DNA from: Nymphaea colorata
Taxonomy: Eukaryota; Streptophyta; Magnoliopsida; Nymphaeales; Nymphaeaceae
Direction of reading: 5' to 3'
DNA: 64,000 bases
Assembly: GCF_008831285.2 (NCBI RefSeq)
Contig: NC_045139.1
Span: 19,422,892-19,486,891, forward strand
Position numbers and translations under genes: made by a program. Positions 1 to 64,000 of the stretch are shown one piece after another; within the stretch, counting starts at the first letter, position 1; each line of letters begins with the position of its first letter. A model generated the notes under the pieces. That model was not told where the DNA came from. It saw only the letters and a list, made by a program, of their open reading frames with translations, and searched no databases.

Positions 1-215
1 ACGACAATGTAGTGAGTTCAATTGAATTTGATTTGATTGCATTGTGATTTGATCACAATGTGCTGTTAGTTCAATTGAATTTGATTTGATTGCATTGCGA
101 TTTGATGACAATGTAGTGGGAATATAATGATTGCACTAAATTTTATACTTTATAAAAAAAAGTTTGTTATGTAGTGCTAATATAATGATTGCACTAAACT
201 TTATACTTCTAGAAA
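1..215. repeat. Two short tandem repeats at the window edge
   Basis: Two direct repeats stand side by side. The first has a period of about 53 bp: the segment 15-61, beginning AGTTCAATTGAATTTGATTT, recurs at 68-114 with two or three changes, and positions 1-14 match the end of the unit (105-118), so the array probably began before the window. The second has a period of about 58 bp: a block with ATAATGATTGCACTAAA near 124 recurs near 182. Both are AT-rich and noncoding. No known family is recognised. Confidence 0.75.
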
Positions 216-801
216 AAGTTTGGTTGAAAACTAATGTGGAAACAATGAATCTATTAGAATTATAATTACTGTTTATCAATTATAAATGAATAATATTTTT
301 ATATAGTTGAATAATATTTTTGTATAGTTGTATATTGAGCACAATTTCATGAATATAATATAATATTAGTATTTTTTTATAGGATTTATGAAATACTATT
401 TTAGTATTTCTTTGGCTAAACTCTTTGTGACATTAAAGTAGATTCATGAAATATTACAATGTTCTTATTACCAAATAAGTGTTTAAATGTTCATTTCATG
501 GCTCATAAAGTTACATTATTTTACATTATTTTTTTAAAACCGAACCCGTAGATACGTTTTTTTGTAAAACTACAATAGTAAACATTGAATCATGTTTTGC
601 AAACATATAAGAATAGTTTTGTAAGTTAAAAAAATGACAACTAATTTCTTGAACTTTTACAAACTATAATCATTTTCATTAAGGTTTCCTACAGACGGCA
701 GATTTCACAAAAAAGAAGAAGTAAAAATGTAAAAAATAGGTTTGCTGATCTGTTAATAGAAAGTGCCAACTGTTCCTACTTTATCTTTCCCTCCCCCCCC
801 C

Positions 802-832
<31 letters not shown>

Positions 833-1742
833 CACAACAGATCTGGATCCCGTTCAAGTTCCGATTGAAGTTCACAAATTTTATAGGGATTTAAGATTGG
901 GCATAAAGGGCGTGATCCACTTGCGTAATGAACCTGGATTATTTGAGATGGAAGGTCATTGGTTTGGATATGGATCTGGTCGATTACAAAGCTGGATATC
1001 TGTAGTAGGACGAAGTGTGTTGCATCAATTCCTTCAACCGAACACCTACTGTTTCCAAGCATGCATCTGGAAAAGGGGAAGAACAAGTTTAAAACCCAAA
1101 TCCAGATCATGTAGAGTTTAATACTGTGGATTCGGATATGGATCAGTTTATGAGGCTTTGCGGAGGGATATGGATAGCTCAGATCAATTTTCTGATCTAA
1201 TTGTATTCTGACCCGAGTACGCTAGATCCATCTAAGGGTGACAGGGGCGGATGGTGTAGATCCAGATCAAAAATCAGTTGCAGGATTTGGGCCCGAATTC
1301 AGAGCCGAATCAGATCCAATCAAGTGCAAGTGATAAAATGGGGGACTTGAGATATATGTAACGACATTAGGTGTGGACGTGCCCCTAGAATTTGTTCCCA
1401 TGTTGGATTTTTTGATCCAGAACTAATTTGGATCGACGAAAAAACTGGATTATGCTCTAGATCTAAACAGATGCAATTCAAACAACGATCAAAATCCATT
1501 ACGAATCCGATAAAGACACAGATATTCAGCTAGCAACTGTATCTGATCCATTTGCATCCCTAGGGTCCGAGTCCCAGACTCCCAGGAAGAGGGACCGGGG
1601 GAAGAAGAAGTCACAACTCAGTAGAGAAGAAAGAAGAAGAAGACGAAGAGGAGGAGGAGGAAACAGAACTGCGGCTGCTCCCATCATCATACTCTAGGCT
1701 GCTAGGGAAGGAGGAAGAAAGAAAAGAAATCGAGTTGCAAGA
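216..1742. other. Intergenic DNA upstream of RRP43
   Basis: No gene is supported here. From 216 to about 780 the DNA is plain AT-rich. From about 840 to 1560 it is unusually rich in GATCCAGATC/GGATATGGATC-like words, which looks like a decayed dispersed repeat. A compound (TC)n(TA)n microsatellite lies at 802-832. From about 1580 to 1742 a purine-rich GAAGAAGAAG tract leads into the RRP43 start codon and is probably its 5' UTR and core promoter. No TATA box is obvious. Confidence 0.5.
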
Positions 1743-4700
1743 ATGGAGTCGGAGTCAGGAGGGAAGGCGTTGGAGGGGGAGATGGAGGTGGAGGCATTCA
1801 AGCGACTCTTCCCGCTTCCCTTCTACGAGAAGCACCTCTCCCAATCCCTCCGCCCCGACTCGAGGTCCCTCGACGAGTCCCGCCCCACCATCCTCGTCCT
1901 AGGCACGGTCCAGACCGCCGACGGCTCGGCCACCGCCAAGATCGGCCACACTGTAAAAAAAAAAGAAAGAAAAAACTTATGTGGCTTGCTTAATATTCTA
2001 CTGTCATTTCCTTCCTTATTCTATTGTTTTGCTTGCAGACGATGATGGCTGCAATCAAGTTGGAGATCATGATTCCGACATCTGAGTCGCCTAACGAGGG
2101 CGCCATTGGTTGGTAACCATCTCTGGGTCTCTTGGTAGTGGGTTTCAAATTGGGCGTGATTCTTAATGCGGGATTTCTCTTAGCAGCTATCGAATTCCAT
2201 ATGCCCCCTGTATGCTCGCCTATTGTCAGGCCAGGTCGACCTGCAGAGGTCGCTCCTGTGATTTCTAAGCAGCTTTCGGATGTCATATTGAGGTACAACG
2301 ATTGTCTTTTTTTTTTTTTTTTTTTTTAAAATTGGTTTTCGGAGTTCTTTGAACCCAAACTCATTGCCAGTAAGCGGAAATACTTGAATCATTCGTTCTT
2401 TACTTCATTTTATAACTCAAAATGTATGTAAGACATACTCTCCAGTGTTTAACATAAAATTTATATAAGATATGCTTTTGCTAGTTAAGAACTTACGTGA
2501 ACCAACATCTATTGCTTGTGCTATTGCCTTCGAACAAGTTATCTTGTGAAGCTAGTCATGAGTGGTTCATTTCACTTCCAACCTCTGAAACCAGTTGAGA
2601 ATGTTCTTTATGTGAATGCGCTGATATGTTTGATTGGTTGGTTGAGCTTCTTAACTTCTAGTGATAGTTAATCTTTCTCCCCTTTTCAGTGGAAGAATGT
2701 GCGACTGTGCTAACATGTGCATGAACGTTGTGTGATATGGAGGTCAAAGATGGACTTTCAGATTCTAAACAATGAGATTCACAGGAATTATCTGGTGAAT
2801 GTTTCCAATTTATGTGCAAAAGTCGTCGTTGCCAAAAAATGGACAAGGAAGAGAAATAGCTAAAAGTAGATACATATTTAGGTTGGGGTTAACCTGTTTG
2901 TTAATGAAGGATTCATCCTGTTGAAAAAAACAGAACCAAACCTTTGACTTTTCTTCTTTATGTTTCACTATCTTGACTTTGCCCTTTGATATTTCCAGCA
3001 TTGCCTTCTTTTGATCGTCCATCTAATTGAGGGTTTTTTATGCCACAAAGTTCATCTACTCCTTTTGGTGAATAGGATGTAGTCTTGCACATTCTTTAAT
3101 AGTTTATGTAGATTATATTTGGTAAATCTTTTCGTTAGTTTGCAACTTTGTAGTAGCATATAGTAAAGGTGAGACACATGACCGTGATAACAGGTTGAAT
3201 TTTTGTTTGTACAGTTCTGGTATGATAAATTTGGGTGAACTTTCAATAATTAGTCGAAAAGCAGCATGGATGGCCTATCTGGTAATTCTCTTTGCTACTC
3301 TTTTAATGACTTGATTTGATCTAAGATTTTGTAATATCAGATTACTGTCATCCACCAAAGACACGCACAAAAAAACAAGAAAGAAGGAGAAGAGAAGTGC
3401 CAAAGGATAGGGACGGCAACAACAATAACTGTCTGTTGAACCCTAAGATTATATTGAAAAATCAATCTTTTACACCATGGACTGATAAGTCCTATTAAAA
3501 ACAAAGAATATTACAGCCATGCCGTTAATGAGAAAACATAACGTTAAAAGGAAAAACACCTAATATGATGTTTGGATCTGATCCAGATCGTGACGTCATG
3601 ACCCAAACCTTATACACGTTTTAACACTCTCCTTCAAGTTCTACATGGTCTTGCATCATGTACAACTTGTTCTTTAGCAACCAGAATTGTCGTCTTGTTA
3701 ATCCTTTAGAAAATAAGTTTGCCAACTGATCTTCAGTTCTAGCATGTTGGAGCTTTATCTCCTTTTCCTCAACCTTTTGTTGAATAAAATGTTGATTGAT
3801 TTCAATGTGTTTGGTCCTGCTATGTTGGATGGGATTAAGAGCAATGTTAATTGTGCTTTGATTGTCACTTAGGAGCATTGAGCAAGCAATCTTCTCTCCT
3901 AAATTATTCAACAAATGTCTAATCCAAGTAGCTTTTGCTATGCTTGCAGCCATTGACCAGTATTCTATCTTGGTACTAGATCGTGCCACAACCTTTTGCT
4001 TTTGACTGCTCAAAGACACAAGATTATGCCCTATGAAAACACAATAATCACTCACTAATCTCTCATTTGGATCACCTGCCCAATCTGCATCTGTGTAAGT
4101 GATTATCTCATGTCCATGATCCACATTATCATTTTTATGGTAAACAAGGCTTTCTTTTATAGTGCCTTTTAGATATCTTAAAAATGTGTTTCAATGCCTC
4201 CATATGACCTTCTCTTGGAGCATGCATAAACTAAGAAAACCTGATTAACAACGTAAACAATGTCATGCTTGGTAAATGTAAGATACTGTAACATACCAAC
4301 AACGCTTCAATATCTTGTAGGATTGGCATAAGCCTCACCAACTTTAGAACTTAATCTGTGATGTAATACGCTAGGAGTAGTAGCCGGTCTACAGTTTGTC
4401 ATGCTTGTCTTTTCCAAGAGATCAAGAGTATACTTTTGATGCATGAGTGTCAATGTGTCCCCTTGTCTATCAACCTCTACCCCAAGAAAGTACCTTAATT
4501 CTCCTAAATTCTTCATCTTAAAGATCTTCATTGAGCATTGTTTTACCTCTCCCTCATGCTCATTTGTACTTCCTGTTATAACAATATCATCAACATATAT
4601 AAGGAGAAGAGTTGTGATACATTTCTTTTGGTAGAAAAAATTTGTAAAGAAAAACTCTCAAACCAAGAACGAGATGCTTGCTTTAACTCATACAGAGAGG

Positions 4701-7700
4701 TTTTCAATTTGACAGCCAAGTGGAAGGATCTTTTTATGCATATCCTGGGGGTTGTTCCATATAAACTTCTGCCTTCAAATCTCCATGCAAGATGCATTCT
4801 TAACATCCATCTTTCTGAGTGTCCATCATTGATCAAGAGCTAAAGTTATGATGTTACATATTGTACCCATTTTAACCACCGGACTATAGGTTTCATCATA
4901 ATCTTCACTCTATTGTTGCGTGAAACCCCGATCCACAAGACGTGCCTTATATCTTTCAATGCTCCCTTCTGGTTTATATTTTATTTTATAAACCCATTCG
5001 AAACCAACAACATTCTTTCCTTCTGGTCATGGTACCACATCCCAAGTCTGACACTCATGAAGAGCTTCCATTTCTTCATTCATAGCTTCAATACAGCTTG
5101 ATTGAGAGAGAGTGGCTCATCCTGCATTGTCAGTTGAAAAACAAGAGAAAATGTATCATGACACCCAACGTTGAATTGGATGCTGAATACGAGTCGATCT
5201 CCGCCTTTGTTCAGTGATGGTTACCTCTAGATTACTCGGCCCCTTTTCTATGCCCCTTCTGACATATACTTATCCAAAAAAGTGCTCAATAGGATGTTCT
5301 TCATCGGTTTGATGGTTGCTTAAACCCTCACTACTGTTTGAGGATGATTGAATGGTGGATTGACATGTGTGCTCCATATTGGTAAAAAGATCAACACTCA
5401 ACCATGGATCATACATCTACACTATCTTGGGTTGCACTCGATTTGACACGTCCACGCCAAAATCTTGTTCATCAAAAACAACATTTCAGGAGGTTCTAAT
5501 ACGTTTTGAAGTGGGATCATAACACTGATATCCTTTATACTCGTCTACATATCCTACAAATTTGCACTTTGTCGCCTTGTCCTGAAACTTATTTCTCAAA
5601 GATGAATCAATATGCACATTACATACACACCCAAAAGTACTCTGTTCATTATAGCATGGATGTTGATCAAACAAAATATAATAAGGAGATTTCCCTTTCA
5701 AGATGGACACAGGAAGAAGATTTATAATGTAGACCGATGTATTAAAGCTCTCCATCAAAAGGGTATTGGGCACATTACTGTCATATAACATGTTTATAAC
5801 ACTTTCTACGATATGATGATGTTTACTTTCTACAACACCATTTTGTTGCGAGGTATATGGGCAAGAAATTTGTCATCCTATTCCATTATCTCGAAGAAAG
5901 ACAATAAAATCGTTTGCCTCTTACTCTCCTCCACCATCACATTGCAGATGCACAATATCATAGGAAAATTTTATTTTATCCATAGAATAAAAATTTTGAA
6001 ATACATCGTGTTTATGTTTCATGAAATATATCCTAGTATAGTAGGAATATGAATCAATGAAATGACATAATATCGGCTTCTAGATAAAGAAGGAATACGA
6101 GCGGGTCCCCAAACGTCAGAGCAAGCAATTTCAAAAGGCCTCGAAGCTCTTTTGTTAATAATATGAAATGGAAGAACAAGAACATGACTCTTATAGAGTT
6201 AATTCAAGCACTTTCTTAGACTTTGAAGGAGATGACAAACTGGACTCTAGAATAAGATTGCTAGAAACAACTTTCAACAAAATTTTTACTACAATGACCC
6301 GAACGACCGTGTTAGAGTTCTGATTTATTACAATAGCTAGAGACTCTCAATGAACGAATTAGGACTGAAAAACTTTGATGACTCTGAAGAAGGCTTCGAT
6401 GTCTTCAATTGAAGAACAGGGACTGAAGAAACTGAAGAGGTGATTGGGTTCTCCTTGAAGATATACATGTCTCCACGTTGTTTTCCCTCAGCGAACATCT
6501 CCTTCGTTTGAAGATTCTTAACATTGACAGATGGAGTAAATTCGCTGGTTGAATGCATATCATCAACAAGTTTAGCTACAGACACGTTATTCTTTTTAAT
6601 GTTAGGAGTGAGAAGGACATTGGACAAAGGAAGAGACGATTTTGACATGTAAATTTGTGCATTTGCCAATATGACTTATGGAGTGATGAGATCTATCACC
6701 CGTAACTATACTACCTTTCCCAAGATAAGGAAATAGGTTAGATAAGTTACTTGCATTGTCCGTCACATGTGAGGCTGCCCCTGAATCAACGTACCACAGT
6801 CCTTGCTCATTCTGCTTGAACGTCCTTTGTGATAGGGCTGACAATAAGACATGATGTACATCTCCTGGTGGTATCCTCGTTCCATGAGAGTTAGTTGGCC
6901 TATTTTCTGGTTTATGCATTTTTCTTTTATTCTGAGGGTTAAACCAACAGTTAGCTTTCACATGTCCCCTTTTATTGCATTGGAAGCATGTGGGGATTCT
7001 CTTTTGATTTCCTGTAGTAGAGCTTCCTGGAATGATGGGTGTAGGCAAAATGCCTCGTCCTCCATGTCCAAAATGACCTCTGGCCCTGCCTGCTTGATGT
7101 CTTCCATTCCCTCGTCCATAACCTACGAAAGTCTCTGTAGCAGGCATTGAATGAAACTGGTTGAATCTTTCTCTTCTGCTCTCTGCGTCATGATATTCTT
7201 GTGATGGAGAAGCTTTGCCTGTAGTTCTTCAAAAGTGGGCAGCTGCGGATGACACTGCAGTGCTATAGTCAGCATGCCAAAATCAGGTCCTAAGCCATTT
7301 ATAAGCTGTTGGACTTTGTCCTTATCTGAAATAGCACTACCAATGGCTACCAACTGATCGGTGATGGCCTTCCTGCGACCAATATACTCCATGACTGACA
7401 TCAAACCCTTCTTCAAATTCTGAAATTCTTTCTTCAAAAATAGAACTGTGCCTCTGATATTTGAGAATAAGTCTGAGATAAATGAGTCCATATCTCTGCT
7501 GCAGTGTAATCATCTGAAAGAGTAGCCAATATTTCTTGAGAGAGTGTTGAAGTGATGTAGGCAACCAAAGATTGTTCGCGTTTTCTCCAATATGTATATT
7601 CTGGATTGTTTGTGAACTTGGAACATGTGGCACCTTTCTCATCCTTAGATTCCTGTACAATAACCTTCGGTGGTGCAGGAGACGAACCATTGTGATGCTT

Positions 7701-10645
7701 ATCGAGATCTTGACCTCATATAAACAGAAGTATTTGTCTCTTCCAGGTCAAGAAATTAGAATGAGTGAGTTTTTCAGTGACTAGCTGATTCAAGAAGTTG
7801 GCTAATGGACCAGAATGCATAGAGGAATCCATTGACAAGGGAAGAACAAAAACAAGATCAGAAAAATTCAAAGACAAGTAAGAAAGAAAGACGAATATGA
7901 AGAAGGAGACCTCTAATCAGCAATAAAACAGTATCAGCCCCTATCAACCCGCCTTTCAAACAAGGTAAGCTGATATAAGCAAAAAGCAAAAGCTCGGTTT
8001 TTTTATATATATTTTTTTAACGAGCCTGCTGAAGGGGTAAAACCTGCTGGAAGTGGGGCAAAGAAAGAAAGGCTTATTGTGAACATTCGTTTTTTTTTCT
8101 TTTTTGGGCGGGGGTGTTTTTTTTTAGGTGGGGGGGGGGGGGGGCTAGAAGCCTGCTGGAAAAGAGCAAAGATGGTAACCTGTTTCTGTCAACCTGCACA
8201 AGCTTGGCAGATGGACAAAACTGGAGACCAAATATGGAGGAGAATAAAAGAACTACAGAGTAGATAGAAAAATGAAAACGTCAACCAATTGTGATGATAA
8301 AGAGTGGTTTAATACTGCTGTTACTAACTTATAAGGAACTGACTAGACAAAAGGGACGTTGGTCTACTGAGAATGGTCAAGACTAATGGGCAGACCTCAA
8401 ACACGTGCAGGGAGTAGAGAATACAGACTAAAGAGAGGACTATACGGCGTCATTAAGAGCATAGCTTAAAAGGAATACCAAAAGAAACAGTAACAGAGAA
8501 TGATGAGAGATCACCAAGAATAGAAATAAGAAGACAGGAAAGATGACAGATCAGATTATCGTCAGAAAAGAGGGATTTCTTGAGTGAAAAGACAACTTAG
8601 ATCTCTTTGAGCATGCCTCTAGTAAATGCCTGCAACCTGGCTTGATACCATCTAACATTTTGTAATATCAGATTACTGTGGCATCCACCAAAGACTTATG
8701 CACAGAAAAACGAGAAAGAAGGAGAAGAGAAGTGCCAAAGGATAGGGACGACGGCAGTGGCAGTAACTGTCCGCTGAACCCTAAGATTATATTATAAAAT
8801 AAATCTTTTACACCATCGACTAATAAGTCCTATTAAAAATAAAGAATATTTCAGCCATGCCATTAATGAGAAAACATAACGTTAAAAAGGACAAACAGTT
8901 TCTTGCTATGATGATGACAATGATGGCAATTACTACGTGGGTTTTTGTAGGACATTTACTGTTTGGATGCAGATGGCTCTCTTTTTGATGCCGCATTACT
9001 TTCAGCTGTTGGCGCCTTTGTTAATTGTAAGTTATGTCTTTCCTCATTCATGAAATGAATGCTAACTTGTATTGATGGAGCTTATTAATGCACTTTTCTC
9101 ATTTAGCAGTTCACCCAAAAAGTTATGATGTCTGTATGAGTTTGGTTCATCTTAACAATCCTGGTGTTTCTCTGATCATGTCTATTGACTGTTGTTATGA
9201 ATTGTTAACTAAAAATTGTAGTTGCTTAAGATCACTGACTGCTAGTAGCTTTTTTCCTCACATGCTTAAATTTCTTTTATTTTCTCTGTTATCCTGGATG
9301 GTTACACCTGCAGTTCACCATTACAACCCTTGTGGAGCAAGCTTTGGTGCTTGAAAATCTAAGAATCCTCTTACAAATTATTGGTTTGGGAGCTTTGTCC
9401 TGCTGTCTTAACTTCACATGGACATTGCATTTGTCACTTCATTAGACCAGATCCTGAGCTCCACATTCAAAACTTGGAACACTTTATGGAGGTAGCTGAG
9501 TTAATCCTTGTCTGAGTTAGGAAACAAGTCTCTCTCAAATCTCATCTTTGTAATCTGCTTCCTACTCGGCTACCTAATTTGGCCAAGCTACTGGGTCAAA
9601 TTTGTTGACTCCATGTTTGCCAATTGTACTTTTGTATAAGACTTAGGTCTCTAAGTGTCTAGTCAATTGTTATGTTTGCCAACTATATCCTGAGCAGGGA
9701 TAACTCTTGAACAAGCAAAACCCGCACCTTAGGTTTGATTCATTTGCTTCCCCAATCAAACTTGCATTGTACTTTTGCAACCAATTACTCCTTAGAAACC
9801 TTATTTTTAGGAATTTTAGTGCCATTTTCCTCTCTCAGTGTCTTACTTGAATATAATTGCTTATGTTAGTCATTTATTATTTGCATCTAGTCTATATTGT
9901 TGAGCATCACCTAGGTGACACCTAGTCGCTAGTTCTATGTAGATCTTGAAGGTTAGAATCCCAGAGAACAAAATTCTTGACTTTTATAGGCTGAATGTTG
10001 AACTTCCTGTACTCTTGACTTTTGGTGATGCCATTGCTCTGTTTACTAGGTTTCTCTAATCAACAAGCACTAAATGATTAAAAGTTGCTTCCATAAGTTT
10101 TTTTTACCCTGCAATTATTTCAGTTTATCATTTGTGTTGGTAATCGTGGAATGAACCACGTTATTATCACTCCTGTGCAGTGGAAATCCCCCCTGTTTCT
10201 CTCAGTGATGAAGGACGGATAACTGTTGCTTCTGCGGAGCTTTTAGAACACACAGAAGTGGTAGGCAGTAAGGAGAAAAGGAAGTTGCAGCTGGGGGAGA
10301 TTCCATTGTCACTAACATGTGTGCTACACAAGAAGTATATACTGGCGGACCCAAATGCAGAAGAAGAATCCATCATGGACACACTTGTAACCATCGTGTT
10401 GGATACATCAAGCCGCCTCCTGTTCTTGTATAAACCAGGGGGTCTATTTCTTGCTAATTCGTCAATGCTCCAGGTTCAATTTCTCTTACTCGTTTGGAAT
10501 TTGTGCTATTGTTACATTCATGTCTCCTAAGTAACAGATTTGCGGTGAATTACAGTCCTGTGTGCAGCTTGCAAAATCTAGACTGACTGTTTTGAAAGAG
10601 ATATTGAGAGATGCACTTTCAGAGATGGATGTTGATGAAGAGTAA
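1743..10645 (+). CDS. RRP43: Exosome complex component RRP43 (RNase PH-like), 7 exons
   Basis: Subunit of the RNase PH-like ring of the RNA exosome, which supports 3'-5' processing and decay of rRNA and mRNA in nucleus and cytoplasm. Exons: 1743-1952, 2039-2108, 2187-2292, 3215-3281, 8951-9026, 10181-10473, 10556-10645. All junctions are GT-AG and phases join cleanly to give 303 aa plus TAA, the usual plant length. Recognisable segments are an N-terminal FYEKHLSQSLRPDSRSLDE, then TADGSATAKIGHT (residues about 58-70), EFHMPPVCSPIVRPGRPAEV in exon 3, GKAAWMAYL-like and DIYCLDADGSLFDAALL (exons 4-5), and ILADPNAEEESIMDTLV (exon 6). The acidic tail ends DVDEE. The start was chosen because it is the first ATG of exon 1 and matches family N-termini. 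Intron 4 (5.7 kb) contains a copia element in opposite orientation; the coding exons are undamaged, so the gene is probably functional. Confidence 0.93.
3330..3626 (-). repeat. 3' LTR of the copia element (complete)
   Basis: On the minus strand it begins TGTTAAAACGTGTATAAGG, straight after GAAGGAGAG at the end of the RNase H frame, whose TAA stop (3621-3623) falls inside the LTR. It ends ...GATATTACA at 3330. TG...CA ends are typical of LTRs. Length is 297 bp. Positions 3330-3558 align with the other LTR; 3559-3626 have no counterpart there. Confidence 0.85.
3621..4836 (-). pseudogene. copia reverse transcriptase and RNase H remnant
   Basis: From right to left, 4576-4836 covers an RT segment with TSLYELKQASRSWF and a LYMLMILL relic of the polymerase active-site strand. 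4307-4531 continues with LRYFLGVEVDRQGDTL and QKYTLDLLEKTSM. 3621-4124 is the RNase H domain: TYTDADWAGDPNERLVSDYC, SSQKQKVVARSSTKIEYWSM, LLSDNQSTINIA and SRTKHIEI. Stops separate these parts. Homology to copia pol is certain; function is lost. Confidence 0.88.
5486..6669 (-). pseudogene. copia integrase remnant
   Basis: The clearest part is 5486-5791, whose translation has the copia integrase end: an YIINLLPVSIL-like helix, then SPYYILF, STFGCVC and KCKFVGYVDEYKGYQCYDP. Between about 5800 and 6600 the frame is broken and the catalytic DDE region cannot be read continuously. Not functional as it stands. Confidence 0.75.
6602..7870 (-). pseudogene. copia gag, zinc knuckle and protease remnant
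   Basis: The gag part (about 7123-7870) shows the retrotransposon gag signature: LKKGLMSVMEYI, then LINGLGPDF and PTFEELQAKLLHH. A frame change near 7147 leads into the glycine-rich stretch and a CCHC knuckle, CFQCNKRGHVKANC, in the same open frame as the aspartic protease motif WYVDSGAASHVTDN. Frame breaks between these modules show it is no longer a working polyprotein. Confidence 0.85.
8636..8650 (-). other. Primer-binding site for initiator tRNA-Met
   Basis: The minus strand reads TGGTATCAAGCCAGG just inside the 5' LTR, close to the plant copia consensus TGGTATCAGAGCCAGG (complement of the initiator tRNA-Met 3' end), with one base missing. It lies 10 nt from the recognised LTR end, a slightly longer gap than usual. 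Confidence 0.75.
8661..8897 (-). repeat. 5' LTR of the copia element (outer end missing)
   Basis: Aligns with 3330-3558 of the 3' LTR with scattered substitutions and small indels. Homology stops after ACAAACA at 8897 and the remaining 68 bp of the LTR are absent, so the promoter-bearing U3 start is lost. The sequence goes directly into host intron 53 bp before RRP43 exon 5. Confidence 0.85.
9027..10180 (+). other. RRP43 intron 5
   Basis: About 1.15 kb of ordinary AT-rich intron between exons 5 and 6. Donor T|GTAAGT, acceptor CTGTGCAG. No internal gene or clear repeat was seen. Confidence 0.8.
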
Positions 10646-13083
10646 ATTCTCATGTGACCGAGTTGCAATGTGATGACATACTTTTGTGGCATGTGAGAGA
10701 TTGTTGCAATTGTCTACAATCCGGATGTTGAATTGGTTAGCCACCTAACCCTCTTCAAGTGTGGTTACTGACAATAGGTTGACTTCTAGGTTCAACCCAA
10801 ATGGGACCAAGAGGATGATCACTTAGATTGAAGTGGTATCATTAAATTCATGCCTCAAGAGGCTGTTTGTGTATCCTAACTTTTTGACAGCCTGCTGTTG
10901 CTGCTGTAACAGGAGGAAGAGAAAAAAAAATTGAGGCTAAAAAATCTGAAATTCATTTGATTAGTGGGAATTTATGCAACTTTTGATTTGCTTGGTATGC
11001 ATTTTCAGTCAACCTTGTTACTTAGACGCTGCCCCGTTTTTTTAGGAAAAAAAAACACGAATAATTAGTTTAACTGATAAGTTCTAGGCTTATGATGATT
11101 GGTCATGGTTGTCTGTTGGAATTTTTGAGGTATTGCTCATTTAAGTCAGACACAAGTGGTTGGCATAGCGGGGTGGCGAATTTATTGCAGGTGTTCATCC
11201 TGGGTTATACAGGTACAGTAGGGTTGTAGCGTTCTACTTCTCCATAGCCTTCATGTCTGGGTTTAATTCGGGTTGAAATTTTCTAGGTCATTAATGCAGT
11301 CTCTAACCTACAAGCCAGATATTATTCACTGATAACGTTCACTGGTTTACAAATTTGGTTGTAGTTTTTGTGGGAAATATCATATTTCGTAAGTTGGTTG
11401 TAGCTTTTGTGGGAAATATCATATTTCTTAATGCTACTTCATGCTGCAGCATGACCATTTGAAGATATCTGACTTGAATCCTTGACAAACATTGAGTTTT
11501 TCATGGTGGGGGCAAGATTCGAGATCTGTTGTTTGAATGCCTCAAGATATGAAACCTGTAGTTTGAACACCTCAGATGTGGGCGGTTGCCCCTTCGGAAA
11601 GGACATGAATGTCGTGCCGAACTCTCAGGACTTGAAGAAGAGAATGAGGTGTTCATTCTTAGCTCTTTTTAGACACAGCTTCAAAGATAACTGAGTTTCT
11701 ACTGGTTTGCGGTTCAAGCTGGCTGGAAGGCGCTTAAGTGGGCTGAGCTCAAAGGTGCTTCTTCTCCGAGACATGCCATTTATGGGTGTGTAATCCATGA
11801 CAGGCATTGGGCCAAATCCAGAGGCTCTGGCATGTTGGTAGTTTATTTTTAATGAATATTAATTTTATCATCTTTATAAAAATGTTAGGATACTAATCCA
11901 TCGATCTCCCCCCTTTGTGACTTCCGAATACATTTGGAACTTGAATGTCAAATTCGAATACTCACACTCGAAATGTTGAATTCTTCGAGTAATCGATCAG
12001 CTTTCTCTAATATCTCAGGATTTTACAAAATAAAGTAAAATATAGTTAAAAATCGGACATTTTGTGAGGTGGGTCTGCAGTTGCCTGGAACTTGGATATT
12101 GAGTTGGTCACTAACAAAAAAGTAACGGGTAACTTTTACAAAGTACAGCCGCTAAACTGCAATCAGAAATCGACCGGATGTTGACGATGGTGTCATTGAT
12201 AAGGTCCACAAGGGAAAAAGCTAAAAACTTCAGACTTAATGTCGTTTTAAGGAAATCTATTTTCAATACAAAATCAAACTTCGGTCATCCCAAGACAAAC
12301 ATTAATTCTGTTCTCAATTAATGGCCCAACTGGTTGGCAGGCTGCCATTTATTTTGGTCCTTGTTTCCTTGACCTGTCAAATATTCCTGTTTATTTTATC
12401 CTGTTTTCTGCAAATAATGTCCTCGGGAGTCTGCAACAACGCTTGACGGGACCGCACCTTTCCCCGATCAGGAGAGTCCGGAAGGACCAGATCCGAGTAT
12501 CGGAGTCGAGCATCAGATTGTCAGATCATATATTTGGATATGACGTTTCTTCATGTAAGCTGAGCTATTTAAAAACTATACAAACACCGAAAAAAATACA
12601 AAGCAGAGACTCGATACGCAGATCCACATTTAAATAGATAAAAAATCTAACACAAGATTTTTAATCTGCCGTGCATCGTTTTATCAGATCAGTTAAGCTT
12701 TCCTTAAGCATGTAACCATCAAACAAATTGAAGTGACAACATTATAATACCATTTTAAATAAAGCTCCCCACCCATTTTGAAGATATTCTCTCCCATTGT
12801 TCCACAAGATGCAGCCATCATGACCTGCATTTGCGTGATTCTTTATCCATACGCAGTTGCAGTTGGATATTAACGTCCAAACTCAAGCTCGATAGGACAT
12901 TCATGACCAAACTAAAAGAGAAAATTGACTTGTAAGCAAAGGAAACCTACCATTCAATAGCGGTGACAATTTTAAATAGCCATACGAAGATATTATCTTG
13001 CAAACAAAATCCATGTATTCAACGAAAAGTACATAAAAGGTTTTCCTGTATGTTTCCTGTATGTATATTCACTTTATCACTGT
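10646..13083. other. Intergenic between RRP43 and the ARID-HMG gene
   Basis: The two genes converge here, so both 3' UTRs should lie in this stretch. A 39-bp direct repeat occurs twice in tandem at 11355-11431 (unit begins TTGGTTGTAG and includes GGGAAATATCATATTTC). The rest, including 12430-12720 with many GATC-containing words, looks like worn repeat DNA. No ORF resembles a known protein. Confidence 0.55.
11355..11431. repeat. 39-bp tandem repeat, two copies
   Basis: Copy 1 starts at 11355 and copy 2 at 11394, nearly identical (a T/C change and differences at the end). Shared core GGGAAATATCATATTTC. Noncoding, downstream of RRP43. Confidence 0.8.
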
Positions 13084-15632
13084 TTACTCTTTCTCATCCA
13101 CAGTACCCACAGTGGCAACATCAGGTGGTAAACTAACAGCACTTGTTCCAACAGCTGCTTGATCTGGCACTAAACAAGACGATACAGCAGACAGTCTTCT
13201 TCTTTGCCTCCTCTCGCTCATCCCTTCATTTGGCTGTAATAACTTCAACCTTTCCCTGTATTCCTGCATTTCATTCTTGTATCTCTCCTTGTCTTTCAAC
13301 CCACAGGCTTGGTAAACCTGCAGAATAGATACTCGGATCTGAAAAAAAAAACATGGACCAAACAAGAATTTAAAAGCATTTTGGCTCCCCACTACTACTT
13401 CATCCTTCCTGAAGGATAACAACTCGTGGTGTCTGGCGACTCTCATGATGGCTAACATATACTATCATACTGAAAAACATAAATCAAACTGGTTATGTTT
13501 TTAGTGACTAACTTATCGTGTGAAAGACCTTATGGTTCCTTTGGAAACCACACGAGAAAGAAGCATAGAGGAAATCATCACCGGTATGTAACACAGAAGG
13601 AAATAACTCAAGCATGAAAAACATACAAGAAGGTGTTGTGCTGCTACACTAATCGTACTATTCTTAACTCGGGGAGATATCATATTTCGTATAGAACTCT
13701 CAGATGTTCTAATCAACGTAACGCCTATGTTCATCTACATACTGTTAACTGGTCTCGAACTTATGTCACATACATCTGATGGGAGTATGATAAGGACAAT
13801 AATACGCGGTATTATCCCTAATACAAATAAAAACTCACAGCACAGTGAAGCCGAGTAATGTAACCTTAGTTGAAATACTTTCAAAGTTTGAAGCATTTCA
13901 ACTAAGATTATCCTAGTTGGCTTCACTTCAAAGACGGTTGCGAATTGCGATCAAGAGCTCCACATAATGATCCATACTAAACGATTGAAGAGGCAACGTT
14001 TTAGTAAACGACGAATTTCAAAAGGAAAAACACGAAACTACATATCAAACATTGAAAAAAAACTAACAAAAGAAAACACGCGCGGGTAAAACAAGATACT
14101 CAACAGGGGAATGGGTCATTTTATCAACTAAAGGTTACGGCTTCTGAGATGGTTGACACTAGAACCACGCTATCTCCACACCGAAATATCATACACAGGG
14201 AAGTTTTAGGCTACTGCAAGATCAAATCGTACTAGAAAGAGAAGAATGCAGTTTACCATCCTCTCCTCATCAGTGAGCTTGTTCCAGGATTCCCCAATCA
14301 TCTTGCTGAACTCACGCTCTCTTTGCGGATACAGTAACTTAAGTTTGGAGTGCTTCTCAGCGAAGAAGAAATTATAGGCACTCCTATTAGGTTTGGGGTG
14401 ATTGGGATCCCTCCTCCTCCCTTTCCTTCGCCGGCGAAGCCGACCGGCTGCCATGATGCCACTAGCGCTCCCACCATTGTCCTCCGATCTCCCCGGATGA
14501 TAAAGCACTCCATGAAGAACTTCTGAACCAAGTTTCACACTCACCAAATACCCATGGTCAAACTTTCCATCTATGATCCCCACAACAGTAGAATTCAGTG
14601 GTGCTACAACAGAAAAACGATTGGATATCAGATAAATGAAAGAAGAAAAAGAAACAGAAGCTTAAAATAAGTGATCCGGTGAATGGTCACCTCCTATTTG
14701 CAGACCGGTCTTGCTTCTTCTCCTTCTCTTGCTTATTTGTATTTCTTCTTCTTGCTGTTGGTCCTGTGATTGTCTCGTAGGTGTCGTGACAGACTCTGAA
14801 GCTAAGATGTTTGCAGGCCGGCATGATGGGCTTTTAACAGACAAAGAAGCTGAAGGAAGATACAAAAGGTATAAAGTAAAACAACAGAGAGAGAGAGAGA
14901 GAGAGAGAGGTTGTGCATGTGTAGAGAAAGGAGACAAAAACCATGACAGGATTAATAAAAACCAGACAGAGTTCGTTCACTTGAGCATTTTACCTGCAGC
15001 AGGTGGAACTAAAGGTCCCCCCCTCTTGAAAAAGTAAACTTGCTCATAATGATGAAGCAAAGTAATGTAATACTTTCTCAACACGAAGGAAGCGCTTGTG
15101 GTTGTAGGTGGAAATTTAAAAACAGCAATCACCTCCTTCCACTTCCTGTCTGCAACAACCTAAAAAATGGAAACCAAATGCATAAAATACCAAATATAGA
15201 AAACGAAAGGAAGAAAATAATGGTAATATATATTCAGCATTGCCATTCAAATAGAACTTCAAAGAACATAAGCAGAAGGCATGAGCAAGGCAATTAAACC
15301 TTTTCCAAACCACCTCTCCGCGTCACTTCCACATAAAGAAGATGCAAATCCAGCTCCTTCCCTCCAATGACCGGAATCCTTCCAATAAAAACGATAAGTC
15401 TCTAATATGTTCATCTGCACTCTTTCAGTAGAGTGTGTCTGTGGGACCAATATACTTACATGAACCTCGTGCCAAGGGTAGAATGAAACTTCTTCAGCGT
15501 GTCCATGAAACCCACGGGATCCTTGAGTACATCTTCATGTGAGGCAAGAGAACAAGGATAAACCTTCTCATCCTTCGAAGTTTCCGACTTCTTTTCCAGT
15601 GGGGAGTGCACATCCTCTTTGCCGTCCACCAT
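13084..15632 (-). CDS. ARID and HMG-box DNA-binding protein (HMGB9/10/15 type), 6 exons
   Basis: Nuclear architectural DNA-binding protein combining an ARID and an HMG box, a plant-specific class; in Arabidopsis HMGB15 acts in pollen. Exons, minus order: 15632-15460, 15378-15300, 15159-14994, 14849-14691, 14603-14257, 13317-13084. All are GT-AG with matching phases, giving 385 aa. The ARID spans residues about 24-128, with PVIGGKELDLHLLYVEVTRR, RKWKEVIAVFKFP and SFVLRKYYITLLHHYEQVYF. A basic KRRRRSK stretch near 180-190 and RLRRRRKGRRR before the box may be nuclear signals. A conserved linker reads GIIDGKFDHGYLVSVKLGSE. The HMG box is about 258-333 (DPNHPKPNRSAYNFFFAEKH, WNKLTDEERM, GLKDKERYKNEMQEY). 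The ATG at 15632 has a good context (ACCATGG); an in-frame ATG at 15680 would add 16 residues. The exact orthologue within the HMGB9/10/11/15 group is not settled. Confidence 0.93.
13845..13926. repeat. Short foldback (hairpin) in ARID-HMG intron 5
   Basis: Arms 13845-13876 and 13895-13926 are inverted: GTGAAGCC then a mismatched middle then CTTAGTTGAAAT on the left, and ATTTCAACTAAG ... GGCTTCAC on the right, with an 18-nt loop. It could be a small MITE relic or an uncharacterised hairpin RNA source. No known miRNA sequence is seen in it. Confidence 0.6.
14886..14909. repeat. (GA)n microsatellite in ARID-HMG intron 3
   Basis: About 12 GA units in the intron between exons 3 and 4; on the gene strand it adds to the pyrimidine-rich character of the intron. 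Confidence 0.9.
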
Positions 15633-18218
15633 GGTCCCAAGAATTTCCGACTGCCCAAATGACCAAATCCTAAAAACCACAAAGTAGAGAGAGAGGAAGA
15701 GAGAGAGAGAGATAAGAAGGTAAGGTCACCAACCAGACCTGGGACTTCCCTGTAATCGCTCATAAAAGCAAGATAAAAGGTACAGTATTTTATTTTACGC
15801 ATATAAAAGCACCGGGGTTGAGTGCTGCTAAGGAAAACCATCATGGTTATGATGGACGCGTGGAAGTTAAACGGCTAGATTATACTGCTTTATCTTTATA
15901 AATTTTTTTTTTTCATTTCACGGCTGGTTAGAGAGAGACAGAGGTGTGCTATTACTGAGGAAGGGCGGGTTTTTTGGCGAGACATGCAATAAACATAATT
16001 GCTGTTGCAGAATGTCAGCAGCTTCTGATTCTGCTCTCACTTGGGAAGTCGGTACGCTAGCTTTTCTCACTGCAGGCCTACATACAATCTCTCCCTCCGG
16101 CTCTCTCTCTCTCTCTCTCTCTAGTTTTTCTTTCTCTCGATTGTTTGCCTCTCTCTCTTCATTCTCTTCCTTTTTTATTATGAGACCGTATCACGTATCG
16201 TATCTTGGCCGTACGAATTCAGATCAACACCACCGCCTGCGCCACCTTTGACCTGCTGTGCAGCGGCCATGCAGAAAAGCAAGGGTCAGGCTCAGGCGCT
16301 CTCTCTCCATCTCTATCTCTCCCTCACGCTTTCCAAGCAAAGCACAGGGCACCCTCTTTCTCCCTTCGCTTCTTCCATTAATGAGTTATAGATAGCTCAC
16401 CTACTTCCCTATTTCCCTCTCAGCTGCCAGCTCTCCTAGGTAGCCTCTGCCGAGCCTAGGCTCGAGCTGCTCGGTCTGGACTCATGCGTCGCATCAAACC
16501 CCGCCATCACAGGCACTTGTTTCATGCCTTTGCCGAGTACTGCCGTTGATTTATCAATATTCTTCTGCGTGATTGCATTTATTTAACGCGAAGAAGTCAT
16601 GATGCTTATGGTGGAAAAATTGAACATCTTTTCGAGCTTGGTGTTGGTGTCTGAGAAAGAAGGTAAGACGGGGGAAAATTTGCTCCCACTTGCAGGGGGC
16701 TTGCTTTAAGCACACTCGTCGCAGAAATTTTCTTTTAATCGCATGTTTCTTCAACTTTATACGTACCCGTCTTCTTCTCCGGCGAAATGGGTACATTTTC
16801 GTAGGAATTCACCTTTTAGAGTTCTGTAAAATCTGCTCTTCTGGGAGATAATATTAGAAAATTAGTTGCATATCCTGTGCAGTTGAACGTATGATCTTAC
16901 ACAAAAAGAGGATAAAGAATAAGGTAAAAGGAAAACTAGCTGGAAAAGTTTGATGGTATCAGAAAAGTTTTACTGACAGTTTAAAATGTTTCACAAAAAT
17001 AGTTGAAGGAGTTACTTATAATTTTCACTCATTGTCCTGTAAACTAAGTTAATGTTTTCAAGCAAAGGTTAAGTTACCGACGGCATGGGCATGGGGGCCG
17101 GCCGTCCAGGTTCAGCCCGATACTCAATACCCAAGTTCACCGTGTCTCGAATCAATTAAAATAAAAAATATTTTTAAATATAAATGAAAAATTTTAAATA
17201 TACTTCAATTATCAGATTTTGTTTTCAAAATCAGGTTTTAAAAATATTTTAGCTGCCATTAAAGTTAGGTTAAACAAAACTAGTTTCGACAAAGTCAGGT
17301 TATGCAAAAGACAGCAAAAAGCATAATCTCCCTCAATTTATTGTTAGAAACTGAGTTTTGGGTGTGCTACTCAAAAAAAACAAAACATATTTATAAAACT
17401 CATAAAAAAGTTTTTGAGGGAGGCAGATGAATGTGTCATCCAAACGAGCCCAGATAGTATGTTATTTTTAATGAAAAGAAAAAAGTACTTTCCTTAACTT
17501 AATTTATTTTCCCGCAACAACCCTGCTGGGATCGAGGCCCTACTTTTATTCCAACACAACTATACGACTTAACTTCTATAGTTCTATTTACTTCACATAA
17601 TAACATTAACATAAGAATCATAAATAAATTTGTGATTATCTTCTTAAAAGTCGCGCACTTAGATGGAGCAACCAATGGACATTTTCGGCGTGCAAGACTT
17701 CTCCAGGGCTTTACAATGACGAAAACCTTCTTAATAAATGCATTCTTCTTGAGACTGTCCAAGAATTTGAAAGAAAATAGCATTACTCACATGAATGCAG
17801 TTCCTATCGAAACCTTCCTTACCTCCTAAATTTTTGGTCTTCTTCCCAATTGGTACTTGGAGGAGATTGTTCCGTAAAATTGTGATTTAACACGTAATTT
17901 AACCAGATATAAGGATTTCAACGATTTTCCTTTTTTTGACCTACACATTTTTTCCCGCCTTAATGGAGTTTAAAACTGACCATGGAATGCATAATAGCGT
18001 TGTTCAGTTATCCCTGCACAATATGAGTTGAAGAGTTTAAGTAATGACGTGCAAATTGTCCTGCCAACCAAATCGGTGGAGCTGCCAGTTATATATGAAT
18101 TGGTTAAAAATATAAATAACTAGTTGGACAGGCGGCTATACAGAAGCCACGTATCATCTCATGAGTGATGTTTTTTTGGACTGTAAAAAAGTGGGATCGT
18201 GACAGTCAAATTGAAAGA
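15633..18218. other. Intergenic: ARID-HMG promoter side and AT-rich DNA
   Basis: 15633 to about 16560 is CT/GA-rich, with a (CT)11 run at 16101-16122, and probably holds the 5' UTR and promoter of the minus-strand ARID-HMG gene. From about 16560 to 18218 no coding signal is recognised. A short (C)CCCGATACTCAATACCC-like stretch near 17100 resembles other dispersed plant repeats. Confidence 0.5.
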
Positions 18219-18423
18219 GGTACCATCAGGAGCGGAGCCAGGATTTTCTTTAGGGGCGGGCCGACAGTCCAACCTTTGGATTCGAGTAAAGTCAAACTGA
18301 ATTCAAATCTAAAAAATACATGGCGCAATTAAAATTTTTTATTTTTTTCAATATAATTTTTTTTTTCATTAGCCAGTGTGGGGCCATGGCCTAGGCCCTC
18401 CCCTCCCTCTGCCCCTGGGTACC
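18219..18423. mobile_element. MITE-like element with GGAGCGGAGCCAGG end
   Basis: A 205-bp segment with imperfect terminal inverted repeats: GGTACCATCAGGAGCGGAG at 18219-18237 and CTCTGCCCCTGGGTACC at 18407-18423. The interior is AT-rich with no coding capacity. The GGAGCGGAGCCAGGA...GCCCCTGG signature recurs widely in plant intergenic DNA. No target duplication was identified. Confidence 0.55.
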
Positions 18424-19699
18424 ATATTCCACCCAGGTCCTAATGCAATCCAAAACCCCAAAGGTAGGGAGAACTGCGAGATTTTCGTGTCTTCTTCATG
18501 CCATAAGCTGTTAACCTTCTACTCACCTAAAATAATCAACCATTTCAAAATATCATGTAAGCCTGATTTAATATGAGGAAGAGAAGAATCTAATATTGAA
18601 TCTATTGATATCATATCTAAAGGATCAAACAACAAATTAGATCAAAGGTAATTAGAAACCCTTAGCTTGGTTTATGGCTAAATAATAATTGGAAATGCAT
18701 CACACACCCAACCACAGGCAGGGTATTGGGCTAGTGGTAGCTGCAGATCCCTTGCCAGGAAGTTGAACAACTCACATTTAAGGGATCACCAAGGGGGTTG
18801 GTGCATCGTCCAAGGCGGGGGCTGGTAGGTGGTCACTCTCATTTTCGATCTCTCGTGGTGTCAATTCTCTGTGCTGCAAAAAAAGGGAGCACTGATATGC
18901 AAATAGTGCATAGTGAGAAAGCCTCCTCATGACACCACACCTTAAGAGAATGTTTTGGTCTTCACTCAAGAGTGGAATTAGCCTCTTGCTCACCCAAAAA
19001 CTCACATTCAAGGGGTTTGTGGTTCGGAATCATGGTTGCTATCATGTTCTAGTGCATGGGCTTGGAGAACACTTGAGTTGAAAAGTGTGCCATAAATATA
19101 CTTAAGCCCCAAAACAAGCTAAAACCTTGAAAATATAAGAATATAACTTTAAAGGTTTTATACCCAAGGCATTTTCCCCCAAGTGAACATTAAGCAATTC
19201 ACACTAGGGTTCTTAATTTTGGATTTCACATTGACCGCAGAGCACTTTGGAGAGTTCTGGCAGCACATTAAGATACTGCAGGGAGGATGAGATCAACGCC
19301 TTGAAGAAGTAAGCCCATATTTTTATTTCGTTCTAGTCTGTAAACCGTGAAGATGTCTCCGATCCGTCTGGTGATCAAATTTTACACCATCCACTTGGTC
19401 GGATTTCAACATACCAATAAGCTGGCTTTGCCTGACCGAAATCCCAACCAACCAATCAACGGCAGGCTGAGTTGTCTGAGTTCAACCAAGCGACAGCTTG
19501 GTCAAGCTGAAAGTGAAGTTTAGGTGGCTTAAGCCGCCAGGTTTATCTAGTCCTAGATTGAGCGTATAAAATTTATTGTACTCTTATTCCTAATCCATGC
19601 TTATGATCCATTGATCCATAACGTGAGTCGAGTGTCTATTTACTTCTACAGAGTGACATAACGTATATGTCTTTATATATTTTATTTGAGTAAAGGTTC
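18424..19699. other. Intergenic, no gene seen
   Basis: AT-rich DNA with no recognised ORF. Around 18720-18780 a GGGCTAGTGGTAGCTGCAG... AGTTGAACAACTC pattern faintly recalls a tRNA-derived SINE head but is too weak to call. Confidence 0.4.
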
Positions 19700-20003
19700 C
19701 GACTACCGACTATTTTTATTTATTCAATAAATTTGATTGATTGATACGAGTTGATTTTCTGTTACGATAGATCGAAGAAACAATAGCTGGTCCAATAGCT
19801 GCTTCGGCGGCTGCAATAGCGATAACAAAGATCGAGAAAACGTCTCCCTTTAATTGGCGACTATCAAATAAATCAGAAAATGTTATGAGATTCATATTAA
19901 CAGCATTCAGTATAAGTTCAAGACACATAAGTGCTCTAACCATGTTTCGACTTGTGATCAATCCATAGATACCAATAGAAAATAAATAGGCACTCAAAAC
20001 AAG
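19700..20003 (-). pseudogene. ndhE: Nuclear copy of plastid ndhE (NUPT), 5' truncated
   Basis: The minus strand translates to the plastid NDH complex subunit 4[57 protein letters not shown] and [16 protein letters not shown], ending at TAA near 19716. The native protein is about 101 aa. Here homology starts at CTTGTTTTGAGTGCC (20003), so the first five or so codons and the start are replaced by unrelated sequence, and psaC is not found upstream. The frame is otherwise uninterrupted, with a Pro in AIGPAIV where Leu is usual. The context is nuclear (between nuclear genes), so this is a transferred fragment that lacks its plastid promoter. The left limit is approximate. Confidence 0.9.
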
Positions 20004-20814
20004 GAACCTGAAAAGCCAGATGCAACAACGACAATGCAACCTTGACCATAGTTTCTTGGTGAATGTTTGCTGTTATTATAAATATAATTGTCAAAAGCAT
20101 CTTACCATGTCAAAATTTTCAGAAAGCCAGACCTCTGGCACCAAATCTGATCCAGGTCCCAAGTCTAAGAGCGCCAAGCAACGCAACGCTCTCATCATAA
20201 TATTCATGAAAATTTCGTGTTTTGGATTAACTAGACCTACACCGGGACTTATATGTGTGTTTGTGTGTGTGTCAGCCTTCTGGAGCCGTCTTACACAAAG
20301 GTTGTCGGATCAACAGGAGAAATGCAACGGTGAGAGAAACTTCTCATCAGAATCTGAAGTAATTAACACAGACATGTTAAATATCGGCAGCATAAAGCAG
20401 TAGATCGTAAAGCAATGTTGGAAGCAACAAAGTTGTAAATGGCCAAATTAGCATTCACAATGGGGATATGATCTCAATACTTGTACAAGCCAAGAATGGC
20501 AGCGCTTAAACTTAAGTCTAGTGTTCTAGCACTCAGGAAATCGTGCCAAACAATTCTTACCCAGTGTCAATGTAGGTGAGTGGAATGAAATGTAATGATG
20601 AATCGGTAAGCAGTTTCTCTGATCCTGCCAAGTTATTATGACGAAAAGTATCAGAGAATACAGATTAATCGTGTGCAGACTCTTGCTCCACTTCTGTTGC
20701 ATTAATACTTCATCTTAACCGCTCCTTTTTTCTTGTTCTTAATGATTCTGCACCTTGCTTTGTTCTCCACAACAGAAATGAATTGATGTGGGGAATGCTC
20801 AATTCCATCATCAC
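20004..20814. other. Intergenic / probable 3' UTR of the minus-strand gene
   Basis: About 0.8 kb between the plastid insert and the stop codon at 20815-20817. The part nearest 20815 is presumably 3' UTR of the minus-strand gene. A short (TG)n run lies near 20250-20270. Nothing else is recognised. Confidence 0.5.
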
Positions 20815-23800
20815 TTAATCAGCCATTTTTGAATCAGCACCATGTTCATTGTCATTAGACCTTTTACCAGCAGATCCTGCTTTCAGACCCAAATTCAAGT
20901 CCAAGCTTGTCTCGCTCACTTCCCTTTTTACTGAAGAGTCCTCAGCTGCCTGAGTATCAGAAAAACAAGATAAGGGAAGGGAATTAACTTGTTGCAAATG
21001 TCTCTGCTACATGAAAGAGTACAAAACTCAAAAGAAATTAACTTGTTTGAACATGTCAGCAACAAAAAGGGAGAATCTGCCCATAAACGAGAATGGTGAG
21101 AGGATCTGGGCTGTAAAGAAGCTCCTAACCCTACGACTGGCTGTTTGATCTTGCTTCCTACAATAGGCACCAGACATGCAGTTGGTGCAGCTCAGTTTCA
21201 TCCACAATTTTCAGCAATAATGATCCAAAAGGAAAGGAATTGAAGATGGACACCATGCAGACATTCAAGCCACAGCAAATGCCTCAGAACATCAGAACAT
21301 CTCTCAGCAAAAATGGACTGTCATGGTTGTTCACATTAGCTTATCCCCTGAACTAGGTAAGTACAAAGTACAAACATATATTTTATACACAAGGAACAAA
21401 GAAGGTTTTCCACATCCGAACTTTAAGACAGGGCAGCATATTTTTACTTGACAGGCCTTGCGAAAGTCAGCAGCCACAAGTTTGAACTCCTGGATGGATA
21501 TCTCCCAATTCCGGGAAAAAGAAAAAAAAAAGTTAAAAACCTAATATGCTTATGAAGAGCAAGGTGTAGTCACAAAGCAGCTATCAGCGGCCAAAACCTG
21601 AACCATGGACAAGGAACATGTCAAAAGAAACAAGAGAGTCCAACTTAAACATGTAAAGACAATCTAACAGGGTTATCTAATTGACACCCAAGACATAGAA
21701 GAAGACTAATATGAACATCAAATAGAAATCAAAATACTCCTGACATAGTTGAAGTGTACACTACGCCTCTTATTGGAATAGAGAATGACAAGAAAAGAGC
21801 ACATTTCTAGCAACTCGCCTTGATTATTAGATCCAGTACATCTTGCCAACGACTTGTCAGGTATGTTGTTAAATGTGCTAGGTGGATCTAGGGAATGGAC
21901 CACCCAAAGTGTCTAGTCGTGTCCCAGCTGAAGGCCTAGGTGGGCCAGAAAAATTAAAAATGAACAGACACTGAACATAATTTTCAGAAATATTCATGTT
22001 CACTACAATTTTTTGCAATTTAAGAAATGAGTTGCATATATTTAAATACAATATTCAATATCATTTACTTATATTCAGAGTACTTGTCAACAATAAAATT
22101 TAAGAACAAGGCAGGCCAGGCATACTGCCCACGCCCTATGCAGAAAGCCATATTGCCTGCCTGCCAAGTGCCCAGGGTGCAAGACTGGGCATACCTTTGA
22201 CTAGAAAGCTTGTTGGCAAAACAAACCTTCATTGGGGGAATTTACATACTTCATTTAAATATAACTAACAGGATGGTTTTGGAATGTCAATGGTCCACTA
22301 CAATCTAGAGATGCTGAATGGTTCATGTATTCAACTAGACCGCTGCAGCCCAGAGTTAGAACAAAATTCTTCCAACAAATTCTAGCGTAGAAGCCACTCC
22401 TAAACAGGCCCTTACACATTTAGCGTTGCTGCTCAAGATAATGCCTACAATGGAATGATATCATTTATTCAATAGTTATGGTGCCTAAATTCATCACTAG
22501 GAGGCTCTTTGAGCATGGCTGATTGCTTCCTGCAATCAAAGAGGCCATCAATCCAGCAAAAGATGCCAATACTATTTATAGAGAAATGGTTTTGAAGCCC
22601 TTAGGTCAAACAAACTTGACCTGAGTATTTGTAATGTCTCATCCGCCATAATGCCCATGTTATGGTTGCTCAATTGCTTAACAAATCGCATCTGTAACTA
22701 AGTTGAAACAGAAGAAAGAGAAAGGAACTTATGTTCCTGTGTTGGAAGTCATGCAAGGTAAAAAGTGTGCAGACCATTGTCTTGAACCACTTTGATGAAA
22801 TGCATTTGAATTCAGAAGCCTCTTTGTAAAATGTCAGATATATGAATGATTGGAGGATGGTTTTGTATCCAAGAAATTCATAATGAACGGTGCCCATCTC
22901 CAACTGGAACTAGTTCGTACCTTCGATCCTTCACCCTTTTTGGTGTAGAATTTCAGTTCGCCATTACAGTTGACATCCAAGCCATGTTCCAATTTGGTAC
23001 CTCAAGGTTGCATATCCCTCGATGGGAATAGTTTGTAATATCATATACATAGGATTTTTTTGAGAATAGTCACATCCAACGAAAGTTGTAAAGAATGATG
23101 CCTGAATCGATTTATGCCTAATTATTACTTATATCCTGCTTTCTGTTTCTCTAGATGCCAAGTTGAAATATCACTTTTGGGCCAGGTTTTCTATATTATC
23201 CACTAGAGCATTAAAGCTACCATGATGAGGTAATGAACAACTTAAAATGGAAGTTGTTTATATGTAGGAGTCAAGAATAACAAGTAAACAAAACAAAACC
23301 TAGGCACCATTTCCTTTTTTGCGCCCCCATGTCCCTCCACCATTTAAGGATTTTATGAAGCCAATTAAAGAAAGAAAAATAGGCAGGTCCATTATCTTCT
23401 TAATGGAGACAGCTTGGCCTTTACCAATCCCCTTGAGAATTACTCCCTTGGTCCCTACCTTGTCCATGTTATTTTGTTTTATTATATGCCACTTTCAGTT
23501 GCATGTTGACTTATATTTCTTTACGTATGAATCATCCTTAATTGGACAACAAGACAAGGGGATGAAAAAACATCAATCAAGCAAAACAAAGCATGGGAAT
23601 GCCTGCTGACGTTCATTGAGAAATTATTTCTTCAAGATCATTTCTCACTGGAGATGAAACACCTATATCATGATTGAATTTATCCATATGAAAGAGAATT
23701 CACAAAGAAACTTGGTAAAGAAAAAGGTCACTTGGATGTGAATTATCGAACTTTTGACCATTTAAGCAGTTCTGCAGAATATTAAATTCACATCAAGTAG

Positions 23801-25900
23801 AAGCAGAGTTTTCACATTCACGCAGATACCTGCTGATGCCATGAAGAACAATGCTTATGGTATTGCATGCCATGGCATAAATAGAACTTACAACTGATGC
23901 TAATTATGGTGCAAATGAAAACATACTCAGCCTACCTTTTTATTTCCTTCAACGAAGGAGTCAATTCTTGTAGGTATTGGCCAAATTCCAATACATAAGA
24001 AGGCAGCCTTTTACTTCCTGGTGCTACTCTTCAATTCATTTGGGAAATGATCAAAATCGACCATATTCTGTTTGAGCCTGAAATGAAAAAGCTTGTTTGG
24101 ATGGAGAAGGATGAAATGATGTGATCTTCAGCCTCATTACACATTCCCTATCATTTGACCACGTCAAACCATGCTTTGGATGACCATTAACCCAAAGCAC
24201 TAACATTGTGGTAATAAAAGTACTAAAAGGCAGCTGGAAAGAGAGCTTCCCATGTATACTCTAAGAGATAGAAATAGCAACTGGCTCTTGGCTCACATAG
24301 CTTTTCTATAAGCTGTTGTGTATCTGGTGCCCCTTAAGGTGTCCAGGCATCTTTAAGTAATTTTATATTGTTCAGAGATGAGGACTTCCTTCAGTGATGT
24401 CACAGGTTAGAGAAAAACAAACGGCTGTTGAGGAAGTAATATGGCTTTATTAATTTTTCTTTTATTCTTCACACATCAAAGGGATAACATAGCTTGTGAT
24501 AGTATGCTGATGAGATCTTGTAGAACTGCCTTGATGCTTTGATCGTTGTAAGTATTACTCCCACCTTCCCTCCACACCTCCCCACTCCACCCCCCCCAAC
24601 AAAAAAAAAAAACCAAAAAACAAAAGAAAAAAACTCTCCTCTTCCCCTAACTTCCATAGTCTAAGTCTACACAGTTACATAATACAAAAAATTCTCCAAG
24701 AGTAGTTTTTTTAATTTTATTTTATTTTAGGAAAATAAATTGCCATCAGAGAAAATGATAATATGAGAAAGATTAAACGGAGCCAGGACAATACATAAAC
24801 TAAAGTAAAAACATGACAGTGAAAGATACAAGAAAAATCAGTGTTTTAAAACTCAGCCAGTCAATTAGTCGACTCGGTTGAATCAGCTCAACTCGGCCTC
24901 CTACCTGGTGAATCCAGTAGAAGGGCTCATTTATGATTAAATCTCGGCTTGACTCAGCCAAAACTCAGTTTGAATCAGCCATAACTCATTTGACTCTTCA
25001 CAGATTGGCGACAAACTTTGTATTTTGCAATAAAAAAAGTAATTGTAGGCCAATTACTTATTTTTTCATGAATCTTCTAACCAATTGGAATACAAAAATA
25101 TAGACTTATTCTTCATTTATTAAGCTTGCCTATTGCAAATGAAAAATAAAGCTGCTTAAGATTTGTATTATGTGAAAGCAAATATCAATCAGTTATTACT
25201 GAATGTTGGACTGATTCATTCTAAGCTATGCATGTAATCAAGTCATTCTACACTCTACAGCCTTTGTACATTTAAATCATAGCCACAAATGTCGCGATAT
25301 TTACGATAAAAACAAGAAAAACAAAAAAAGGCAAAATACCAGGATATTTTCACAATACTGCCAAAAAATATATATCGCGTTTTTATTGCAATAAGAAACT
25401 CGATTTTATCACGATAAAAACATGATTTTATCACATTTTTTGTCGCTATTTAAACCTGTGCTTAAACAGGGGCATGCTTAACATAATTTTTAATATGAAT
25501 TTAGGTGATCCAGTTTTTGTCCTTGACCTAACTGGTCTGGGATATAAACGTTCTTTTACATACATACATACATACCATGTTATTTTTCTCATATTATAAC
25601 ATTATCTTAGTAACCTTATTACAAGAAGAGTGATATATCTGTTTTACATGTTGATGAAATCCTGTTGACTAAATTATAAGCTCATTCATAGGCATTGATA
25701 ATCGGTCACTCATTTTGTGCTTAGCAGTCAAGCTGTCCCCTTCTTTTTGCATCTCTATGGTGCAAGCCTGCCACATGAACTCACCTAGAAGAGCACCACA
25801 CCCATGTCAATATGTTTGAACATAGATGAGGAACGGGACACAACTTGAATGCCAATATGATAGTTGATAACTTTTGTTTATTAATTTATACTATATTATA

Positions 25901-25970
<70 letters not shown>

Positions 25971-28900
25971 CACACACACACACATATACATATTTCTACA
26001 TTAAAAAAAAAAAACCTTGAGGACAGGTTCTGTAAGATGGTTTTACGAATTAACCTTTCTTTAACTGACGTTGATGAAAAGTTGTAACTTCAAGCTGCCA
26101 ATACTTACATAAAAGTATTTTTCTGAAAATGACAACACTAAGAGTAAATCTATTAATTTTAAGAAATATTCATGTGTTTACAGGTCCACATTTGAGATGG
26201 TGAGAAGCAGGCACCTATGTCATTAGAAAATACCTTAAAAATTTATCACGCCTAACACAATCCATAACTTAAATCATAGATTCATAGACTATCAATGAGT
26301 TATTTCTAAAATTAAAAAATGGAAATCTTACTACAATTTCAAGATGATGTCCTTTTTTGTTGTTCTCTTGTGTCAATTATCTCGCAAACAATTTGCATAG
26401 ACCGGCCTAGATGCTAAGCTAGCCAAGATCAACACTTGATTCAGGGTTTTTGCCCCAGCAGACAACTGCCCATAACTTGATTGCGATTACTAAACAAGCA
26501 TAAGCTACACAACAGAGACCAGTTATTATGGTCAAACAAGAAACTTGATGGATGTAAAAACGAAATAACGACATAGCTCCCATATTAGAGAAGCCATCAC
26601 TTTCACCTTCTCCCATCTGAAGCAAAACGTTTCTTCTTATTCAGTTTATTTAGCACCAGATTGTTGTCTTTTTCCTTATGAGACAGCAACCTCAGTACGT
26701 CCAATTATTATGCAACTTTATGAGGAGCCACAATCCTACTCTAAACAACACAGAACACATATCTCATCCTTAGAAACAAAGACATCATGAGAGAAAGCTT
26801 ATTCAATTAGGAAGCAAAAGAGTTACATACAAACAATATCTCTAACAGAGATCACACACGAAAAAACATTTTAGGAATGGATATCAAGATACAAGGAGCT
26901 TCTATTGAACTACAACCGGAAAGTTTTCCAATATGATTGCCTGCAAAACTCTAACCACAAAAGGTTGATGTGTTACATTAATGCATTACATGTTCTTAAT
27001 GACACGAGGCTTTTATGTTAGTTAAATTGATCTACTGATTAGTTTTTTCTTTTGTGACTATGTAATTTTTGTACGTGTATCAGTTACTGAGGTCAAACTG
27101 CAGCAGTTGGCTAAGTTTTCTAATCAGGTGGACGGACCTACTCCTGCTCTATTAATTCAAAGTAACCCGAGTATCTCTTCCACTAGTGAGAACCCATGTG
27201 TTTTTAGTTAGTTTAGCTACGATTTTCTTGTACGCTCTTCATGCTGATTATGGAAGTAAGTTGGACTAAGTGAAAGGGGATATTTTGGCAACTAAAACAT
27301 TTAAGAAATAGACTCTCATCCATCTATCTAAATGAGCCACCTATCGAATCATTGCAATTGATGTCACATCCCGAAGAGAGGAAGAGTTCTTCGGGAAATA
27401 GAACTTTACAAACCCGATACAGAATCAAACTTATTTAAATGCTCCAGCTATTCTATATTTCCTTAAAAAAGAAGCTCAACCCATGGGAACTGTTCATAAT
27501 ATTTCAAAAAAAACAGAGGTATTTAAGGAACTTCGAGTGACTTGGCTCTGCTCAAAGTGAACAGTGAACCTTCTGCTAGGAGCTTAGGAAGAAAATAGGG
27601 ATAAGAGGAAACCAAACTGTTGGTATTGATGAAGAAATACCATTCCAACAAACTTTGATTTGTGCCATGCAGGAGTAGCATGGAAGCAAAAGAAAATTAC
27701 ATGCTTATTAAGCAAAAAGAAGCAAGGTTGAGAGTAGATCTAACACCATTTCCAGAATGAAGGGAGGTATTTATGGTCCATCAAACCCAAGGTCATCTAG
27801 ATCTATTGATTCTCAGATCGTGACCTTAAATTTCATAACTTGAACTCTTGGAGGAGGTGATCCATCTTACTTGCTTCACACAGAAAAATTATCGATGCAT
27901 GCATTGACCTAAATGAATGGTGATCTAGAGCACCTTTTAACTTTGGAAGGAACGACTATTCCGATACGAAATTCAGCCCTATGTTTCAAGGCAAGATCTC
28001 TTATTTGTTTCAAATGAGTGGATTGGTCCTATAAAATAGGAAAATCTAGTGACTTCCATCACTAAACTTGGGCAAAGTTGTACCTCAGGAGACCATTAAT
28101 CTGAATTCATGAGTTTGGCAACAATAAAATGGATGATCAAATTCTTTCAAAATTAGAGGTTCTATGATTCCATCTATCATTGAACAGATGGCCTTCACTT
28201 GTAATCTTTGAACCTCTATAACAAATACTCTCACATTTGCAATTGTCAGGAAAAGGTTGGAAAAAATGAAAGTAAAGGTCGGTTGATGTCTGGATTGCAT
28301 CTATGATCCATAGATAGCTCATAACACCCGAAGAATATATAAAGAGGTGAGACTAGCCAGCAAAATACCCATACATCTATCTGGATGGATTAAGTTTACG
28401 AACTTCAAGTTGAAGGAAGTCAAGAGTTGGATAACTTGGGCGCATCTATTGGCATAATCTGGCAGAAGTATGCCTGGCTGCAGCTTGCCAATCAAAAGGG
28501 GAAAGCAGAAAAAAGGACACAAGGCACAACGGTTCACGTCTTACATTTATAGAATATAAATAGAGGAGGCATCATTGATTATACCATGATTACCATGAAA
28601 AGCTTCGTCCATCTCACGTGTGCAAATTGCTAAATTTTCATTGGATGATTCAGGGACAACTTAGTCCACAGTCACAGAAGAAGACCCCAGCATACAAAAC
28701 GGATCAAATATGAAAGAAACATCACTCCTTGGTCGACTCAATGAGACTGAGTTAGTTATTCATCCTTTATGCAATTTCTCTAGAAGATTAACCGTGGAGG
28801 TGTAATATTTTGGCTAACCCAGGCTCCTAAAATTCGTCTCGTAATACCACGTGACTGCAAGTGTCTTCAGTTAGTTCCGCAACTCCTTCTCCACTCTCCA

Positions 28901-29823
28901 GTATGCTACGTCCCCACTACTAATCAAGCTAAATGAAACTGCAAGCAAGGGTTGAAATAATGTGGCTCCTCTCGAGATAAACCTAAAATCTTCGTCCAAA
29001 CGAAGACCCTGCTGGTTCTATAGAATGATTAAGCCGATTAAGACAGAAACAATGAGAACTCATTCCTTCGCCGTCTATATATTGCCGCAGACAATCACGA
29101 TAATGGAATAGACCGTCAATCAGAAATACCCACAATGGCACAGGAGAACCAAATTGATCAAGACAAAAGAAAACGCGAGAAAACCAGGTAAACCTGAGAG
29201 TCTTCCATCTCCAGATCGGTGGAATTGGGCGCCGTATCTCCGTCGCCTTTGTTCCCTTCGGTAGAATTCCCGTCGTTCTGCCTTGTTTCTTCATCAACCT
29301 CCGATGAAGCCTCTTTCTTCTGTTCCTCCTCCTCCAATGCAACAATCTACAAGACGAAAAAGGGAATTGATTCAACGTGCCCATCACCAGGGCATGAGAG
29401 AGAGTAGAGAGAGAGAGAAGGAGAAAGAAGAAGAAGAAATGGGGATCATACCGGAATATAACGGAATTTCCGGCGGGGAGGCTCCTCGGAGGGCGTGGGA
29501 GAAGAATCGTCCTTGTTCCCGTTGCTCGCGGTGGCCGTGCCATTGGCGGTGGCGCCATTGCTGGAGGCGGTCGCGGGGGTCCATTTGTAAAGAAGGAGGT
29601 GTGAGGAAGAGGAGGCGGAGGTAGAGGAGTTATGGAGGGAGGAGGAAGGTGGGTTGTGGCCGTGATTGTGGTTGTTGCTACTGCTGTTGTTGTTGTTGGC
29701 GGCGGAGGGAGGGGATATCTCCACCCACTGCTTCTTCCACTTCCTGACCGGGCCGCTGAACACCGTCGTCGACACGTATCGTGTGGACGACCGCCCCAGC
29801 CGCGTGCTACCCGCCCCCTCCAT
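20815..29823 (-). CDS. Conserved plant protein of unknown function with C-terminal EAR-like motif
   Basis: Model with three exons in minus order: 29823-29452, 29346-29194, 20949-20815, giving 219 aa. All phases are 0 and sites are GT-AG; the last acceptor has a strong pyrimidine tract (CTTGTTTTTCTGATACTCAG). Exon 1 encodes the conserved head [20 protein letters not shown] then KQWVEISP, a low-complexity N/S/H region, HLLLYKWTP, and [14 protein letters not shown]. Exon 2 is acidic ([20 protein letters not shown]). Exon 3 carries [11 protein letters not shown], which fits the LxLxL EAR motif used to recruit TOPLESS-type co-repressors. The head and an L-D-L-rich tail occur together in a family of short, uncharacterised land-plant proteins. 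Exons 1-2 are firm. The link over an 8.2-kb intron is inference; if wrong, translation would run on 11 codons past exon 2 ([11 protein letters not shown]) to a stop. No biochemical function can be assigned. Confidence 0.75.
20950..29193 (-). other. 8.2-kb intron of the EAR-motif gene
   Basis: No coding sequence was recognised here on either strand. It contains a compound (TA)n(GA)n(CA)n microsatellite at 25897-25984, a decayed repeat rich in ACTCAGCC/GACTCGG words (24850-25000), and a repeat with CGATAAAAAC/TTTTATCG inverted words (25280-25460). The rest is plain AT-rich DNA. Its identity as an intron depends on the gene model. Confidence 0.6.
25897..25984. repeat. Compound (TA)n(GA)n(CA)n microsatellite
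   Basis: Long TA run with one CA interruption to 25950, GA to about 25969, then CA. Expected to be highly length-variable. Confidence 0.95.
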
Positions 29824-31755
29824 CTCACACTCTCTCTCCCTCCCTCCCTCCTTCTTCTTCTTCTCACTCCAGAGGGGAAAGTTCAGGCTCCTTCCGCCTG
29901 AGGTTGGGTATAGTCCATCGGCTGGTTCGACCCAGAACCTTTCGGGTCGACCCTTTTCATCGCTGCTTGTTTGATATGTATAATCCAACTTTTTTAACGT
30001 CGAAATATGATTGGAGTGTGTTTGAGAAGGAACAAATTGTGTCTGAGATACATGTTTGCTTCTGATGTTTTCCTTTCATTAGATCCAAGAATGCAACACT
30101 GGACATAATCAAGCCATGTTTATTAGAAAAGAACATAATGTCCTTATATATAACATATGCTCTTATAGAATATGTTCTAACAATATGGTGTACTTACCAA
30201 ATGCCCTTTTTGATTACGAGCAATAGTGACGAAAACTAAGAGACTCTAATAAGCAAGTAGGCGAACCCAACTCCGGCTAGATTTGATTCTCAGGCTTAGG
30301 TTAGAGCAAGATTAGATCAGTTAAAAATTCAAGTCTCAGTATTTTAAAATTATAAGATCTATTGGACGTGGAGATTTCACACTCGTTCAACATAAAATTT
30401 CAATATTCGAGACACAACGCACCGCTCAAGCCAAAAGACCCACGAGACAGAGACAAAGAGAGAACATATCTACTAGCAGCATGAAAAAATAGGTGTGCAT
30501 TTTGAAGGGGCGTTTAATTTTTCCTGATCTAGAATTATAATGATTTGAGAATCATAGATTTAATATTAGGCTTTCTCTTAAGTGTAGATCTTAGGTCTGG
30601 CCTAAATGAACCATGAATTTTGCCATGCATATTTTATTATATTAGCAAAAACATGTCTCATCATATCCATATTAGATACTATGAAATTCAAATCTAATGT
30701 AATCAAACGCCTTCTGTTGACAAAAGGTAAAAAAACAGAAAGGAAACCATTTTATAGGTAAGAATTTCTTTTTTTTTGTTTTTATTAGTCAACGATGATA
30801 CAAGTACAAAAGTCAAATAAGACTGTTCTAACTGACGATCAAATCAAGGCTGACTTGTGAATAATCCTTGGTATCGGGCCTAATACCCGACAGGCACCCG
30901 CTACTGCCCGATAGGCCCGTAACTCATGCCCAAAAAAATCAGCCTGTGCTGACCCGATAGGCTCGATTCTATCTGTTTTATTTTTTAATATTATTTTATT
31001 TAATAATAAGACATATTCTATTATTAAAAATATATTTTATATTTAAATTTTGTTATTTTATATTTAAAATAATATTTTTTTATCTTAACAGGGCCTGGCC
31101 CAGCCCAAGCTAGAATGTCAGGTCTTAGGCCATGCTCGGACTTGATTTTCGGGTGTCAGGCCATCCTGGGCAATGCCCAGACCTAACTTTAAATCCATGC
31201 TGCTGTTAAATCTACTTTTTAAGGAAGCAGTGGGTTTCAATGGCATGGATCTAAATTATTCGAGATCTTTGGCTATCAAACACAAAGATCCGTGGCTATC
31301 AAACACAACCTTACTTCTTCTTGTTTCATACTTATCCAAAAATTTGATGGGCATGTGAACACTTCCATTTAAGCGACTTTTTAAATATTACTCATAAATT
31401 AACAGTTCATATTTAGTTGGTAATTTGAGAAGTTCCTTGTTCTTCCACAAGAACAAAAAGGTATTGAACAACAACATCACATGAGACTTTTATACCGTAA
31501 GAAACTGTTTGCATGGGGATATCATTGCACCAAGTTTTTATCCGTTGCCTTACGTTAAGAATAAGACGATTATTAATTAATGAATGCATAATGATCAAAC
31601 AGGGTTTTCTAGCTCTCATGGGCCCCTAAAAATAGTGGCCATATCTCACAATTCTTTTACAAGCTAGCTATGTCGCAGGGACACTTGGAGCTTGATTGCT
31701 ATGTCTTTCAATACACATCAAACAAAATAGTACACCTGAATAAATTCTTTTAAGG
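29824..31755. other. Intergenic upstream of the EAR-motif gene
   Basis: 29824-29990 is CT/GA-rich and likely its 5' UTR/promoter. 30500-30720 carries words (GATTTGAGAATCATAGATTT) shared with other islands at about 33950-34230 and 61280-61500. 30870-31190 has a CCCGACAGGC/CCCGATAGGC-type repeat. Near 31269 and 31291 GGCTATCAAACACAA is duplicated. No gene is supported. Confidence 0.45.
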
Positions 31756-31866
31756 GGCCTTTTGGAAACAGTAAGATTATGTTCCAAAAAATCGGTTATA
31801 TTCATTCGACACTTTAAAATGCATGCCATGAATCAGTTAATATATTGTTACTGTTTCCAAACAGCC
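31756..31866. mobile_element. Small MITE with 19-bp terminal inverted repeats
   Basis: Left end GGCCTTTTGGAAACAGTAA (31756-31774) is inverted at the right end TTACTGTTTCCAAACAGCC (31848-31866), matching at 17 of 19 positions. The element is 111 bp, noncoding and AT-rich inside, typical of a non-autonomous DNA transposon. A target duplication is not clear, so the superfamily is left open. Confidence 0.75.
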
Positions 31867-32218
31867 TCAGGAAAAGGAGCATTGTATTATTCTTGAAATA
31901 TACATTCTTATATAAAAAACTACTTCAAGAGCAACGTGCTGATTACATATCATGTCTAATATTTTGATCGTTGAATTTATAAACGATGTATCTATAATCA
32001 CATAATGTCTCAGAACAAAAATATGCATGATTTTTAGATCATACATTTCAATAGCATGTGTTTCAAACTTAAACATAATGCTTTTTAGTAAATGCCTTCA
32101 CAGACATGCAAACAGGGAAGCTTTTAAGACTCTCGACACAAGTTTTTGCATTTCTTAAATGTCCACCGGTCGTATGGTTTACCATGCATGGAATTCATAG
32201 AGAACAACGGTACGACCT

Positions 32219-32251
<33 letters not shown>

Positions 32252-33426
32252 GTTTACCATGCATGGAATGCATAGAGAACAAAGGTAAGAGAGTGTTCAA
32301 AATACCACACCCCGTGTCCTGTTTCCAGTACCATGTGAAGTATAAGTAGATTGGGCAAGAGACACTAGCAATCAAAGGTTGGTGATTATAAGAATTTGGT
32401 TGGCCAGACTGAGAATGAAGTCAGGCCATGTACGAAGCTCTTCTGATCAGTAGACTCTTCGTTGTAATGTTCAGCACAAACCCCAATGGAGAAAAGAGAA
32501 AACTAAATATGTTGGCACAAAGATTTCAAGAAACAAAAAAGAGAAAAAATACAAGGAATTAATGAAGGTGCAGCATGCAGTAAGGAAGGTCTTACGAGGC
32601 TCATAAATTTTGGTCTGAATGCCTTCCTTGGTAGTGTCTTGATCATATTACGCCTTACAGAGAATCTTAAATCACGAGCCTCATTAATATATTATTTTGG
32701 CAACACAAAATTTTATTGTCTTTTTCAAATTCAATGATGCAATTTTAGTTCGTCTTTTGCTCTTTTCCCCTGATCAGTTATTTCATGTAGGTGGCAGGAT
32801 TCGGGAGTCGTCCTGTAAAGCTGAACATCAGAGAACGAATATTGCAGTTGGCTGCGTGTTTGAAAAATCAAACAAAGGGATGCCTTTTTCCTGTATGGCG
32901 AACATAGTGAGATGTATGTATAGGTTATCGAGCAAGAGCAGCATTTCACATAATGAATACCTAACAAAAGGGCTAAAGCTCACACCTTTCCCCGTCCCCT
33001 CAAGATATCAAGCAGCTTGTTTTTGGTGCTTCGGAGCACAGCTACTATGTTTTAACTTGTATATTGATATTTTCCATATTAAAATACAGGAAGTTGATGT
33101 ATCAAAAATTTGAAACAAAAACTGACTGCCTAATAGCCACACTCCGTTCATTTTGCCAACCCCTTAAAAATTACTTACATAATAATCAATTTATTTGCAC
33201 AAACAAATTTAAGGGCAATGTAGTTAATCATCTTAAAGGCATTCCAACTTCTTTGAATGAGGAGAGAAACAATTGATTTGTCTGAAGCATCTTTACCCAT
33301 CCCCATTTTGACCGTTCATTGATTAAAAACGTCAGGTACTCTTTGCATTGCCTATGGAAGATTTTTCCTGTTGCAAATATGTAGACCTCATGTCTCCTAA
33401 ACTATAGACAATCTTCATTTGAAGAG
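31867..33426. other. Intergenic, repeats only
   Basis: A 35-bp sequence beginning GTTTACCATGCATGGAATTC occurs at 32177-32211 and again at 32252-32286, separated by an (AC)n(AT)n microsatellite (32219-32251). A 138-codon ORF at 32697-33113 resembles nothing known and has no start context or composition to support it. No gene is called. Confidence 0.5.
32177..32286. repeat. Direct duplication flanking an (AC)n(AT)n microsatellite
   Basis: Two near-identical 35-bp copies (32177-32211, 32252-32286; differences at a T/G and a C/A) bracket the dinucleotide run. Noncoding. Confidence 0.85.
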
Positions 33427-33770
33427 TTTTTTTTTTTTTTTCTTTAAACTTTGTGATACCCAGTCCGGGAGACTTTACAACTTTGCCCGTGGTGTAAAAC
33501 CTCATACAATGGCTCTCTACACCAAGCCTTGAAATTCTTTGAATTGCAAGGAGATGAGAATCTCCAGACGTCCGATAGTTCTCTTCTTGTCCCCGGGCAA
33601 ATTGGTGAACAGCTCGGGCTTCCTAATAGAGTAGAGCAAGTTTTCCCTTCTTCTTCTGTAAGTATTTGAAAGACTTTGTTTTGTTTTGTACAAAGGATTG
33701 ACACCCACAAGAATCAAACTAGCAACTGGCCTTCTGCTAACTCGCTAACCTGTCCAACGACCCCAAACCC
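33427..33770 (-). mobile_element. tRNA-derived SINE candidate
   Basis: On the minus strand a head GGTTAGCGAGTTAGCAG (A-box-like) is followed about 25 nt later by AGTTTGATTCT (B-box-like, about 7 of 11 to GGTTCGANTCC). A roughly 250-bp body without coding sense follows and the element ends in a poly(A) run (T-run on plus strand, 33427-33441). This layout matches plant SINEs. Boxes are degraded and no target duplication was found, so the family is not named. Confidence 0.6.
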
Positions 33771-35651
33771 CTTGAGGCAACTTCAGATCAGTTTCATGGC
33801 TAGATACGTTTAGGTAAAGTGATGATCACTAGCTGGATGGTTGGCCTCACAATGGTTGAAAGAAAGAAGGCTCATTTGCAAGATTTGTTAGATAGGAACT
33901 ATTCCATCAACCATTAGTGTGACCGAATGCCTTTAATATGAGACTAAAAGTGATTTGAGCTCCTAAAACTCAAGATCCCCAAGATTTCAGATCCATGGTT
34001 TTCATCATAAAATTAAAGTTTTTCTTCTAAAGATGCATCGTAAATTTTTTTTAACCTTGCATACATCATTAATTGATGCATCTGAAGCCAGTCCTTTCTC
34101 TGGCTATCGATCCATCATTTAAGAGATAACAAGGATCTTGAATTTATGGCTTGATAATACAAAGTTCGACAAAACCATAAATTTTAAATGGGTCCCATGA
34201 TAGATCTGAGATCCATAATAATCAGACACCCCATTTAGAGTGGTTTTGAATTCTTGAATAACCTTCACCTACACATAAAGGTTGTCGGGAGGTGGGTGCA
34301 AACATATGCGCTAATCCATGTCTTGAATGATTTCTTCCTTCTCACAGTGAAAAAGAAAAACTTTCCTAGATTTTCAATCGAAACAAACGGACTGGAAAAT
34401 TTATGAACTTTTTTGAGTTAGACAAATAGAAAAGCTGTTCCACACGGCAAGATCTACAAATTTATGCTTTTGAATCTACATTCAAAAGCGAGATTCCTTT
34501 TTTTTTCTAACAATTTCAAGAAAGTCAAAGAAAAGTACTACCAAATGTAAATGATGCGTACTACCTTCGAACTGAAGTGTTCCTGGTCCTTTTGCTTTTT
34601 CCCCTTTCAAATTCAACCTTGAGGACACGCCTACCATCACCAACTCTTGCGTGTCAAAACTCAAATCTTCGTTCCTTTAACCAAAAAGCTACGCCCTTCC
34701 TTCCCCATAAATATTGCTCACCTAAATCCTTGACTATTTATTGTCAAGTTTTATTAAATCTTATCAAAATTCAAATACTAGCATACAAAGAGGCAGATAG
34801 GGTCCTGTAAGCATATTTCAATACCTTTTGTTCTCAGACTCACATACTACGCTTCATCCAAATATGTGGTTGCGGTTTTTCTTGTATAAATTTAATGTAA
34901 ACAATGGTCTCAGTGGGCGTAATATAGCTGGTCAACAGAGGTCCTGCAAAAAGGCACAACTTTAGTTTGATTCTTGTTGGGTGTTATTTTTTTGAACTAT
35001 AAATGATGGGATCACAACACTCTAGTTGACAGATATATAGTGTCACATCCATATACCAATGCAACTCATGACCCTAAGGATAGAGAGAATGAGAAGGAAG
35101 GAGGCTTTCGGACCTCTTTTCCAAGTGCTTCTGCTCACCTGAAACTAAATAGGAAAGTTAAGTACCCTTATTTCCATTTGCCTCAGATTCTGGAAGTGTA
35201 TAAGAGTTTGTTGGGAAGACTGCGTAGGGTATTCATAGATGCTGGATGAGCAGAAGCCACCAAGAAGAGAGCGTGAGCCTCTCCTTCTCCTTGCATACAT
35301 TGCTTGGAGCGGTATAGAAGTTTGATGGGAAGACAGTGTACCATCAACTTGGTATTGGGCTAGTTCACTGTAGTTCAGGAGATAAAGTTTTGAATGGTTT
35401 ATAACCAGATTTTGTGAACCCATAAAGCCAAAATGGTTGTTCTTGAAACCCCTTAGAAATTCGATTTACAGTAAAATCGGTTCCAAATAGTGGATAGCAC
35501 AGTTACCCATCCTTTCATAAGCTAACCCGGTGCAAACTGGATTTACATAATTTTTACCTTGGATCACTTGCTTACTCATGAGTCATGTCTTGGCATATTC
35601 TCTTGCACCATTTATGAAGCAAGCTCATATTGTTCATGAATGATGAGCTTT

Positions 35652-35700
<49 letters not shown>

Positions 35701-36279
35701 TCGTTAATGGGATAGCAATAACTCCCCAGAAACAGTGGTGTGCGGTTCTTGGGAGGGGCAAAGGGCGTGTGTGCAACTGCAACGGTTCGGTGATGGAAAC
35801 GTAGAGAAAGAGGAGGAGGAGGAGAAGGAGCAAAGGAATATTGTGGGATGTGTTTCCGTTTTAATGGCTCTGCCAACTCCTCCTGCTTTCTTTCTCCAAA
35901 TTTAATGCTCTCCCTCTCTCACTCTCTCTCCTCAACCCTCTACTTAAGTTCACCACCACTGAAGGACATTCCCTCCCATCGACCACAGCACTCTCCGGCT
36001 CAAGTCCCAACTAGGAGAGCCTTCCCTGTTCCTTCCTTCAACTCCCCATCTTCCTTTCTTCTTCTTCCTTGCTTCCCATCTTCCCTTTCGCATCCTTCTG
36101 CGAAATATCTCATGCTTCATTTTGATCTCTGGGTATGCAGTCCTCATTCTTTGAAGCTGGTGATGCCGATTCGTTTACTTATATATGGGTCCTTTTAATT
36201 TCTAGTATTGTGGTTGGGGAGATCACGATCTCTTTATTGATGCGAATGTTGTAATAATAATCATATGTTGATCATAGAT
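33771..36279. other. Intergenic; 3' part is the likely MIR171 promoter and pri-miRNA 5' end
   Basis: 33771 to about 35630 is repeat-flavoured AT-rich DNA with no gene. A (TA)n(GA)n microsatellite sits at 35652-35700. From about 35880 to 36150 the plus strand becomes strongly CT-rich (CTCTCCCTCTCTCACTCTCT and similar), as often seen around plant transcription starts, and probably belongs to the primary transcript of MIR171. No convincing TATA box was found. Confidence 0.45.
35652..35700. repeat. Compound (TA)n(GA)n microsatellite
   Basis: TA run to about 35676 then GA run to 35700, about 600 bp upstream of the MIR171 hairpin. Confidence 0.95.
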
Positions 36280-36385
36280 GCATGGTGATTGCGATGTTGG
36301 CTCGGTTCAATCAGAAAACACTGCTCAGAACAGCTGAGTCGTGTACTTTGATTGAGCCGTGCCAATATCACAGTACTTGTCTCTC
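36280..36385 (+). ncRNA. MIR171: MIR171 microRNA precursor
   Basis: The 3' arm holds miR171 at 36349-36369; its first 20 nt read TGATTGAGCCGTGCCAATAT, identical to the conserved plant family. The 5' arm holds miR171* at 36295-36315 (TGTTGGCTCGGTTCAATCAG...). Pairing of 36293-36313 with 36349-36369 is complete except for one U-U mismatch and two G-U wobbles, and the duplex has 2-nt 3' overhangs at both ends, exactly as DCL1 leaves it. The loop is 33 nt (36316-36348), with a weaker stem below. miR171 directs cleavage of mRNAs of HAM/SCL6-type GRAS transcription factors that control meristem and branching. No such target is in this window. A (CT)n run follows at 36380-36399. Arm and overhang evidence make the call firm; primary transcript limits are unknown. 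Confidence 0.95.
36349..36369 (+). ncRNA. miR171: Mature miR171
   Basis: 21 nt on the 3' arm, starting with U as expected for AGO1 loading. Core TTGAGCCGTGCCAATATC matches the widespread family sequence. The 3-nt shifted form beginning TTGAGCCGTG (36352 on) is also possible, since TCAC follows. Confidence 0.93.
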
Positions 36386-39300
36386 TCTCTCTCTCTCTCC
36401 ATTACAGGGAAGTGCAGAATTAGACAGACCGCCCCCTCGTTCTCACATTGACGTTGTTTTCATCGTTTTTCTTTCTTCTTTTTTCGCACTTTCTTACGCT
36501 CTTTTTGCAGGTTTCTTTCTTGAAGATCAACGTGTTAAGTTCTTTTTGCTGTTCCTGTGTCTCAAGAAGGGTTGAGCTGCCTGCAGAGAATAACTTTTTT
36601 GTTGCCATCTTCACTATCCTCTCAACGGACGAAGAGAGACAGGGAGAGAGCGAGAGGAAATAAATGAGGGGGGTGAGGGACGGAGGGTCTCTTTAATGAG
36701 GGTAGTAAATGTTATTCGGCGCGGTTGAAAGAATAGAAACTGTCGGCATTTAAACAAAGGTGACCACGCATTTATAATGGCAGTCAGACAAAGATTCCTC
36801 TACTGCAGACCCTCATTACTTCCACCAGTAACTCCCTTTCTTCCTCTCCCTCTCTCTCTCTCTCACGCACACATTTACTCACTTGTTTAAAAGTCTTTTT
36901 GGAATTAAAGACTACTCACACTTACTGGCTGTTTCTACCTCTTTCTTGATGATGACAAGAAGTTCTTAGTTGCTACCGAACAAGCGAATGCTCTCGCTTT
37001 TACCTTTCCTTGAGTTGCTTTTCACACCTCTTCATTGCCGTGTAGGACGAAGGTGGTTGATACGTAAAGAAGAAAACTTGGTGCAGTTACAGGGGTTGGT
37101 GAGGAAGATGCATGATGCAATCCTTTTGAGGAACGAAGTCTTAATTACGCTGTCGCGTCATAGTCTGTTTCTAATCCAGACTGAAACTCTGCTTTATGAA
37201 TCTTCCAACTCGGTTGTTGGTTCATCTCTCTGCTTACAGCTTGGAACGTTATGGTTGGACTTGGGCAACTCTTCGAATCCTTGAGCTTGAATGCTTTAAT
37301 TCTTTTGTCTACTTCCAACTCCGTTTGTTGTTGGTATGCCCATGTAGCAAAAGTTGCAACTTTCAGTTGATGCATTTGCCAATTCAAGCTCTTCTTTTCC
37401 CTGCAGCGTCGTTAAAAATATCAAATTAGTTACATTATCAAATCTAGAAATCTTTTGAAAAAAAGTCGTCCTTCTTCCTTTTTTTTTTCCTCCATCTGCT
37501 TTCACCACCCACTTTTCTGGTGACTTGTGTAACGCGTCGTGACGTATAACATTCCATTTAGTACAAGCCCCACTTTAATCTGGTTCATGCCATGAGTACT
37601 TAGCTAAAGAATTCAAAGTATCTACTCACATTATTTCAGATACTGGTAAGAACCGATCTTGAAACCCATAAATTATTACATCTTTTTCCTCTTGGAGGAT
37701 GAGGAACCCTTCAAGAAGAAAAACCTTGAGTGAGCCCCGATCATCAGGGCCTATGAAGAGAACGCCATGTTTCAAAACATGGTGCAATTTGTCAAGCTTG
37801 CATCTGCAGTTGCATTGGTTCACTAATATAAAGCAAAGCATACACACTTGGAGCCTTCTCATTGTTTCTTTTTCACATTCTGTAGTTAGATCACGAGACA
37901 AGAAGATCAGGAAAAAGCACTAATGCTAGGAACATTTGATAAACCTCTTACATAGCAAGTTAATCACTCTCACACTTTCCATTGGTAGGGCAACATATAA
38001 TTGTCTCTTAACATAGATCACATTCGATCCCTGCAGCATATGTACCTTTCTCATTGTCCCTCGCATGTTTCTTTGATAATCCATTGCCTGGCATATTAAG
38101 CATAATCCTTCCAATGCGGACCTAACCAATCATAGGCCCAAACTCAACCTCTTTTAACTTGGTCTCTACTCAGCCCCTTAAACGTAAGGACATATACAGC
38201 TCTTATTGGCACATACATAACCAAGTCCACCATTTGGGCAAGATTGGAGACCAATGGATGAGGATAAAAGGTAGGATACTTGAGCACTCAACTGATGGCA
38301 GAATGAAATACTCCTCTTGCCCACCCAAAATACCATGCGAGAATCCTAATTTGAGAATCAAAACAGGCTCTTTCACCGTAGTTTTCATGTTAAAACCAGG
38401 TTTGTCACATTCGTTACACGTGATCCGGAGAAGAGAATTCTCTTCTAATGCGGGTACGATGATGAACAGAGCGTAGGACCTTAGAGTGTAAAAGCTTCAC
38501 CTAGATTAATGCTCTGACACCTTGGTCGGCCTCTCTCACATTTAAAAGAAAGAAGTTAGATTTCTGCTTTTAAGAGTTGCGTTGGGCTCGAGCTGCAGTG
38601 GCAAATTTCAAATGTTTTCAAACGCTGCAGTTGATGAATCACAATTAGACAAAATAAACAAACATCAAACCGCATAATTCTTTTGTTGGTCCTCGTTGGC
38701 AAACTAGGATTAGGCAGATGCTTGTATCCTAAGCCACAAATCGTTAACTATTAGCCTCTTTTAATGGCATCCATATATCTGCCTCCTACCCAAATAGTGA
38801 AAGCTCTTGTTCATGGAGTCAAGAGACTTGGGTGCAGATAAAAGAAAACTCTACAATTGCAACTCGCAAGCTCTTGATCATCTGTTATCTTCAAGTAAAA
38901 GCTCTGCTAGTTCGTATAATCAACGTCTCCTTATTGCATCACATCTCATCGCTTCAATAAGTGTTCTTTGTTTTTTGATTCTTTCAACAAAAGAATCTGA
39001 ACGTATAATACTATTGCTCTGCATTATTATTGATGATGGCTAACAGAAAATGAGTACGAGGAAAGATTTCGAAAAGATGCATCACATGAAGTTTGCAAGA
39101 GCGAATAGCAATAGTACTAACGTATTAAATACGCTAGAGGGGCGAGTATGCAGATTGTATTTATTTTTGCAAAATAAATATATTTCTACGATTGATATTT
39201 AATTAGACCGAGGAATCAAAAGGAAAACCCATCTCGGGAATGCGAATCGTTAATCAGCCAGACTTAACCGGTTCCCTTCTTCTCATAGTAACCTTGGTGT

Positions 39301-40791
39301 TTAGATGGAAAGAAGCTTACATTTAAACCTATACAATCTAATGATTTTATGAAGGCCAATCCACATATGGACATTGTTATCTACAAATTTCGGAGTATGA
39401 AAAATATTCATATTGCTGCATGCATTGGGCTGCGTGTAAGAGGCTGGAGAATCCGGACGGCCAGAGAAATCTACGTCATGTACTCATGTGCTCAACCGGT
39501 CCCAAGGAACGGCCTTTTCACCCTTTTTCTCTATTTTTTGTTTTTTCTTAAGCAAAATTAATCACCTTCAACCTATGGTTAATGGATTTTAGAGATTGTT
39601 GGGAACCTAGAAAACCAGTCCAAACATTAGACAGTTTTTACTCATTTCTTATATATACAATTTACCTTCTTGAGGCAGAGCGAGGCCAAGCACTTGCTAT
39701 GGTAAAACAAGGTTCTGCTCAGACACTACGATTTCCATGGTATTGTTGAAAAGAATAATTATGTAACCAGAACATGCTTACAAACATGTAAATGGACATG
39801 AAACTCCTTTTTTTGGGATATGTACAATGAATTTTAAAACCAAACGGATGGCTAATCCACACATTTAAAACATCAATTTTTATAAGCCAAACGGATGACT
39901 AATCCACATACTTAAAACAACAATTTTTATATATTCATAATGTTATGGACGTAGAAATGATATATCATAAAAAACGAACCAGTCCCAATTTTTTCATCCT
40001 CTTCTCCCTCTCTCTCTCTTTCTTTACAGTCATCCATCTCGCTACAGGATTTGTAGGTTTCAGAAAGCGATTTTACTCATTTTCCACATATGTGTGTGTG
40101 TGTGTGTGTACGCGAGTGTTAAACTGCAGGTTCAGTAGGCTGGGTGCTGTAAGAAGACATACGGAAGACTGAAATGTTCAATGTTCTAGGCTTCTTAAAG
40201 AGTTGGTACATAACAAAATATAAACAAATCATTCTGCAGTTATTACATTTGCAAGCCTATACACCTCATCTTGGAAATAATTACATTGATTGAATTTGAG
40301 ATTTTTGGAAGGATGACAAGAGAGATGGAGACGATGCACTTGAATGTCATAAATCATCCATTTTTTGTAGCTCTTCATGGGATTACCTAGAGACCTGCCA
40401 TCGTAGATGAGGATAAAACTCAGTATGGAGTATGGTCCTCCACAATGTGAACTAAAAAATAACAGCATTGCTCACATAGTGATCATAGTAGTACCCTAAA
40501 AAAACATATTTACATGGGTAACAAACAAAATGTTACATGATAAGACAAAAAATCCGTACATTTATGTGTCAATAACAATAAAATGTAAAAGTGGACTAAA
40601 GGTCATGATTTTTTCAGAAAAACTATGACATATCAATAAATTCTGGCCGAGGCTTTTTAGAACATCAATCAACGTGGGTAAAAGAAAAAAAAGACTTCAG
40701 ATATGCCATTTGGAATATAGTAACTAATGATAACACTATGTGAAACGAACGAAGATAAAAAAAGTTTGGGTGCCACATAGATCTGCTAATG
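36386..40791. other. Intergenic downstream of MIR171
   Basis: 36386 to about 37500 may include the rest of the pri-miR171 transcript; several ORFs of 70-105 codons here show no family resemblance. A 47-bp tandem repeat lies at 39840-39933 and a (TG)n run at 40090-40109. The end nearest 40791 is probably 3' UTR of the CNNM gene. No further gene is supported. Confidence 0.45.
39840..39933. repeat. 47-bp tandem repeat, two copies
   Basis: Unit starts CCAAACGGATG and includes CTAATCCACA and CAATTTTTATA; copies at 39840-39886 and 39887-39933 with a few changes. Noncoding. Confidence 0.8.
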
Positions 40792-43700
40792 TTACACCAC
40801 TGATAAATAAACATGTAACAGCCATGGTCCACTTACTTGAATGGAAGACGGTGATAAACGACCTTGCACTGCATTGTTCACTGGCGAAGATGTGACAGAC
40901 TTGTCGGGAGAGAAAGTCTGAGTAGGTCGCTGGCCTGGCACACGAACATAAGAGGAAGTGGGTGACTGCGATGGAGGAGATTGATTATAAGAGGAAAGTG
41001 GTGAAGCCCCTGGAGTTCTGCGTGGTAATGAAGGAAACTGTGCAGCTTTAGGTGATTTCGGTGATGATTTTCTTGGAGGCAGCATATTGATTGTGATCCT
41101 GTAAGCAAATGAGATTCCCTTATCACGCAAAATGCATAGTTTAACTGGAGAAAGGCTAGAAGAGAAGCAGCAGAACTCACTTGTTGTGGACGTCAACGTA
41201 TTCATCGGTTTCATCTAATATCTCCTCCTGCATGAGCAAGAAAAGTACTGTGCTTGAAGAGGGTATGACAACACAATAAAGTTCTAGATTCATGGTTGGA
41301 GAGGGCGTTTTGTTCAGAAGAAAATTGTGCTCTTAGAACACGTTTCCAAAATGTCATGTTCTTATTCCAAAACATATGGTCCGATTATGGATATTGCTCC
41401 TACTAAAAGCAACAATCAAATGTTGGACATTATAACCACATTCCTTGAAACAAGAACCTGGTGTTTTTGAAACATTCATTTTATGAACATATGTACACCA
41501 ACTTCCAAACACACAATATTCTTCCCACAAAATGCCCTCGTAGATGCATACAAAAGAGAAACAAATACGGTAGTAGCAAACTCAGTCCCATGATCTTGCA
41601 AAAAAAAAAAAAAGGATTCCTTGACCAGACAAATATGAAACTGGTTAACACATAGTCCTGCATTCTTAACTCTAAATGCATCATCATGTTCTCTATGGAA
41701 TATTCCTGACGTTCTTTTTTCATTTTATCAAGCATTAAACATGAGATTGCAAAAAACCTTCTAACCAACACAATAGATGATATATCCAGTTAGACCTTAA
41801 AACAATCAGAATAGCGGAAAGTCCATAAATATAGGAAGTGTGCACTAAAGCAGACAGACAAAAGATGAACACACATAATTTAAAGGTGTTATCCAGTTAA
41901 TCTCCACCAATATAGCATAGTATTACTATCAATCAATTCAAGATATCTCATATTTATCTAGTGGTTATAACGATTACACTTTTGCCAGGCAAGTTCATGG
42001 CACCAATTACTATCTACTCATTTTCCTTCTGTGGAGAACCTTGAGGAGCAGATGACATAATACAAAATATAGAATAAGAAACAATACTGAAAAAAAAAAC
42101 TGGTTTTCTAGTGCCATTTTGCAACAAAATACCCTACCTTAAGCATACCTTTTTCAGTCAATTCCACGGTATAAATGATAGTAATGAAATCCCATTTTTA
42201 ATAAAATTTTTGTAATATCTATTCAATTTTCTTTCTGTGAGAAACCTTGAGAAGTAGTCAACATATAGAACATGGAAAAAGAAACAATACCGAAAGCAAA
42301 TAAACACTACTTTCAACAATTTGCACTTTATCTGGCATTCTGTTGGCATTTGAAAATATCTAGACAAAATATGAGTATCAAAAGGTTTGCCATATTTAGG
42401 ATTATGATACCTTACTAGAATATATCAATACCAAGAAGAAAAGAATATTGGCATGTGATTTCTTGTGGGTGATACTGATAGTTCCGTGGCTCAATAATTC
42501 CAAGAATACTCAATCCACGTACAATGACATGAAAAAAAATATTTGTTTGGACATTTCAGTCGAGCATACCTGTAATAGTTCCTCCATAACATCCTCCATC
42601 GTTATTATTCCAATAACTTCCTCATCTTCTGGGAAACTGGGAAGGGATTCCGAATTGACATCAAGAATGTCATTTTCACCAGCTCGTTCCCATTTTCTTG
42701 GTTGCACAGCCGTTTCTCCATGCCTTTCTGTACCAACTTTTGATGCAGGGCTGCGCATTCCAGTTGTACTAGGATACCCTGAGCATACAGTAATTTGTTC
42801 AAGTTGAGTAGATCGAGACCCATCTGCAAAATCAAATCATCAATGGGTTAAAAAAATGCATCGTCTCCAATGTGAGAAAAAAAATCACCCTTCATAGATG
42901 TCTTACTATGACAGAAAAGTAGACTGTGTGCAAAAAAAGGCAAAACCATATGTGGCTGGAGTACTCTGATAATGATAAAGCTCTATTCATCTTGCTGACA
43001 GTTGTTTCAATTTTCTCATCATGAAAAGTACTTTTGAGAGGTCAACTGAGGTAGCAATTCGTGTATCAAACATACATACAATCAAACTAACTGCTCTCCC
43101 CTCCCAACCACCACCACCATCGAATATATGATGAAGTCTCTGTGGATCAAGTTAGTCCAGATCTTGTTTTATTAAGAGAAAATATCATCATACAATCAGA
43201 TTTGATCTAACTGTGTTGACCTAATCAGCTCAGGCCTGATAACCACAAATGTCATTTACAAGTGATTTTCATTTCCAAGGAAGAGCATAAATGATAGTAA
43301 TGGTACATCACCTTTCTTTTTATGTGCTAAAGTTTATGCATATCTGAACCTTACAATTGAATCTGATGAAAACCTAGATGGCACACTTTAAGTGCAGCTT
43401 CTTCTGTGTTTGCATGTGCACATCCATTTTTCCTACCTGCCTCAAGAGAATGTGAATTCATAGGCAGTTTCATCCAATACTCCCTGCCATTCATTGCCTT
43501 TAGGCATGATATTCACATGTTGCAGATGTTCACTATAGCCTCGTATTTGTCAATATTGAGAATAAAACTCAGTTGGACCAGCCTATCGGCATCAACATGA
43601 ATTTTTATACACCAGGCAGAGGCACTTCATTGCACGATCATGCAGATAGTACTTACATTGTCTCACACAAGTTCTTGTTATCCTCTGTTATAATTGTAAT

Positions 43701-46700
43701 AATCATCAATTCTCTCCTTTGCAATGGTTTTCAGTAAGATTATGTGGACTTTCAAATTAAGAGAATTCCTCCATTATAAAAAAAGGACATGGAGTTCTGG
43801 TTTTCTAACTTTAGGATAGAATATTCTTAAAGAAGGTGTTAGCATGTTTCTGAAGAAAAATATCAAATATGCAACACATTGGGCAATTCTGTTTTTGCAT
43901 GAAAAGAACATCTGCATCTATATACTATCACTATTAAATAGTGATAGGGTCTTAATCCTTACCATGAATTGCCTTCCCCTCAATGTCCCTTCTTTTCTTA
44001 TTGATGCCAACCCTACTCTCTAGCATCCTGGTTCTCCCGTTTATGTTTTCTGTGGGCTCCATTGTATCTTTGGAACATTTGACAACCACAGCCATGTGAC
44101 TATGGCCCTTCTGAAATTCATTTAGTAAGGAGTAAAGTGGCAGATACTCACGTACCCTATCAAAGAACAGATAATTAATTGTTTTCTATTTATTGTACCA
44201 CAAAAAAGGTAAAATTAAAATTACAGTTCAATTTACTTTTAACATATGTAATAAGAGAGTATACATCATGAAGAAAAATATCCATGCCCTAATAGGAGAG
44301 TAATTTATCTTAATTGTTATCATTGCTACATTGGTTTCACAGATGATATAGCAGACCTGTCGTCGGATTTCTTAACAAAAATCTACGTTACCAGCATAAA
44401 GTATCATTGGTTCTAGCAAGAGTAAGTTTTAGTAATAAGAAACCTTCTATATAGCCTACAAACATTCAAATATTATGAACAAAATTCCACCAGACCACAA
44501 AGATGGCAAGCACAACAGCTTTACGAGTAAGAATAAAAGTGGACAAATTTATAAAGAGGCTTCAAGGAAGGAAAAAAGGAGGAACCAGTTGGACAAATCT
44601 CACTAGCCTTAAGGTCACCTTATTAGAGATCCAAAAGCCCAGCCAACACTGTGTGGAAATGCCCAAAAGAGGCATCAATGGAGCGTGGCACCTTGCTTTT
44701 GGAAAATACGAGAAGCTAGGTCATTGTTGGTCCAATGTATGTCTCACAGTTCTCAAATCCGTAAGATTATATGAAAAAGAACATACAACAGCATATGAAG
44801 ATATAATACAATAAACAAAATAAGAATGACTTTCTGATCTACCTAGGTATCTTCCGGATAGTAACACTCCTAATAGGAACTTCATCTTCAGGGCGACAAG
44901 TAATTAGATTTTTTACCTGAAAACAAAAGGAAAGGTGAACAGATAGTGTGCAAGCACAATTTACTAATTTAGCACACATTTGCTCTTGCAGCATCCAGCA
45001 TCTTAAATAAAAAAGGATATTGAAATCATATAAAAGAAAAAACTTACAAGAATAAGTCCAACAACGTTAGTAGGATTTCCAGAGTATATAGGTACGCGAC
45101 TGTGACCTCGAGTCATTATCATACCCATTGTTTGCCTGAACAAATAATAGTTTTAAGAGCATGAAAAGGAAAAAATGTAGTGAAAAGTGAAGTATCCATT
45201 AGGTATCACAATACATGTCCAGTTTGGAGTTTATATCGAGAGAGAAAGTCTCAGCTATTGGTGTCATTGCATCTTTGGCAGTCTTCTGTGTTAGATCCAA
45301 CGCCCCGCTAATTATTGTTGTTTCATCATGAGTCAATTCACCTCCTTTTCCTGCCTACAGACAAGGACCATATATCAGAATTCCATTTGAGCATCTACCT
45401 AGACACTTTCTCTATTTCTGATATGCCAGTGCCGGTACAGTCACAAATAACAGCTGGTATGCAAGGATTGCCTAAATGCCAACCAGCTGCAGGATTATGA
45501 CCAATTGATCATTACGACTTCTAATGCGGTTCATTGCTAGTTACAGTTTGGCTTTACTCGTCCAGAAGATTAGGCAACCACTTACTAACAATTTTGAAAT
45601 CCAATGCTAACCTGTGATGGCAATCAACCTAGACCATTTGTGTTCATACTTGTTTTAAGTAATCTGGTGTCCTGGAGACAATTCAGCAAGAAGAAGTAAA
45701 CTCAAGATACAGAATCAAGATGTGTCCATCAGAAATACAGCAACATGTCCAATCTTGAAGGACACAGTTATCAAACAAAAAAAATGACTTTTTCACTAGA
45801 GAAAAGAAAATAACAATAAGGAGACATATCAACACAAAAACTTGTCAAGTTAGAGAACTGTTTCCAATAATCAACTAGTGTCTATAGCATGCTCATGACT
45901 GCCACAATTTCCATATATCAACAACTTAACCACATTTTACTTAGAAGCATTTGGAGTTTCCAATCTTGAAGGACACAGTTATCAAACAAAAAAGATGACT
46001 TTTCACTGGAGAAAAGAAAATAACAATAAGGAGACATATCAACACAAAAACTTTTCAAGTTAGAGAACTGTTTCCAATAATCAACTAGTGTCTATACTCT
46101 ATAGCATGCTCATGACTGCCACAATTTCCATATACCAACAACTTAGCCACATTTTACTTAGAAGCGTTTGGAGTTTCGTAGAGCATAGCAGCACCTTAGT
46201 TGTCTTAACATGTGCACGCCAACATGGTATTCATTACAACAATTACAGGTGAGCTAACACCATTTTAGATGATTGACGTACCTTTTAAACAAAAACCTAC
46301 ACAAATCCAGGTCTAAGGCTTTAATGGTATGGGAATCGGTTCCACCTTAAAAACTTGCTTTGCTACTACACATTTCATTCAAATATTGAACACTGAAACA
46401 AATTCTTCCCAACAGTTACATGTGTGCTTTACACCTCCTAATATGAATCTACATTCTTAAAATGGAAAAGGAAAAAGAAAAAATAACGGGAAACATAAGA
46501 CCAAATCAAGGCCTGTTAATACCAAGTTTCTTTCAAATATTGAGCTAAATAAATTCTTCGGGTTGCTGCAAAGAAAACATCAATAACAGTGAAAAAAAAT
46601 TGGAGATTTACCTCATTTCCATGCATATCAACAAGCGTCTTCAACTCAGCTCTTCTCAGAAGTACAAAATGTCCCTTTCCCAGCAGCCAGTCCAACAACT

Positions 46701-49587
46701 GCATAGATTAAGAAAGCTAAAACCTTTTTAACATTTTGAGCAATAACCTAGAGGAAGGACACCATTTAATGAAAATCTCCAAAACAAAGTAAAATGCATT
46801 GGTGTGATAGTTGTTCTGATGATAAATGATTCAAGAAGGTGGGGGAAAAAGGGAATGGAGCATTATATCAAGTCACAGAACTAAGACACAAGCCTGACAC
46901 AACCTCAAACAAAATGAAGACAATAAAATTGTTCTAAGTGAAAAAAAAAAAACTTTAATGGCAAGCTAGGAAAATAAAATACTTTAAGCACATACTTGTA
47001 GACAAGGACCCAGAATTCTGATACTCTAAAAATCCTAACATTCATAAAATCCTGGTTTTACAATTCATTGCTTCACACCTGTCTTCAATTTCTTTTCAAA
47101 CTTCAGGATTTTTGCCAACCTCAGATAAGAAAAATGCTGATGACAGACTATATTCAAACTGCTATTAGCAGCAGACCTATTTCCATCAATAATAGATAAA
47201 TAATGAAAGGCGGTACCGGTGCAGCTCTCCATGAAAGGAAGCAAGTGCACTCACTATAGCGCACAAATAAAAAGAAAGGTGTGAGAAGTATCTATGTTTC
47301 TTCAACTGCTGAATGCATGCTCAGAAATATTATATAAATATTTAAAATGGATGTTTGTTTCCTCAAATGCTTCTATTAAAACCTTAGCCTGACTAAAAAT
47401 TGTGGTTATCAAACATTTGACACTCCATGATGCAACTGAGAAGCCAAAACTGAACAATCTTCAAAAAAATTTGCTCCTGAAAAATAGGTTTAACAATTTT
47501 GAACTTGGAGGGATAATATTGGACCTGGAGTTTGTGAAATAAGTGTAGCATCCCAGAGGGGTTCATTTGTTTTGCAACAAAATAAAGAAGGATCCATAAT
47601 GAGTCGGATGGGTGCCAGTACCTGGCTGGTGCTAATCCCAAATTCCAGGGATAGTGTAAAGTCCCTGTTCACCAGTATCTAACCTGAATGACACATAGGT
47701 AGAAACATGGCTTTGAGATACCCAACTCAAAACAGAGTTACTTGTAATTCCAAGTAAAATTATATTTAAGCTCTCCTGCTATACAACCTGGAAAGAGCAT
47801 CCATTTTCTCAACTCAGTATATCTGCCTGCACTCTCTAGCAGATTGTTTTGCATAGTAACAACACTGGCTACAAACTTTTTGTCAATACATTGCCTGTCA
47901 AACACAACCAAATATGGAATGTGGAGGTATACAACTGATATTGATATTAGCTCACTTGAAGCATAATAAAATTGGTGATAGATTGGTACTGGACCCTTGT
48001 GTCATATTCCAGAAGAATATTGACAAGATGTCAAATATGAAACTCATGTTTTCTAGTTCTTCTACCTCTTACCTTTTTCTTAAGATATACCAAAGGGAGC
48101 AAATCCATTGGTAAGTTCAGTTATGTGCTCTGGGTTAGATAATAAGTAAAGATTCTGGAATCTTTACTATGAAAAAAAAAAAAAACCATCCGTCAAAACC
48201 AAATGATGCAATATTAGCTTGCATTAACGTGGATCACTGGTAATTAATTGAAGAAGACTTCTATGCGTTGAGATAATGCATGCCAGCCTTTATTTGCCGC
48301 CTGAGATAGCATTTACTGCTCTTTGCAATTGCTAACGTGTGAACAAAATCCACTTTCAGTACACATCTATCAACACATTGCTCATAGACAAGTATTTATA
48401 GAATTTAAGGATAGGTCTCTTATGAAGAATCAAAAGAACCAACAAAGAAAGAGTAGCAAATAGCCTGTGCAACAATTAAGGCACATCAATTGTACTTCAA
48501 AGAATTGAAACATAGAATAATACAGCAAAGACAATGCACTGGTAAGTCGATATACCTTACTGATTGGATATGTGATGGGCAGGAAGATCAACAGAAGCAC
48601 ACGAACAACAGAAGCAAGCTTCGCACCAATTTTCAATCCATAACGAGAGCACACTGCCTGAGGAATAATCTGGAACAACCCTATTTTTCACCAGTTTAGT
48701 CATGATTTTTCCCATATTCTAAAGTTTTTAAATTATCACGATATATGGAAGGTAGCTCAGATTTTGCTATCTCACAGCATTTGCAAACCCGCAATAAATA
48801 TTTTCTCATAGTATTCGAAACCACAGGCTATATTTGTTTGTCAAATAATTCATAATGAAAGTGAAAACCATGGGAAGAGGAAAATACCTCCCCAAATGCC
48901 AGAATCAAAGTCACTGACATCAAGATCGCACCCCAAGCGGGAAGAAGTGCATCAAGAAATATGGGGAGCGCCTGAACACATTAAAAAAATAACATACTAC
49001 GTCAACGATTAAAAAGAACAAAGAGAGCCCACCATGGGGACAACAAACCGGTTGCATTTTCTTACTTCCATTGCCAAAGAGTTGCAAACAAGCAACGTAC
49101 AAAGGAGCAGATGCTGATTCTTTACAACCGGAAGTATCTTCGCTGCAAAAAGCTCCAAACAAAACCACCAAAATTAGAAAGCTAACAAAATCTTGTCTGT
49201 ACTAAAATTTTCAAAGCCGAACAGCGGAACACGAGAAATCTAGACATGCACTTCCACTGCAATGATCCAACCGCACCACCAAAAGACCGAACACAATCAG
49301 CAAAATTGACAAAAATACAGAATAAGTGTAGGACCTTAAAATTCAGGCGATAACAATGAAAAATCACAAGAGAAAAGGACGAAAAAAAAAAGCCAAGAAC
49401 TAAAACCTGCATGTTTCCTGTCCTGGGGTTTGCCTGCCTTCATCAAGACTTCAAGATCGACGAGGCTCAATGACATGAGGCCCAGGGTAAGTCCGGACAT
49501 CAACCCGGCGAAGAGTACCAACCCTGTGCAAGTGAGAAGGTACACCCAGAACATGGGTTTGCAGCAAGGGACATCGTTGGCTGCCAT
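40792..49587 (-). CDS. CNNM/DUF21 domain and CBS domain membrane protein, 12 exons
   Basis: Plant member of the CNNM/CorC family, integral membrane proteins linked to divalent metal transport. Exons, minus order: 49587-49407, 49142-49066, 48971-48888, 48669-48556, 46698-46612, 45354-45215, 45135-45048, 44916-44843, 44156-43963, 42823-42570, 41227-41181, 41098-40837. All are GT-AG with matching phases, giving 534 codons. The DUF21 transmembrane domain covers residues about 12-150 ([60 protein letters not shown]). CBS modules follow: [12 protein letters not shown] to [20 protein letters not shown] (about 210-262), then [17 protein letters not shown] and [20 protein letters not shown] (about 415-434). 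A Ser/Pro-rich tail ends the protein. Family members in Arabidopsis are of similar length (At1g47330 type). After exon 12 a good donor (CAA|GTAAGT) exists but no convincing next exon; reading on adds 14 residues to a stop at 40792, used as the end here. An in-frame ATG at 49650 would lengthen the N-terminus by 21 residues. Confidence 0.9.
45749..46177. repeat. About 212-bp tandem duplication in CNNM intron 5
   Basis: Copy 1 is 45749-45960 and copy 2 is 45961-46177, starting CAATCTTGAAGGACACAG and ending TTTGGAGTTTC. They differ at few positions and by a short TATACTC-type insertion, so the duplication is fairly recent. It lies between exons 5 and 6 and does not touch coding sequence. Confidence 0.92.
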
Positions 49588-51559
49588 TTTCGGAGCTGCC
49601 GGCTTTACAATAACTCCAGCTTCTGCTATTCCATTCCTCCAAATGGCCAAAAACCCAGTATCTACAAAGAGAAAAACTCCCCAAAATAATAGATTTTGTG
49701 ATGGTACCTAATACCCCGACTCAGTATGGAAAATAAAGAATCAGAGAGAGAGAGAGAGAGAATGAGTGGAGGTTTCACAGGCAAAGGGTTTTAATAAGGG
49801 AAGGCAAGTGGAGATGGTACTCAGCGTCACGTTTCACTTGGCCGCTGTGCTGCACTATACGACGAAGGAAGACAGTGGTATTTTCGTGTTTTGCCTTTTC
49901 GTTAGTTGGATTTCGCCGAGTGGTGAACCACTTCGTTAGACGATCGATGGTCTCTCACCTTTGTTCTTTTTTCACCGTTTTCGCAACTGTTTGATGACAC
50001 CAAGTAACCGTTTGTCCCACGCTGGGATTATGGATAATGCGATCAAGTTGGGAGTTGGCTTGGCATCAGAGAATCTGCTTATCGGAATTTTCCGTTGCCT
50101 GTATCATCCTTTTGCTGTCGTTTGGAAGAACATAGAGTTCATATTGGCTGACAGCCTTACATACGTAAAACATAGAAAGTGAGAAAGAAGCGTAACTATT
50201 ACAGCACTACACCCTTATAAAAAATTAAGGTACTACCCTCTAACAATATATTGCGGTACACTTCCTAAATATAAATTTCAGCAAGCAAGTTTTCGACCAA
50301 ATTCAGAGCCCCATCGTAAAGTGTCTCCGAAAGAAAAGCCTGTGTTTGGGTCATACTCAATCTATGCTAAGATCCAATTTTTAGAATGCAGTACTATCCA
50401 ATCCGACTGAGAAAGGTGGTGGGCAATTGACCAAACGAGGATTTCCCACCTTTGAAGAGTAGTGAATGAAAGCTAGTTGAAAACTTGAATAGCAACAAAG
50501 GCTGAGAAACGTCAGCAAATGTGTATAATTACAGAAAAAGCTAGCGACCTAAGCTTTAGCTTATAAGGAAGATGCATCAAGAAAACGTTAAGTGGTTATT
50601 TGATTGCGGGGTAAAAACTTATTACAAACTTAATTCCCATGCATTTTGATTCTGGGAAACAAACATCAGAACAGGAATGGAACCAGAAATTTCTAACTAA
50701 GGGGCACTAGTAATAAATTTTAATTTTTTAAAGAGCATCAACATATGATAAGAAAAATTGTCCTAAGGTGTCAATATAAAAATAAGTAATTTTTTGTGGG
50801 TATGTATGGGCAACCCACACCTAGCCTACACCACTGCATAAGAACTTCTCTTATGCACATTTAGACATTTGGTTTCAAACCTCTTCGTTAGATATGTGGT
50901 CATGTCCATTTGAAAAACAAATTGAAGAACACTTGAGATCATTTCTAGAGTAACAATTTCAGGTTGGCGACTTTTACGCACAAACCCTTTTAGAAAGCTC
51001 GATTTGAGAGTAACAATGAGAATGAAGCGACAAATGGAGATTGGTTTAATCAACATTATCCAACGTAAGCAGTTTAAAATAACTTATCTCCACCCCAATT
51101 TTTACTCCGTTCCCATCTGTGCTCTCATCTCCATATTTCATGCTTCCTCCAGAAACAAGTGTGGCAAGAGGCATTCAAAGCTCGTTATAGATGCTGGGCC
51201 AGGCTACATGGCTAGCTACAAGACGGTGGGGCTTTTTTATGGGATGGTATGACAAGCTAGATCCTGTTATGGAAAAGCTTGAACATCGACGCCATGTATT
51301 TGTCACAAGCAGAAATGATGATGGCATTGGCACCTTTCATAGAGGCCCCATCGGTGGATACTTGGTTTGGTGCACCGAATTTGCATGCACTATCTTTTTT
51401 CCACATTCAAGAACTTAACCAGAATCGGGGAAATCTCCCTCTTGGGCCTTAGATTAATTTGGGGAGCGAGCTACGTACCTGGCTTTTGCTTGCCTGCCAT
51501 TTCTGGCTAAAAAAGTCATGGTGATGCTTAGATCTCTCTCTCTTTCTCTTTTGCCTGCC
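49588..51559. other. Intergenic upstream of the CNNM gene
   Basis: 49588-49900 probably holds the 5' UTR and promoter of the minus-strand CNNM gene; a (GA)n run lies at about 49745-49762. The rest is AT-rich with a worn GGAACCAGAAATTTCTAACTAAGGGGC-type dispersed repeat around 50680-50840. No gene is seen. Confidence 0.45.
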
Positions 51560-52247
51560 CTTTTTCTTCTTGCTACCTGGCCTCCTTTGGTCCCTCTGTC
51601 GCGTCACTCCCCCCCGGTCTCTTTGGTCCCCTGGCCCTTCTTCTCGAGCCATTGCTTTTGTTTGGCTTCTTCTGACTGGCCATATCAACACTTTTGATCA
51701 CCTACAGCGCCTTGGCATCAGTTTGGCTAACCAGTGTCCCATATGTCTTGTTGCGACTGAGTCTCGGGTCCACCTTTTTACTTCTTGCCCTTTTTTCTCT
51801 AGTGTCCTTGCTTCTACTTGGCCTTTCCTTGTTAGTAATCTTTCAAACCCACCATCCATTCGTCTTTTCTTCCTCTTTTGTCCTTCCTCCACCTGACTGC
51901 TTCCTGGGGTCATGTCTGGAGGCCATGGCTCATTTCAGCTTGGTGGCGCATTTGGGTGGAGCGCAACAACAGGGTCTTCAGGGGCACATTCTCTTCACCA
52001 GATTCTGTGGCTCGTCTTGTGCAAGGGAATATCCAGTTCGCCATTCGGTTAAAGCGCCGCCGCCTGACTGCGGTTGGGTGACTGTGTCGTTTCGTCTTTC
52101 CTCTTCTCTCCTATTTTTCTGTGCATTGTATTGTTTATGTGTTCCTCCTGCTTGTGTTTTTTTGCGTAATTTTGTTCTTTGCGGATTGTTTTTGTATTTA
52201 GGGGACCTCTTGTCCTCAAATTTTGTTATATATTTCCATTTTATTGG

Positions 52248-52322
<75 letters not shown>
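51560..52322 (+). mobile_element. 3' end of an L1-type LINE with (TA)n tail
   Basis: The plus strand encodes the zinc-binding region found at the end of plant LINE reverse transcriptases: AFVWLLLTGHINTFDHLQRL, then ISLANQCPICLVATESRVHL and FTSCPFF (51570-51896). A shifted frame continues with WWRIWVERNNRVFRGTF (51878-52081). The C-x2-C...H-x4-C pattern is intact. A T-rich 3' UTR follows and the copy ends in a (TA)n run at 52249-52322 instead of poly(A). Only the last part of ORF2 is present and it is frameshifted, so it is a dead 5'-truncated copy. Confidence 0.87.
52249..52322. repeat. (TA)37 microsatellite at the LINE 3' end
   Basis: Uninterrupted TA for about 74 bp directly after the LINE 3' UTR; probably its expanded tail. 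Confidence 0.95.
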
Positions 52323-52325
<3 letters not shown>

Positions 52326-55300
52326 AGGTTTTTGAACGGAGAAAAAAGTGGAACAAGATGTCAGATATGATTGATTCAACACGATACCCATCTCATTTAC
52401 AATTTATGGTTGTCAGTTCCTTGCCTGTGTATGATTAAGAAACATTCACGGGGTAGGCCCACAAACCCCGGCCCACAAAATAGTCTACACTAAGTGTTAG
52501 GCACCAAAAGATTTGGAAGTTAAAGCACAATATTACTAGGAATGAGGGATTAACGAACGCTTGGGGATGTACCTTACTACTGTCAAACCCGGTACAGTGC
52601 CCAAGCTGAAAGACTTTTACCAACCGAAAGCCTCCAAAAAAATAGCTAGTTCTGCTAGAGCTTTCCAAAAGAATTAAAAAATAAAACAGCAAAGTTGGCG
52701 TCACCTGTGGGAGTTTCTGACAACAAAAGGTAGGCCTTTCCATCTCCATCTGTATTATTTTGTACCTTCACTTCTTTTAATAAGGGTTTGAGAGGCCCTA
52801 ACTCTAGCGAGTTTGCATCTCAATCTGCACAGTGGAATACTGTCACATTCTTTCACACGCACACATGCAACACACACAACACAGAAAAAGGGTGCAACAA
52901 CAAGGGGTTGGAGTCAGTAATTTTTTATCATAAGAGCCAAAACTATAGTTTTGAAATTTTAACAGAGGTCAAAATAAAAAATTTCAAATTTTGTATATAT
53001 ATTAAACTAAAATTTTGTAGATTTACATATAAATTTTTAAAGTTTTTAAAATCGAAAGGAGGCCAAGACCCCTACCAGCCCCCCTTCCCTTCGCCCCTGA
53101 CCGCAACCTTTATCCTGAAAGGTCGCATGACTTCACCCTCAGCCTTTAACCTGTAACACTAACAGGCTCACCAGAATCAGGGTGTACGGGAGAGAGAGAG
53201 AGAGAAACAGAAAGAGTGAGAGACAGGATCCATTAGAAAGTGTTTTCCATAAACTTCTCCAGGTCCTCACAAAACATGATTCTGCCTTTTTTTATTGACA
53301 TTGATTATTAGAATTTTCTCATGGTCACTAATTAATAAATCTATGTACTTCAAAGTCGCTTTCCACTTTTGTTGAGGAGAAAATTGAACGGCTTTACCTT
53401 CACCTAAACTTGATAATGGAGAATACATGGTTCTTATCATCGACTTGATCCACTGCTTATTCAAGTAAACAGAAGAGGATAAACAACATCTCGTAGATTA
53501 AGCAAAATAAAACAAAAGAACTTCCTAGTGTGCTTTCTTCAGGTGCTTAACTGGGGTCAGCAAAAGCAAGTCCTTCCCATTTGCCTAATTGCAGACACAT
53601 CCCGTCTGTTTCGAGTAATCAGACATTGTAAGTGGAATTAAACTGTTGATTGATCGTAGGATTAAACCATTGCATAATTTTTTTTTTCTCGAAAAGTCTT
53701 TTAAAATGTTTATCTTAATATTTTCTAATCATCAGAAAATTCCACAAAAGGGTGGCATTCACATGAACCTAACTTTTGCCTCTACCAAGGTATAGAATCA
53801 CATCCCAAGACCAAACATGGTGACTTATATATAAGTAAAGAGACAGAAAGGCTCCCCATTCTTCCTGTCTCTAAGGTCCTAAACTGCATGAGCCTTAATT
53901 ATGACAGTAGTGTATTTTTTAAAAAAGGTACTTTGTTTCACCACTTAATACTCAAAAGTATAGCACGCATGACCTGTCTTTTTAAAGGCCTCTAACACGA
54001 CCAACCAGCTATGTTATATTTATCAAACTAAAATAGTTCAACCATTTAAGTTTGCTCATTTCATAAATGTTTTTATGAGAAAAGGTCGAAACTCACAACT
54101 TTGGCGCACTTAAGATTTTCGTTTTTCGATATTTGATACCTAAAAAACTGACTCTCTCTCTCTCTCTCTCTCTGACTCTCTCAACTGGTTGGACTTGGGT
54201 CGTGGTCCAATTGGCTTTCCAACCCAAAACTTTTCTCATCTCACATCTCCGGTATCGAATGAAGCTCCCACTACAAAACAAAAATAGGCTCAAAAGATGC
54301 TTCCACCATTTGAGCATCCAACGTGCGGAATAGAAACCGGACGCACTCAAGGGCTCTACCTATCAGAATAATTTTCATTAGAGATCCAGAACTTGGTCAA
54401 AATTCCAATAAGGGCCATCAGAACTTTTCAGGGAAACCCGGCTTGTTTGCTGCCAATTGTCACAAGGTTGCTTTCTTGACGGCCCACTGACTCAAGCTAA
54501 AATACAGCGTGCTCAATATGAGCCTATATCAGCCTGAATCTGTCAGTGACCCTTTATAATATCAGTTGATTTTCAGCTAGAATTGAAAAAACGGACCAAT
54601 ATCAGTCCCTTCTATATTATTATAGTTGTTCTTTAAAACGTACAATGCCATTTTCTTTACAAAAATCAGACAGTCAGTATTCAAAACTTCAGATGATTCA
54701 AAACGACTTTAACTGGAAGTCCTATTTATTAGCAAACAATAGTAAAAATCTGAACTCACAGGAAAATTCAAAAATATGAGTATGGAATATTCCCAGGCCA
54801 GTGGAGAGAAATATGGGCATCATTCATATTTGCCAGAAAACGAATCTAAGGCCCGACCCAGTGTCCGCACTTAAGGAACTCATCTCGCTCCACCCTCGAC
54901 AGATTAAGGTAGGTCCGGTTCCTGAACCCGGTTCCTGAAACCATAATCCAACTATGAGTTGTAGACAAAACCTGGAATCAGGTTCTTATAAGAAAGCCTA
55001 AATACAAACGCAACACAACGTAAATAAACATTGACATAGTAAAAGACTTAACAGACTGTTTAGCAACAGTAACAATTCACATGAACCTACTAAAGAAAAG
55101 GAAACAAATTCCTAGAACACCATTACAAGTGTTCCAAGAATCTATTCTATTTTTTGAGCAGGAGACAGCAAAATATGTTACCTTTGACAAACAACTTTTA
55201 GAGGCTATTGGATTGGTGGAACACGATCCATCCTTGGGTCTTGAGACTCATGTAGGACACGAAGCAGTAGCATAGCTACATATAGGCTGGCGTAGGCAAG

Positions 55301-58300
55301 CAACAAAATTTTTATTTATGTTACATGTTTTTACATAGATTTTTTACAATTATTTACTTGTTTATATATGTTGTGCCCCTTTAGAAATGAGAATTTCTAT
55401 ACCACAGCCAAAAATTTATGGCTCCGCCAGTGTTCTCAACCAAATGAACTAAATCCATGAGAAATGGGATTCCCTATAACCAAATATTTGCACTAAGATC
55501 ATATCGGAACCAATTAAAACCCTGAAATTCAGAACCTATGAGCAGCAGTAAGCATTAAGTGGACCGACTTATAGCACAAATCGCGAATCTTACTGTGTCC
55601 ACAAAAAGGAGTCTCCATGACCTGTTGACAACAACTTTTCACCTAATGTAATCCTACAAGATCTTCTCATACAGTAACCAAACCTCATAAATGGTAATGC
55701 CAATAGTTAGTGCAACAATAACCGAGAAATTGCATCTCCTCTAAAGCTTAACGAAGACTGCTCTGTTGCATGGGTTAAGGGGTTGAATTATAGTTAAGGG
55801 GCATGTTGCATATTTTTATACTGAGAAATATGCATTAGGACTACACAGTTCTGGTTGGATGTCTATATTCTTAAACTTCATCCCTACTGAAGCTGGGTGT
55901 GAGTTGAAATTTTTCCTACATAGATCAGAACATTTCTTGCCTATAAAGGGGTGTTTGTTCGCGGACCAGATCAGGCATTTAATGCATACTTAACCTGCTA
56001 AAAGTTATAGTGATATCCCACTTTAGGCCAGATATAAAAAAGAAAGACCATATATATCAGTCCAGATTTTTGTTGTAAGGAGAGGCCTAATTTCTTTCTT
56101 AATATATTTAAGTGCACTTCGAGTAGTTCCTCCTAGTTATTGAATTGCTGTTTAGTAAATTTCCCATAAGCTTCATTTTCAAGTGAGTGGGAGGGAATCC
56201 CACCAACAGGTGAAAGGCTGAAGCCCCCACCCACCACACCCCCCGGGGCCTAGAGCTACATCGGGACTTAAGTAAAGTTACGGTTAGTTCCTTCAACTCG
56301 AGAATAGCTTTGCCACATTCCCAAGCATCTCATTAATGGCTAACTGAAGAGCTGGTAGATGGACTTGGAGAGTAAAATATAACGTATGATACAAGAAAAT
56401 CAAAGCTATGACACCATCCTACTAATTATATTCATTATATGAAGACTTGGCATCATAAATATGTGGATACGTTCTTGGGTGCAGTCATATAACATACCTT
56501 TTGACATCAGAGCACGGTTACTGAAGCACGCGCAGAGAACCTGTGGAATGCTTTCTCACCAGAAAAATTACACGTAAACAGATAGAGAATTTGCCATAAC
56601 TGAACATGTGATTCATTGTTCCAAAGCAAAATGCCAAAACAAGGAGCACTGGCAAAATCTGAGGCCACATTTTTACCAGAACAGGTAAGCCTGTTCATTA
56701 TCGTGTAAAAGTAGTCTCTTCATTCTCACATAAAGCAAGAGTCTTGCTTCACTTTTCTGGGATCGAAGTTCTTATACAAGACAGAGACAGAGAGTACTTT
56801 TCCCGATCAGTGACAAAAATTTACTCGTGCAAATTCTCAAATCTTCCGTTATGAAAACAAATTATACTACTTTCTTAGGGGCTTGATTGCTACTATGATC
56901 GACACATGCATACCCAAGATCATAGCATGTGCATAGATCTAGATATAATGTAAGACAGCTGGTCGCTTAGGGCCTGACCATGAGGGTATTTTCTCCTGTA
57001 TAACCATATCAGAAACCTTTCAACGTAAAGTTCAATAAATTGAACAAGCTACAGAACCCGTATAACGCTTCTTCACCTGAAAAAGTTGGTCATTTATTCT
57101 CACACCAGGAAGTTGTCAGGAGACTCAGGACCCTTCAAGCATATATTTTACTTTCCCAATGCACATACTAAAGAAGGATATTTCAGATAATGGCTTTAGA
57201 AGTTAATTTATATCAGTATTTCCTTTTGAACGAACAAATAATACTACTTTCAAGGGCTCTGTGACAAAAATAATTAATATATGCAACGTCACGAGGGCAA
57301 GCATTTAGCTATAACGCCGTGGCTGGACCACTAGTCTTCTCCGAAGTCTTTTTCCAAAATGGTCTTGCCATCGTCAGAGCAAATTGGACGTGCCCTAGTG
57401 CCGTGCCACCCAAAATATATATATATATAGCGCCATGAATAGAGAAGTGATCATTTACCGTCCAAGTGTTCGCAGTTCTTTTGGAAATATATGCGTTTCT
57501 TTTTTCCAATAAGCCAATGAACCCTTACCTAACTATCTTGACAATCTCTATCTACAGTAATGTAACCCAAAAGAGATCATTTGACTTAAAATAATTTATC
57601 TTGTTGAAGCATGCGGCAGATAAATGGCTATGGTCAAGAAGATTACTATTTGTCCCTCAGCACGTTGAAAAGGACGAAAGCAAAGATCATGATGGTCTTT
57701 TTTTATTTTTTTCAAGTGTGATTGCTAAAGATCCTTGACGTAATTTTTTCTTTTAGTGCAAGCATAACCTTTGAGCCTCAAAGTGCTTCAATATAATTGC
57801 TTTAGTTTATTTAAGTCAAGCCCCAAAACTGACTATAATGGATTTCTAGGCACGACCTTTTCTTCTCCTTGCACTGGCTGAAGCAGGTCGGGGGAATTAA
57901 CTCGATCACCTTTACAACGGTCTCATGTTGGCTGTGGTGCATAGTTTCATGTTATACTTATTTTTCTGTGTTAGGCCTCTCGGTGTCCCTCACTTTCGCC
58001 TACTAGCAAAGTTATACCACTGCTTAGACCATATATATGAGGGTACCTACCTCTCGGGGATTAAAGTTTGGACCGCCTTTAACTGGAAGGGTTTAAGCCA
58101 TCCCACTTCGCCGTGTTTCTAGAGGCCTTTTTCCGCTGAAAGCGGGCTGCAGAATTCCCCAATTCATTTACTAAAAAAGGAATATAAAAATGGAACAAAT
58201 AACAGCAAAATCAAGAAACTAACAGATAGTTAAGCCATCCCAACCTCCTGCCCCAAGAGCAGGGCAATTACCTCACAGATAAAATCCCGACCACTAGATT

Positions 58301-58595
58301 CCCGTAGCAGATCGAGCTTTGAAGCAGGGGCGAAGGCCGAGGCCGGTGTGGATACCGTGTGGGCAGTTGATCAAACTAACCCACAAGTACTTATTTTTAT
58401 GTTGACAACTCTGAAAAAATTTTCTCACTTACATGTCAATGCCCCTAAAAGATTTGAAATGTATTACTAGTGACCCTTAACCAAAAATTTTTAGCATCGT
58501 CCCTACTTTGAAGCTCACCGAACCAACCAACCGAACTTAAGCAGCCCCTAAACCAATGCTTCCGTTTCCATCTAACATTATTGGATCTGACAAAG
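52323..58595. other. Intergenic, repeat-rich, no recognised gene
   Basis: Contains (GA)n/(TC)n runs near 53191 and 54152-54172, and traces of a dispersed repeat ending in ...CCCCTTCCCTTCGCCCCTGAC (about 52945-53105) and ...ATGGCTCCGCCAG (about 55250-55435), akin to the 18219-18423 element. ORFs of 60-120 codons were read and none shows family motifs. A TATATATATA run lies near 57416. Confidence 0.45.
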
Positions 58596-59108
58596 ATGGA
58601 ATGCGCACCGACAGAGGTAGATCGACCAGGAATTCAAAATGGCATTATATGGAAAGCTCCAAACTTCTTGTTGCTTCACCACCACCGTTTGCTGAATATT
58701 CCTGTTAAACCAAAACAGCCAGCTTATGCTCTATATCCTGCAACCATTCCAGAAACTATTTCGATCAACCAGCCAGTTGGACCCTTTGTGCTACCTGAGA
58801 GGGCTGAAACACAATTGTTCTTCACCACATATGTGACTACGAAGTACGAAGCCCTCGTTGTCACCAGTGAGAAGGGGTTAAATGGTTTGGGTGTAAGTGC
58901 AAGACCAAATCGAGTCCCAACTGGCAGCGAAAATCAGATTTCTTCTAACCAAATTCAGGTGCACGAAAATGTGGGATTTTCTCCCGACCAATTTCGAGTC
59001 AAGTGGTCAGATCGGGCCGTGTGTTTCGTTGATTGTCGGTTTCACCAAGCCATGGACGCGTTCCACTATTCCATAGGAAGGCGATCTCTATTGAGTAAAT
59101 CAAGCTGA
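58596..59108 (+). CDS. Unrecognised ORF, 170 aa
   Basis: One of the longest uninterrupted frames in the window that is not part of a recognised gene. It starts at ATG 58596 (MECAPTEVDRPGIQNG) and ends with TGA at 59108. The protein is soluble-looking, with a histidine-rich LLLHHHRLL near the start and mixed composition in the rest; no signal peptide, membrane segment, repeat or known domain is evident. There is no clear promoter or splice context. It may be a chance ORF, an exon of an unknown gene or a transposon relic. No function is proposed. Confidence 0.25.
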   Translation: MECAPTEVDRPGIQNGIIWKAPNFLLLHHHRLLNIPVKPKQPAYALYPATIPETISINQPVGPFVLPERAETQLFFTTYVTTKYEALVVTSEKGLNGLGVSARPNRVPTGSENQISSNQIQVHENVGFSPDQFRVKWSDRAVCFVDCRFHQAMDAFHYSIGRRSLLSKSS

Positions 59109-61279
59109 ATTGTGGAACTCGTCTCTATTCTAGGATTACATTTATTCTTATTATTGTTACTGCTGCTGCTGTTGTTATTGCTGCTCCACAAAACTGTCTT
59201 CACCAACAATGTTCTAAAAGCAGTATCTGAAATTTTGATGGTTCTATCTTGCTGTTAGGACTAAATGGGTCGATTAATTCATTCCAAGTTTGAACTCAAA
59301 TGGGCAAGAAAAAAAAACACACATTTCTAGATAAGGTAGTCAACACATGTAATAAGATCCGATCATCTATGAGGATCATACACAGAAAAGGAGAAATCTC
59401 AACTGGCGCCTAAATCTAGTTGTTAGTTAGAAATCAGGTATCGATCAGAGCATCTGAGATAAGGCTGTAAAATGCTCAAGTTCTATTATATCTCTAATAC
59501 CATCCAACACCTCATTTCTGGACATGAATCATCACAGTACGCCCGCAACGGCTACTGGTGTTGGATTTGCTTTTCTAATCAGATTTTGATTTGGCTCGAG
59601 ACTGCATTTTATTAATCAGTCAACCTACACTTTCAGGACTCCGTATATAGCCACCCGATAAGTGAGTGCGCAAAGCATGCGTAAAATCCCACGGTCTGAG
59701 GAGGTAACCACTTCTTTTTCTTTTCTTCTATTGAAAACACTCTCGGCTGAACAGATTTATACCAGATCAACTACGTGGATGGAAACTGAGAATTCCTGTT
59801 TCCATTATTGCACGTCACCATATCTTGTTTCCTTCAATTAATCGCCTCCTTCGTGTTGCTTGCCATGTCTGACTCTGAGATGAAATCCTCTGCTTTTATT
59901 CTAGCAATTCACCATGCCTTGTCCATCCATAGGACCATAACCTCTCTTCAACTACATTCCTTGCGAGTCATCTTTAATATAAACCAACAAGAAATAATGA
60001 GATTCTATCCTACGAATGTCATGCCATTGAAAGAACGGAAGAATCCCAACCTAGGTTCGGAAACGCTTGCTTCACAGGAAGATACATGTGTAGACATCAA
60101 AAGCTGGGGCCGAGTGAGGCAGCCCAAAGAACAGAAAGTGGAACTGCAACTGCATGCTCACGCTGATCACATTATTAAACTGTTCTTTCTGTCGATCTCG
60201 ACCTCATCAAAACTTTATATCGACTTGCATCTTCCTTGACGGTTCACATAGAACTTCTAGATTTGACAAGATTTTTCATACAACTCTCGATGTTTGAGAT
60301 AACTGAAAACGACCTTTAATTTTATAACATTGCTACATAATAAAACTGATAGACGCAGACTTACCATAAAAGAAACAAAAACTGAACTGCAAATAATTAA
60401 CTTCGCACTAGCCTTGCTTGGAACAATCAAGAAGTTTATGGAAAATAATGATCATGAGTAAAACTTATTTTGAGATTACTTGATCACTCCCTGAACTGAG
60501 TTAATAATTAGGGCTGCATTGACAAAATGAATTAAGGTGTTTGATTATTTTAAATTTAAGACCCATGGATCTAATGTGGTATCCTTTTGTTGATGTGGTA
60601 AAAATTCCACTGCAAAATCCATAGTTCATCAAAGTAAGGATCAGTCCGTAGTTCATCAAAGTAAGGATCTTAAATCTGACCTAAAATCTGCACTTGAAAT
60701 GCTTAGTTTACCTAAAAACATCTTATTTATTTTCATAATGGAGAGGGTTTTATCTCCAATCCTGATGATTTAAAATCAGAGGCAATCAAACGTCCCCCAT
60801 ACTAGTGCTCTTAATAACTATTGTAAACTTAGGAGCCTTCTTGAAATTTTCCTACTTACCAAACAAAAGCAAAAACTTCTTTTGTCTGTCAGGAACTAAT
60901 GGTCATAAATAAATTTTCGGCATGGTTTTGCTCTAAATTTTATTCATGATACCGTGCTCCGAAGCATTAATGATACGGCGGTATTGGTACTAGTATTGGA
61001 ATGTTGGTATGACAATGGTATGTTTGGATCGGTTTCAAGTCAGAATTGATCCAAACTAAAGCTAGGCATCTGGTCGGCCTGAGTTAGCCTCAAGCTCGAC
61101 AAAGTCAGGCTCGGTCTGGCACGAAGCCCTTGCTAGCAACCCAAGCTCAACCCACTTAGTTATTGGGCCGCGCCCAACCGTCAATTTTATGTCCGTCAAG
61201 TATTTAGTTTGATGTCCACCCATATTTGAAACTCTTACCATTTCACAGGTTAATATACACGTTAATATCTCATAAACCT
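59109..61279. other. Intergenic, weak ORF and repeats
   Basis: A 143-codon ORF at 59808-60239 has a hydrophobic start (ISCFLQLIASFVLLAM) but no family resemblance. A 27-bp direct repeat (CATAGTTCATCAAAGTAAGG) occurs at 60620-60646 and 60647-60670. 61030-61200 is a CAAGCTCGAC/GGCTCGG-rich dispersed repeat. Confidence 0.4.
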
Positions 61280-61493
61280 TTAGGTTGTATTTGTTTCACC
61301 ATGGATCTGAGATTCATGGTAATATGAGATTCAAATGATCTTATATCTATAAATTTAAAGTGGGACCCCCTCCTCATCCAACCTTAAATTCATGGTTTTT
61401 AACATGTTGCAGGTATTTAAAACCTAGGTCGAGAATCTCCCAAAACACACATTTTAATAAAGCTTTAGATCTTAGCTATCAAACACAACCTTA
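61280..61493. mobile_element. MITE-like element with TTAGGTTGT...ACAACCTTA ends
   Basis: About 214 bp bounded by TTAGGTTGTATTTG (61280-61293) and its near inverse CAAACACAACCTTA (61480-61493). The interior has ATGGATCTGAGATTCATGG-like words found in other islands of the window (30500-30720, 33950-34230), suggesting a dispersed family. A similar right end, GGCTATCAAACACAACCTTA, occurs near 31291. No target duplication is clear. Confidence 0.55.
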
Positions 61494-61575
61494 GTGACGT
61501 GTCAAGTGTTTCTAAGGGTAAAGTTTTTAAGGGAGTCATCAACGCTGCATCAAGAGTTTCTAAGTGAACCAATTG

Positions 61576-61576
<1 letters not shown>

Positions 61577-61629
<53 letters not shown>

Positions 61630-61731
61630 ACAGAAAAAGAGAGAACAAAATAAAAATATGGAGTGATGAGTTCTAAATATGTATATATCAGACCGAGTTC
61701 GGACATGTATATATCAGACCGAGTTCGGACC
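61577..61731. repeat. (TA)n microsatellite followed by a 26-bp tandem repeat
   Basis: TA run at 61577-61626; then a 26-bp unit containing ATATCAGACCGAGTTCGGAC at 61680-61705 and again at 61706-61731. Confidence 0.9.
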
Positions 61732-62857
61732 AGCTCGGCTTGATGAACTTTTTTAATCGAGTTAGTCCAAGTGTCAAATAACCAGCTCAAGCCCAGCCCA
61801 TCATGAGTCAGGTATCCAGTCCGTTGCCTTTTTCCAAGCCAATTTTTTTTCTTTTATTTTAAGTTTTAAGCATTGTCTTTGTGATGTATTGAGTATAAAT
61901 TTTGTTTCAAATTTGTATGACCCAATCATATTTTTGTTATTAAAAAAACATTTGAATAACTTAATATATGTTTCTCACCAAATCACTCTTAATATTACAT
62001 CTATAAGGTTAGGTTGCAAAAAAAAAATATTGTAATAAATAATTTTAATGAGTCTGGTATTTGTTTCTTACGCAAATAGGTCTGGTTTTTACCAACTTCT
62101 AGATATACTTTTGTGACTGTGAACTAGTTAATGGTATTTCAAGGTTATGCCCATATTTGGGAGTTGGAGTGACTAGACCAACTTTTTTATGCCTCCACTC
62201 CTAGTCTTTGATGCTTAGGGGCAGTTAATTTACATTTATGACACATTATGTGCTATATATCGTAAATATATTTCACAAAATCTAATCCTTTCCCTAAAAA
62301 ACAAGTCGCTCTTGTTCTACTTATGCAGCCGCTCCTAAAATTGAGCTCGAACTCCGCCCTTCCATGGTATGTCTCTTCACCGTTTGTGAGAACGCTCTTG
62401 TCCACAGGGGAGCTTGAAGAAGGGCAGCTCAGCTGGTTAAGCGCATTTGCCAGCCTGAACTATCTTTTTTGTCATCTCTAAATTTCATACGGTTTCTTAC
62501 CTTCTCCACCTCGTTTTTCAAGCTTGAAGGCTCTAAGACATTGCTTACTTATTCATAACCTAACAGAGTTTAAACTACCCACTTGCTGCCCTTGTCACCG
62601 TGAACTAGCTAGCCCACTTTTTATTGGACCACGTGTTCGAGCCTTTGGCGTTGTGGGTCCCCAAATTCAAAACCATGTGGCAGGACCCGGCCCAGTTCTG
62701 AAGCTCCATCTTTTGCCCACAGTGCCAGAGAGATGGCACCATGAAACATGAGGATATGGTTCCTTATCCCAAAATCTAGCTCGTTCTCTCTCTCGTTTTC
62801 ACACTTCTCATAGACTGGTGAAGAACTCCCTGGTTTCTCCTTCCTCTCATCACGCTG
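61732..62857. other. Intergenic and cpSRP43 5' region
   Basis: 61732 to about 62350 is AT-rich repeat DNA. At 62424-62450 the words GGCAGCTCAGCTGGTTAAGCG look like the head of a tRNA-derived repeat, but no B box is in place. From about 62760 a CT-rich stretch (CTCGTTCTCTCTCTCG) leads to the cpSRP43 ATG and is probably its 5' UTR. Confidence 0.45.
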
Positions 62858-64000
62858 ATGGATGCCATTCTTACCCACCACTCCTCACTCTCCCCCAAGC
62901 CTCCACTGTCGACCCTTTCCTCCAATCTCACCAAATGCCTCCCCTTTACCATCCACATCCCTCCATCCACGAGTTTTGCTGGCACTGGCACTTCCGCCAA
63001 CATCCAGAGGCTATACTCTGCCATCCATAAGAACCACCAATCTTTCATCCCCAGGACTTCTACGACACAAAATACGAGCGTCCAAGAGGATGAAGAAGCG
63101 TATGGAGAAGTGAAGGGGATCATAGGGAGCAGGGTGGTCGAAGGCCCTAGAATGGAGTACCTCATCGAGTGGAAAGACGGGCACACACCCTCTTGGATTC
63201 CTTCCCAGAACATCGCGAAGGACGTCATCGCGGAGTACGAGACCCCCTGGTGGACGGCCGCTAAGAAGGCCGACGAGGCTGCCCTGCGTTCCCTCCTTTC
63301 CCAGGAAGGCGGCTCCCTCCGCGACGTCGACGCTGTCGACGAGAACGGCCGAACGGCGCTCATGTTCGTCACCGGGCTGGGTTCGGAGGAGTGCATCCGG
63401 CTGCTAGTGGAGGCCGGCGCGGCGTTGGATTGGCAGGACGAGGTGGGATTTACAGCACTGCATATGGCAGCCGGGTACGTGAAGCCGGGAGCAGTCAGGA
63501 CGCTTCTGAAGTGTGGGGCAGACCCAGAATTAGAGGACCAAAGAGGGCGAACGCCGGGGAAGCTCGCGAAAGAGCTGCTGGAGCAGACGCCGCGGGCGAA
63601 TCCCGTGCAATTTGCCCGGCGATTGAGCCTCGAGTCTGTAATCAAGGAGCTCGAAGGGGCGATATTTGAATTCGCAGAAGTGGAGCAAATTGTGGGGAAG
63701 AGGACTAATGGCCGGAGAAAGGAATACTTGGTGCTGTGGAAGGATGGAGGAGACAAAGAATGGGTGGAAGAGAAGTTTGTTGGGGAAGATCTTGTGAGGG
63801 ACTACGAGGCTGGGCTGGAGTACGCCGTCGCTGAGGCGGTGCTAGGGAAGAGGGAGGGCAGCGAGGAAGGGAAGTGGGAGTATCTGGTGAAGTGGGAGGA
63901 CGTGGAAGAGCCAACTTGGGAGGAAGCGGAGAACATCGACCCGGAGCTGGTGGCGGAGTTTGAGCGGCAGCATGGTGAAGCCCCGGCTCCTGGGGAGGTT
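62858..64000 (+). CDS. cpSRP43: Chloroplast signal recognition particle 43 kDa protein (cpSRP43), 3' end beyond the window
   Basis: Chloroplast stroma chaperone that, with cpSRP54, carries light-harvesting chlorophyll proteins to the thylakoid; it also protects tetrapyrrole enzymes. A single open frame from ATG 62858 gives 381 codons with no stop before the window ends. Residues 1-75 are Ser/Thr/Pro-rich and lack acidic residues, as in a transit peptide. Chromodomain 1 is about 84-131 ([16 protein letters not shown] then WIPSQNIA). Ankyrin repeats are about 135-268 ([37 protein letters not shown]). Chromodomain 2 is 274-319 ([17 protein letters not shown]), which binds the cpSRP54 tail. Chromodomain 3 is 325-370 ([20 protein letters not shown]). 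The frame has no intron so far, as in Arabidopsis, and is GC-rich compared with its surroundings. Arabidopsis cpSRP43 has about 373 aa, so only a few codons should be missing. Confidence 0.95.

Follow-up and report, generated by a model that had tools for sequence, protein, structure and literature searches.

A predicted MIR171 gene of the ordinary land-plant type in a 64-kb window of plant DNA

The MIR171 microRNAs form an old family of land plants that is conserved and has been studied in depth, and its targets are described as the HAM/LOM/SCL genes of the GRAS type (PMC8910752). The Arabidopsis members are reported to vary in processing mode (PMC8688358), with mir171a listed as base-to-loop (PMC5322449). 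In short base-to-loop precursors, a bulge located 15 to 17 bp beneath the duplex is described as the guide for the first cut (PMC8688358). The 21-mer that we found here is known from foxtail millet as sit-miR171b, which was aligned to a GRAS mRNA with RACE-mapped cleavage. According to the same report, sit-miR171a, with one base different, fits that cut too, and sit-miR171b itself gave no detection by RT-PCR (PMC3878754).

We analyzed a window of 64 kb (the whole stretch of DNA under study) in which a plus-strand hairpin around position 36300 is, judging from its sequence, very probably best explained as a single intact land-plant MIR171 gene. In a comparison against all Rfam families, positions 36283 to 36381 of the plus strand matched RF00643 (MIR171_1) over the full model (1 to 101) with 80.9 bits (E value of 3.9e-14), the cut-off for this family being 48 bits. 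The miR171 core UGAUUGAGCCGYGCCAAUAUC was found exactly at 36349 to 36369, and the 21-mer at this position is widely published as miR171. The initial annotation had named the locus MIR171, an assignment supported by the Rfam match, the fold, and the identity of the 21-mer to published miR171. Star arms differ among species, and neither the exact form of the predicted star nor its 17-nt core had a match in the literature searched. As expected, the exact 21-mer was found in 0 viral and 0 prokaryote contigs.

When Rfam matches with an E value of up to 1 were considered, the whole window gave seven, two of them to MIR171 (one per strand) and five below the family cut-offs. The latter, namely, mir-297 twice (overlapping TA repeats), snoR116, MIR408, and MIR2600 on the antisense of the MIR171 hairpin, were taken as chance. 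No second MIR171 was found within the 64 kb, either by Rfam or by the mismatch scan.

The complete paired hairpin, lower stem included, spans 36276 to 36384 (plus strand). It had been proposed that miR171 lies at 36349 to 36369 and miR171* at 36295 to 36315, and the sequence and its fold placed both 21-mers exactly there. The former, TGATTGAGCCGTGCCAATATC, is the predicted mature miR171 on the 3p arm, as indicated by its pairing and by its identity to the published 21-mer, and the latter, TGTTGGCTCGGTTCAATCAGA, is the predicted star on the 5p arm, with sequence and pairing as evidence and its ends set by the 2-nt overhang rule. In the minimum-energy fold, the duplex ends at the pairs U36349-A36313 and U36295-A36367, leaving a 2-nt 3' overhang on each strand. 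There is a single mismatch within the duplex (U36302 x U36360), together with two wobbles (G36296-U36366 and U36306-G36356), while a further wobble (G36314-U36348) sits at the overhang. The inter-arm segment (36316 to 36348, plus strand) is 33 nt long and is made up of a 2x2 internal loop, 4 pairs, a 1x1 mismatch, 6 pairs, and a 5-nt terminal loop. The fold reproduced the features given in the initial annotation, namely, the 33-nt loop, the one mismatch, the two wobbles, and the exact 2-nt 3' overhangs.

Beneath the predicted first DCL1 cut, the lower stem occupies 36276 to 36294 on the 5' side (19 nt, plus strand) and 36370 to 36384 on the 3' side (15 nt), ending at 36276/36384, with 15 pairs between the 5' cut and this end. 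It is interrupted by single-base bulges at 36283 and 36287 and by 1x1 mismatches at 36292/36370 and 36279/36381, and it was identical in three folds of differing length. This predicted lower stem roughly fits base-to-loop cutting by DCL1, toward which it leans; there are 15 pairs under the 5' cut, but any of the two bulges and two 1x1 mismatches might act as the guide.

If the locus behaves as other members of its family do, a primary transcript would be made from it, and the first DCL1 cut would probably fall where the duplex begins, at its base (between 36294 and 36295 and between 36369 and 36370), and the second ca. 21 nt higher in the stem. An ARGONAUTE complex would then take up the 3p strand, which would be expected to guide the cleavage of GRAS mRNAs of the HAM/SCL6 type at sites resembling GAUAUUGGCGCGGCUCAAUCA, by which the activity of these HAM/SCL6-type genes in meristems would be limited.

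We compared the stability of the hairpin with that of shuffled sequences and of the rest of the window. The arms paired in the fold of 36250 to 36410, which reached -60.3 kcal/mol (z score of -6.46), and 0 of 200 shuffles were as stable. The hairpin core (36279 to 36381) had -54.6 kcal/mol and a z score of -8.7, and none of 1,000 dinucleotide shuffles was equally stable. The raw energy is not unique, since -60.3 kcal/mol was reached by 17 of 3,192 plus-strand segments of 161 nt, three of them over the MIR171 hairpin and the other 14 elsewhere, with a G+C content of 0.59 to 0.69. With G+C regressed out, the segment at 36281, over the hairpin, ranked second of 1,596, after a segment that covers the (TA)n array located near 52.2 kb.

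The surroundings of the locus had been described as gene empty. We searched 50 of the window's 79 open reading frames (ORFs) of at least 90 amino acids (aa) against Pfam (E value of up to 0.01), the remaining 29 being away from the hairpin. The description is valid to a limited extent: none of the 21 ORFs of this size between 30.1 and 48.9 kb had a match, and probable pieces of protein genes lie elsewhere in the window, at about 10 and 14 kb and perhaps at 29 to 30 kb. The interval from 30.1 to 48.9 kb holds 220 ORFs of 40 or more aa, and the Pfam scan there covered those of at least 90 aa, a size that small exons may fall below. The piece near 10 kb (10144 to 10527, plus strand) matched RNase PH domain 2 (PF03725, 34.6 bits) and perhaps belongs to an exosome subunit gene, and the one near 14 kb (14206 to 14658, minus strand) matched an HMG box (PF09011, 33.9 bits). 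The ORF at 29446 to 30072 (minus strand) had a sub-cut-off match to BCL7-N (16.2 bits versus a cut-off of 25); we presume a resemblance to the plant BCL7-like (BDH) chromatin-remodelling subunits. Another sub-cut-off match, to CNNM, was seen at 49336 to 49704 (minus strand).

Mobile elements have also left traces in the window. Pieces of a copia-type LTR retroelement, with gag, Pol beta-barrel, and SH3-like domains, are spread over three ORFs at 5486 to 7506 (minus strand), and a zf-RVT domain at 51525 to 51893 (plus strand), perhaps the remains of a LINE-type element, lies near a (TA)37 array (52249 to 52322). Together with the microRNA family, the retroelement pieces point to a plant as the source of the window. 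The longest ORF listed (341 aa, 62776 to 63801, minus strand) coincides with the 2 kb of highest G+C content in the window and had no Pfam match; it may merely mirror a gene on the opposite strand. No tRNA was found in the window. The initial annotation had warned that an ORF-based annotation would miss the microRNA gene, which is fair but routine, as a single Rfam scan detects the locus. Its value is for genome annotation, as an example of a kind of gene that protein-gene finders overlook.

As for the start of the primary transcript, the CT-rich stretch at 35880 to 36110 (plus strand) had been taken as its promoter-proximal part. This is possible, as one among at least two readings, and the TATA-like site in this stretch is CTTAAG at 35943 only. 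A rival candidate core promoter is the TATA-like TATATAT at 36180 to 36186 (plus strand), 115 nt before the star, a motif match from which a start near 36210 would follow. ORFs with an ATG start, of 97, 39, 28, 13, and fewer codons, begin between 35864 and 36246 and are possible miPEP ORFs. A scan of 35600 to 36300 for bacterial-type promoters and terminators, which is not relevant to a plant, returned 0 and 0.

One unlikely alternative to a plain MIR171 gene is that the hairpin is intronic in its own primary transcript, with splicing versus DCL1 setting the level of miR171 and perhaps with use of the antisense as well. A speculative intron containing the hairpin would run from 36133 to 36407 (plus strand), with the donor GG/GTATGC and the acceptor CATTACAG, or else to an alternative acceptor ending at 36510. 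The donor at 36133 was the top-scoring one between 35950 and 37100, and the acceptors ending at 36407 and 36510, both past the hairpin, were the two most pyrimidine rich between 36050 and 37200. The CT tract preceding the first of them starts right at the stem base (36380). However, the scoring used a splice-site consensus, and 26 donor-acceptor pairs on the plus strand of the window, counting the present two, were equally good, so that the lead is close to chance level. The precedent is Arabidopsis miR162a, in which the mature microRNA is described as coming from the unspliced pri-miRNA only (as cited in PMC2831844); we liken the predicted intron to that case.

Quite unlikely, in our judgment, is a decayed or silent MIR171 copy, one that has kept the hairpin and lost its transcription. 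In its favour, plants have several MIR170/171 genes, with four in Arabidopsis (PMC8910752), and the candidate promoter sites upstream of the hairpin are motif matches only. Against this stands the preservation of the locus: the mature 21-mer is unchanged, and the duplex, the lower stem, and the loop are all intact, which suggests either selection or a recent copy.

The probability is very low that both strands are used, with an antisense hairpin yielding a second miR171-like RNA, TGATTGAACCGAGCCAACATC, the complement of 36293 to 36313. The minus-strand hairpin (36281 to 36379) did score above the MIR171_1 cut-off (60.4 bits; E value of 4.8e-9), and it was stabler than all of 1,000 shuffles (z score of -5.4). 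However, a near-perfect hairpin would tend to score on either strand and may do so without being used. With 3 of its 21 positions unlike those of miR171, the antisense 21-mer should pair less strongly with GRAS mRNAs; the sections of the literature on antisense microRNAs that we examined describe no antisense miR171. We consider the minus-strand match to be a weak lead. Finally, we give almost no credence to a false precursor. In such a case, the locus would face a GRAS target gene on the other strand, and the complement of the target site would be read as miR171 within a chance hairpin, as reported for grapevine vvi-miR171g, whose predicted precursor lies across from a GRAS gene (PMC2831844). 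This reading is disfavoured both by the ORF scan, in which none of the 50 ORFs searched out of 79 matched GRAS (including 21 of 21 between 30.1 and 48.9 kb), and by the complementary-site scan, in which the only miR171 sites within 5 mismatches on both strands of the window were miR171 and the reverse complement of the star arm. The plus-strand ORF spanning the hairpin has 104 aa and the preceding one 134 aa, and both arms and the overhang geometry agree with a genuine precursor.

Returning to the single intact MIR171 gene, its dimensions can be compared with those of barley MIR171e as given in PMC3558349. There, the microRNA starts 55 nt after the star, versus 54 nt here, and the precursor has -59.1 kcal/mol, versus -57.2 kcal/mol for 36270 to 36392. 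The barley star starts at nucleotide 95 of the gene; with a start near 36210, the star here would begin ca. 85 nt into the transcript. The barley hairpin sits within exon 1, and a single intron follows it (PMC3558349).

The comparison with Arabidopsis MIR171B/C is looser. The core is common to both, and the +3 register, TTGAGCCGTGCCAATATCACA, which is reported in the literature, could be cut here too, but Arabidopsis miR171b/c are given as ending in ...AUCACG (PMC8910752), whereas the sequence here would end in ...AUCACA. Furthermore, mir171b/c are listed as loop-to-base (PMC5322449), in contrast to the base-to-loop leaning of the stem predicted here. The locus is like the MIR171A type (RF00643, MIR171_1) in having the microRNA on the 3p arm and a full-length match to the model, and its mature 21-mer is the same as that given for grapevine MIR171A, -C, -D, and -I (PMC2831844). 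It brings no new principle and is an ordinary, fresh instance of the known MIR171 family.
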